Part shown: positions 1 to 64,000 of the stretch, piece by piece
Layout: each line of letters opens with the position of its first letter
Numbering within the stretch: position 1 is the stretch's first letter
Source: Panorpa germanica
Taxonomy: Eukaryota; Arthropoda; Insecta; Mecoptera; Panorpidae
NCBI GenBank assembly: GCA_963678705.1
Contig: OY783210.1
Location: 14,261,331 to 14,325,330 of the forward strand
Direction: 5' to 3'
DNA length: 64,000 nucleotides
Notes under the pieces: model-generated
Databases searched by the model: none
The model's input: only the letters and a program-made list of their open reading frames with translations
What the model was told of the DNA's origin: nothing
Program-made: the position numbers and the translations under genes

Positions 1-1593
1 TGCATAAAAGTCAGACACGTGCAAAAATTTAAAATGTAATGAACCAATTCGTTAAATTTCAAAAAATCAAAAAGGAAATTGAGAAAATAAACCCTTGAAT
101 TGAGAAAAGATCACGTGTGAAAAGCCAGACGTTGCATTATGCTGGTTCATGTTGTGTCAGCTTTATCAATATTTTATACTTTCTTGTACCTCTTTATATA
201 TAAATTTAAACATTATAGTTATACATATAATTATTTTGCTGGCTAGTTTCACTGCTTTATTGGCATTACTATAAATATAAATTTCTTGTTATGATGATAA
301 AAACATTTAAATTTAATTGCTAATTCGTGAATAAAAAGCGTACACGAATTAATTACTTCTCTTGTTCCCATTTACTGTGCAAAGATTGTCACAAAATAAT
401 CGCAAAATACATTATTTTCTTGTAGTGTAAATTTTGCTCGTAAGTAGTGTTGCCACCTTGTCAGGCGCAATGATGTCCATAAGTTTTAGATTGTACACGT
501 GCTGCTATTAATGGGCTTGTGTACCATGGCTTAATTTCTATAAAACTGTAAAGTAGGTTACCAGAGCCTCAAATGTCCAATTTATTTTATTAACTCCTTA
601 TATTTTAGGAGATAATTAATACGCTGTTTATTCGAAAACTGAAACAGATAATTGAAAATAATTTTCAATGTTTAAGTCAGCAAGAAAAACTGCGTTAGAA
701 AACATATATCATACGTCAAAATAAAAAGGAGGAAAAGTATAGTCTTGATTTTCATAAAATTGAAGAAAAAAATTTCTAATTCAATAGTTAATAATGCAAA
801 TATATATGGTCAAATACGTGCCTACGAAGCCCAAAAAATCTATATTAAAAAAAAAATATATGGTCAAATGCTTATATCTGACATCTATTAAATAAATCAA
901 ACATTTAATGGTTTGGTTATTCAGTATCTTATATTGTGCCATCTGTTAAACAAATTATAAAGACCTATAGTTCATCTATTCCTTCATAGATGGAGTCAAC
1001 AAGAAGTAAGAGTGGTTGCACTTTATTAGGCGTTTTATTATTAATTTAATCTGCAAGAGAAAATAGAATTGACAATTTCGTAATAAAACATCACTTGATA
1101 ATATTGTTCTAATTGTTCGGCTAAAAATGATAAAATAGTGACAAAAATAAAAAAATTCATTGCGTTTAGGTCTTTATTTTACGCGTCAAAGATTGTTACA
1201 ATTTATAAATTAGCAATATTTTACAAATTGATTTTTTTCTTAATTATTTTCAATATTTACAATGTTAAATCCAAATTATTGCAAAAGCACTATCCCATTC
1301 ACTCAATTATACTTTCAAAAGATTAAATTCACTAATTAGAAAATAGTATTTTTATTACTGATCTTAATATATTATTTTTTTAAATTTCTATTTTTTCAAT
1401 CACATCTCATCAGTGCAATTTTAATTAATAGTACATAATTTCAATTATATATATATATTAGATTAAAAAATATTATTTAATAAAACCTATTCAGATTACG
1501 GATAAATAGTATTACTCGTATATTAAATAAATTCACTGAATTACTATAGAACGATATTTAAAATGTCTTTCGAATAATAGGACCACATATTAT
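1..1593. other. AT-rich intergenic DNA with a MITE remnant
   Basis: No supportable gene is visible. About 509-760 resembles one end of the GGGCTTGTGT-type MITE found elsewhere in this window (start of the element, then the 'taatttctataaaactgt' and 'ggttaccagagcctcaaatgtcc' segments), but the other terminus is missing. The short open frame at 1138-1326 is low-complexity and not credible as a gene. Confidence 0.6.
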
Positions 1594-3659
1594 TTACACA
1601 TCATCTGTTTGCTCCAAAACAGCTCCACTGTAAGCCAGATCCCAATAATGTTCCACTTTATGCTTTTGGAAAAATTCTCTCGCCATTTTCTCCATTGGAC
1701 ATACTTTAAATTTGATATCACCAAAAGTTCTATTTTTCGCAGTACCTTCCCATACCAATGTACATGAATTTGGTACATCATTACCATCCGCGTTTTTCAC
1801 CAAATCTTCGTCCCATTTTATACGATTCATCATTAAACGTTTAAATTTCTTTTGTTGTTTAGGGCCCCCTTCAACGACCACCACACAACAATCTCTGAAC
1901 ATCATAACAGCACCTGTCATGAAAAGCTGCTTTGCATTTGTTTCAACTTTAAATTTCTTACTGGCATTATCGTGCAAATCTCGAATTCTGTAAACAGAAA
2001 CATTCACTCCTAGAGATGTATCCTCCTTCAGTTTCCGTATTTTCTTGTCGCGACGTTGTTCATCAGTTAGACGACGAGCTGCGTTTGTCTCTTCGTGAAC
2101 TAAAATAAAATGATTCCCATGTAAAATTGTAATTGAAAATATTTGAATCTTTTTAACATTATGTAGTTTAAGTTGCACAAACCTTTCTGCCGCTTGGCCA
2201 TCTGTTCTCGAACATGAGCTTCTATTTTAGTAGGATCCTGTACTGCTTCAGTTCCCAAAACTCTCATTAGATTTGAAATTCGTAATTTTGGTTCTGGGGG
2301 TGCTTCCAATCCCAATCGAATTTTCTCTTGTTCCTCTTTCCATGCTTCACGACGATTTTGTCTGCGTAGTTTCTTTCTCTCCTTTTTCGTAAGAAACACT
2401 GGCATGTAAGTAGGCTTAGTGGACTCAGCTGAAACATAAATAAAGCTAATTAGCAATTTAGTTCATATCAAAGAATTTAAGTTTTATTATAGTAGGCAAT
2501 TCAATAAAATAATCATACTTGGCGGTCTCATTTGTGTAGGATGTTCTACGAGATTGCTAATTACGTTATCCCTAATTGCAATTTCACCATTAACAATGGT
2601 ATTAAAATCATCTACGAGTATTACAGAGTCCCACCACTCAATTTGGGGAATGTCATCTGACTGCAGCTCATTTTTAGGAGCAATAAGTGCCAACTTTGTT
2701 GCGCTAGATATTCCTGTCTTTCTAGCTATCTGCGATATTTCGTTTTGAAGTTTTTCCAGTTGTGCTTTCATACGAATTCTCTCACCAATTTGTTGAAATT
2801 TGCCAGGTTCATGAAACCTTAATGCTCGTTTTGTTCGTACTGCTGCTTTGGAACCAATTCGAAAATCAAAAAAGTGTGTATCTGATAAATCTTCAACAAC
2901 TTTATCGTTTAATTGTGCTTTGAATTCTTCGCGTTTCTTTGCTCTTATATTTGCTTTTAATGTCGGCGCTACGTGGGTAAGCTGAACAGCTTTTCCAGTA
3001 ATATCTACAGTATTTCCTTTATCGTCCAGGATTAATGGTTTTGGCTTATCACTTACTAAACTTGGAGCAACGATATGCATTCCCAAAATCCCAGTTGAAA
3101 ATTTGGACTGAATTTGAGCTTGCAGTTGTGCTATCTTCCTTGCGTTATCTGCATCTTCTCGTTTTAAAAGCCCTACCTGCGGTCCCAGCATAGGATTTTT
3201 TATCAATTGAGGAGGTGGAATTTTCCTTGATTCAGTTTGGGATATTTTTTTACGCTCTTCAATCTGTTTTTGTGCTGACGCCATCATCTCTTGAATTTTA
3301 GACGATGAATATTCCACAGGCGGTAGACTTTCCAATTTCTTACTATCAGACTTTTCATCCTTTCTAGATTTTTTTGAGTCGCGATCTCTATTGTCAGATT
3401 CATGAGTACGTTTTTTAGATTTTTGTGAATATTTTAAGTCATCAATTAAATCCTGTATTTTGTCCGCTAATTTAGATGCTTTTCTACTATCTAATACAGC
3501 AGATAATTTATCTGCGATCTTTCTTCTGTCGTAGCCATTCGTTAAACATTTCTCGATTGTATTTATCACAGAATCACTACTGGAGCCTACGACCTTATAT
3601 ACCGTTTTATCCAGTGATGGACGAATATCCTCTATGTCTCGACGAGATAAAGATGCCAT
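1594..3659 (-). CDS. PRPF3: PRPF3, U4/U6 small nuclear ribonucleoprotein Prp3
   Basis: Nuclear splicing factor of the U4/U6 and U4/U6.U5 tri-snRNP. Three exons: 3659-2519, 2428-2183 and 2099-1594, both introns phase 1 with GT-AG borders; 630 aa against 683 in human. The N-terminus (residues about 1-75, beginning [18 protein letters not shown]) is PWI-like, followed by a Lys/Asp-rich linker. The PRP3 domain follows ('[19 protein letters not shown]', '[18 protein letters not shown]', 'IEWWDSVIL') and continues through exon 2. The C-terminal DUF1115-type domain is in exon 3, with the family landmarks '[18 protein letters not shown]', 'RIKWDEDL', '[18 protein letters not shown]' and 'KVEHYWDLA'. 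The start is the first ATG of the conserved N-terminus. No break seen; the gene looks intact. Confidence 0.95.
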
Positions 3660-4522
3660 TCTTAAACAAATATAATCGACAGATAAAATATTTAGTACTC
3701 AAATATTACACTACCTGCATATAAGTCATAAATTTTTAATTAAGTTAAAGTAAATTTTAATGTAAACACAGAAAGTTTAAAAACTGATACGTCTGAATAT
3801 TGAGAATATATCTTGAAATAATTCAAGCAATAATAGCACTCAATTTAAAATGATAAAGACCCCAAAAATCAAAAACAATTTAAATTGTATTTTTAGGTTA
3901 GTTACAAATAGAAAATGCATTTTTAAATGGAATGAATACTAAAATTGTTATAAATAATATAATGAATCTTTAACATTTCGTTTATAATAACATAATATAA
4001 TAAATAATGAACTTTTTAATGTCTTAACTTACATACGTCTTTGAAACGTTCCAAATTTGTGAGGTTATGATACTAAATCATCAGTGGTAATAATTACCAA
4101 ATTATATTTGACACAATATCACTATAACAATATCTTAACATATAAAACTAATAGGAAACTACTTGTATTTTTAAATATTACTAATTAAAAAAAGGATTTA
4201 ATAATAAATTAAACAAAAATTACAGTAATCGCTTGATCTATCACTTCACTAACTAAAATGAAGTTTGGCGAAGTAACTAGTAACCAAACAATTTAGTAAC
4301 TAGAATATGCTAGTGCCTAAAATTACTAGAGGCGTACGCAAATTTTTCTAAAATAAAAAAAATCTTTAATAAAGATATTTTATTATTCCTTAAACTTAGA
4401 AAATATGTAATATTAATAACATAGCTTATAAAAACCTTTTGATAAACATTTACATTATTATATTTATCACTATAAAAAATACTATATAAAACTCTATTAT
4501 AATATAAAAAATTTCAAGTTTT
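3660..4522. other. Intergenic spacer between PRPF3 and DCLRE1A
   Basis: Very AT-rich. It should hold the PRPF3 promoter (right of 3659, minus-strand gene) and the DCLRE1A 3' end. No further gene or clear repeat recognised. Confidence 0.5.
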
Positions 4523-7500
4523 CTATATTTTTGGTATCAAATATTTATCTATTGTGTTAACAGTCTTCTCTGGTTTTCCTGCATCTTGAAGTAATCTGTT
4601 TAAATTTTGCTGATTACCAGCCGTTGCCAAAATCTTCTCCGGCCTTAAAAAACCAACAAAACTGCACAATTCGGTATAACTAGAATGTTCACTATATGGA
4701 ATTCCTAAAAATTGAATTTATTTTATATATTCGGCGAAAAAAAATCAAATTTCAGCTATTATTCAGCCTAATTATTAAGTAATAACTCACCAACAATCGT
4801 AATGTGACCTCTAATACTTGGTTTATGAAAATATTGCCATCCACTTGGTTTTAATGCCAATATTCTTTTAAAATGACCTTTAAACTTTCCGAGATATTCA
4901 CATAAATACTGTAAAATAAAAATTGAAATCAGTTAAATATTAATTTACTTTTTAATTAATTTAGGATCGTCCAGTTACTTCATTAGAAACATTTTCGAAA
5001 AACCTGAATTTGAGTCAAGTACACAATTTTATCATCTATCTGATGTAATAGTCAGATAATTTGTAAATGCAACCAAACAATTTAACTTGCTTAACATATT
5101 AACTTGTTTTCGTAGTTATCTCAAAACGCAATATTCTCAATTGGCTTACTAATGAACTAGACGATCGATATAATGGTTCATCAGTACCAGAACCACATCA
5201 ACAAACAATATATTTTATGTTTTACACACACTCATTGTTAGAAAATGAGTGTGAGTGAAACAAAAAATATGTAGCATGCTGGTGTAGCTCTGGTGGAAAA
5301 AGACTATGATCTAGAAATAATAGTATCTTACATCATAAGACAGATTTCCAAGTCCTAAAACATGTATCGAAGCTTTTAATGGATCCTCTTCCAGATATTG
5401 TATATAACTTGTATCTTCCAGAGCATGTAAATTTTTTCTTCTGGCCTTATCAACCCATACAGTCATATTAAATTTCTTGCAAAGTTCCACCCAAATTAGC
5501 TCCTTACCTAAAATAATTATCATTAAAAATAACAACATTTTATTATATATAAACATTTATAATGATTAAAAAAATAATTACCAATTGTATAAGCACCAAC
5601 AACAATTAGGTTTTGATGATTTTTGTTAAGATTGATCCATTCGGAGGTCTTTTTAACTGCCATTTCTATACTCTGACGTTGTGGAGGAAACTTATAACTT
5701 GGATTGCAATATCTGTAATATGATAAAAATATTAAGTATCTGCAGCTTTACAAACTGTGACTATCTGTCAAAGAATTGGGACTAGATATACTGCAAAATA
5801 ATTAAAAGAATATGTAAAGAGTAATCATATTAGTTTACCATGGCAAGATATAATGTTTATTTTTCACAAATGAAACTGTTAAAATGTTTATTAAACAGGC
5901 ACGGCAAATGCGCACTAAGTAATTAAAAATTGAATGTAGTAAGCAATGTCTAGACTACAATGTAGTATTGAATTAAAATTAAAACAGAAGCTGAAAGTGG
6001 GGCTTTAAAATAAATGTTGAAAATTAAAAGGTATAATGGAGTTGTTTCAAATAACACACTGTATCATGAGCGAACTCTTAGTTTATCAATACACATGTGT
6101 TGTGATTTGATTTGATTGTGATAAAAAAGCTTGCTAATACGAAATGAATGTAGTCTGTTCCAGTATGAGATCAGCCTAAAAGATAGTTTGAAAGAAGAAA
6201 CAATACACATGCAAAATATTGGTGTTCTATCATCCAGTTATCAGAATATTTATTCAAATATTGAATTTAAAAAACGATATTTATAATACATACGTCGTAT
6301 CCAAATGTAATGTATAAATTTTTGGTTGATTGCACAAGTAGCGATAAGACTGCATGCTTGCATCAGCTCTGAAATCTCCAGTATGCAGAATATTGCGACC
6401 ATCTTCAAGAGTAAATAAAAGCATTATTGACCCTGGACAACTGAAACAATTTTACAAGTACATAAAAACTGTTTTTGAATTAAAGTTTAAATATATATTT
6501 ATAAAGAAACTTACTGATTTGCTGGTAGAGCTGTTACATCTATTCCAAATAACTTTTTAGTTGTAAAAGGTTCAATTATGTTGATATAGCTTTTACTTGT
6601 TTTTATATTCAGCATCACTAAATTTGCTGTAAGAAAATATAAAACAATGAGATGTATATACCATTATAATTATTACTCTTGCATGATTTAAAAATGTATA
6701 CAATACCTGTGACTTGACTGCAATACAAAGGCTTATCAAATTTCTTAGTTAAGCCCATATAATGATCAGCATGATAATGTGTAAGAAAATAAATCTCAAC
6801 ATTATCTATTGCTCCGTAAGTAAAAGCATCAACTGCAAATGGTGTGTCCTCTATAAGCTTCTCCGGAGGACAAATTTTCTTCTGTTTGGGTTTGCTCGGG
6901 TCTCTTTTAATTCTAGTTTTCTTTTTTGTTTTAATCACTCTTTTTTTAATAGTTGTTAAACTATTATTTGGAAAATAAGTATTATTTGGTTTACATGAAT
7001 TATTTATGTTTTCAACAGATTTAACTCTAATTAAAGACACACTTGAGACAGAATCTAAAGAGTTTGTATCATCACAAGTGGAAGGCGCAGATGTGTAATT
7101 TAAATTTAAGTTACATTCTTTAGCTTTTTTAATAATATTATCTAACTTAGGTTTGCACTTAATGTCCCAATCAACTATTTCTATATCAGAATCACTGTCA
7201 TTATTTGTTTTGATTTCTGTTTGAGATGATTGATGTGAGATGTTTAAATCTGTTACAGACGGAGGAATGTTTTTTGTTCTAAAAAATGAAGCGATAGACG
7301 TTTGAGTTAAAGTTGTAATATTTACGGATTTATCTAAATTATCCCTATTTAATAAATTAACATTCAATTTACGACTCAAATTCAATTTTTGTGGTTTTTT
7401 GGTTACTTTTAAAATTTTACCTTTTGCCTTTGAATTTGTAGTTGTACATGAAATTTTCAAATTCTTTTTACATTTACATAATTGAATTCCATTATTTTCC

Positions 7501-9515
7501 AAATTAATCTGATTAGATGTATCTATAGTTACTGCTTGCCACCCGCTGGAAGTAACTTCTGCATTTAGGACGATGGTAGAGTCTGATGATCCAGCACCAT
7601 TCAAAATAAATTGTATATTTCCAGTTCCAGGCTCACAACTTTTGCAAGACTCTTGCGATAAATGTACAAATTCAAATTCATCCTTTTTTACAGATGATTT
7701 TTCATTTGTTTGATTTAGTTCGCTCGTACAAGTTATAAAGCTATCATTATGACTTGTATTAGCTAAATATGGCATTGTTTTAGTCATTTTCTGTGCTTCA
7801 ATTTGATATATAGCCTCTTCTTTTGAAGCTACTGATAACACGGGACAATCATTGGCAAAACTTGAACAACCTGGTTCCACATTTTTTGTTTCACAATCAA
7901 TAGTTTTAGAAGAACCACATTTATCAAATATAACTGTACTATTTTCTTCACTACCTATGCTATCTATTAATTCATTAGCACTATCACTAGCAGGTATACG
8001 TAAAATATCTTCAAACTCATAACTAGGATTTTTCTCTGATGGATTGTTGTTAGTTGTAGAAGAACTTGCACTGTTAGAACTGGAATGTTTACTAAACCAA
8101 TTTTCTAAATCGTCTAACTTCTCTGGTATATGAGTCATAACATTAACATTTAAGAAAGGTAATTTCTCTGCTGCCTGCTTTTGAATTTGACTTCTGGTAA
8201 TTCTGCGGTCTTCTTTATTTGTTTTAGTGTTGGATAAATAAGATTCTACAACTTCACCATTTTCTTTTTGTAATTTATTCGTAAGTTGTCTATTTTTAGA
8301 AAACAAATTTCGGGAAACTTTTTTTGATGAAGATATTTTTGTATCTCTGAAATGTAATTTCGATGGTGAATCATCAACATATTTATTAGTAGCTTTTTTC
8401 AAAGTGGTAGAAGTTGATATTTTATGCTGCGTTGTTCCACGATTTCGTTTGGAAGAAGAAAGAGTTAAATCTATAACTGCATCAATGTTATTTTTAATAA
8501 TTTTATTTTGCAAAGGCTTTTTACTTTCTGTGTTACTAGTTTCATATATATTTGATTTCATTCCATTTAGTCTATGTATATTTATTTCTTGAGTAGTATT
8601 ATCAAATACGTTTTTATTCTCTTGCATTTGATGATCTGCATTTACATTATATTTGCCCTTTGTTGTTTTGGATCGTGTGGCAATTTGCAATGACGGATTG
8701 TGATTATTACTCATTTGCCCTGTGGTTTTATTATTATTTGCTACATTTGTTTGCTTTGATTGATTGTGATTATCTGCATTTAGTTGCCGTGTTAATTCAG
8801 TTCGCAATTTCGATAATAAGGAATGCTTATTTTTCATAAAATGACTTACAACACTGCTGTAACATTTATCACCTTTCACACATTCTGGATAATTAATATT
8901 TGGTCCAGTACAATTACTTTCATGATCATTCGGTGGTTTAGGTAGCTGGCAATTTTTACAATACCTTAAATCTTGTGACATAAGGCTTTGGGAGTTATTC
9001 AATAAAATCTGTGATGATGCATTACAATCTGTCACATTTACAAAAAGTTCTGGAAGGTTTGAATAACTCTTTTCTGCATTACTGTTTTCATCTGATTCTA
9101 ATAAAGGAAATATACTAATTTTCTTTATTGGACTTATATCGCATTCTAAAGGAAGCCCCCTTTTCTAGAACACATACATATAGAAAGATAAAACAGATAA
9201 GATTTATTTATTAAAGTTAATGTTTACAAACCTGTGCTTGAGTACTGGTAAAAATACTGTTTCTCTCTGAATATTTTGTACTATTACCTTGCCGCTGAAA
9301 GAATCATTTTAATTTTAAACATAAATAGAAATTTTATACTTATATTTAATGTTTTTAAGGTTATGTTTTCACTAATATATAATTTGACTAACTTTTTTTA
9401 AAGAAAGTTGTAGTTTAGCTTTTTGAGTGCTTTGCGAAAGAGGATCAATTCTTTCAGTCCTAGGGCTTAGTAAAGATGGCACGTAATCATTTATATCATT
9501 TTCAAAATCTGTCAT
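4523..9515 (-). CDS. DCLRE1A: DNA cross-link repair 1A nuclease (SNM1A) with PBZ-like finger
   Basis: Nuclear 5'-3' exonuclease of the metallo-beta-lactamase/beta-CASP family acting in interstrand cross-link repair. Nine exons: 9515-9393, 9294-9232, 9164-6707, 6626-6515, 6440-6294, 5712-5582, 5507-5332, 4908-4791, 4704-4523; all phases agree and the total is 1,169 aa. Residues about 125-155 hold CxxCx8HxxxxC followed by C-x2-G-x2-C-Y-x5-H-x5-H, the spacing of a poly(ADP-ribose)-binding PBZ finger. The middle is long, Ser/Asn-rich and disordered, with a PIP-box-like QTSIASFF and an acidic SUMO-interaction-like DSDIEIVDWD. The catalytic part has HYHADH (about residue 857), HCPGSIMLLF, LHTGDFRA, TTYCNPSYKFPPQ and PYSEHSSYTEL, so the metal-binding His/Asp set is present. 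Start: first ATG (MTDFENDIND), matched by the paralogue's start. Confidence 0.93.
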
Positions 9516-11765
9516 TTTTGTTTAATTAAAATGAACTAAAATCAAATTGAATCAAATCACTTCATTCATTTATTTTTTAAATTATCACGAATTCTTATTA
9601 AGAAGCATGTTGTAAAATAATATACTTTTTAAATAAAATGAACTTTTCACTTTTATTTATACGGAAATTTAGATTTTTAAAATAAGTAGTAGAAACATTT
9701 TAAAAGAATAACAGAAATAAAAATTCGCCTTAATTCATTTCAATATGCAATGCCATCACACCAAATGCCATTCCCGCCTTCAAACTTGTTGCAACATGTT
9801 TAGGCGTCCATATTGGCACTAAACACAGTAGCGTAGTAATAAAATTACAAATCATTTGGGGCTTGAATATTTATTTTTCGTTGCATAATTACTTCGTAAA
9901 TATAACATTCTATATTTTTTTATTACTAGAGCTAGTTTGATAATAGAAAACATATGGATTTCTTAAATTTCGTGAAATATTTGATACGATGTTAAGTATA
10001 GTACTACTTTTAATTAAATTAAAAAAAATAGTAATAAAACGACATATAAATTTAAGAATATATAATAAGTATATTTTCAAGATATATTTAATATAATATC
10101 TACAAAAATTAATAAAATATATCATATTTAATGATAAAAAGTTAAATTCATCACATTATTTATTTAAAATAAACTCATAAAATATATTTATATTAAATAA
10201 AACTATTATATATTATAATTAGATTATATTTCTTTTTCTTCAGACATAATTTCGGCGTACTCGCACTTCAGGAGTAATGGGAAATATCTTTCAAAGATTT
10301 AATTTCTTCTGGAGATAACGAAAGTATATTTCTTTTTTGATTAATTTCAAAGGTACTTATCAAAGAATCAAACCATTTGGCTGATCTCACACTGAGACAG
10401 ACTATTTGCGACGGCGACAGACTTTATCAAGAGATGAACATTCTACTCGTGAAACTAATACAAGCGCATTTTATATAACTGTATCATTTACCCTTCTCAA
10501 CGAACCACATTGATATTATTTTATAACTTACAAATTAATATGCTTTAGCATTATCTAATTCCTATAATGATATAATTACATTTTTATCTATTGGATAAAT
10601 ATGAAAATAAAAAACAAATACGATATCGTATTACGCTGCATATGTAGCTTACGTAATAAAAAGATATAAATAAATAATTCTCAAATGATAATACCTTTAT
10701 ATTTATATATTTAATTAATAGAAATCTAGGGAATTTTGCATTTTTTCTCTCAATATATCACGTACATACTAACGTACTTATTACGTAAATGTACTTATAA
10801 GTACTACTATAAGTCTACTATAGTAGACTATTGAAGATATCTATTCACCGATACGGAAAGAAGTTTCATATACCTAGGCTGGCTGTTGCAGGCAGTGTTC
10901 CTGTGTTCTTTCAAAAATGACCTAAAACAAAAAATCCACCAACTTTATAACTTGATCTGGTACACACTAATGCGACTTCGACATGCGACATTCAACATTT
11001 ATTAATAATTCAGAACACTCATGTTTAAATAACGTCAACTTATATGAAATTAAATGCAAATATATCAATCAATCTTGCATGTCATATGTTGAACTCCCAC
11101 TAAGAACATTAGCACATGAAATAGACAAGATTAAGAAAAAAAATGTATGTAGTTATTATTCCTCTGATTTATGTGGTTTTATGAATTACCATCTCTTTTA
11201 TACAACAGAGTGCATGCCGGTATAAGTGATACATCAGTTACTACTTACATAAGTTTGTGCATCACATTAAGTTTTGATATTATGAACAATGTGAACAAAG
11301 AAAAATAAAATCCATCACTTATTATTATTAGTCAAAAGACGGTTGAAAATTAAGCGACAACACAGTAAATTCAAATCCTAAATAGATAGTTTTGTTCAAC
11401 TTTAATTAAGAGATAAAAAAAAACTCGTTCGAGTCCACAAATACATTATTTTTCTTTTCAATCTATTATGTGGAGATGTCCTTTCAGAACAGTTGTACAT
11501 TATAATAAAAAGGATTACCTGAAGATCTGTCCTGTGTTACTTTTGGAGGTTTCAGCTTCAAAATTGAATCGTATATTTTCAAAACTTCCGTCTTTCAGAA
11601 TATATAAAAGAATATCTCCTTAAATGTTCGTAGTACGTAAATGTTACATTATATTTACTGAGTATTAACTTTCTTTATTACATATAGAGCTGTAATTAGG
11701 CTTATCTTTATCTAAAGAGACCTCATCAATTGATATCATTCATACGATTTTTTCAGCACTGACTT
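9516..11765. other. AT-rich spacer with coding and repeat remnants
   Basis: Holds the DCLRE1A promoter side (next to 9515) and the 3' flank of the paralogue at 11766. About 11225-11400 resembles 30450-30600 (shared 'ttatgaac.a.gtgaacaaa' and flanks), suggesting a decayed repeat. 10268-10395 holds a short coding-like frame listed separately. The 80-aa frame at 10983-11225 shows no family feature. Confidence 0.5.
10268..10395 (-). pseudogene. Orphan coding-like remnant, unidentified
   Basis: On the minus strand an open frame of about 40 codons contains 'SAKWFDSLISTFEINQK' and 'ILSLSPEEIKSLKDISHYS' then a stop. Composition and codon use look like real protein rather than AT-rich noise, and an AG precedes it ('cgcaaatag'). 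I do not recognise the family and found no adjoining exon, so it may be a relict last exon or a processed fragment. Confidence 0.3.
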
Positions 11766-14700
11766 TCATCGATTTTTGTTGTTGTTACTTTCTTCATCAC
11801 TAAACGAAAACATTGTAAAATCTAGGTCTAAGCCACAGGCCTTAGCATCATTCACAATTCTCTCCATGTTAGGTTTACACTTGACATCCCAGTCTACAAT
11901 TTCCACATCAGAATCCACTTCAGCTACATTTTTTAATGCAACTTTATTAGTTATCTCTTTGCTACTATTAACACAAATTTTTAACTTTTCTTCCAAAGGT
12001 TCAGCATCACTTTGTTGAATAGATTTACCTTTACATTTTGAATCCTTAACCGTTAAATGTGCTTCCATATGTTTGTTGCATTTACATTGTTTTGAATTAT
12101 TTTTACTGACAACCAAATTCTTGGAACCTTCAACGGTAACGACTTTCCAACCTTTTTCATCCATTTCAGCATTGAAAGCTATTCTTCCAGACGTCCCATC
12201 TATAATAAGTTTCAGATTTCCAACGTCCTTACCATCATGGCAAGGTAATGTTGAATCCACAACTGATTTGTGACATTCTTCTGCTTCCGACATGCTGTAG
12301 TAGTCGCTGTTAGTTCTAAAAGATCTACTCTTTGTTTTAATAACATTGTTTGCTTTAGCGGGAATATGATTTTTAGAAGATGCTGCAATCCCAGGTTTGG
12401 TTTGAGTCTTAGATGTATCCACGGTTTTAACAATATCTTTCGGTAACAGTTGCTCAAAAATCGGAAAAGACTTTTCAAAATCATTGGAACCTTCTTCCAA
12501 GTCTTCTTTAGTATTTTTTGACTCTCCCAAAATGACTGTTTCAGCATAAACATCACAACTACTTTCATTATTTAAACATCCTTGCTTCTCTGGATTACAT
12601 TCAATATTTGATGGTGCTGCTTCCTTCTTTGCTTTTGGTACTGATTTATCCATCACATTCTGAGTGAAATCAGACAAAGAAATCCATCTATGCAAATAGA
12701 ATTCTTTGTCTGAAACTAATTTAGAATTGTTAGAATCGATAACATCTTTATTATTTTTAGTTGATTTTAAACGTTTTGGAGATGCTTCGTTTAAATCATT
12801 TTCAAGTGATCTTTTTGCATGTGCCTTAGATGTATTCTTATTGTTATTTAAAGAAACTTTTCTGCGTGAATTTGTTTTATTCTTAAGAGTCTTCCATTCT
12901 TTAGTTGCGGTATCCTTCTTTAGACGCAAAATTATTTTACCTTCTGGTGTCATTATTGGTGTAACAGAATTATTGATATGTTCGCTGTATTCAGAATGAG
13001 GTTCTTGATATATTGGGCAAAGTTCTTGAGGTTCTCGATTATTGTATTTCGCCGGTATTGTTCTTGCTGTGGTATTACCATTTTGGATGTCGTTATTAAC
13101 AACACTTTGCGCATTCGGAATAACTACAACTTTTGGCATAGCTATTTGTGTAGGTATATTAAATATATCTTCATTGTTTTCTAAATCTACAGGACTATCA
13201 GTTATATTATTAACATACTTTTGTGTTAATAAATCAAATATGCTATTACCATCATCACTGTCTTTTTCTAAACTTTGAAATACCTTCTCATCAGGAGATG
13301 TTAAGCATTTTAGACTATTTTCAGAATTTCTCGCAATCAAGGCTGTGTGCTTCTTTTTCAAATAATGATTTGGATTACCAGTATAACACCTGCTTCCTTT
13401 TTCGCATATCGGTGCGGTAGCTATTGGTCCCTTGCATTTATCCTCATGAGAACTTGTCGATGCTGGAAATTGACATTTTTTACAGATGCTAATATTTTGA
13501 GGATTTCTATAAACTATTTGTGATGCTGTTATATTTTGTTCCATGTTTCGTGACATTAAATGATTTTCAGATGTATTCACAAGATTGAGATTTTCATCAA
13601 TATTTGGTAAATCTGCTATATTTCTAATTTCCTCTTTCGTGCGTTCTCTTTTAGATCTAGCATGTTGAGTAAATGCAATGTGATATTCCTGGAACTTAAA
13701 AATATAATATTAGTATATACGATTTGTACGTAGTAATTATGTTTGTTAAATTTAATTTGGATTTAGGTTGAAGGATAGGGTGTGTTAAATTCCAGGACCT
13801 AACCACCTCGGCCATCCTAAGCACGCACATAAGTTTTCATATTATAATGTAAAATACAACGATAAATAAATTCGATTACTTATTATTTTCTAAAAACATT
13901 AATATGATCTAGTGAAGTTAAAAATATGGATAAGAATTAAGCGATAAAATGTTATCAGTTATGTCAATTATTATGGATATTTAAAAAAATAAAAACACTA
14001 AGCGCAAAATAAATTTAAAAAAATCCGCCTTAAGGAGGTACAATTTTCTTTTTCCAATAGTTTCATAAAAGATTTTTTTATATACACCTAGTTTTTGAAA
14101 GCCGTCACAATTTTTTTATGGTTTAAAGTTATATAATGTTGTGAAATTGAGCTAAAACTTATCATTTGTGTGGAAAATGCCTATTTTTAATCATGTATAA
14201 AAAGAAAACTATGAACCCTATGTCTCTAAAATTTTGAGACAGCATGTATTTTAACTATTTTTATCAACCCTCTAAATTTCATGGCGTTTTCATCATTTAC
14301 GTTAACGTCCTATACCTCCTTAAACATGACTTCACAATCCAATTCATTATATTATTATCTCTGATGTATAACCAACATACCGAACAATTAATAAGAGCGC
14401 GAAATGCTTAAATATAGCGCCAATTACAGCGTTACTGCCACTTGCAGAAAAAGAAAAGCAACTCAATGTATTTTGTGGCCGCAGCTTTTTTTACGTGCAT
14501 AATATTGCACTTTTAATCACTAATAGTATAGCTTAATTATAAAAAAAGTTAAGTAAATTAGTTTTTTAAGATGGTGGCACTCTTTTACTACCACCATTTA
14601 TTTTCAAAAATTCTGCCGAATAGGTGCCCCACCCAAAAAGCTCGTAGTTACGATTTACAACACTAATGTTATAAAAAACATACATACATACCTTTTTTAA

Positions 14701-14811
14701 TGACAGTCTTGATTTTTGTGTTATTTGAGTTAGTATATCAAGTTTTTCGCTCCTTGGGTTTAATAATGATGGTGTAAAATCATTTATATCACTTTCCATG
14801 TTAACAGACAT
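11766..14811 (-). CDS. SNM1A N-terminal paralogue lacking the nuclease domain
   Basis: Two exons: 14811-14692 (phase 0 donor) and 13694-11766; 682 aa. Exon 1 (MSVNMESDINDFTPSLL...LSLKK) matches DCLRE1A exon 1 (MTDFENDINDYVPSLL...LSLKK). Exon 2 repeats the same order: CKKCQ...H...C, then a PBZ-like C-x2-G-x2-C-Y-x-x-N-P-x-H-Y-x4-H (about residues 130-152), a Ser/Lys-rich linker, a 'GWKVVTVEGSKN' segment matching 'GWQAVTIDTSNQ', a CKC motif, and DSDVEIVDWDVKCKP. It stops about 28 residues after that motif, where DCLRE1A continues toward its metallo-beta-lactamase domain. The PIP-box-like sequence of DCLRE1A is not seen. The long frame is intact despite divergence, so I infer a functional non-catalytic reader rather than a pseudogene. 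Acceptor may be at 13694 or six bases further in; both keep frame. Confidence 0.8.
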
Positions 14812-15686
14812 TTTGTGTATTCAACAAAAACATTTAAATTAAAACTAAAGATTTGTCAACGCGCATATACAAATATGGAGAATTATTATATGTAATAAAT
14901 AATATTATGCATAAAGATTAAAACGTAATACAAAACGGAGAAACGCGCAACAAGTTCTGACAAGTTGATAGCAACTAGTGAACTAGTGCCTGAACAGACG
15001 ATTTGTGCAGACGATGACAGAATGCTGATTGCAATGGACAGGGTGCACCGGGTGCAGAGGAGTAGTTCCGAGTATATACATATTAAAGAAGGTTTCACAC
15101 GATCAGATCTAGATTTAAAAATATATAGTTGTTTAACAAAAGTTTAATATTACTGGAATCTGTGTTTGTACACACATGAAATATGTGACTTGTAAAACAG
15201 ATTTAAATAATATTCAACTTTTCTAAAACAAACTATCCGTCTATATCAGATTTGATTGTGTAATACCATTCTAATACTTGCAATAAGTTTGTGGAACGTC
15301 AAGGATATATAGTTTTTATATTTACTTTGTGACAGCCGCTAATTTTAAAAATCTCATGTTATTATTGTTTGAAATGTAAAACACGCAGGGTTAATATATT
15401 CCTATATTACTTTCAATCAGTGTTCTCATAAATTTTAAATAAACCTTAATTGCAAGTGAAATAAACCAAGAAATACCTAGTACGCTTTAGTTCATCTAAA
15501 ATCTAACCACGCTGTTATTGAATTCGTTTGATAATTTCTATGCTGATAAGTGGATGCTTATCTGCTTTTAATAAAATTTAATTTATATGATAAAACAACT
15601 AGTAGTAAAGTTAAAATAATAAGCATTTATTACGAAATGTATAAATAAATGTACTATTTATAAAAATTTTCTATAGATAATGTTAT
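14812..15686. other. Intergenic spacer
   Basis: Contains the promoter side of the SNM1A-like paralogue and the 3' flank of the CCDC96-like gene. Open frames on both strands at 14886-15147 overlap each other and show no family feature. Nothing else recognised. Confidence 0.5.
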
Positions 15687-18600
15687 TTATGTAGATGCAA
15701 CATTAGTCATTTTTTTCTTTGCTGCTTCTTTTTTCTTAGTTAGCGATACTTTTTGGGCATGCAGATAATCGGTTTCCTCCTTTAACAATTCAAGCTCGAT
15801 GTTGTTTGTTTCAATCTAAAATATAATTGCAGTTTTATAAGTTGAACGATGATTAGTAATTAAATAAATATATTATTAATATTAGTTAGTGAACTATGGT
15901 TTTTTATAGTTCGTTGTTAGTTTGATAATTTATTATTATTAAGGTGGTTATATTTCCAGCTAGTATTTAAACGATTAAACCGTAATGGGCTTGTTTGTGT
16001 CCTATGTCTTAATTACTATAAAACTGTTCTATATATTGACAAAATGGGTTACTAGAACCTTAAATGTTAATTATTTTTTAATAACTCCTTATATGTTAGG
16101 AAATATTAACAATTAAAAAAGTCATTTTGTCTCTTTAATTATGAAAGGGATTCAACGTTGTACACATTCCAAATGCATGTGACATCACAACCGCTGCCAA
16201 CCTTACAGCTCATAAATCACTGCTATATGTATTTCTATATCAAATATTATTTACAGCTATTTCAAGGAACAATAAAATTCCAATATTATGTCTGCCTTAG
16301 CAGGGTTAAATAAACTAAAAACTTATTCTTTGACTTGACTTGATTATTTGACTACCAACAGCTACAAAACATTACCACAGCACTGACCTACTCAACAAAT
16401 AACTGACGTTAAAATAAATTTCACGTCATACAAATATGGCCGACCATTTCTAGCGCTAAAACTACAATTCAAACTTTTAATTGCTATATCTCCGTCAATA
16501 TTTAGATATTTAATAAAGTAGACACGCCAATACACATTTATTAACATCAGTTTATATCAACAATTGAAAAATCGACCACTGAAAAATGAGGACACAAGCC
16601 CATTAGAAATGCCAAGCTTTACTGTGGGTCAGACTATGTGTATACACAACTATTGGATTTATTTGGTAAATGATAATTGCTTAGGATAAGGGTTTAGTGA
16701 TTAATTTTAAGTGGAATGAATTTACAATATATATAAAGAGTTTTTTAACAAGAGCACATATCGGGAAAAATAATATAGTTTACCTTTTGTACAGTGTCAC
16801 AGTAATCACTAAAAAGGTCTTTATTCAGAAGAAGACAATTTTCATGCTTAAGTTTACTTTTCTTCCTAAAAATTAAAAGTCTTGCAGATGCCTTGTCCGC
16901 AAGTCGTCTTCTCAGCTGAAATATCCAACTTTCTAGTAATTTTGGTTCGAACGAATAGGACAAACTCTACTTTAAAGAATATATCAAATTAACTTTTGGG
17001 TTTGCCTTCGTTGAATCGTAGCTATCAACTGTCAAATATCACCTATTATGAGCTGAAATTTTTTTTAAAAATCTGCAAATAATTACCGTTTTTACATTTT
17101 CCGTCAATACCTTCAGGCGTGCTGCATTGAGAGAGATATCTACATTTGTAGCGTGAACCCTTTCTCTGACATGTGCCAAAATTTGCACACAAGTATTGCA
17201 ATTGTAGCGTTGCTTTTCCAAATAATCTGCGTACTCTGTGCAATAATAAGAAGTGAATTAATAAAATGTTTCCTTAAAGTATCATTCCCACTCACTGCTT
17301 TAATTTCATTTTGTATTTAATTTAAATTGTTTAGTAGTCATTCACAGTACCATTTTTAATTTAATTTATTTTTTAAGTTTTCTTAGTTTTTTTTAGAACC
17401 TTACAAGGTCCAATGTTTTAAATTAAAAATATTAAATTAAGAAAAACTATATTATATTATAACCTCCAAAATGTGACAATCGCTCAAAATGCAGTAGGAT
17501 TTACTTTTAAAAGAAGTTTAATGTCAGTTTTTGAAAAATATAGAAGTGAAAACAATTTCTATTACTAATTGTTATTAAAAATAGCAATTTTAATTATTTC
17601 ACATATAATTTTGTCGAACTGTCAAAGTTTATATTACTAACGATGCATATGCACTAACTAAATTAACTAAACTTAAATTAAAACACAAATGTGAAAAGGA
17701 ATGCTTAAACGAGAACCTGAAATCCAGATTACAATTTTTTAGAAGTTTTCTTAAAGATTCAAAAAGGTTCGAGAATTTTTATATATAATAATATATATAA
17801 AGATATAATTTTTTGGTTTATTTACCTTCAAGTTTATCTGTGAGAGTGTTATTTTCAGCCAGGATTCCTTCGTAATAAGATATTGAAAGACCTTGACCAA
17901 TATTTTCCAAGCACTTATTTTTATTTTCCATTTCTGTCGTCTTATTTCGGATTTTAAGATATTTAAGACGCTCTGTTGCTAACTCTTCCATTTTTTCTTT
18001 TTGCCTTCTAATTAGTTTTTCGATAACCTAATAATAGTATTTATTAAAATCTGTATATTTAGTGGCAAAGAAAAAGAGGCAGTGGCGGATCAGAGGACCT
18101 CAAGCGTAACCTAATTTTAAGGCTTATTCCAAATACTTGTAATTATATTAGGAATCATGCATAAATTTTGTCAAACAAATTTCATATATTTTTTTACGCC
18201 CTTGTCTCCAATGTCACACATTGTGTGTGACAACTCGTCACACTCTGTTGTGACGTCACACATTTGAAAAAGATTTTATTTTGTTTTCTGATTACGTTTA
18301 TTTTCTTTATTTGGAAGATGAATTTTAGATTAAATGTGGCGTCATCCCTCCTGTTCCGCCTGTTATCTCTTGTCACACTTTGTAAAACCCCTTCTCCCCC
18401 ATTTGCGTGTGACGTAATTAATGAATAGCCCCTTAAATTATTTTTATAACTGATTAGTTAAATTATAAAAACAATTTTTCTTTATTTACAAGATATTAAA
18501 TACCAAATAAATGTATGTGACCAACCTGAATTAGGGTACCACTGTTAAGACAAATTATAAATTCTTTGTGCTATTTTAAAATGTATTAGAAATATATATT

Positions 18601-21576
18601 AAATCTGACGATAGATGTCAATGTGGTGAAAAACGAACTTTGGATCATATTATATTTGAATGCATAAATTATAGTTTAGAAAGATCAAAATTCAATAGTG
18701 AAATATCAGATGTGATTAAAACTTTTCCTGTTAATACTAAATTTTTGTTAAGTGATTCAAAATTAATTAGTGAATTATTGAAATATTTAGAAATTTGTAA
18801 AATTGAATTATAAATTATAAAAGATGTATAAAAAATGTTTGATGGTGGTTATGACGAAAGAAAGTCAAGGCAAATAAGTAAATAAATATTAAAAAAAAAA
18901 ATATTAGAAATATACGTGTATATTTTTTAATTTTCCTTTTTTTGCGCGGAATCAATACTATCTACAGTACCGCATAAACCTTTATGTAAATCTGGCGTAC
19001 TCAATAAAGATATCAGTTGTATTTCGTCGGCATCAATTGTATCTAGTCACAGTTGGGTTGTGAACTCATTTTTTAAGCTTCGATTTTTTAATTCTTTATT
19101 GAAATATTGGTTAATAAACGTATATTGGCGTTTTTAATTTATTAAATATCAAAAAATTATCTCTTTTATACAACATTCAACTCTTAATGGTACAGACATG
19201 TTACGTCATAAATATGGCCGACATCAGTAGCGCTAAAACTACAAATCGAATTTTTAATGGCTGTATCTTCGTCAATATTTAGATATTTATTAAAATAAAA
19301 ACGTCATTACACGCTTAATAACATCAATTTCAATCCACAATTTAAAAATGCCCATTGAACCAATTGAATCTTAGTTCCACCAGCTTATATATTATGTTTA
19401 TGTATATATACTTCTTTTGGAAGATGATTCCCACGTTGGGCAGTTCTTAATTCTGATCCATGTTCATATTCCAACTTTTGTAAGTTACTAAATTCAGTAT
19501 TTAGAATAGCCAATTTATCATCTTTGCTTTTTGTTAGTAGTTCAATTTCATCTTCGATTTTTGATTGCAAAGATTCAAACTCATTTAAGGATTTCTCATA
19601 TACATTCAACTTGTTATGATAATTAATTAACAGTTCCTCTACATTTGGCATTGATTCATGGAGAACGTATTCCATCTAAATAAATATTTATTTAAGAACA
19701 AATTAATTTAACCTTCAAAATATTTTTCTTAAAGACGTTCCCAAGAAGATCACTTTTCTTACGATCATCTTGAAAATTTATCTATATGCATTTATTAATG
19801 TTTTTTAAACGTAGATAAAGTTTCATTTACATCGATCTGTCTTTTATGTGTGCGTTGAATTTTATCTCAAATTTTAATTTCATTTTTAAATTGAAATATT
19901 TAACTCGTTCCATATTTATTTTACATATAACAACGAATAATTTTTCATATAAACTAACTAAAGAAATATATTTTTTTTAATTTGTTCATTATTTGACCAA
20001 TTTTTTTTCAAAATTTGAGATTTTTTTTTTCGATTTGTAAATTAGGTACCAAAGTTAGCCCATATATACAATTTCAACTTTCTAGCATAATTTTTACTCT
20101 CGGCAAAAACCGCCCCCAAATTTAATTTTGATTTTCTTTTTTTTAATAACATACAAACTTGAGCTTTCTCCAAAGTTTCCTGCCGGGCCCCCCAATTTTC
20201 CCCAACACCCCCTTTGCTAATTTTTAAATTCAAAATTTTCAAGAACTGTTAGCATTGAACACCGTAATCACTGTTGCCAACCCCAAAAAACTAAAAAACA
20301 GCAGCTCGCAAAAAAAAAACAGGAGAAAACAGTAGGTAAAGAAAAAAAAGGCAGATTTCATACTTTTGCTCATATAATTAAAACAATGAACAATTTTCTT
20401 AGTTACCAGAACTCACATACATTGTTATATTAATAATCACAACAACAAAAAAATAAAAATCAAAGTAAAATTATTTTCCACTTTCATTCTCAATTAGATA
20501 ACTAGCTTGAAAGCTGTTGCGACTAGAACACAATACGCAATACAATAGGCCTGTAGCTGTCATTCGTAAACTGGGATTTCCCCGTGCATAAAAATATGAT
20601 CGTCAATCACATATAATGTGGTCGGGGAATAGTAGATACTGCTGATAAAAAATATTTGCATAGTGTAATAGGTGGCGCTGAACGCTAATCGAAAAACAGT
20701 AAAAATTAGGAATGAAACAGAAAACAGGGACATCAATGTGAAAACAGCAAATCTACGGTTAAAACAGTAGGGTTGGTAACACTGACCGTAATACACATGC
20801 CAAATTTCAACTTTCTATCTTTTAGGAATTATAAGTTATAGAGCAAAAAGTAAAAGAAATTTTTTTTAGTTTTTCAAAAATTACAAGTTTCCAGGAAATT
20901 CAGGGGAAAAGTCTTAGAATTATACGAATACCACCATACGAATCGCGCAAACATATAAACATAAACAAATTAACATATAAACTTACACTTGGAACACTAT
21001 AATATAGGAGAATGTTTAAGTCGCATTGTGCTTTGTAATTGGAAAACACGCATAGTGATATATTTTCGTAGTTTGACCATGACTGATTTTTGGGAACGTC
21101 CTTAAAGTGTTACACGTGAAAAATATACATTTTCAATATACATACCTTCTTCCTTTTAAAGAAATTGGTCATTTTTCTTTGTAGGTATGCGTTTTTCAAT
21201 TTATTATTTCTACGACTGACGATTTGTTTTTCACATAACAATATCCAGTCGTTGCGGCTGAACGAGAGCGACATCTTGGTGCTGGCATCTGCCTCAGTAC
21301 CTGGTAAGTATAAGGAAATTCGATTTTCATCAAACGGCACCAACTCCGCAGAAGAAACTGAAACGTACATTTAATATTGCCTGATTATTTGTCATAACTC
21401 AAAAATTGTATAAAATTATACCGGATATAATGTTCATTGATTTAGAGCATTCAAAATTTGAGTTAGGGTCACACAAATTTCAAGGTTTTACCATCTCTTC
21501 ACTACCAATTATCACACATTTGAACTCAAAACTACTTCGTGTGTTACATATAAAATGAATGACTCTCAACCTTAGA

Positions 21577-21640
<64 letters not shown>

Positions 21641-24389
21641 GGAGTGAATGCTGGACCTAAAAGTGTGCCTAAATTGTGTGCGAGAGAGAGAAAGATATAT
21701 GTTCCTATTTTTCCCTATGCGCATGCGTCGAAAGTAACAGTTGCCCAAGTCAGAGCTGTCCGGAGCTGTCTACATATAGTACGTGACAGTTGTTAAATAT
21801 TAATATAGAATAATGTAGATATGTATAAATATAAATAAACTATATATAAATGTAACTGTTTGCCCTATAGCGCAATCTATGGCGTTCATGAGTTTATGTT
21901 TTCACTGAACGGTCACTGTTTTATCGGCAGACGAGCTTTGTACCAACTAAAGAAATATAATTTCTTTACATATATTTTATTTATTATATCTTAATAGAAT
22001 ATTAATATTTATTATATCTAGACAGCTGGTACTTTCGACGCATGCGCATAGAAAACAAATTGGAATATATACCTTTCTCTCTCGCACACATTTTGGCCAC
22101 ACTTTCAATCTAAAGGAAACATAGGCTATTCACACTCTGTTAACTCTTAAAAAACCATTGATGTTTTTTTTACGAAATTTATGACATCCTCCATTATTTG
22201 TCACGTCTTGTCACACTTTTTATATACGTGTGAAATATTACGTAAAGTATACCTACCAAACACAATCCACAACATAAAAAAATACCTATATAAAAATGGT
22301 ATACATATCTATAGAAATATTAAACTTAAACGGATTTAAATTTGTCTAAAATGGTTTGTTTCTTTGATTCAAAAAATAGAAACTATTAATTTTGAAAAGT
22401 ATCTCTTCATATGATTTTAATAATCCAAAATACATAGTTTTATGTCTCTATTCATTTCCATAAAGGTAGTTTTATGATTCTAGTAGCAATAAACAAGGTT
22501 ACTGAATTTGTTATATTAAATAAATTTCCACAATGAATGATGAATATTTACACTATCAATTTAATTTATATCTGTTTTATTTAAATTAAATAAAGGTAAA
22601 ATTTTACCTTGCGTACCAACTGGAGTAGGTTCTATAACTGAAAAAACAACACATTTAAACCATTTATAATATTTTAATGTGAAATAAAAATTATTTGCAA
22701 AAACGTTTCTTTTATCTCTGTAAGTATTTTTAATATTTGATTTAAATATAGATTAATATATTGGCTTTTTAATTTTTTAATTATTCAAAAGTATATAAAC
22801 GTCAATATACATTTATTACAATCAAAAATTAAAAAACGACTCATAAAAAATTATTTCACAAGCCCACTGTTAATATCTTCTATAATATTGCGACTTAATA
22901 AAAAGGAATGGGCTTGTGTCCTATGTCTTAATTTCTATAAAAGTGTACTATATATTGATAAAGTGGGTTACTAGAACCTCAAATGTTCAATTATTCTTTA
23001 ATAACTCTTTATATGTTAAGAGATATTAACAATTAAAAAAGTCATTTTGTCACTTTAATTATTAAAGGACGATTGGTGGACATTGTACACATTCCAAATG
23101 CATGTGACATCACAACCGCTGCCAACCTTACAGCTCATAAATCTCTGCTATATGTATTTATATATCAAAATATCAAATATTATTTACAGCTATTTCAAGG
23201 AACAATAAAATTCCAATATTATGTCTGCCTTAGCAGGGTTAAATAAAATAAAAACTTATTATTCTTTGATTTGACTTGATTATTTGACTACCAACAGCTA
23301 CAAAACATTACCACAGCACTGACCTACTCAACAAATAACTGACGTTAAAATGCATTTCACGTCATACAAATATGGCCGACCATTTCCAGCGCTAAAACTA
23401 CAATTCAAACTTTTAATTGCTATATCTCCGTCAATATTTAGATATTTAATAAAATAGACACGCCAATACACATCAACAATTGAAAAAGCGACCACTAAAA
23501 AATGAGGAAACAAGCCCATTAAATATTTGAGGTCCTGATAACCAACTTTACCAATATAGAGTGCAAATTTATATAAATTATGTCATATGGTTCACAAATT
23601 CATTCTACTTAGGTCACATTTTTTCATAGAATCGTAAAATTTTAATTAAAAATCAAACAGTCTTACCGAAAGATTTATGTGAGGCAGGCTCCTTGCTTAT
23701 GAAAAACGAGGAAGAAACATCTTCAGTTGACCTTTGATCAATTAATGCTTTAGGAATATTTAAAGATGGATGAATCATTCCACTAGTTTGGTTACCAAGC
23801 AATTTAGAATATGAATCTTCTACAAGGACAAATTTAATTGATTCTCTTTGTTCTACAATATCTGTAACGACTGGTTCCATGATATCCGGAATAATAGCAA
23901 ATTCTTCTTCGGCTTCATATACATCCTCAATATCTTTAAACATATACAATTCCCCATCGAATTCTTCTTCTTCTTCTTCGCCATATTCATTATTGTAGTA
24001 GAGCTCCTATTTTTAATATACAATATTACCATATGAAAAAATGGCGGTAAAATTAAATTTTGTGATATTTTCTCAAGTCTCAGTCTCTACTAGAATTACA
24101 GTCTTTACTAGAATATAAACGCAAATAATGTTTTCGTTGCCGTCTCCAAAGGATTGTGCGATTACCGACAGGAAGTTGGTGAGTTCAACAAATTTAGTAC
24201 ATTCATATTTAAAAAAAAAATTGTCAACTTATGAATGAAAATATATGAATTTTGACATAACATTTACGAAATAAAATGTTAATTATTTAAATTTACCTCG
24301 CTATTTTCTAAGGATTCATTGCTGATCTCTTCTTCTTCAGCTAAATATTTACCGGACCATTCAAACTCTGGATTGGCAGGATCCTGCAT
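15687..24389 (-). CDS. CCDC96: CCDC96-like ciliary coiled-coil protein
   Basis: Nine exons: 24389-24297, 24006-23667, 22637-22608 (30-nt microexon), 21357-21146, 19675-19412, 18027-17826, 17235-17087, 16966-16784, 15815-15687; phases agree and the product is 533 aa (human CCDC96 is 555). The N-terminus is acidic, with runs of Glu; from about residue 225 the rest is predicted coiled coil. Exon 6 carries the family-like stretch 'KIRNKTTEMENKNKCLENIG' then 'GLSISYYEGILAENNTL', matching the DUF4201 core of CCDC96/CCDC113 ('GLHLIDFEQLKIENQTL' type). In that family the proteins sit at the axoneme and help ciliary motility. The insect gene is stretched to 8.7 kb by MITEs and retrotransposon debris in introns. 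Which of the two paralogues it is remains less sure than the family. Confidence 0.72.
15984..16605 (+). mobile_element. GGGCTTGTGT MITE, copy 1
   Basis: About 620 bp with termini AATGGGCTTG... and ...CACAAGCCCATT. No coding capacity. Lies in the last intron of the CCDC96-like gene. Internal landmarks shared with other copies: 'ttaataattaaaggg', 'cagggttaaataaa', 'caacagctacaaaacattacc', 'gcgctaaaactacaattcaaa', 'atctccgtcaatatttagata'. Confidence 0.85.
18597..18897 (+). mobile_element. 3' end of a non-LTR retrotransposon, fragment 1
   Basis: Plus-strand frame encodes the C-terminal tail of an ORF2-type protein with CxCG...T.DHI.FEC ('RCQCGEKRTLDHIIFEC'), then an A-rich tail with TAAA-like repeats. 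Nearly the same segment occurs inverted at 37665-37996. Severely 5'-truncated; sits in an intron of the CCDC96-like gene. Confidence 0.75.
19185..19370 (+). repeat. Diverged MITE fragment
   Basis: Shares the core 'acgtcat.aatatggccgac', 'agcgctaaaactacaaatcga' and 'tcgtcaatatttagatattta' with the GGGCTTGTGT family but lacks intact termini. Confidence 0.65.
20040..20880. other. Intronic repeat-like sequence
   Basis: Two stretches share 'caatttcaactttctag/tatc' (near 20070 and 20805) and the segment holds poly-T/poly-A tracts; looks like old repeat debris inside the CCDC96-like gene. The 66-aa and 78-aa frames here have no family feature. Confidence 0.35.
21579..21638. repeat. (AT)n microsatellite
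   Basis: About 60 bp of perfect AT dinucleotide repeat abutting the left arm of the inverted-repeat element at 21650. Confidence 0.95.
21650..22115. mobile_element. Short inverted-repeat element (second MITE-like family)
   Basis: Left arm about 21650-21750 and right arm about 22020-22115 are imperfect reverse complements, each holding 'gtgtgcgagagagagaaag' (or its complement) and 'gcgcatgcgtcgaaagta' (or its complement). About 465 bp, non-coding, inside an intron. A Tc1-like or other DNA transposon derivative is possible. Confidence 0.7.
22690..22866 (+). repeat. Diverged MITE terminus
   Basis: Ends in 'cacaagcccact' and shares 'aaaacgtcaatatacatttatta' type sequence with the MITE family just to its right; truncated at the other side. 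Confidence 0.45.
22917..23520 (+). mobile_element. GGGCTTGTGT MITE, copy 2
   Basis: About 604 bp with AATGGGCTTGTGTCC at the left and GGAAACAAGCCCATT at the right; same internal landmarks and orientation as the copy at 15984. Intronic in the CCDC96-like gene. Confidence 0.9.
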
Positions 24390-25110
24390 TTTAAAAATAT
24401 ATACGTGTATAATAAATTAAAAAAATTAAGTAAATATAAGCAATATACTAGTAGTTAGTAATTCTAAAATGATACTTCAAAAAAATTAATTAATTTTATG
24501 AAAAAAATAAATAAATAAATCGTATTAAAAAATAATTTACTGTAAATATGTAAAAGCATTCATTAAAATAAATTTGTTTTCATAATATTTTTAAAATAGC
24601 TACTTGATTTTAATATTGATATATAATTATCTACAAATAGCCAGCTACAATTTTAATTATATATATACGGCAATATACGTAATCAAGTGAATAGTAGATG
24701 TCCTTTTACATATCACAACACCATTCTTTGTAACTTAAAAAATACATCTATTTATATACAAATGATGTAACAATTTGTTGAAATTAATTAAATGAGTTCT
24801 TCCCTTTTATTTTACAGATTCTGGAATTAATTTATAGATGGCAGAACTCTTGTGATTACTTTCTTATGTATATACGAGTATAGTTATTAACAAGTGTGAC
24901 CAGATATATTATTTGCTTTAAACTTGTTTGACAGTAGTGATAGATTTAAAAATTCAATTAAATCTACGTTTATCAGAGTAAATATTATAGAACATTATAA
25001 TAAGTATTATTAATAAACTTATAAATGATTAAATATATACTCTTATTTAACGTATAAATAAAAAGTATAAAGTATTAGGTTAGGTTGTGATTTACTTATA
25101 CCTTTCAAAA
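24390..25110. promoter_or_regulatory. Divergent promoter region CCDC96-like / RPAP1
   Basis: The 721-bp gap separates two start codons pointing away from each other, so it must contain both 5' ends. Extremely AT-rich; I see no confident TATA box or other named element. Confidence 0.5.
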
Positions 25111-28100
25111 ATGTTTAATCGTCCTAAACGCGGAGAAAATGAAGATGATATTCTTGATATGCAAAAGGCATACTTAGAGGAGAAGTCCAAAAACGTCAAA
25201 CTTGAACCTGCAGCTAAGCTCGTTTATCCGAAAAGGGAAGTGCATTTTTCAGATTTGGCAACAGGTAAAAACATCTCTAGTTCTTAAGCTATAATTATTT
25301 ATTTGACACATAGAAAATAGATGTCTTTTACTATTAAATATATTTATTAATTAACATGTATTTTAGACCAGTCCAGTAAACCTCGCAAAAAGTCTATATT
25401 CGCTGAACGAAGAGCATTGGCTAGTACAAGCAAAAATGCCGAAACAACAATCAACAAACAGTTATTGGCCGATGTGGTTAAGAAAGACGTGAAACCTAAG
25501 GAGGATAATGTATTTTATCCGGAGCTAAGAGGTCTTTTCTTAATAAATGTAATATTATCTTCCTCATAATATAATTCTACAATGTTTTTGTTTACAGGTA
25601 ATATTGTTGGTGATATTGTAGAACGTATGCCTACAAAAGCCTGTGGCATACAAGAGGATTCTCAAGAAAGAACATTTAATACCGGTTTTCCAGAAATTAG
25701 TCGAATAAATATTAAGGTGACATATGAAAACACCAATTTAGAATATGTGTAATCATAAAAATTGTCTTCATAATGTATGATAAATGTATTTTTATTTGCA
25801 GACTCCAGTTGCTGGAAAAAGCATATTTGCGCAACAATTAGCTCAGAAACGGAAAATATCATCTTCAAATAGTGATTCTATATCCGAAGTAAAAGAAAAT
25901 GCAAAAAAGAACTATAATGTACCATCATCGATATTAACCGATGCTGATAAAGTTGCCATAGATGAACAAAATAAAGTAATTTTGAGTAATATGACTACAG
26001 ATGAGATTTTAGAAGAAAGAAATAAATTAATGTCTACATTAGGTTCGATTCAAAGTTAAAAATGTTTTATGTATATATTAGTTCTAATATTAATGTTCTA
26101 CTTCTATATTTTCAGATAAAGATATATTAGAATTTATAAAAACAAAATATAAATCAAATAGCGTTAAAAATAAGAAGGATAGTAACAATCAGGCTATACA
26201 TGAATTTGCCATGGATATAGATGAACATAGTAAGTACATATTATCATACGTTGTTTGAGAAACTAAAACAGATAACCTGAATTTTTAGCTCCAGAAATTT
26301 CTCCTACTAATGAAACAAGTATGGCCACTGCAGCCATTACAGAGGTAGTTTCTCACCCTGGGTCTAACTCCTGGTTACATTTTGATACTTGTGAAGCGGA
26401 GAAGCTAAAATGGACTGCAGATGTAATTCCAAAACCTCTTGAAAAGCCTGGCGCAACTTATGAAGCTCGGTAAGCTTTTTCGTTAATGTTACATAACTGT
26501 TATGTAATCAATTATTTAATTGTATTTTATTTAAAGATTTGATTTACATGGAGTTTTGTTGGATTATTCTGATGAACAAATTACACAGACTGAGCTATAT
26601 CACCATGGTGAAGAACCACACAGACCTGGATATTCTTTAGTTGAATTGTTTAAACTATGCAGGTTCGCTTTCTATTTAAATAAATCCACACTATATGTAT
26701 ATAGTGTATAATTAATAAAAGATTTCTTGTTGATTTAGATCTCAAGTACCACAACAAAGAAGTATAGCACTTAATTGTATCTCTGGAATCTTAGAGCGAC
26801 ATACTCTTGGTAGCTATTGGTTTTTAAATTTACCTCTTGCTAAAATATTTTTTCTATTAAGATTTGCTATGGATGATAATACACCAGCATTAGTGCAACC
26901 AGCTGTTAAAGCTATGTGCGCTTTATTTTGGAATCCCATTGATGAGGTATGAAAGTTTGCGGTGAATTAAATAAAAACTTTTTAATACGTTACATTTTGT
27001 TATCTTATTATTACATATTACAGGCTTGTTTGGATGCTTCTATTCATTTTGAAGATGGTTTACTCCAACCACTGTATTATAAATTGAAAGATACTGTGCA
27101 AAATATGGAAGAGTCAAATGATATCTTAGATTTGAAATCTGAAGACGCAGATACTGACGAAATTACAGACTATCATCTAGCAGAGACTGATTTAATTCAA
27201 TGTGCATTGAGAACTGATTTACTTCCTAGGATACGGTAAACCTTACGTTCTTCTTAAATTATATTTATAACATGTCTTTAATAACTACTGTTGTCTCTTT
27301 AATAATTTAGTTATATTTTGACTACTATACGACCAAATTATACCACTGTTGAATATTGCTTGCATATCTTGATCCGATTAACTAGAGAATCTGAAATTGA
27401 TGCTGTCAAAATTATAAATTGTGAAGGACTATTAGATTGTATTATACACAACTTTATAACTGAAAATCTTAAACAAACAGGTGAGATTTATTTTTAAAAT
27501 ACAACTATTTTACATAATATATTTATAACACTTATATATAATTTATAGGTACTAAGGAGAATGCTTATGGTACAACTGTTACAGCTGCTATAAAATTAAT
27601 AAGAATTTTAATTTCTCATTCAAAAAATATTGCTGAACAAATTTTGAATAGGTATTTCATATATTTAAATTTTTAATTTTAATTATTTAAATCAACAAAC
27701 TCACAGTTTTTCTTACTGTATCTTCTTGTTATGTTTTAGGTATCAGACTTTAATATCTTCTTTACAAAATTATATCAGCGCCGTGTTTGAGGTACAGATG
27801 GCTTGTGTATTACTTCAAATTGAAGCCATGAATACTTGGACTGCGTTTTTACATTATGGTCTAGCACATGACTCGTTTATGTAAGTATATTTTTATTTAG
27901 TTTGTACGTTCGTTGTTTAATTTAAATTTATTTTTGTACATATAAACAATAGATGTAGTTAGAAAAATTTAAAGATGTGTATTACAAGTATACATACTTT
28001 GAGAAAGTTTATAGAGTAAACAGAAAAATTAGAGATGCAACAAAAGAATTTGTAAGAAAATATTAGTGTATAAATATAAAAACGATTTTGTAAATTCTTC

Positions 28101-31100
28101 TCTTAATTTATATTAAACTTTAAATGCTGGAACTCTTAATATAGCTTTTAATAACATTCTTTATCTTATTTTATATGTTTTGTGAAACATTGCCTAATAC
28201 GTCCAGGTATTACTAAAAGATCCTATTGAAATTAATGATTTAAGGAAAATTCAAATTTATTTTAATTAGAATATCTATTTCAAATAATAATAATTACATT
28301 GGATATTTGTGTATAGAAGTGCTTGTAACAGAATATAAACATCAATTAGTTTATATCAATTATAATCGTATCCTTCATTAGCTGCAGGGTCGTTGTGACA
28401 AGTTTTGAATCAATTTGTTACTCAAATTAGGAAATATTTCTAAAAATTAATGGTTTAACAGTTATATTCTATGTATTTTTTTTAATGTTATTATTTAAAC
28501 GAAAATTACCTCTGGTAGTTCATTGTAGTAGCATTTATTAGTAAGAAATGCTGTGTCGCAATTATCAGAACCCTCTGTAATATTAAAAAAAATTGTTGAT
28601 ATTAGTCGACTTTATTATTTTTGTTCACTATTATATCTCACTTTGTGTTCCACATTTTTTAATTGCGTTTTCCATTGCGTCTGTTTTCATATCTTCCGGT
28701 ATAACTGCTATCATGGTATCGACGTCGATTTCTCCATCGTCATCAATCTACAAAATATAACAAATTTGTAAATTTATTTAACATCGGTTTTTATGGCCAC
28801 GAATGTCGGTAATTAAACAATTGCTATTATTTATAGCACGTTTTTCTTCTATAAAGCTATAAAATTAAAATTAATTACTTGTATGATTAATATATACCAT
28901 AATATATACTAATATATAATAATATATATATTGATTAATTTATTACCACAGCCATTTGACCAAATATGCATTTCATATAACATTTTAGCTTTGGGTCGTC
29001 TTTGAATGTTCCTTTTTGTGCATCTGTTATTAGACCTGTAGAATAACATTAATGTAATTTATAGGGTTTAGGCTAATTTGTTATAAAAATGTAATCATGA
29101 TATGCATACTTTCTTCAACTCCAGTTTCAGCAACGCAAGAGTTGTGTAACATCGCAGCTAATTCCGCCATTTCATCTGACATGGCCTAATGAAACACATT
29201 CCAAAAATAAATTATTCATTATAATATATTTTGGTGAAAAACACTGCGTTGCAAATTTAGTATAATTTTATGAGGATAAATTTAAATATTATAGTTACTA
29301 GTAAATTAGGGTATATAAAAGTTAAGATTTTGATCTATATTGTTGAATATTTAATCTTAATGTTATAACTTATTACCAAGAAATAATTGATATTTCTTGA
29401 TTTAGAAGTTGAGTCCTAACTTAAAATGGGTACAAAGAATATTTTCCTCTATCCAAATTTCAAATCATTCTACGTTATGTAATAGAGCTTCTAAGTCCGT
29501 CAATTTTCTGAGATAAGACTAGAGAACTTATAACTTTTTTTTAATGTTATTTTAACAGAGAAATACATTACCGAAACATAGCACTGCAAGGAACATATCA
29601 CTGCCAGCGATAAAATAAATTTCATCGTAACTGAAGTAATAACGTATTTATTTTTTTGACCAACACTTTTTTAGTTTGTTTTCACTCAACTGACCAGTAT
29701 CTTTCAACTGAGTAAGATTTACACATTCGTGTCGTTTTATACCTAAAGAATCACGCAGCTATTATTTGATTATATTGATAATTGCAGGTGGTTACTTCCG
29801 TTTAAATAATTCACCTAATTATTATTTATTTTTCATTATCATATTTTTATAAAAAAACAGTCTGGTTATTATGAATGAACACGTGATAACTTAGAATTTT
29901 AACAGAATTGAATAAGCTTTACTAATTTATTATAATTATAATATTTTATTATCGTGTTTTCTTATATTTGCATGATATTACATGTCATACGACATTACTG
30001 TAAAAATAATTGAAATAATATAACATTGTTTGTTGGAATTCTAGTATAATTCTTTAAGAATAACTTTTCAACGAAGGAAACATTTTTATAAATTTATTTT
30101 ATCTAGCATTTATTTGTTTTTATAGTGACCAGACTTAATATATGTAAAGTGCACCACTGCCTAATACGTTTATGATTATATATTGCATATAATCAGTTAA
30201 ACTATCCCCAGAAAAAAAATTCTATAAAACTGTTGATTATCAGGTCTGAAAATGTCCAATTATCTTTTGACAAGTCGCTATATTATAGAAGATATAAAAA
30301 AAATAAAATAGTAATTTTTGGCCATTAATTTATTTATAATGATTCAATTATTAAAGGGATCACAAGTTATAAAAAATAAGTTAGCTCGTGGCGTCACGTC
30401 CGATTCCTTCTATGGATTTATACAATTCGAGATGCATACAAGTGTCTGTGATACGTCAGTAACTACATACAACTGAGATGTGTAATACATAAAGTTTTAT
30501 ATTATGAACGTTGTGAACAAAAGAAATCATTTCATTACTTATTAGCCTACAGGCATTCTGTGACTTAAAAAGAATATTAAAAATTAAGCGGTAATACAAA
30601 AATTCTAATTTGAAATAGCTATATCTACGTCAACGTTTGAATACTTAAAAAAAATAAAAATGCTAGTATTAACATATAGTTCAATCAAAAATTAAAAAAA
30701 TGACCCTTCTTTACAGGCAACACACAATCGTAATAATAGTTTTTAAACCTCTTAACGTACAAATAATTTTCTTTTCAATTTTACTCGCATATATTTTGCT
30801 TGTATTTTATCCACAACGTTAAACTTGAAGGCCAATCGTAAACACAATGCGTTGCAAAAATAGTAATTAGTATAATCACATAGTAATTTTTAAATACGTC
30901 AACCAATATAAAAAAAATTACTAGTATTTTTAACAACCTTCGCTTAAAATCGCGTTTTTATTTCAAGTTATATTTTTTATCTAATTGCTATATAGTTAAT
31001 TTATTTATGATTTTGTAACTTCGGAACTTATGATAATCAATTTAAACAAGAAAAGGAAGTGGACAATTATTTTAAAAATAAATTATATTAATTTTATTCT

Positions 31101-34100
31101 AGGTTGTAATATTAACATTGTTAGTTCGAAATTATTTTTTCCAATATGTTTTTTTTTTTTTTATTTATTTTGTTGGTGCATCAACTTCTAGAAGTTATTA
31201 GCACATATACAATAATTTATAATATATAATTTGTAATTTATAATTTAAAATAAGGAAATTAGGTTTGCTTTATTTATAAATTCAATAAGGTTTTTCAAAT
31301 GTTTCAATATGTTGTAATAGTAGTTTTTACTCAAACATAATGCTTGATTATTTATTTTTAGTAGATTAAACTCAATACTACGTTTAATTTCAAAGTTATT
31401 CAAGTTCAGAATGTGTTGCAAATAGAGTTATATGATTTCTATGTTTTTTATAGAGAAACTTCTCCAGTGATTACAAGATTATTGGACTGGCATGTACGGT
31501 CAACTAATATTCGTTCTGATAATTCATCAATTGTACATTCTCATGGTGCTGCTTTAGTATCACTAATTGGAGCAGGTCCTATTTCCGAACATTGTACTAC
31601 TTTTCTAGTTTCTGGACTTTTAAAATGGTGTCAACAAATATGTTTACTAACAGAATACACGGTACAATTTAACTATTAATTTGAATATGATTATTAGTAT
31701 TTTACTAAGTTTATTGAATTTTTTTAATTTTCAGTGCGGACATCTTCGCCTAATATCAGCGGGATTTGTTGCCTTATCAAATATTATTTCATCAAGAAAA
31801 GATATAGTTCTACAGAATAAAATATTAAAAGATATTAAGCGATTAAATGATCGTTATGTTATCCAAATGTTACAATCTTCAGCAATGGCTAAATTGGCAG
31901 CAAATTTAAAGTAGAGTAATAAATGTAGTAATCATTCTATCCTAGATTCAAACCAGACTCATTGTAATTTTATTATTTTATTTTAGAAAAAGCTCTTGCT
32001 TGCTATCTAAAATACCAGATCCTGTTCAACCCAGCGGAGCTTTGCCACAGCTTGGGGGCTGCTTGCCCAACACTAAAGATGGAGTTCCTCCTTGTCTAGG
32101 AATGAATTCGCCAATGCCTTTATTTGCAGCTGTCACAAAATATTTTGTTATTGTTTCAGAAAATCAGGTATTTTATTTCTCATTTCTTTTTATTTGTAAA
32201 TTATGAAATATTCAAAAAATGAATTTAAATTTGTTCGAATAATCTTGTACACACAAAGTCGTACATATCCCAACTAGATGGAAATATGTAAAGATGTTGA
32301 AGATTATATGGACGTAGTTGATACTCTGAAAGCAGCCTTATTTTAAGAGCATCTTTTGTCGGTAAAGATTTCAATCTTATTTAAAATATTCATCTTTTTT
32401 TATTTCAGTTTTCATCAGACCTTTTCAATATTCAACACATAAAGGATTATTTAAAATTAATCTCATCATCAGAACTTTTTTTAACTCGAAATTGGTTTAC
32501 AAAAATTGAATTAAGATTTTTAATAAATTTAATGAAATTGTCCATAAAAAAACCAACGATTTGTGATCAAACTATAATTTACAACACTTGCTACAAACTA
32601 ACTTATTTACTAAGTGAAGAACATACCGAAGATTTAAATTTAATAATGAAAGAAATTATATTTAATAAAAATTGGTTTTCTGATGAAATTCGAATTAAAA
32701 ATTTAAATATGAAAGAGGACGAAAACATTCTGAATAATTTAGATGACATAGCAGCGTGCTACATCAATGTTTTAGGAGTTAATCAGGTAAGTTAATATTC
32801 AATGTATCTAGTAACTGATATGATGATGTTTAATGAGACAATCCGCTTGGAGCGCTGCAAACAGAATCCCAAAATCAGTTGTCAAAAATGGCAGCTTTAT
32901 CAAAACAATTTTATTAGGTGTAAGACAAGTACAAAAAGTTACATTCTCTCTGACTTTATTACTAACTTTGATTAAATTTAAGTATATGGCAAATATATTT
33001 CCTGGATATAGATCCTGGCGGACTAAATATGAACCATGCGATCATACAAACAATGTTGACAAGATTCGTATAGGATTCATATTAGATTCGAACGGATTGA
33101 ACCGAATCGCATTAGAATCGTATTAGATTCGGACGAGATTTAGAGAAATTGTTTGTAGGGTTTGCATCTACCTTTTGTCATACCTGTGTACAGTGCTTGG
33201 TTTAGAATGGTTGCATTAAAAAAGATTTTTCATATGCCATATGTTTTTTCCAGCATTATTCTTATCAATCCTTATCACTATCAAATTGGTCAAATACTAT
33301 CTTGCCTATAGACTGGCCCTATATGCCTATTGTTGGTTTATACAGCAAATCACAGACTGTTACGTCCTCTACAAATTGCAACGAAGGTTAGTAATGGGTT
33401 TAAATCTTAAGAAAAACATCCTTTTCATTGTATTAATTTTATTTCAGAAAAACAACAAATTGCTGTAATAAAACGTTGTCTTCAGTGGATTCTAATCTCA
33501 GAAATATTTATACCACATCTGACTGCGAAAATGACATCAACAGATCGATTCTGTAGGCTATTGTGTGTTTTCTTATGTCATAATTCCATATTTCTTGAAT
33601 CTGATATCAAAACCCTATTGGAACAATGCACTATGAAGATTTTCGAAATTGAGAAAAAACAACCGTTTAATTTTGATAAACCTTTACAAGGTACATATTA
33701 TTTAAGACATATATTAAGTATTAGCTAAGCATGGTCACTTAATATTTTAAATTGTAAAATTGCAGGTCTCAGCAGTTTTGCAGATTTGTATACGCAGCTG
33801 CTGGAGCAATTTCAAGGAGTTAGCTACGGCGATGAGACTTTTGCAGCATGCGTACTGGTTCCGTTAGCTCAACATCATAACATTTCATGGAGGAAGCAAG
33901 TCTGGTCTGAATATGCTGCTGTACTACGTGTATTAACTTGTCCAGAAAATAAAGTAAATAAATTTAATGAAGCTAGAAAATTAAATGTATGTACTATGAT
34001 AACCCAAAATGTTTTTATAGTTGTGCTACCCTCTGGAGTCTTACATAAATCCACCGGAAACAGATGAATCTTTGCTGTTTTGTTACAAAATGGCGATGCA

Positions 34101-34167
34101 GAGAACTCTACGGAGAAATACGATACCTTACAAAATTGCATCGTATCATTTGAATGCTGTTAGATAA
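25111..34167 (+). CDS. RPAP1: RPAP1, RNA polymerase II-associated protein 1
   Basis: Factor for assembly and nuclear import of RNA polymerase II. Twenty exons: 25111-25264, 25367-25531, 25598-25716, 25802-26042, 26116-26229, 26289-26469, 26537-26662, 26739-26946, 27024-27235, 27311-27480, 27549-27651, 27740-27880, 31454-31661, 31735-31910, 31987-32167, 32409-32786, 33254-33386, 33448-33690, 33766-33953, 34021-34167; every junction keeps frame, 1,195 aa. The RPAP1_N signature lies in exon 4 ('VPSSILTDADKVAIDEQNK', 'DEILEERNKL'). The RPAP1_C region starts with 'ARFDLHGVLLDY' and 'RPGYSLVELFKLCRSQVPQQR'. The C-terminus has 'LPIDWPYMPIVGLYSK' and 'QLLEQFQGVSYGDETF'. Exons 2 and 4 use weak donors (GTCTTT, GTTCGA). 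Intron 12 is 3.6 kb and hosts an odorant-binding protein gene on the other strand. Confidence 0.94.
28422..29625 (-). CDS. Odorant-binding protein nested in RPAP1 intron 12
   Basis: Small secreted carrier of hydrophobic ligands (PBP/GOBP family). Six exons on the minus strand: 29625-29572 (signal peptide MKFILSLAVICSLQCYVS), 29185-29110, 29035-28947, 28747-28642, 28574-28510 and 28439-28422; phases agree, 135 aa, typical OBP length. All six classical cysteines are present: HNSC, LKC-YMK-C (three-residue C2-C3 spacing), KKC, NC and KC (eight-residue C5-C6 spacing). The final 18-nt exon gives a KYFLI ending, as in many OBPs. If the donor at 28641 were not used, translation would stop two codons later without C5 and C6. 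The gene is wholly within RPAP1 intron 12, antisense to it. Confidence 0.9.
30215..30700. repeat. Strongly diverged MITE-like sequence in RPAP1 intron 12
   Basis: Segments such as 'tctataaaactgt', 'aaaatgtccaattatctttt', 'tcaattattaaaggga' and 'agctatatctacgtcaacgtttgaata' follow the order of the GGGCTTGTGT MITE, but termini are lost. The 30450-30600 part also resembles 11225-11400. Confidence 0.5.
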
Positions 34168-34837
34168 TTTTTTTTTGTCATATTGCACTTTTTAAAAATT
34201 ATGTATTATATTGACATCTAACAACTTTAGTAATTAAAATAATTGATTGCAACTTAAAATTTTTAAGTATTATTTTGTGTCGGAGGTCGGAGAACCCGTT
34301 TTCAAACGTTGCATTCTGGCAGCAATTATATTTTTCATCATGTAAAGAGTCAAATCTGAATTTAAATTTAAATTTTCGGGGTGCAGAGTGTCCCATTGTA
34401 ATCAGTTTTCTTTGTTTATCTTGAAAACTATAATTTCCATAAAAAATTTATATTATGTTTTCTTTTTTTAGATAATAATATAAAGTAAGATCATAGAATC
34501 TTAATATTTTTAAGATTTATTTTTATTTAATAATTTTTTATCGAGGCACCTGTAAAATTTGAACTTAAATCCAAATTTGATCTTTTTAAATGATGTTATA
34601 AAAAAATTGCTGCCTACCCAAAATGCACGGTTGACCTCTTATTAATAACTAATATGATAAATAATATTTAATGTCTTTGTTATGCATACTCTATACATAT
34701 AAAACTAGTCTTTGGTATAGTATAGCTGTAATATGTAATCATAAACTAAAATAGCAAAGAATTGAACAACTTTAAAACAGAAGATTATATTATAGCTGTC
34801 TAAAACATTTTCAACCTTCTTTATTTACTTGATTAAT
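34168..34837. other. RPAP1 3' flank
   Basis: AT-rich sequence containing the RPAP1 3' UTR. No gene recognised; the frame at 34199-34396 has no family feature. Confidence 0.5.
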
Positions 34838-35452
34838 AATGGGCTTGTGTCCTCATTTTTTAGTGGTCGATTTTTCAATTGTTGATTGAAATTGATGTTA
34901 ATAAATGTGTATTGGCGTGTCTATTTAATAAATATCTAAATATTGACAGAGATATAGCAATTAAAAGTTTGAATTGTAGTTTTAGCGCTAGAAATGGTCG
35001 ACCATATTTGTATGACGTGAAATGCATTTTAACGTCAGTTATTTGTTGAGTAGGTCAGTGCTGTGGTAGCTGTGTTTTGTAGCTGTTGGTAGTCAAATAA
35101 TCAAGTCAAATCAAAGAATAATAAGATTTTATTTTATTTAACCCTGCTAAGACAGACATAATATTGGAATTTTATTGTTCCTTGAAATAGCTGTAAATAA
35201 TATTTGATATTTTGTAATATTTGTAAGGTTGGTAACCTTACACAAGGATTGTGATGTCACATGCACTTGGAATGTGTACAACGTTGAATCCCTTTAATAA
35301 GTAAAGAGACAAAATGACTTTTTCAATTGTTAATATCTCCTAACATATAGGGAGTTATTAAAAAATAATTGGACATTTGAGGTTCTAGTAACCCACTTTA
35401 TCAATATATAGTACACTTTTATAGAAATTAAGACATAGGATACAAGCCCACT
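34838..35452 (-). mobile_element. GGGCTTGTGT MITE, copy 3
   Basis: About 615 bp, inverted relative to copies 1 and 2 (the 'cctcattttttagtggtcga' end is at the left). Ends in 'tacaagcccact'. Followed by a 'taaacccaaatgaaat' flank that recurs after copy 4. Confidence 0.9.
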
Positions 35453-35465
35453 TAAACCCAAATGA

Positions 35466-36087
35466 AATGGGCTTGTGTCCTCATTTTTTAGTGGTCGATT
35501 TTTCAATTGTTGATTGAAATTGATGTTAATAAAAGTGTATTGGCGTGTCTATTTTATTAAATATCTAAATATTGACGGAGATATAGCAATTAAAAATTTG
35601 AATTGTAGTTTTAGCGCTAGAAATGGTCACCCATATTTGTATGACATGAAATGCATTTTAACGTCAGTTATTTGTTGAGTAGGTCAGTGTTGTGGTAAAG
35701 TTTTGTAGTTGTTGGTACTCAAACAATCCAGTCAAGTCAAAGAATAATAAGTTTTTACTTTATTTAACCCTGTTAAGGCAGACATAATATTGAAATTTTA
35801 TTGTTCCTTGAAATAGCTGTAAATAATATTTGATATTTTGTAATATTTGTAAGGTTGGTAACCTTACACAAGGATTGTGATGTCACATGCACTTGGAATG
35901 TGTACAACGTTGAATCCCTTTAATAATTAAAGAGACAAAATGACTTTTTTAATTGTTTATATCTCCTAACATATAGGGAGTTATTAAAAAATAATTGGAC
36001 ATTTGAGGATCTAGTAACCCACTTTATCAATATATAGTACACTTCAGTACACTTTTATAGAAATTAAGACATAGGATACAAGCCCAT
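35466..36087 (-). mobile_element. GGGCTTGTGT MITE, copy 4 (tandem with copy 3)
   Basis: Nearly identical to copy 3, same orientation, separated by only 13 bp. The same 'taaacccaaatgaaat' flank follows both copies, so the pair most likely arose by tandem duplication of element plus flank rather than by two insertions. Small indels distinguish them (for example 'gtacacttcagtacactttt' only here). Confidence 0.9.
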
Positions 36088-36299
36088 TTAAACCCAAATG
36101 AAATTATAAAATACAATTTGCTTTTTAATAAATGTCTTTATTATACAAACAATTGTTTAATAATGGTTATCATACCAATTACATGTAGCTAATATAGTTT
36201 TATCAATTAAATTGTAATATAATGGCGGTTGTAATTTTTACGAACTTCTTGAATATAAAAACCGGTAAAACCATATATAGGTTACACAATAAGAAATAT

Positions 36300-37015
36300 T
36301 TATGGATCAAATATGCAGTTGCATTCGTTTACATTACAGGATCCTGAAGTCATGCCAACACTTTTGCAATTTTCATCACATCCCTGATTGTTATTCTTAC
36401 CATTCGCACAGAAGGGACAAACTTTACGCGGAAGTCGGTTTAAAAACTGCTCATTACCTGAAAAGAATTAATATGTTACATGCTAGTAAACCACAAAAAT
36501 ATTTACATTATTATTAATTTAAATGTGTTATAATTTTTAATGTTCTGACTTTAGAAGATTGACTGTATAATATATCAGAAGAAGAAAAGCATGCACTTCT
36601 GCGATTGAGATTGTGTAAGTTATGTGTAATGGAATATTATAGTGCTGTGTCTTTCGGTTCGATCTCCAGAGTTATATTTTACGGGTTTGGTTATTATCAA
36701 GATTACTAAATTGATTATGTACATATATAATCACAAACTTATAAAAACTGGTAATATAGTAGGAGGTACGACTATGCATCGCAAATAGGCAGACGTTAAA
36801 GAAAATAAATTAAAAAAGATATGAAAACTGTAATGAGTATCTATATAATAAATAAATATAAAGATGAATGTATATTTACCTTGACTCAATAAAATGTCTT
36901 CAAATTTGTCTACAAATTTCGATTCAACTGGTATAGCAGACACTTGAAAGTAGCAAATACAAATTAAGGAGAAAAGAAGAAAACAAAACAAATTATTTTT
37001 CAAACCCATTTTCAC
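36300..37015 (-). pseudogene. Cysteine-rich secreted peptide gene, frameshifted member
   Basis: Leftmost member of the peptide array. Exon 1 (37015-36880) encodes a good signal peptide (core GLKNNLFCFLLFSLICIC) and an acidic propeptide, ending at a phase-1 donor like its relatives. Exon 2 (acceptor before 36458) encodes the family's seven-cysteine pattern, CPFC...CDENC...C...CNC, and a stop at 36302-36300. Between the acceptor and the CPFC motif, a run of four T on the coding strand (36422-36419) puts the two halves in different frames; the spliced frame would stop soon after. Either the gene is dead or the homopolymer has one base too many in this assembly. A TATATAAA lies at 37096-37103. 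Confidence 0.6.
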
Positions 37016-37664
37016 AAATTATACTTCGTTTTTATTTAAATTAAGTACAAAATTAATGTTCACGAGTTTTTGTGATAACGAAAACTTCAAATTTATTTAT
37101 ATACTTATATATATCAAAGTTGAAAAAATTTGACATTGACTTCTGCTCCAAAGTACGTTCAGTTTTGAAATGTTCGTTTATACGAGTATATTCGTTAGAA
37201 GTTTAAAAAGATTTAAAAAATCAATCCTTATTTTGCAATAAATTATTATACAACATAGAATGATAACTTTAGTGCAGTGGCGGACTATTATGTATAAGGC
37301 TAATATATTATTAAGGTCAGAAAAAAAGCTCAGTAGTGTACAGTTAATATTTACCGTGGAGCCCACCTCGCCCACAATGCAAGCTGAAGCCACCAACTGG
37401 TTCTATTCTTTTTCATTTTTATCAGTAATATATCAGTGTAATTGATGAAATAAATTACTCACAATAATAGGGACATCTCAGAAAAATACAAATATGCGTT
37501 AAGATTCGTTAACTCAAATAAGTCATTATTACAATCAAACAAAACGCAGATAAACTTGCCGAATACCGCTGGAATGTTTGTAACTAAAACAATTATTTCA
37601 AGATTTCTTACTGGACTAGAAAGAAAAGATGTTCTTAAAAAGATTTATTTTTCATAAATATTTA
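37016..37664. other. Intergenic spacer
   Basis: Contains the upstream region of the peptide gene ending at 37015. The segment 37320-37400 is GC-richer and open on both strands but matches no family I know. Confidence 0.4.
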
Positions 37665-37996
37665 TTTATATATTTGCCTTGACTTTTATTCGTCATAGCC
37701 ACCATCAAACATTTTTTATACATCTTTTATAATGTATAATTCAATTTTACAAATTTCTAAATATTTCAATAATTGACTAATTAATTTTGAATCACTTAAC
37801 AAAAATTTAGTATTAAGAGGAAAAGTTTTAATCACATCTAATATTTCACTATTGAATTTTGATCTTTCTAAACTATAATTTATGCATTCAAATATAATAT
37901 GATCCAAAGTTCCTTCTTCACCACATTGACATCTATCGTCGGATTTAATATTAATTTTGTGCAGGTTGTATATTTGGTAACATTGTTTACGTAACA
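37665..37996 (-). mobile_element. 3' end of a non-LTR retrotransposon, fragment 2
   Basis: Minus-strand frame with CQCGEEGTLDHIIFEC and a downstream tail nearly matching fragment 1 at 18597-18897, including the 3' 'gtcaaggcaaata' and A-rich end. Stops are within the tail as in the other copy. 5'-truncated. Confidence 0.8.
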
Positions 37997-39565
37997 AATA
38001 ACTTTTGTTGTATTAGATAAATCTTAAATACATGTAACTGCGTTTAACGGGTAAACAATCGTTTTTACGTTCTGCTTTATATTGGTAATATATTTTATAT
38101 CAGAATAAGTAACTTTATCAAAAATGGAGAGCTCTTTTCTATATTTTGAAAATTAGCACATGCCATTGTGCGCTTAAAGTCCGTTCATGACCTCCAATAT
38201 TACATCGGTGCTGTGTCTTTATTTACTTCACCTTTGAACCTTGGGTTTAACATATTTTTTATATTTAATAAAAAAATAAGGAAAAAAGCGTTAAATAAAT
38301 ACATGTTATTAAATTTATTTTCTTTATTTTAATTGCATTTAATAATAATCCATGACCTTTCAAAAGGTTAAATCCAAAATTTCATGCAAAAATAACAGAT
38401 TTGTTTGTACATTTACTGGTATATCTTTCCTTCTCAGATAAAATAGGTCATGAGGTCAAATTCGACCATGTGGTCTGATGTATTGGTAAAACCATTTCGC
38501 AGTAATTAAACAAAGATAACAAAATGGTATCAGCGGGAACTGGAAATAATTGCACAACTGGATTATCCCAATATTTCAAATGAAGAAAACGAAATTATTA
38601 TTTTAATATTTTGCTACGTGGGCCCTTCAAATAATGAGTCTATTTCTATTTATGGCAAATTATGGATATTACTTTTAAAATACGCCCACCTGAGATTTAA
38701 GGGGTCATGAATTTTGGACATTTTTTCAAGCTCGAACAAAAAACCAATAAATATTTTTACCACCCCTTTTTTACTATTTATTTAATTATGTTTTAAGAAT
38801 GTCAAAATAGAAAAATTGTCAAAAAAATAAATTTAAAATTCACAAAGTTGCAGGCTGTGGATTGAGTGGAGTACAGAAAAAGAGCATGTCCTGCAGGACA
38901 CCATAGTTGACACGATTCCCAGTAAACAATTTGGTGAAGTGTTCCTTTTTGTGACGTTTCTATCACTATTGAACTTCAATTATAATTCGCATCAACTTTA
39001 TCTTCATTTCTATTCTGACAGGTGGAGTGGTTTCGCCATTTGTAGCCGATAACATAGACATTTCATATGAACGATTGTGAGAAAGTATAGAAAAGAGACA
39101 ACAATTATCGATGGGGTACATGTCATCTACTGTTGACACGATTTTGATAATAAAAATTATCAAAATAATAAATGATAATATTTTGCTAAATGTGTCCTTG
39201 AGTGGATAGCCCAAAGTAAGATTTTCAAAATTAGAAATGTATTTGTTTGCATTATTGACTAATTAGAAAAACATAACTTAATTTTAACAAAGAGTTAACA
39301 TAATATGTTACATTTATCAAAATATATGTAGAACAAAAAGTAATTTGTAAGAATAAATTTATTTTTATTGTAAAAATTATAATTGTTTATAAAAAATTAT
39401 TACATAGGTAACTAACATATTTTTAAACATCAAGTTTTCAAACAGTAATGCACAATTTAAGTAGCATCTATATAATAAATACGTTAATACATAAATATGA
39501 TGTCACGTGCAGATACAAATGATAACAAATGTACCATTTCAATCGAAGTTGCATTTTATTTAGAC
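37997..39565. other. Intergenic spacer, nothing clearly supported
   Basis: AT-rich. A minus-strand frame at 38966-39214 has a hydrophobic start but no homology I can recognise. No repeat family identified. Confidence 0.4.
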
Positions 39566-40151
39566 TTATACTGCACCAGGTTCTGAGTTAAAGCACATAC
39601 ATTTTGCTCCAACACATTCTCCCATCATATATTTAAGTTCCCTGCACCTGTTATTGCAATCAGCGGGTCCATTAGGTCCACCATTTGGGCCGCAGTAGGG
39701 ACAAGCATACCGCTTCTCTCTTAACAACGAACCTGGAAGAATAATTTTTATAATAATAGTATATTATAATTCAGTTGTCATTTGATATTTCAAATTATAT
39801 TAACAATACTATAAACAGGGTTGCCAGATGAAAATGAACTGTACTGTCAATAAATGTTAGAAGAAGTATTATGCTACACGTAAAAATTGATACAAAATAC
39901 ACATTAAGAAAAAGAAGAAGAACAGCTAAACTTAAATATATCAACGGCAAAATATAAAAACATTACAAATTCTTTGAGCAAGCAAATGAATATTATGTCA
40001 ATGATTTTTCTTAGAAGTGATTTATGTTTCTAATGTAATGTTATGTACCTTGTTCATTTTCTAATTTTAGTTCTTCGTGGCTCCGTGCAGTAGTTTGGTG
40101 CAGAACTGCACACAAAACGACAAGTACAAAGGCAAGTGTAAAATATTTCAT
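39566..40151 (-). CDS. Secreted seven-cysteine peptide (CPYC family), intact
   Basis: Two exons: 40151-40049 and 39732-39566, phase-1 intron, 89 aa. Exon 1 is a signal peptide (MKYFTLAFVLVVLCAVLHQ, cleavage likely near TTA-RS) plus an acidic propeptide (SHEELKLENEQ). Exon 2 starts GSLLREKR, a dibasic processing site, then a roughly 46-residue mature domain with CPYC, CNNRC, GEC and KCMC. The CxxxC...C...CxC spacing recalls cysteine-stabilised alpha-beta (defensin-like) folds, but there are seven cysteines, so one is unpaired or makes a dimer. Function unknown: antimicrobial, venom or signalling peptide are all possible. TATATAAA lies about 50 bp upstream of the start. Confidence 0.85.
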
Positions 40152-40200
40152 GTTGCTGATGTTCTCTCAGTAGTGTGTTGTTCAGCTTTGCAGCAGATGA

Positions 40201-40208
40201 TTTATATA
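40201..40208 (-). promoter_or_regulatory. TATA box of the seven-cysteine peptide gene
   Basis: TATATAAA within 'agtatataaatcatctgctgc' on the coding strand, 50-60 bp upstream of the ATG. The same block occurs before the signal exons at 55837 and 60683. Confidence 0.6.
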
Positions 40209-40840
40209 CTGATAATTTAGTCAAAGTTCATCAAAGACAGTGGCGTAGTCACGATAGAAACCACTGTGTGTGGAGCTCCTTATCAAATAAACTAAGAAAT
40301 AGTACATAATTTCAACAACGCGGTCAAGATAGATTAAATTACTTCTAAAAAAGCATATAGATGCTCTGAAAAAGAGTTTTTTGAAGTATACACTGCAACG
40401 TTGTTGTTTTATTTGAATTTAAATTATTATGGACGATTCATTATTATGCATTTTTAAATTTTTAAAGTAATGTGTATTATATTTTATCCGACCATGCTTA
40501 CACAGGGGCTCGATATTTCTAACTACGCCATTGTTCATAGATTACAAGCTGGCATCAGTTTCTTCATACAGGAATTCCCCAAAATGTTATCTTCCATGCA
40601 AAGTACAAGGATAAAGCTATAATAAATAATATCCCTCTACGTACAAAACGTTAAATCACGCATTATTCAAAGAAATATTTTTTACTTATTGTAACATTTT
40701 ATTATTTACCGAAATTTATTAAAGGAAAAAACAAATTTGTTCAAAACTTTTGTGTAAAAACCATTTTGTCAATCATTAAAAAAATTTTTTTTTATAAATT
40801 TCAAACACTCTATAACTCTAATTTAAAAATCCTTTTTCTT

Positions 40841-40991
40841 GATTAAGGTGAAACGATACTTGGTCATTTTTGATTCGCGAAATATACTATACAGCAGGTT
40901 AAATATTATCAAAAAAAACATTTTCTTTATGTTTAAATCGTTTTATGTAAGTAACTATAAAGGCGAATCAAAATCTAAAGCTGCAACTCAT
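40841..40991 (+). repeat. Copy of the inverted-repeat arm seen around 57 kb
   Basis: From 'gattaaggtgaaacgatact' to 'aaaatctaaagctgcaa'; matches the arm at 56708-56920 and, inverted, that at 57861-58075. The remainder of the arm is absent here. Confidence 0.8.
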
Positions 40992-42161
40992 TATTGAAAA
41001 ATCGGCCCGTATTTTTTAAATGTAAGTAATATTATGTTACTCAACTAAAAGGGGTGTGTTTTTATGATTCTAAAAATAAAAAAAGATGAAAAATGTCTTT
41101 CTATGACTCGACAAATACTTCTAAAAAATTCTTTCTAAGATTTTTCTAAAACAATCACGATCGTATTAATGCAGGGAAAGGTCATTTTATTATTTTAATT
41201 ACAGTAAAATAGGTCACGTAACATAAATAATTTAACCAAATGGTTAAATAAACAGTGTTCATTGGCATATTATGCCGGTTTTACACCAAAGAGTCAGTTT
41301 TGTTTTAAAAAAAAACAACACAAAAACATATTTTATTTTATTTTAAAATAGTTCTATTTTTCGAGAACAGACTATTCATATTGAACACACTGGTTTCTGA
41401 CTGTTTCTAGTGTTTTTCTGTGTGTCCCGTAAAAATTTAGTATCCCGCAAATTATTATGTTGGCTATACATTTCTATTAATTGCTGGTCTTATCTTTTGT
41501 CCACTACATTCTTCACTTATTAACAACTGTTCTTGGAAGTAGTTGCTAGCTAATTGATAAACAACAATTGACAAGCGCAAATGTTCACAAAAAACAAAAC
41601 TGCGTGTTCAAACCAAGCAGACTAAAAATTAACAACAAACGTGTTTTCCTTTGATCTTACCAACTCCAGATGGGAATGTGTTTTGTTTACTAAAACAGTT
41701 ATTAAAGACAAAAATGTTTTAAGAACTGTTGGTTACAAAATAGTACAAAACATTGGTGTTTTTATTCGTGTTTTACGGGTAAAACCGGCATTACAGTGAC
41801 AAAATAATAAATGTTTTTTTCTACTTGGATATTTTGATTCTAAATATAAAGTTATGTACTTTACTTTTTGTATTTGTGAAAATCAAAATTACATAAATGT
41901 AGCTATATATTAATGCAACTAGCTTTTCGAAAATATCAATCAATTACTCTTTTGATTTAAAATTGCATTTCGAACTCAATACTAATTCATTATCTAACTA
42001 AAATAATACAGTGTGTTCAACTTTATATTTAAATTTTATTCATTATTTTCAAGTTATATAATTTGTTACATAGAATTTTATAATTATTTTATGGTTACAG
42101 TATTTTGGATTAATTAGAAGTTTTTTATATTATTGGAACCCATTACAAAAATAGAAATAAT
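40992..42161. other. Duplicated intergenic block
   Basis: Large parts (for example 41320-41420 and 41810-42120) are near copies of 57140-57560, showing that the intergenic DNA between peptide genes was duplicated together with the genes. No gene seen. Confidence 0.6.
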
Positions 42162-42355
42162 TCAAGATTGGATAACGTTTTCTTGAATATGAGGATCTCT
42201 GTTGAAGCACCGACATTGTTCATTAATGCATTCTCCCAGCATAAAATTTCTCTTAATGCACTCTTCATTACACTTTGCAGCCCCACCAAGCCCGTAGCCA
42301 GCTTCACAGTAAGGGCAGATCTTCCTCTTCTCCCTTACAAGAGAACCCTCTGATT
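42162..42355 (-). CDS. Seven-cysteine tail exon of the chimeric gene
   Basis: Terminal exon: phase-1 acceptor, SEGSLVREKR processing-like site, then CPYC, CNEEC, GEC and QCRC, and a 13-residue tail after the last Cys ending before TGA. Almost identical to the exon of the gene at 57577-57764 (Leu for Val and few other changes), so it is under constraint or recently duplicated. Confidence 0.85.
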
Positions 42356-45300
42356 CTAAACACATAATAAAGGTTATTTTATGACTCTAATATATCAATG
42401 ATATTATATAATTATGTTTTTAGGTTATAATTTAAATACGTACTACTGATTTGAACATATATAGTGTACTCTGATGAATATCCATTTTTTTCAAATATAC
42501 AGTCATATGCACCGGTATCCTCTATTGTTAAATCTCTTAAAAAGAATCCGTACCTATTGTCATATGGTTTCGTTTCGTTACCTGTAAGCTTAGAATATAA
42601 TTGACATTATGATTCAGATTGGTGTGCTTCAGGTTCGATTGTCGGATCATATTTTCTGTGTGTACAACTGTCAGGCTGTTACACCATCAAAATCACACTC
42701 AACACTTTGCATTGGAAATATTTCTAATTCAAATAAATCAAAGCGATAGTGTGCCGATAAAAATGTCAGATGGTAACATAACGTTTTCAAAAGTTAGGTT
42801 ATGTTATTTACTGAAATTTAACATAATTTTGTTGCATTGATATTATAAAAATTTTGTCAAATATGTCAAAGTCGAGTTTTTCAAAAGTCAAAGGTCATAA
42901 AATAGCTGCCTTTTGTAGACATCTTGTTTTCTATGCTCTAAATAAGTATTAGTAAAATTGTAGAGTATAAAATAATGTATTTTATGATATTATATTTTCA
43001 AAATGGCAGACACCACGATCTTATAAATGCAATATCTATAGAACCACTTAACACATTTTAATTATTTTTACGGTATACGAAAGCTAATTAAATTACGCAA
43101 AATTTATAAAGAATAACATTTTTTAAAAAAATTGATACTTTATGAGTTATTTTAAACTTACTTCGACTCCATTTTTAACCAAAGTGACTCTAACGGTTGG
43201 AGAAGTTGGTCTACATGGTATTACAAAGTCATCCTCTGTCGTTGCAGAACCAACTGACAATGACATTGCTTCATCATTTGAAACCATTAATTTATCACCT
43301 GTAAATATATCACCTTCCTATTATCACCATTGTAAATGTAAATGTTTGATTTGAAACTGTATCTGTCACGTACCATCAACGTATATATAAACAGCAGTCG
43401 CGTGCCCCTCAGCTGTCAAATACTCTAAAGTGTTATTCTCGGTAACACTGTCTGCATATTTGCATACATAGAAACCAACGTCAAGGAACTGGAGGTCTGG
43501 CACTTGTAAATTTGTGACATGTGGATAATCAGCCTCATTCTCAAATTCGTAACTGACATCAAACGAATCCGTCGTTCGCTGATAAGAAACAATAATATAC
43601 AATTAATTCAACATAACCTGAAAATGTTTCTGACACAAATCAAATGAAGAAATATTCTCACAACTGAGTTACTAGGTAGTTCCCATTTTAAACGTTTCTT
43701 TCCAATGCATTTTATCGATAAGTTATTTCCAGCTGTTATTATTTGCTCTCGATGATCCGGCTCTAGCAAAGGCGCTTCATCTCTACTACCTTCGGTATCT
43801 GGAAAAAAATATCCATTTTCGATATTTTATGTAAAAAATGAACATAATGATTCTAAACACATAATAAAGGTTATTTTATGACTCTAATATATCAATGATA
43901 TTATATAATTATGTTTTTAGGTTATAATTTAAATACGTACTACTGATTTGAACATATTGTTGTAAGTACGCATATGTCGCACTTACCTTTTATTTTTAAT
44001 GATATTAAATGTTAATTATGTAATAGAATTATATTATGTAAACAGTTTTTGTATTAGTATTAAGATTGTAAAGAATAATTATTTAAGTTTAGCGCTTATA
44101 AATATTGTCTCTGGTTTGTGGAGATTAATATTGATTTAATGCTGGTAATTCAGTATTGGCGTTCTGTGATGTGAAATAAATTATTATATATTAAATTGCA
44201 CAAGACGCTAAAAGCCAGTCTTCTCCTGAGTCTCAAAGCAAGCATTACTATTCGCAACTTCGTACGTATTGAATAGTGAGCACATTTCAACTATTAATTA
44301 AATTATAACACTATAGAATTACATTTTGTTTTATATCTGTCATCTTCGTTAATCTAATAAAATACTATTGTAATTAAGTAAGCAGATATAATATTACAAC
44401 GAATAAATGATATATTTTAATAAAAGTGTTTGTATTAATAGTAATAAAAAGATACTAATTGTTCAACCGTCGCATGTCGCAACGAGGTTACTTTAGACCG
44501 CTCAAGTATTCTCTAATTGCAACAATACACCGTCTGAACAAGAATCCTTATTAATCATCTTAAGAAAGATATTCGATTACTACTGTAATTGGTGTTGGAA
44601 GTCGTCAACTGAAGAATCTACTACCAGAAGCTAGCATCCCTGCAGAATGTACTAGTAAGCTGAGTAATCTCCTCCAGAACGACAATACGACACTATTTTA
44701 CAACATTGGTGTCAGGTGGGGTCTCGAAGAGATATTCCTACACATAAATATCCAAGAGGTACGCCCAAAATTTTTTTCTATATATTCTACACCTGGATGC
44801 AGATCAATTATTCTGGATACCACTACGTCGATCGATTATTTCCAAGATTGCCGAAGAGTACGAGATAGAACGTCAATTCATCTGTATTTCACATAATTTT
44901 TCTACAAGTCCGGTGGATGTAAAACAACAGCCCGCTGAACCAAAAAAAAAAGAAATCTTTTGCCCCCAGCGAATGGATGGATGCTTCTAGAACAAATGGA
45001 ATAATCTAAACTGATGTTAATCGTTTCCAGAACCCTGCACACAGCTGTACATAGATCAAAATCGAAAGTTTTTTTTGTTAAGTATAATAAGACAGTATCT
45101 TTTTATCTTGTATACAATTATTATCATAAATTGATAATTGTATTTTTTTCTATTAGTAGCATCCTTGTAGTTCATTGAAGCTATTATTTTTTTAGTATTA
45201 TATTCAATACTTTTGAATATTTGCTATAACCTATCTATTAGTAGCATCCTTGTAATTCATTGAAGCTATTATTTTTTTAGTATTATATTCAATACTTTTG

Positions 45301-48300
45301 AATATTTGCTATAACCTATCTATTAGTAGCATCCTTGTAATTCATTGAAGCTATTATTTTTTAGTATTATATTCAATACTTTTGAATATTTGTTATAAAA
45401 TAACAATTTTGTAGCATCATTGTTCAATATTTTTAGTATTATATCCAATACTTTTGAATATCTACTATAATATTTCCTATAATTGTTTCTACAATTATAT
45501 TAATTCATGTTTAATATTTTTAGAACATCTTTATGAACGAGAAAGAATTTTGAAAAGGAGAAGTAAAGACCTGAAGCAGTTAGATAGCAGTCTGTTCAAT
45601 CAGAGAGACTACCTTCCTGTTACAACTGCGGTGTCTGAGCCCCATCGGAAATTTCCAGTGAGTTACTGTTTTCGCTAACAATTTTTCCTTGTCAGAATCC
45701 TATTTTTCGGAGAGTCGTTTATTGGTACAAAATAATCTTTAGTCTGTATATTATATATAACTTTAATTAAGTACTATGGCACCGAACGTTCATTCACTCA
45801 CACTAGTTGAGAATACAATCAATCTAATTAATGAGTTTTCAAAAAATCTAGAAGTCCAATCAACATCCTTAACAATAGTTGAATTAAAAATCAAAAACTT
45901 AGACAAAGCTTGGGTTAAATATAGTAGTATCGTAGAAGCATTGCTTCCAACTCTAAAAAATGAAGAAGCTTCGGCTATCGTTAGTAAGTCTATGGAAGTT
46001 GAAAGTATTTATGACGACACTCTTATTTACTTGTTGAATTATAAGCAAACATTTGAGAATGATACACATATTGTAGACGACTCAAAAAGTATAGATTCAA
46101 TAAAAAATCTGAACTTAAGTCCAATGCAACTAACCGTTTTTGATGGAGAATATATTAATTGGCAAAGTTTTATGGAATTATTTACAAATTTAATTCGTAA
46201 TAATAGTAAACTATCAAGCATTGAAAAAATGCATTATTTAAAGTTAAATTTGTCAGGAGAACCACTCAAACTCATAAAGAATTATCCTTTAACAAATGAT
46301 AATTACGAAATTGTTTGGAACATCCTTTGTAAACGTTATGATAACAAGGTAGCACTTATTGAAACCTGTTTAAACAATTTAATAAACTACAATGTTATAC
46401 GTTTAGAGTCCGAAATCAATATCAAAAAACTACTAGATGAAATTAATGAATCGATTAGAGCATTAACCGAATTGGGGATATATTCTAATCATTCAGATTT
46501 TATGTTAATACATATTTTAAAGACCAAATTAGATTTTAATTCGTCAAAGGAATGGGAAAACAGAAATAATTCTGAATTACCAACCTTAAATGAATTTACA
46601 GAGTTTCTGGAGAGACGGTGGCGCAATCTAGAAAGAAGAAGGCATATTAAAGTCAAAACATATCCAAGCGTTCCTAATTCTAATAGTAAACCAGTTTCAA
46701 GCAAGCAAATTCCTAATAAGGTCGAAACAAAAACTAAAAATTTGTTCTGTAACCATTGTAAGAAAAGTGGTCATACAGAAAAGTATTGTTTTATTAAGAA
46801 GGAAAATCTAGATACGGGTAACCCTATTGCTCAAGTTAATACTTGTAGGGAGGCCACAATTTTATCAGAACCTTCTACTTGTTGTGAAAGATCGAAACAT
46901 CTTATATCTGATGGTTCTCAAGTATCTTTTACTAACAAGACACAACACAATTCAAATAATGAATTATGTTTTTTTTATGATTTTGATGAGATCAATACGG
47001 GTAATTTACAAAATAATAATGATATTCTAAGTTTTGACAGTAAAAATAAAAATGTTAAGGCTAAGCAAACAGTTGACACTATCCAATTCAAGATGGTCGC
47101 AGCCAAAGCTAAAACCGTATCATTTTTATTAGATACTGGTTCTCAAATCTCCTTGATTAAACAAAATATTTTAAATAACAATGTCAGAATTAATAATAAA
47201 TCTAAAATTCTATTGAAGGGTATTTCTGAAGGCACGCCTTATACCTTAGGTTCACTGAAAACTTCTATAATTTTAGATAGTAATAAGTCGAAACAAACTT
47301 TACAGGTTGTGTCAGAAAATTTCCCCATTAAACACGATGGAATTATAGGGTTAGATATTTTACGGAAACTAAATGCAGTAATTAATCTAAAAATGAACAG
47401 AGTACAATTCTCAGAATGTGGCAAAGTAATTGAGCTCCCACTTATAAATATAAACAATATCGTTTTACCAGCACGTACGAGGAAAATAATTCCTATGTCA
47501 GGTTCTACAGTAGGAGTTTGTGTAGCCAGGGAATTGTTACCTGAAGTTTTTTTAGCTAATGCATTAATCAAGCCCGTCAAAAATATTTTCTATATTTCAA
47601 TAATAAATTCTTCAATAAAAAATATAATACTTAGTAATTTCAAACCGAATATCATACCGATAGATCAATTTAGTATTTACCATTTTTCAAAATCAAGTCC
47701 TAACAACCGTAAGGAACTTTTATTAAACAATTTAAATCTTTCACATGTCAATTCAGAATTAGTAACAGAATTAATAGAAATCTGTGACAGCTTTAATGAC
47801 ATATTTTTTTTACCGGGAGACAAGTTATCTTGTACGAGCGCATTAAGTCATAAGATAAAGATTAATTCTTCTAAACCCGTTAACGTTAAACCGTATCGAT
47901 TGCCCCATGCGCAAAAAGAGATTGTGGAAAAGCATATTCAGGAACTGTTGGTCAACAACATAATTGAAGAAAGCGACTCACCCTATAACGCACCTTTATT
48001 AGTAGTACCAAAAAAACCAGATGCGTTAGGTAATAAACAATTCCGCGTAGTAGTCGATTTCCGTAAACTTAACGAGCAGACAACAAGTGACGCCTATCCT
48101 TTGCCTCTTATACATGATATACTGGACCAACTTAGTGGTGCAAAATTTTTCTCTACCCTTGACTTAGCAAGCGGTTTTCACCAGGTCCCTATGCTTCCCG
48201 AAGATAAAGAGAAAACAGCATTTAGTGCGAACTTTAAACACTATCAATTTGTAAGAATGCCATTCGGACTTAAAGGAGCCCCCCCCATGTTTCAGAGACT

Positions 48301-51300
48301 TATGTCTCACGTTCTCACAGGTTTGCAAGGAATAGATTGCTTAATCTATCTGGACGATGTAGTCATTTTTGGAAAAAACATTTCTGAGCACAACCAAAGA
48401 TTAAAAAACGTTTTTTCTAAATTACGGGAACATAATTTGAAGCTCCAACCATCCAAATGTAACTTTCTACATAAAGATTTGATTTATTTAGGTCACGTTA
48501 TTAATGAAACAGGTATTCTACCAGATCCTTCTAAAGTAGAAGCAATAAAGAATTTCCCCATTCCAAACAGTCCTAAACAAATTAAAACATTTTTGGGTAT
48601 GTCTGGTTATTATCGCCGACATATACCGCATTACGCAGAGATAGCCAAACCACTATATAATGCAGCAAACAGTAATGTTAAAGTATTAGAATGGTCAGAC
48701 CAATGCGACGAATCATTTAAAACTTTAAAAAATAAATTAACCATATCACCTGTTTTGCAATACCCGGACTTTAGTAAAAATTTCGTTGTAACCACGGATG
48801 CAAGTAAATATGCTATAGGTGCAGTCCTTTCACAAGGTACTATTAAGGAAAGCCACCCAATAGCATATGCTTCAAGAACTCTAAATAAGGCACAACAAAA
48901 TTACACAACTACTGAACGTGAGTTATTAGCAGTAGTATGGGCTGTGGCTCATTTTAGACCCTATCTCTATGGAAAGTTTTTTAGTATCGTAACAGACCAT
49001 CAAGCCTTGACTTGGTTAATGAGTATTAAGGACCCGAGTTCTAGACTTATGCGTTGGCGGATAAAACTAGAGGAATATAATTACGAAGTAATATATAGAC
49101 CAGGTAGTTCGATTCCACACGTAGATGCCCTAAGTCGCGTATACTCACTTCAGGTTGAAACAATGGATGTCACATACGAAAATTATTTAGAAATAATTAA
49201 AAATAAAATTATCATAAACAATAAAGTAATTGAACATGATAAAAGTTTATATGACGCACCGACGTCATTTTCATTAGTAGATTTTGTATCAAAAGATTTT
49301 AAAAATTCAATTGGAAATTCTCCTGAATTAATCAATAAATTTAGTAGTATCAATGCATTTCTAATACAAGAAAAAGAAGTATCAGAAATTGCATATGTTG
49401 AAATTGATACTAGATTTATTATCTGTTTAATAATTAAGGAATTTCATTTTAATCTACCAAATTATAAAGAAATATTTTTGGCATTAGTGAATCTGAAAAA
49501 CTTTTGTACTTTACACAAAATTACTAACATAGCTATGAACAGGTTCGAGTCTGAACTAAGTAAATTAGATTTTGCCCAGTTACGAACTATGATCAGACAT
49601 ATCTTTGATAAAACAAATATAATAGTACACATTTATAATGACAATATACTTAAAATTAGTGACCCTGAGTTAATAAACAATGTAATTTCGGAATTTCATG
49701 TTAATCCCACAGCAGGCCACTTAGGAGTTTCTAAAACAATTAAACGATTAAAATCACACTTTAAATTTCCAAGTATGATTAGAAAAGTTAAAAATTTTAT
49801 TAGACAATGTGTATCATGTCAAAAGAATAAAGTGTGCAAATTAAATAAATGCCCATTAACAATTACATCGACTTCGAAACATAGTTTCGAAAGGTTGGCT
49901 TTGGACATAGTATATCTTCCCAAGAAAGACGACAACGACAAATACAAATACTTACTAACAATACAGGATGACCTTACTAAATTTACGGAAGCTATTCCTA
50001 TTATAAACCAGGAGGCAAATACTGTCGCGAAAGCATTAGTAACTAACGTTATTTGTAGGTACGGAGTTCCTAATATGATCTTAACAGACCAAGGAACAAA
50101 TTTCATGTCAAAAATTTTTAAAGATATATGCAAATTGTTAAAAATTAAACAATTAAAAACAACAGCATTTAGACCAGCAACCAACGGTGCCTTAGAAAGA
50201 GTTCATAGAACCCTTGCCGAGTATCTAAGGAATTTTTGTAAAAAGCAGGATGATTGGATAAATTGGATTCCCTATGCAATGTTCGTGTATAACACAACTC
50301 CGCATACAGCGACCGGTTTTACTCCTTTCGAACTAATTTATGGACATAAGGCAAATCTGCCTTCAATTTTTTATAAAGAACCAATTGAGGTAAATACTTA
50401 TAATAATTTTATAGTAGAACTCAAACACAGGTTACAAGTAGCGAGGGAACTTGCTATAAATAACTTGGTTAAAAGCAAAGAAAAAACAAAATTATATTTT
50501 GATAAAAGGGTCAATTCTCTTTTCACACCTGAAGTAAACGAACTAGTTTTATTAAGAAATGAACAGTTACCAACTAAAGGACAGTCAAAAAAACTTTTAC
50601 CCTTATACGTAGGACCGTATAAAGTTACTAAAATTATATCCCCTGTTAATACAGAAATACTAATTGGTAAAAAAACATACGGTAGTTCATAATAATAGGT
50701 TGAAGAGATTTTGTACCAATGAATAAAAACTTGACGAATGAAATGGATTTTGTCAGGGATGATTGTTTTGTGGAGCAGTGTTAACTCTATACGATGGGAT
50801 CAGAATCGTTGTCGACACTTTGCTTCTCTTTTTGTTTTTTTCTAGAATTGTAACTCGTATATTTTGTTTTTATACGTGTCCCTTTTTTTTTGAAAGGGGG
50901 TGTTGTGATATGTACGACATCTCCCCTATCACAATTTTTCCTTTTTCTTTTCCTTAGAGCAGAAACGCATATGTTTTGTTTTATATGCGTTCCTTTTCTT
51001 TGGTTGAGGAGTGTTGTAAGTACGCATATGTCGCACTTACCTTTTATTTTTAATGATATTAAATGTTAATTATGTAATAGAATTATATTATGTAAACAGT
51101 TTTTGTATTAGTATTAAGATTGTAAAGAATAATTATTTAAGTTTAGCGCTTATAAATATTGTCTCTGGTTTGTGGAGATTAATATTGATTTAATGCTGGT
51201 AATTCAGTATTGGCGTTCTGTGATGTGAAATAAATTATTATATATTAAATTGCACAAGACGCTAAAAGCCAGTCTTCTCCTGAGTCTCAAAGCAAGCATT

Positions 51301-54300
51301 ACTATTCGCAACTTCGTACGTATTGAATAGTGAGCACATTTCAACTATTAATTAAATTATAACACTATAGAATTACATTTTGTTTTATATCTGTCATCTT
51401 CGTTAATCTAATAAAATACTATTGTAATTAAGTAAGCAGATATAATATTACAACGAATAAATGATATATTTTAATAAAAGTGTTTGTATTAATAGTAATA
51501 AAAAGATACTAATTGTTCAACCGTCGCATGTCGCAACGAGGTTACTTTAGACCGCTCAAGTATTCTCTAATTGCAACAATACACCGTCTGAACAAGAATC
51601 CTTATTAATCATCTTAAGAAAGATATTCGATTACTACTGTAATTGGTGTTGGAAGTCGTCAACTGAAGAATCTACTACCAGAAGCTAGCATCCCTGCAGA
51701 ATGTACTAGTAAGCTGAGTAATCTCCTCCAGAACGACAATACGACACTATTTTACAACAATATATAGTGTACTCTGATGAATATCCATTTTTTTTCAAAT
51801 ATACAGTCATATGCACCGGTATCCTCTATTGTTAAATCTCTTAAAAAGAATCCGTACCTATTGTCATATGGTTTCGTTTCGTTACCTGTAAGCTTAGAAT
51901 ATAATTGACATTATGATTCAGATTGGTGTGCTTCAGGTTCGATTGTCGGATCATATTTTCTGTGTGTACAACTGTCAGGCTGTTACACCATCAAAATCAC
52001 ACTCAACACTTTCCATTGGAAATATTTCTAATTCAAATAAATCAAAGCGATAGTGTGCCGATAAAAATGTCAGATGGTAACATAACGTTTTCAAAAGTTA
52101 GGTTATGTTATTTACTGAAGTTTAACATAATTTTGTTGCATTGATATTATAAAAATTTTGTCAAATATGTCAAAGTCGAGTTTTTCAAAAGTCAAAGGTC
52201 ATAAAATAGCTGCCTTTTGTAGACATCTTGTTTTCTATGCTCTAAATAAGTATTAGTAAAATTGTAGAGTATAAAATAATGTATTTTATGATATTATATT
52301 TTCAAAATGGCAGACACCACGATCTTATAAATGCAATATCTATAGAACCACTTAACACATTTTAATTATTTTTACGGTATACGAAAGCTAATTAAATTAC
52401 GCAAAATTTATAAAGAATAACATTTTTTTTAAAAATTGATACTTTATGAGTTATTTTAAACTTACTTCGACTCCATTTTTAACCAAAGTGACTCTAACGG
52501 TTGGAGAAGTTGGTCTACATGGTATTACAAAGTCATCCTCTGTCGTTGCAGAACCAACTGACAATGACATTGCTTCATCATTTGAAACCATTAATTTATC
52601 ACCTGTAAATATATCACCTTCCTATTATCACCATTGTAAATGTAAATGTTTGATTTGAAACTGTATCTGTCACGTACCATCAACGTATATATAAACAGCA
52701 GTCGCGTGCCCCTCAGCTGTCAAATACTCTAAAGTGTTATTCTCGGTAACACTGTCTGCATATTTGCATACATAGAAACCAACGTCAAGGAACTGAAGGT
52801 CTGGCACTTGTAAATTTGTGGCATGTGGATAATCAGCCTCATTCTCAAATTCGTAACTGACATCAAACGAATCCGCCGTTCGCTGATAAGAAACAATAAT
52901 ATACAATTAATTCAACATAACCTGAAAATGACACAAATCAAATGAAGAAATATTCTCACAACTGAGTTACTAGGTAGTTCCCATTTTAAACGTTTCTTTC
53001 CAATGCATTTTATCGATAAGTTATTTCCAGCTGTTATTATTTGCTCTCGATGATCCGGCTCTAGCAAAGGCGCTTCATCTCTGCTACCTTCGGTATCTGG
53101 AAAAAAATATCCATTTTCGATATTTTCATGTTTCTGTTTGTATTAGTATTATATACCTTTAAAGAATTTTGTGAAATGTTTAATTGATAACTTGTTTTGG
53201 TGTTACTTTTGGGTCCGGTTGCTGTACTCATAGTTATAACAAAAGTTGGTTAGTTTTTGCTTGGCTTTGGTTTGGTTTGATAAATCTGCGGCTAGAACCG
53301 ACTCGTGTGTTCCTTGCATGTGTTGTGTCACAATACATACATACCACGTATCGATACGACAGTACGCCAAATCAAACTTGTGTACTATAGGGTGTATTGG
53401 AGTCATAATTTAAAATTAGAGCAAACTTTTACTTTAATTTTTATCGATACACCACTGTTATGAAAGAGACTATTGCATTCCATTCCAGACTGTGACGGCT
53501 GATTGCATTTACAAGGTTCGGATAGGTTTAGCTTGCAGTGTGCGACAGGCCTTATTCTATACCAGAACGATTTTCTTCTTAATATTAACAGTAGTTCCAG
53601 AAATAAATAAAATCTAACCCTGAACAAATATATATATAATGGGATTGTGTCTTATGTCTTAATTTCTATTAAAGTGTACTATATATTGATAAAGTGGGTT
53701 ACTAGAACCTCAAATATTCAATCATTTTTTAATAACTCCTTATATGCTAAGAGATATTAACAATTAAAAAAGTCATTTTGTCTCTTTAATTATTAAAGGG
53801 ATTCAACGTTGTACACATTCCAAGTGCATGTGACATCACATATGTCATCACTATATGTATTTATATATCAAATATTATTTACAGCTATTTCGTGGAACAA
53901 TAAAATTTCAATATTATGTCTGCCTTAACAGGGTTAAATAAAATAAAAACTTATTATTCTTTGACTTGATTATTTCGACTACCAACAGCTACAAAACATT
54001 ACCACAGCACTGACCTACTCAACAAATAACTGACGGTAAAATGCATTTCACGTCATACAAATATATCCGACCATTTCTAGCGCTAAAACTACAATTCAAA
54101 TTTTTAATTGCTATATCTCCGTCAACATTTAGATATTTAATAAAATAGATACACATTTATTAACATCAATTCCAATCAACAATTGAAAAATCGACCACTA
54201 AATGAGGACACAAGCCCATTGTTATATTTAACACCACCTATTAATTTTATTAGGGTTCGCATTACTTATTAAAAACTTATTAATCAATTTATTACTTTTT

Positions 54301-55837
54301 CTCGCTTACATTTTTATCTAGAGTGGCATTTATTTATGGCATTGCCATCACAACTATATTGACAGTTGATAAGTCAATAGTGCGGCACGGTTATGGTCCT
54401 GAGCGGTCCAGATTAACAAAGTTCTATTATATTAATAATAAATTCTATAGTAAAACACATGTATTACAGATGATCTATTTATATTTTATCTGTACATGCC
54501 TTGTCATCTTTTGCTTAACTCACATAGATCTATTGATGCAGCCTGTTTTGTCCTTGACATAGAATTATGAATGATGTCACTACCAATCGCAGAGTACATT
54601 CATTAACATAAAACAATATAACGTCTTATTTTCCTTATAAGAGTAGTTTCCTTATAATCTTGTACTGGGTGTAAATCATAAAATGAATTGAAACAGCGGT
54701 CCATTTAAAGTGGAAGTAATGCTATAAGGCATCGGTGTAATGTAATAAAATTTTGTACAGTTATGAAGCATATCAGTAACTAATTACCACGAAAATTTGA
54801 CATTGATTGACCGTTTAGAACTCGAGATAATGATGCTTAAATGAAACCAATATTAGTGGCAGCACTAGTTGATACTATGTACTCTACCACTCGCTACGAG
54901 GCCAATATTTAACTTTTATTTAAATAACGGTTAAAGTTAATTCTTTTTGAAATAGTATAAGTTACTACGCAATTTGGTTTAGTAACGTTGAATGGTTCTG
55001 AGAGACGCTTATATAATAACTAAAGCGTGGTCTCACCACGCTAAATGTCAAATCTAAGTCAATTGTAGTTAACCACTCCCGCCCCCTTGATCTCTACAAC
55101 AGTTAAAACCAGACGCCTCTTAATTAATCTGAGTGCTTCATTACAAATAAAAATAATTGGTCTCTTGTGATTTGAACAAGGCTTAATTAAATTATACTCC
55201 ATTTTAGTTTTATCAAAACGCATTTAACTAACGAGAAATATTATATTTGATTCAAACAAAAATGAGAACGTATAAACCTAGGTTTATAATAAACCTCAGT
55301 TAACTTATAGCGTAGCGATGGCATTTGATATAAATACAAATGATTCAAGAACTCGTAAAGTATATTATACCATGTTTAAAATATCAAAATATAATAATAT
55401 AAGAATATAAACATATAAGAATAGATTCAAACACCTGGGACATTATAATATATGATACTATAAACAGGGTTGCCAGATGAAAATGAACTGTACTGTCAAT
55501 AAATGTTAGAAGAAGTATTATGCTACACGTAAAAATTGATACAAAATACACATTAAGAAAAAGAAGAAGAACAGCTAAACTTAAATATATCAACGGCAAA
55601 ATATAAAAACATTACAAATTCTTTTCATTCATTTTGTTCAAACAAGATAACATTTTGAGCAAGCGAATGAATACTGATTCGGTCCATGATTTTTCTTAGA
55701 AGTGATTTATGTTTGTTAATGTAATGTTACATACCTTGTTCATTTTCTAATTTTAATTCTTCGTGGCTCCGTGCAGTAGTTTGGTGCAGAACTGCCCACA
55801 AAACGATAAGTACAAAGGCAAGTGTAAAATATTTCAT
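42162..55837 (-). CDS. Predicted chimeric secreted protein: signal + VEGFR-like Ig D1-D2 (x2) + seven-cysteine tail
   Basis: The array is head-to-tail, so the signal exon at 55837-55735 (phase-1 donor) pairs with the cysteine-rich exon at 42355-42162 (phase-1 acceptor). Between them lie eight Ig exons, entering and leaving in phase 1: cassette B 53096-52960, 52882-52678, 52602-52466, 51892-51764 plus 43957-43941; cassette A 43798-43662, 43578-43374, 43298-43162, 42588-42444. Without the retrotransposon the length would be 514 aa. D1 has C-x-G-x4-L-K-W and DVGFYVC. D2 has 'DDFVIPCRPTSPTVRVTL' and 'YDNRYGFFL' then EDTGAYDC, the hallmark of VEGFR domain 2. No membrane segment or kinase is present. 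I infer a secreted binding protein, perhaps a VEGF/PVF decoy. In this haplotype the fourth Ig exon of cassette B is split by an LTR element, so the full frame is broken. Splicing is predicted, not shown. Confidence 0.6.
42444..43798 (-). CDS. Ig cassette A (D1-D2, VEGFR/PVR-like), intact
   Basis: Four exons: 43798-43662, 43578-43374 (D1) and 43298-43162, 42588-42444 (D2), symmetrical phase 1-0-1-0-1. The D2 acceptor that keeps frame is 'attctaag' before 42588; the nearer 'cttacag' would shift frame to a stop. The last donor can be at 42443 or three bases earlier, both phase 1. Within D1 the Cys pair is IKC and YVC; within D2 IPC and YDC. All canonical Ig residues are present. The block from 42356 to about 43850 is one duplication unit; the unit restarts at 43850 with 'gattctaaacacataataaa'. 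Confidence 0.8.
43850..43957 (-). repeat. Left piece of Ig cassette B unit, cut off by the LTR element
   Basis: Repeats 42353-42460 ('gattctaaacacataataaa' to 'tactgatttgaacatat'). Contains the 3' part of the fourth Ig exon of cassette B (43957-43941) and its phase-1 donor, then is interrupted at 43957/43958 by the 5' LTR. Confidence 0.9.
43954..43957. other. Target site duplication ATAT (left)
   Basis: ATAT occurs at 43954-43957 and again at 51760-51763. Cassette A preserves the empty site, 'gaacatatatagtg', in which ATAT is present once. Confidence 0.9.
43958..44705 (+). repeat. 5' LTR
   Basis: Begins TGTTGTAAGTACGCATATG and ends ACTATTTTACAACA; TG...CA termini. Same length as the 3' LTR. 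Confidence 0.95.
44707..44728 (+). promoter_or_regulatory. Primer-binding site, probably tRNA-Leu
   Basis: One base after the LTR, TGGTGTCAGGTGGGGTCTCG(AA) is the complement of a tRNA 3' end: TGACACCA acceptor, T-arm stem and a TTCGA T-loop. The TGACACCA end fits tRNA-Leu best; isoacceptor not determined. Confidence 0.65.
45151..45472 (+). repeat. 85-bp tandem repeats in the retrotransposon leader
   Basis: Units start at 45151, 45236 and 45321 ('tattagtagcatccttgta'), almost identical, with a degenerate fourth unit to about 45472. They lie between the primer-binding site and the gag start. Confidence 0.9.
45776..50692 (+). CDS. Gag-pol polyprotein of the LTR retrotransposon
   Basis: 1,638 aa in a single frame. 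Gag part (about residues 110-300) resembles DUF1759, usually seen in BEL/Pao elements ('LTVFDGEYINWQSFMELFT', 'LKLNLSGEPL'). A zinc knuckle CNHCKKSGHTEKYC is near 324, and an aspartic protease FLLDTGSQISL near 450. Reverse transcriptase has the gypsy-type YLDDVVIFG near 858, RNase H has TDASKYAIGAVLSQ near 1007. Integrase has an HHCC zinc-binding segment at about 1307-1347, Asp residues near 1376 and 1436, Glu near 1474, and a C-terminal GPY-like motif. Gag and pol in one frame need no frameshift. The element appears intact enough to be active. Mixed gag/pol affinity is noted as a finding. Confidence 0.93.
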   Translation: MAPNVHSLTLVENTINLINEFSKNLEVQSTSLTIVELKIKNLDKAWVKYSSIVEALLPTLKNEEASAIVSKSMEVESIYDDTLIYLLNYKQTFENDTHIVDDSKSIDSIKNLNLSPMQLTVFDGEYINWQSFMELFTNLIRNNSKLSSIEKMHYLKLNLSGEPLKLIKNYPLTNDNYEIVWNILCKRYDNKVALIETCLNNLINYNVIRLESEINIKKLLDEINESIRALTELGIYSNHSDFMLIHILKTKLDFNSSKEWENRNNSELPTLNEFTEFLERRWRNLERRRHIKVKTYPSVPNSNSKPVSSKQIPNKVETKTKNLFCNHCKKSGHTEKYCFIKKENLDTGNPIAQVNTCREATILSEPSTCCERSKHLISDGSQVSFTNKTQHNSNNELCFFYDFDEINTGNLQNNNDILSFDSKNKNVKAKQTVDTIQFKMVAAKAKTVSFLLDTGSQISLIKQNILNNNVRINNKSKILLKGISEGTPYTLGSLKTSIILDSNKSKQTLQVVSENFPIKHDGIIGLDILRKLNAVINLKMNRVQFSECGKVIELPLININNIVLPARTRKIIPMSGSTVGVCVARELLPEVFLANALIKPVKNIFYISIINSSIKNIILSNFKPNIIPIDQFSIYHFSKSSPNNRKELLLNNLNLSHVNSELVTELIEICDSFNDIFFLPGDKLSCTSALSHKIKINSSKPVNVKPYRLPHAQKEIVEKHIQELLVNNIIEESDSPYNAPLLVVPKKPDALGNKQFRVVVDFRKLNEQTTSDAYPLPLIHDILDQLSGAKFFSTLDLASGFHQVPMLPEDKEKTAFSANFKHYQFVRMPFGLKGAPPMFQRLMSHVLTGLQGIDCLIYLDDVVIFGKNISEHNQRLKNVFSKLREHNLKLQPSKCNFLHKDLIYLGHVINETGILPDPSKVEAIKNFPIPNSPKQIKTFLGMSGYYRRHIPHYAEIAKPLYNAANSNVKVLEWSDQCDESFKTLKNKLTISPVLQYPDFSKNFVVTTDASKYAIGAVLSQGTIKESHPIAYASRTLNKAQQNYTTTERELLAVVWAVAHFRPYLYGKFFSIVTDHQALTWLMSIKDPSSRLMRWRIKLEEYNYEVIYRPGSSIPHVDALSRVYSLQVETMDVTYENYLEIIKNKIIINNKVIEHDKSLYDAPTSFSLVDFVSKDFKNSIGNSPELINKFSSINAFLIQEKEVSEIAYVEIDTRFIICLIIKEFHFNLPNYKEIFLALVNLKNFCTLHKITNIAMNRFESELSKLDFAQLRTMIRHIFDKTNIIVHIYNDNILKISDPELINNVISEFHVNPTAGHLGVSKTIKRLKSHFKFPSMIRKVKNFIRQCVSCQKNKVCKLNKCPLTITSTSKHSFERLALDIVYLPKKDDNDKYKYLLTIQDDLTKFTEAIPIINQEANTVAKALVTNVICRYGVPNMILTDQGTNFMSKIFKDICKLLKIKQLKTTAFRPATNGALERVHRTLAEYLRNFCKKQDDWINWIPYAMFVYNTTPHTATGFTPFELIYGHKANLPSIFYKEPIEVNTYNNFIVELKHRLQVARELAINNLVKSKEKTKLYFDKRVNSLFTPEVNELVLLRNEQLPTKGQSKKLLPLYVGPYKVTKIISPVNTEILIGKKTYGSS
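50693..51011 (+). other. 3' internal region with candidate polypurine tracts
   Basis: Two purine tracts precede TGTTGT: 'gaaaggggg' at about 50893-50901 followed by TGTTGTGATATGTACGAC, and 'ggttgaggag' just before the 3' LTR at 51012. The second is the working one by position. Confidence 0.6.
51012..51759 (+). repeat. 3' LTR
   Basis: Same 748-bp sequence as 43958-44705, ending CAACA, followed by the ATAT target duplication. Confidence 0.95.
51764..53096 (-). pseudogene. Ig cassette B (D1-D2), fourth exon disrupted by the LTR element
   Basis: Near-identical copy of cassette A: exons 53096-52960, 52882-52678, 52602-52466 and the 5' part of the fourth at 51892-51764, with matching splice sites. 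Substitutions such as Val to Ala in 'ADYPHATNLQ' and Thr to Ala in RTADS distinguish it. The first three exons are open. The fourth is cut after the EYTIY codons; its last 17 bases lie 7.8 kb away at 43957-43941. Read-through would enter LTR sequence. Confidence 0.8.
53638..54220 (+). mobile_element. GGGCTTGTGT MITE, copy 5
   Basis: About 583 bp, AATGGGATTGTGTC to GGACACAAGCCCATT, same orientation as copies 1 and 2, with a few internal deletions. Lies in the first intron of the chimeric Ig gene. Confidence 0.88.
54221..55451. other. Intron sequence of the chimeric gene, no exon recognised
   Basis: AT-rich DNA between the MITE and the duplicated signal-exon block. I looked for another Ig or cysteine-rich exon on the minus strand and found none. 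Confidence 0.5.
55735..55837 (-). CDS. Signal-peptide exon of the chimeric Ig gene
   Basis: MKYFTLAFVLIVLWAVLHQ then an acidic propeptide ending ENEQ, phase-1 donor GTATGT at 55734. Nearly identical to the first exons at 40151 and 60683. No cysteine-rich exon follows before the Ig exons, so the next acceptor in phase is 53096. Confidence 0.75.
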
Positions 55838-55886
55838 GTTGCTGATTTTCTCTCAGTAGTGTGTTGTTCAGCTTTGTAGCAGATGA

Positions 55887-55894
55887 TTTATATA
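55887..55894 (-). promoter_or_regulatory. TATA box before the chimeric gene's signal exon
   Basis: TATATAAA at the same distance and in the same context as before 40151 and 60683. Confidence 0.55.
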
Positions 55895-56707
55895 CTGATA
55901 ATTTAGTCAAAGTTCATCAAAGACAGTGGCGTAGTCCCGATAGAAAACCCTGTGTGTGGAGCTCCTTATCAAATAAACTGAGAAATAGTACATAATTTCA
56001 ACAACGCGGTCTAGATAGATAAAATTACTTCCAAAAAAGCATATACACTGCAACGTTGTTACTTTATTTGATTTTACAAATATGCATGCTATAACCTCAA
56101 TATAACGTCCCTCTATATAGCCGATATATGGATAAAAGAAAGAAAACGAGCCTATAACCTGTTACAGAGAATTTATGGATTGCAATCTAACCTTTTATTA
56201 ATATTGACTTCTTTTAACCATCCTTTCCTCGATTTAATCCGTTATATCCGTATTTTCTGTTAATTTAAAATGATACCTCTTGTTAAGAGACGTTTATTAT
56301 GAATTAAAAATAGGATGTTATGAATTTTTAAAGTAATGCGTATTATATTTTACCCAACCATGCTTACATAGGGGTCTCGATATTTCTAACTACGCCATTG
56401 TTCATAGATTACAAGCTGGCATCAGTATCCTCTTACAGAAACTCCCCAAAATATTATCTTCCATTGAAAGTACAAGGATAACGCAATAATAAATAATATC
56501 CATCTACGCACAAAATGATATTTTTTGCTTATTGTTATGTTTTAATATGAACCGATGTTGATTATAAAAAAAAACAAATTTGTTTAAAGTTTTGTCCAAA
56601 AAACAATTTTGTCAATTAAAAAAAAAAAGATAAATTTAAAAAAAAAATTACAAACACACCCTTTGTCTTGGTCTTTGCTAAAACTATAACTTAAAAACCC
56701 ATTTTTT

Positions 56708-56920
56708 GATTAAGGTGAAACGATACTTGGCCATTTTAGATTCGCGAAATATAGATGGTGATACTATACACCAGGTTAAATATTATCAAAAAACCATGTT
56801 TTTTTATGTTTAAATCGTTTTATGTAAGTAACTATAAACGCGAATCAAAATCTAAAGCTGCAATTAGTTAGATGAATAACGTATCTACATTTTAAGCTTT
56901 CTTCCACTGACTTTTAATAA
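56708..56920 (+). repeat. Inverted repeat, left arm
   Basis: From 'gattaaggtgaaacgatact' to 'cttccactgacttttaat'; reverse complement of 57861-58075. The two arms flank the cysteine-rich exon of the next gene. Confidence 0.88.
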
Positions 56921-57576
56921 GTTTTGAACCGCAAAAATAAGTTTTGAAAATGAATATTGCTATATTTTCTAGTTAAATTAAAATTTTTATATGACTAGGA
57001 TATTATCGAATACTCCATATATTTTTAAATCTTAAGCGTAAGTTTGAGAACCATAATAAAGGTTATAAAATTTATAACAACCCTTAGAAATGTTACCAGT
57101 CATATAAAAATCTATATTTATAAAACAGTTTTGTTTTCAAAAAACAAAACAAAAACATGATTTGTTTTATTTTAAAACAGTTCTCTTTTTCGAAAACAGA
57201 CTGTTCACATTGAATAATTGATTCATAAATGTTTTTTTTTACTTGGATATTTTGAATCTAAATATAAAGTTATGTACTTTAATTTTTGTGTTTGCGAAAA
57301 TCAAAATTACGTAATAGTAGCTATATATTAATGTAACTAGCTTTTCGAAAATATCAATCTATTATTCTTTTGATTTAAAATTGCATTTCGAACTCAATAC
57401 TAATTCATTATCTAACTAAAATAATACAGTGTGTTCAACTTTATATTTATATTTTATTCATTATTTTCAAGTTATATAATTTGTTACATAGAATTTTATA
57501 ATTATTTTATGGTTACAGTATTTTGGATTAATTAGAAGTTTTTTAAGAATTAAGATTAGAAGAGAATAGAAATAAT

Positions 57577-58337
57577 TCAAGATTGGATAACGTTTTCTTG
57601 AATATGAGGATCTCTGTTGAAGCACCGACATTGTTCATTAATGCATTCTCCCAGCATAAAGTTTCTCTTAATGCACTCTTCATTACACTTTGCAGCCCCA
57701 CCAACCCCGTAGCCTGCTTCACAGTAAGGGCAGATCTTCCTCTTCTCCCTTACAAGAGAACCCTCTGGAAAACAAAATGATATTTTATGTAAAAAATGAA
57801 CATAATGATTCTAAACACATAATAAAGGTTATTTTATGACTCTAATCTCGTTAAACAACTCATTAAAAGTCAGTGGAAGAAAACTTAAAATGTAGATACG
57901 TTATTCATCTAACTAATTCATCTAACAGCTTTAGATTTTGATTCGCGTTTATAGTTACTTACATAAAACGATTTAAACATAAAAAACATGGTTTTTTTGA
58001 TAATATTTAACCTGCTGTATAGTATCGCCATCTATATTTCGCGAGAAAAAATGGCCAAGTATCGTTTCACCTTAATTTTAAAACATACTATTATACAAAT
58101 GTTTTTTAGTAAACTGGATAAATATTTTTGCTAAAACATAAGATATAGAACAATTCAATTTTAAAGTTTCAGTACTGTCTTTTAAAATGAATGTATTAGC
58201 TACGTAAATGTTACATTAAAAAGTAAATATATCTAACCTTGATCACCTTCATTCAATTCATCGATAGATCTTGATGTTGTTTGGTGCAATACAGCGCAGA
58301 AAACTACCAGTACGAATACTAATGTATAGGACTTCAT
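57577..58337 (-). CDS. Secreted seven-cysteine peptide (CPYC family), intact
   Basis: Two exons: 58337-58238 and 57764-57577, phase-1 intron, 95 aa. Signal peptide MKSYTLVFVLVVFCAVLHQ, propeptide with IDELNEGDQ, exon 2 with EGSLVREKR then CPYC, CNEEC, GEC, QCRC and a 13-residue extension after the last Cys. The tail exon is almost the same as the chimeric gene's. Its intron begins, next to exon 2, with 57780-57845, which matches the boundary between the two Ig cassettes at 43826-43885 but contains no Ig exon. That suggests a lost cassette or the ancestral intron. A right inverted-repeat arm (57861-58075) fills most of the remaining intron. Confidence 0.85.
57861..58075 (-). repeat. Inverted repeat, right arm
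   Basis: Reverse complement of 56708-56920, with minor changes ('ctgctgtatagtatcgccatc' here). Lies inside the intron of the peptide gene at 57577-58337. Confidence 0.88.
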
Positions 58338-59027
58338 TTTCGAATTAATTAAACTTATTAAAATACCGAGTGGGATGCTATTTGGTCTGATGACTCTACT
58401 GTAATGTTTATCACGCTTAAAACATAAACTCTGTCGTCAACTTTTCTCTAGAATATCACCAAATATTACTGTTTCACTCACACTTATTGCAATGGAATGA
58501 GAGTGAGCGAAATATGAAATATGTTATAGTTCAAGGCTACACCGCTAGAGACGCTTCCATCAGACATAAATAGATAGCAACTAATATAAACTGTATGCAC
58601 ATTTTTAACACAAAATATAATCTCAATTTAAAGTTAATGATAACATTGAATAATTAACTATATAAAAAAAGCTTTCGTAGTACAGATTTTTATGCTAGCA
58701 CGTACACAAGATAGGGGCAATTTGTTTGCATTTGTACATTTAAAAAATTAGGCTGTCATAATAAAGCTTCGATAATGAGCATGCTTAAATGGCTTGATCT
58801 ATAGTTATAGAATATAGGGATATATAGGGTAACATTTATAAAATAATATAAAAAACAAATTTGTAAGAATAAATTTATTTGTCATTGCAAGAATTACATT
58901 TATTTATACAAAACTATTACATACGTAGCAAAGTACATATATATTTTTTAGTATTTATTAATATAAAGGCTTTAAGTAACATCTATATAAACTCGATATT
59001 TTATTCCAAGTTGTATTTTATTTACAC
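58338..59027. other. Intergenic spacer between peptide genes
   Basis: Holds the promoter of the gene ending at 58337. A short palindromic segment 'ctcacacttattgcaatggaatgagagtgag' near 58470 resembles 'ctcattgttagaaaatgagtgtgag' near 5228 in a DCLRE1A intron; both are followed by a similar '...tacaccgctag/gtgtagctctgg' stretch. Probably a small dispersed repeat. Confidence 0.45.
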
Positions 59028-60683
59028 TTATACTGCATCAGGTTCTGAGTTAAAACACTGACATTTGATTCCTACGCATTCCCCCATCATATGACCAGTA
59101 CTTCTGCACCAGTTATTGCATCTTGCGGGTCCAGTAGGTCCTCCAACAGAACTGCAGAAGGGACAATTATACCGCACCTCCCGCCTCTCTCTTAACAAAG
59201 AACCTGAAAGAATAATTTTATCTTAATAACATTTCTTTCAAATGTATATTACAATTCAGTTGAACTTCCATTTGATATATCAAATTATTTACAATTTTAT
59301 AGATAGGGTTGCCAGATGTAGAGTGAAAAATTTACTGCGTTTTTTATTTCATATATTCAAATTAAATGGAAACAAATAAAACAAACTTTACCAACGAAGG
59401 GGAAAATGCCAGTAAATCGTAACACTGTTGAAAACACATTTTAAGAAAAGGAAGAACAGCTAAACTCAAATAAATATTGAAAGAAAAATTATGTCAATGA
59501 TTTTTCTTAGAAGTGATTTATGTTTCTAATGTAATGTTACGGGCTACACTTTTAAAAAGAATAATGGAGAAGAGGCGCAGATAAGGGAGGTGGCAAAGAA
59601 GGCAGAGCAAGCAACGCGACGGGTATGGAGACTAGGGGAAAAGGTATTTGGGGGGGACATACAAAAGATAATATGGATATTTGATAGACTGATAGCCAGT
59701 ATGATGTTGTATGGAGCAGAGGTTTGGGGGTGGAAGGAACAAGAAAAGTTGGAAAGAATACAGGTGAGATATATGAAATGGGTACTAGGGCTGGACAGGT
59801 GCACGCCAGGATACATGGTGATGGAGGAGCTAAAAAGGGATAAGATACGAATTAAAACAGGGGAAAGAGCAGTAAAATACGAGGAGAAATTGAACAGAGC
59901 GGAAAGCAAAATTTTAAGGAAAATAAGAGAGGATAACATAAAGAATGGGGGGGGACGAGGTCCAAAAAATAGAAAGGAGTACTTTGAAAGGAATGGAATG
60001 GCGATCGAGGAGGCAGAGAGGAGAAGAGAAGGTGGCGCAAGTGTGGAAGAGGAGCTAAGGAGAAGGGATAAGGAGACACAACAGCAGGAGAGAATGGGAA
60101 AAATAGAAAAAAGTAACTACAATAAAAGATATAAGAGGTTATGGGAAAATAATGTACCTCAGTACCTTATAGAAAAAGACATAAAACACATAAGAAGAAC
60201 AGCATGGTTTAGATTGGGAAATGAGGAAAAAGGAAACAGATACTGGGAAAAGAGTGAGGAAAGAAAGTGTAGAGTGTGCGGAGCGGAGGACGAAACACTG
60301 GAGCACATTAAGTTTGAGTGTAAGGAAAAAGTAGCGAGCGAAAGGAATATTGGCCAGCTATTAAAGGGAGGCAGTGAAGGAAAGAGGTGGATGGCGGAAA
60401 TAGTAAGAAGGAAAGAAAAAACAGGAGAATAAATAAGCTGGTGGAGAATAATGTAAATTTAATTGTAATTTGAATGTATTTTGAAATGTATTAAGAATGT
60501 AGATTGTAAAGCCGAAAGGCGAACAATAAACAATAAAAAAGAAAATAAAAAAATAAAAAAAAAAATGTAATGTTACATACCTTGTTCATTTTCTAATTTT
60601 AATTCTTCGTGGCTCCGTGCAGTAGTTTGGTGCAGAACTGCACACAAAACGATAAGTACAAAGGCAAGTGTAAAATATTTCAT
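59028..60683 (-). CDS. Secreted seven-cysteine peptide (CPFC variant), intact
   Basis: Two exons: 60683-60581 and 59203-59028, phase-1 intron, 92 aa. Signal and propeptide almost identical to those at 40151 and 55837. Exon 2 has a longer basic stretch (GSLLRERREVRY), then CPFC, CNNWC, GEC, KCQC and the SEPDAV ending, so it pairs with the gene at 39566-40151 as a subfamily distinct from the QENVIQS-tailed pair. A non-LTR retrotransposon fragment sits in the intron and leaves both exons open. TATATAAA at 60731-60738. Confidence 0.85.
59541..60563 (+). mobile_element. 5'-truncated non-LTR retrotransposon in the peptide gene's intron
   Basis: Flanked by a 13-bp direct repeat AATGTAATGTTAC (59528-59540, 60564-60576), with an A-rich tail before the right copy. 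It keeps only the region downstream of reverse transcriptase. The body is purine-rich, GC-richer than its surroundings. It lies antisense to the host gene. Confidence 0.88.
59590..60432 (+). CDS. C-terminal part of non-LTR ORF2 protein
   Basis: 280-codon open frame with 'DRLIASMMLYGAEVWGWKE', 'LERIQVRYMKWVLGLDRCTP' and a C-terminal CRVCGAEDETLEHIKFEC zinc-finger-like motif, all typical of the thumb-to-C-terminus region of insect ORF2 proteins. The reverse transcriptase core (FADD) is missing, so this is not a gene but a truncated copy. The frame is open with no stops, so the insertion is young. Confidence 0.85.
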   Translation: MAKKAEQATRRVWRLGEKVFGGDIQKIIWIFDRLIASMMLYGAEVWGWKEQEKLERIQVRYMKWVLGLDRCTPGYMVMEELKRDKIRIKTGERAVKYEEKLNRAESKILRKIREDNIKNGGGRGPKNRKEYFERNGMAIEEAERRREGGASVEEELRRRDKETQQQERMGKIEKSNYNKRYKRLWENNVPQYLIEKDIKHIRRTAWFRLGNEEKGNRYWEKSEERKCRVCGAEDETLEHIKFECKEKVASERNIGQLLKGGSEGKRWMAEIVRRKEKTGE

Positions 60684-61604
60684 GTTGCTGATTATATCAG
60701 TACTGTTGTGTTCATTTTCGCAGCAGATGATTTATATACTGTTAATTTGGTCAAAGTTCAGATAAAAAGTTTGACATATCATAACAGTGGCGGCTGAATT
60801 TAAAGGGATGTATAAACATAGATAGAAGGATTGATAAACATTAAAATTGAAGGTTGCTGCCATAAATAAAGACAAAGTGTATTATTGCGAAACTGATCCA
60901 GAGTGAGAGTTAACTTATTATTCTAGTAGAGAGTAATATTATTCTCCCATTAAAAAGGATTACGGACCGTCACTGCATATATTAAAACTACGCATTTGCT
61001 TTAACGGAAATTATTATCAAAATATGCGCCGATGCGCACTTATCAAGTTTGTTCAAATTTGTTTTAATCACTAATGTTTATATGTATATAGTTGTCGGTG
61101 ATTATTTATCTCTTTTACACTCTGCTGTAATTTTTATCCTTAAAAGGGACAAAAATGACTTTCTTAAACGTTATTAATATTTTTACAATATTGTAGCCTG
61201 CTGATTTTTAAGTCCTGATTAGTACTGTGTTTTATAGCCAAACCAAATTAAAGTGTAAAAATGTTTGCAGCGGACCAGGAACAGGCGCATTTGATTACAA
61301 AAATAATCATATTTAATTCGCAAACAATAATTTTGATAATATTAATAGAGGAATAGATAAATTTGAAAGATTTTTTGAATGTTTTTTCAAAGATATCTAA
61401 AAATTTTAGAGTACACATTGTTTATTGATAGCAAGGATCATCACCTTTATGCTTGACAGTATAACATTTTGGGGATTTAATTTTACAAGGTTTTTGAACT
61501 TGGTTCATTTACAAGCTGTCAAAATCTAATTTGATATAAAGTTTTGTTGTTTATGTACGTTATCCATACAATTTTATTCAATAAACAATAAATAAATATC
61601 TAAA
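60684..61604. other. Intergenic spacer between the peptide array and the zinc-finger gene
   Basis: Contains the TATATAAA at 60731-60738 for the minus-strand peptide gene and the 5' flank of the plus-strand zinc-finger gene. No other gene seen. Confidence 0.5.
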
Positions 61605-63620
<2,016 letters not shown>

Positions 63621-64000
63621 GTTTGTTGCAATAATGTTAATAAACTAAAATTATCAGCAATAAATACATTTAAATAATTGTTACATGAAATGTTAAAATA
63701 ATTATCCTTAAATAATAAAATATTTTTATTCATATTGTATAATCCTGCCTACAAGTACTAATTATTAAATCCAAATTGTGAGCTAATTTTTTAGGAATAT
63801 TAAAATAAATATTTTAATTAAAAATAGCGCCAACTAAAATGTGGCATAGAAGAAATAATTTCGTACAAAAAACAAAAGTCCCACAACATTTGTGATTAGT
63901 TCTCAGTTTATATTGTGTTTGCAATGAATATCAAACTTGAAGGCAAATTTACTTTTTAAATAAATGACGTGCGCTAGTTAATTAATTGAAATTATAATTA
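63621..64000. other. 3' flank of the zinc-finger gene
   Basis: AT-rich, with AATAAA-like signals near 63640-63665 and 63705-63720. Nothing else recognised. Confidence 0.5.

Follow-up and report, generated by a model that had tools for sequence, protein, structure and literature searches.

Gene C and its neighbours in the array

The stretch analysed here (the window, i.e., 64,000 nucleotides of Panorpa germanica contig OY783210.1, positions 14,261,331 to 14,325,330) carries on its minus strand an array of five related genes, referred to as A to E. As the earlier note had described for the sister genes, A, B, D and E (4/4) each consist of an open signal exon and a seven-cysteine exon, separated by a single phase-1 intron:

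59028-60683, minus: sister gene A; signal exon 60683-60581, cysteine exon 59203-59028, transposon fragment in the intron, RERR
57577-58337, minus: sister gene B; signal exon 58337-58238, cysteine exon 57764-57577; 3′ part and intron end belong to the gene C 3′-end type
39566-40151, minus: sister gene D; signal exon 40151-40049, cysteine exon 39732-39566; 5′ part of the same type as the gene C 5′ end
36300-37009, minus: sister gene E, more distant; signal exon 37009-36880, cysteine exon 36457-36300, RLPR

In gene C, the signal exon (55837) and the seven-cysteine exon (42355/42349) enclose two four-exon VEGFR-type D1-D2 cassettes, and the exon borders named by the earlier note were found on the minus strand from the signal exon to the cysteine exon:

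55735-55837, minus: exon 1, signal peptide and propeptide start, donor gtatgt in phase 1; type-1 signal common to genes A and D
55388-55441, minus: 5′ junction; 54 bases, source unexplained, separate the gene-D-like intron (ending at 55442) from the Pvr-derived DNA (beginning at 55387)
53097-55387, minus: captured DNA from the 5′ side of the Pvr D1 exon; blocks collinear with C4:23307896-23311450, unaligned stretches between
52960-53096, minus: copy 1 Ig exon 1 (first half of D1)
52678-52882, minus: copy 1 Ig exon 2 (second half of D1)
52466-52602, minus: copy 1 Ig exon 3 (first half of D2)
51760-51892, minus: copy 1 Ig exon 4 (second half of D2), broken; donor beyond the LTR retrotransposon insert
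43958-51759, plus: Ty3-type LTR retrotransposon of 7.8 kb inside copy 1 exon 4; LTRs 43958-44705 and 51012-51759, ORF 45776-50692
43833-43957, minus: rest of copy 1 exon 4, the intron after it and the copy 1/copy 2 junction, at which AAAATATC links a gene-B-type intron end to Pvr sequence
43662-43798, minus: copy 2 Ig exon 1 (first half of D1), intact
43374-43578, minus: copy 2 Ig exon 2 (second half of D1), intact
43162-43298, minus: copy 2 Ig exon 3 (first half of D2), intact; exceeds its Pvr counterpart by 6 nt, in frame
42444-42588, minus: copy 2 Ig exon 4 (second half of D2), intact
42162-42355, minus: last exon, seven-cysteine CS-alpha-beta-like peptide
42324-42335, minus: REKR codons, a furin-type motif (cleavage predicted) between the Ig part and the mature cysteine peptide

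Since the internal phases of the Ig exons are 1-0-1-0-1, each D1 and each D2 forms a phase-1/1 module. Both copies are 98.8% identical, and the gene C reading frame stays open through the whole D1-D2 unit of copy 2 and on into the cysteine exon. Gene C has kept a TATA-type box and also an AATAAA/ATTAAA match. The D1-D2 units are followed by the cysteine exon, without D3-D7, transmembrane segment or kinase; gene C is not a receptor.

A basic site precedes the first cysteine in 5/5 genes (REKR in B, C and D, RERR in A, and only the minimal RLPR in E). The cysteines are spaced 2-11-3-9-4-1 around a core C-x3-C-x7-G-x-C-x4-C-x-C, and the structure predicted from five aligned paralogues comprises a helix (21-33) and two strands (38-42 and 45-49; mean pLDDT 67.6), a model that fits the CS-alpha-beta framework (i.e., CxxxC ... 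CxC, with helix and two strands). Of the Pfam models, neither Defensin (E 0.0011) nor Toxin_2 (E 0.0031) reached its cut-off, and Foldseek ranked short scorpion peptides and insect defensins highest, with E values from 0.08 up and no match reaching 0.001. In the insect's own genome, the coleoptericin family gave seven matches over cut-off, four of which span an internal stop; as coleoptericins mark beetles, these matches would by themselves suggest a beetle. The moricin and chorion families, likewise markers of insect orders, gave no match there or in the control genomes.

Compared with gene B, gene C differs at 3/187 positions in the cysteine exon and at 26/353 in the 3′ flank, where 14 of the differences cluster in a single stretch that aligns poorly. 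Divergence is 26% for the B-C/C-D spacer and 4-7% for the gene ends, a contrast that one simple duplication date does not explain unless gene conversion occurred; a single clean duplication is only favoured as the origin.

Parentage of the Ig exons

Residues 14-198 of the 208 in the D1-D2 unit align with VEGFR1 D1-D2 (5t89, E 3.1e-15), and the unit also aligns with PDGFRA (E 8.8e-14). It is colinear with D1-D2 of both, and matches them far beyond chance, so that the VEGFR-type identity proposed for these exons holds, with a Pvr-type receptor as parent. Two VEGFR-specific Pfam models scored below their cut-offs (E 6.7e-6 and 1.6e-5), and the general 'ig' model above it. Bit scores against VEGFR1 (58.0 for the parent, 59.8 for the chimera) do not distinguish which branch changed.

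A D1-D2 search of the insect's own genome returned 13 matches at E <= 10, of which eight represent both window copies, four lie at C4:23311451-23312804 and one, on C15, is at chance level (E 4.5). No further D1-D2 copy beyond the window and C4 was found among the best 10 candidates scored. The C4 locus, on another contig, shares the four exons and splice dinucleotides of D1-D2, and continues downstream into further Ig exons and split tyrosine-kinase exons; the parental receptor gene that the earlier note had in mind is thus present in this genome as a Pvr-type receptor. Among eight ORFs from this locus, Pfam recognised Ig in three, kinase over cut-off in two and below it in one, and nothing in two, one of them the D3 exon. 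A hydrophobic segment was also seen there by eye.

Compared with the parent, copy 2 has identical AG and GT dinucleotides at all four exons, no stops, and 208 vs. 206 residues, with 24 replacements among 205 compared codons and a two-residue insertion. Its three introns carry four indels and its exons a single one, of 6 nt and in frame. The captured blocks are collinear with C4:23307896-23312858, and the Pvr piece was taken up in genomic form, together with its introns. A MITE-like repeat lies within the captured upstream DNA, at about 53638-54224. Pvr homology stops at about the D3 exon start, and exact gene-B homology begins at 42391 on the 3′ side. Because the captured piece adjoins gene-B-type DNA 3′ and, 54 bases off, gene-D-type DNA 5′, gene C has three parents. 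We hold this parentage and anatomy with high confidence, jointly with the assignment of the Ig exons to the insect's own Pvr-type receptor kinase.

A viral-contig search with D1-D2 revealed no relative, which argues mildly against a virus-borne cassette, and protein-database searches with the chimera and gene D gave no match, a result of little weight because the collection is suspected to be poor in insect proteins. The idea that the product acts on another insect's PVF signalling finds no support, as the Ig source is the insect's own Pvr.

Damage, drift and alternative readings

Seven of the eight Ig exons are open as previously described, the exception being copy 1 exon 4. This exon (from 51892) carries one additional A at about 51795, which shifts the frame by one base within a run of 7-8 A, and as it stands reaches a stop just inside the LTR of the 7.8-kb retrotransposon that the earlier note had overlooked in proposing an intact tandem. 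The frameshift could be an assembly error in the A run; the retrotransposon could not. The LTRs (748 bp each) are identical and the target duplication is ATAT; the element is young. Moreover, a deletion of about 40 nt has removed from gene C the acceptor used by the gene B cysteine exon, and the modelled acceptor is a derived one (TTTAG/AATCAG or, likewise in frame, ATCAG/AGGG). To the eye, it looks weak. The tandem duplication preceded both the acceptor loss and the retrotransposon insertion.

Between the parent and copy 2, dN/dS is 1.33 (bootstrap 0.49-7.3) and replacement divergence is indistinguishable from that of non-coding DNA in the captured piece (Fisher p 0.57). The pair therefore shows no constraint; equal constraint of 0.3 on both branches is rejected (p 0.0006). 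In simulated neutral drift, the four exons were still open with their splice sites in 7.2% of runs (neutral rate excluding the deep spacer) or 11.8% (neutral rate excluding captured stretches 54765-54734, 54224-54025, which is the repeat, 53631-53580 and 53185-53097), which is not rare enough to dismiss a gene shaped by drift only. Evidence of selection on gene C is weak.

Positive selection was considered and rejected: 24/29 coding differences are replacements, but p is 0.38 under full neutrality, and 0.045-0.17 with a drifting chimera and the parent constrained at 0.1-0.5.

These values accord with gene C being a young rearrangement without selected function, i.e., a receptor fragment drifting in a fast-duplicating peptide array, as do the broken copy 1 and the lost cysteine acceptor. 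Against such drift, copy 2 retains four frames and eight splice dinucleotides while indels accumulated in its introns, its only exon indel keeps the frame, and the promoter box and poly(A)-type signal are retained. On balance, we consider drift an evenly poised call.

Gene C might also yield the seven-cysteine peptide alone, with the Ig exons skipped as intron ballast between phase-1 borders. The signal exon joins straight to the cysteine exon in frame, and the latter differs from gene B less than the 3′ flank does; however, Ig exons with consensus splice sites would normally be included, and the cysteine acceptor is derived and weak-looking. We regard such skipping as unlikely.

The soluble tandem D1-D2-D1-D2 trap with a defensin-like tail, as put forward in the earlier note, is refuted for the present haplotype and very improbable overall. 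Although the copies are nearly identical, the tandem is unreadable here because of the frameshift and retrotransposon in the last exon of copy 1, and the REKR site between the Ig and cysteine parts makes their separation, rather than a tail, probable; since the LTRs are identical, an insert-free allele may still survive. Equally improbable is an assembly artefact fusing two Ig-unit haplotypes, one with the retrotransposon, into one contig: the high identity and the insert in one copy only would suit it, but at the copy 1/copy 2 border a gene-B-type intron end is joined to Pvr DNA at AAAATATC, which makes this border a novel junction rather than an allelic flank, and the genome search gave no additional copy among its best 10 candidates.

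Proposed origin and product, and known counterparts

We slightly favour the reading that gene C is a young three-parent chimera whose product would be a secreted precursor with a soluble Pvr D1-D2. Gene C has a gene-D-like promoter and signal exon at its 5′ end and a gene-B-like cysteine exon at its 3′ end, which a crossover would have joined as the first step; between them lies a single stretch of genomic DNA from the Pvr gene of the insect itself, comprising D1 and D2 with introns. As entry and exit are both phase 1, this piece would splice in frame. Later, the Ig unit was doubled in tandem at the short AAAATATC match, after which the cysteine acceptor was lost and replaced and the retrotransposon broke the last exon of copy 1.

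The readable precursor would then comprise the signal, one D1-D2 unit where the short propeptide sits, REKR and the seven-cysteine peptide. Because a sister-like REKR stands between the Ig and cysteine parts, these are probably cut apart, with a furin-type protease releasing the peptide. The freed Pvr D1-D2 would be made where the peptide genes are expressed and would circulate as a soluble, non-signalling binder, rivalling Pvr for the Pvf ligands of the insect itself. The presence of ligand genes in this genome is suggested by five stretches with a PDGF domain over the Pfam cut-off. D3, which forms the VEGFR ligand interface together with D2, is missing from gene C. A soluble Pvf-binding fragment is our best guess at the mechanism, and that the protein is under selection for a decoy-like role seems doubtful.

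More speculatively, gene C could be an inducible, exon-shuffled and fast-evolving defensin-like gene with a trap for host Pvf in its propeptide, which we think quite improbable. If true, every release of peptide would be accompanied by an equivalent dose of soluble receptor fragment, blood cells would receive less Pvf signal, and a single transcript would tie antimicrobial output to haemocyte control.

Gene C shares the D1-D2 exons, splice sites and domain family of insect and crustacean Pvr, but uses a different promoter, signal exon and 3′ end. In shrimp, Pvf1 is reported to bind the Pvr4 ectodomain (PMC13252836). In Drosophila, dominant-negative Pvr expressed in larval haemocytes lowered their size and number, but that construct is a laboratory transgene, unlike gene C (PMC2688285). 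Among the titles and abstracts surveyed, no soluble, decoy, truncated or duplicated insect Pvr was met.

The cysteine core, with its predicted helix and two strands, resembles that of CS-alpha-beta defensins and is comparable with the consensus of the lepidopteran X-tox proteins (PMC2728511). In contrast to that source's six-cysteine consensus and rosary of tandem motifs, the gene C peptide has seven cysteines in a single unit, every gene of the array carries one motif, and Pfam scores stay below cut-off. Tandem duplication builds new gene structures in Drosophila yakuba (PMC5460883); compared with the chimeras described there, the gene C join holds a third, unlinked receptor fragment. Gene C can be traced to all of its parents, namely two peptide genes next to it and Pvr, which is unlinked, and its later steps can partly be ordered; it can therefore serve as a detailed example of how an insect gene captured part of a receptor.

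The predicted gene C product most resembles the soluble VEGFR1 (sFlt-1) decoys in being a secreted ligand-binding part without kinase. Soluble VEGFR1 arises by alternative splicing of the receptor gene itself, VEGF is bound by VEGFR1 D2-D3, and soluble forms retain VEGF binding (PMC12086256), whereas gene C is a separate chimeric locus on another contig with D1-D2 only. Should its protein be made and bind Pvf, gene C would be the natural equivalent of soluble VEGFR1 in an insect, with the difference of having originated as a gene of its own.

The peptide array and the layout of gene C

The window has a GC content of 29%, reads as insect nuclear DNA and lies in an assembly of 464 Mb and 249 contigs. 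Five small genes for secreted peptides (A to E) form an array on the minus strand in its right half; A, B, D and E are plain two-exon genes with all frames open, i.e., a signal exon, a phase-1 intron and a seven-cysteine exon. The cysteine spacing is 2-11-3-9-4-1 (2-9-3-9-4-1 in gene E), and a basic motif stands just before the first cysteine (RERR in A, REKR in B and D, RLPR in E). For the cysteine exon of gene C, AlphaFold (run on five aligned paralogues; mean pLDDT of 67.6) predicted one helix and two strands, with short scorpion peptides and insect defensins as the closest solved folds (none at E <= 0.001). Because of this model fold, and because the cysteine core, C-x3-C-x7-G-x-C-x4-C-x-C, fits the X-tox consensus quoted in PMC2728511, the peptide can be termed defensin-like, not a proven defensin. 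Three distant relatives of the seven-cysteine exon (L005, L006 and L007, at G000:C7:1352738, 1372764 and 369440) lie far off on the same contig, two of them with an internal stop within the matched span.

Gene C (55837-42162) has the following features, with a cassette of four Ig exons present twice (copy 1 being the 5′ one) between its signal and cysteine exons:

55837-55735, minus strand: signal exon
42355 or 42349 to 42162, minus strand: cysteine exon (alternative acceptors)
43958-51759, ORF on plus strand: LTR retrotransposon in the fourth exon of copy 1 (7.8 kb, Ty3-type ORF)

The exon borders given in the earlier note were correct on checking, and the splice phases are 1-0-1-0-1. Of the eight Ig exons that it had described as open, however, seven are usable, since the fourth exon of copy 1 is broken twice, i.e., by an extra A in an A-run (about 51795) that shifts the frame and by the retrotransposon, so that an intact tandem is not readable from this haplotype. 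The retrotransposon is apparently young; its 748-bp LTRs are identical, it is flanked by an ATAT target duplication, and its ORF of 1638 aa has a DUF1759 domain in the first part. Copy 2 is open throughout, and signal exon, D1-D2 and cysteine exon together encode 306 residues with three N-glycosylation sequons and a REKR site between the Ig part and the cysteine peptide. The two copies differ by 4 substitutions over 611 aligned exon positions, 4 in introns and three small indels (including the extra A of copy 1), while eight further differences at the 5′ edge fall outside the shared unit.

Other features were seen in the window. A MITE-like repeat of ~600 bp (15976-16605, 22899-23521, 34834-35450, 35466-36104 and 53638-54224), with copies 82-94% identical, is common around the peptide array and the Pvr gene on contig C4. 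The intron of gene A holds a non-LTR-type fragment (about 59545-60560; zf-RVT, E 0.0071, below cut-off), and a perfect palindrome of 62 bases lies at 21578-21639. Two adjoining long minus-strand ORFs (6618-9035 and 11766-13580) with similar CxxC-type starts are perhaps a tandem duplication; the end of the former resembles, by eye, the start of an SNM1A/DCLRE1A-type metallo-beta-lactamase (Pfam Lactamase_B E 0.12).

The parental receptor gene and the evolution of copy 2

D1-D2, over its residues 14-198, matched VEGFR1 (E 3.1e-15); it also matched PDGFRA (E 8.8e-14). When D1-D2 was searched against the genome of the insect itself, 13 matches reached E <= 10, i.e., eight in the gene C copies, four at C4:23311451-23312804 and one at chance level (C15, E 4.5), and the parent PVR gene envisaged in the earlier note was thereby located on contig C4. 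Downstream of the C4 matches lie more Ig exons and then split tyrosine-kinase exons, with a hydrophobic segment (by eye) between the two parts. In Pfam, eight downstream ORFs yielded three Ig matches, two kinase matches over the cut-off and one kinase match below it; the remaining two, including the D3 exon, had no match. For the one kinase exon searched, CSF1R, PDGFRA, KIT and VEGFR kinases made up most top rows among the best 60 of 898, the single best being an EGFR construct. Judged by sequence, the C4 gene is of Pvr type.

Between the captured piece and C4:23307896-23312858, homology runs in collinear blocks that include introns, and therefore genomic DNA was copied rather than a retrocopy made. 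The parental span is today about 5 kb, of which about 1.1 kb is a stretch with a hAT-like ORF (by eye) that is absent from the captured piece and probably entered the parent after capture.

Pvr and copy 2 differ by 24 replacement and 5 silent changes over 205 codons (dN 0.0515, dS 0.0387, ratio 1.33, bootstrap 0.49-7.3), and replacement changes were no rarer than changes in the captured non-coding DNA (p 0.57). That gene C is drifting without function is a serious rival to a functional gene. In drift simulations all four exons and their splice sites survived in 7.2% or 11.8% of runs, making the open frame of copy 2 mildly surprising under drift; no test run here distinguishes a young neutral protein from one that is functional and evolving fast.

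Origin of the chimera

The 5′ end of gene C (56045-55442) is 90% identical to that of gene D, identity between the 3′ ends of genes C (42383-41807) and B is 93%, and the B-C spacer is homologous to the C-D spacer. Such a pattern results when B and D undergo unequal crossing-over within their introns, which would have created a new gene between them whose signal exon is of D type and whose cysteine exon is of B type. The Pvr piece sits between these two ends. At the 5′ border, homology to gene D extends as far as 55442 and that to Pvr begins at 55387; at the 3′ border Pvr homology ends at 42392 and exact gene-B homology begins at 42391.

Divergence is 5.8% both in the non-coding DNA of the gene ends (47/815) and between the captured non-coding DNA and its C4 parent (96/1658), which a single event would predict. 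Against this speaks the middle of the spacer, at 25.8% divergence (225/872), so that gene conversion may have homogenised the gene ends, or an older array may have taken up the fragment later. Following the capture, the Ig unit was duplicated where the end of the B-type intron and the stretch upstream of D1 share AAAATATC. Thereafter, in either order, about 40 nt including the cysteine acceptor were lost beside copy 2 and the retrotransposon entered copy 1. The remaining cysteine acceptors, TTTAG|AATCAG and ATCAG|AGGG, are both in frame.

Proposed product and known chimeras

The chimeric structure and parentage of gene C are solid. This sequence does not encode the tandem trap with a defensin-like tail suggested in the earlier note, as copy 1 is broken and REKR precedes the cysteine peptide. 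The Ig part occupies the propeptide position; cleavage at REKR, supposed because the sister genes also carry the site, would free the cysteine peptide as usual and leave D1-D2 as a separate soluble fragment. Our guess is that this fragment might, as a soluble molecule, compete weakly for the insect's own Pvfs, since soluble VEGFR1 forms still bind VEGF without signalling (PMC12086256), shrimp Pvf1 directly binds the extracellular part of Pvr4 (PMC13252836), Drosophila haemocytes are smaller and fewer under a dominant-negative Pvr (PMC2688285), and five PDGF-domain stretches in the genome exceed the Pfam cut-off. Binding is likely weak because D3 is missing, the main ligand interface of VEGFR1 being D2 together with D3 (PMC12086256). 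Action on another insect, also raised earlier, found no support, the source being the insect's own Pvr in a genome with coleoptericin-like genes.

Tandem duplication is known to yield chimeric genes in insects (PMC5460883; reportedly also PMC4503668). Among the matches listed (titles and abstract openings), no Pvr fragment within a defensin-like precursor was found.
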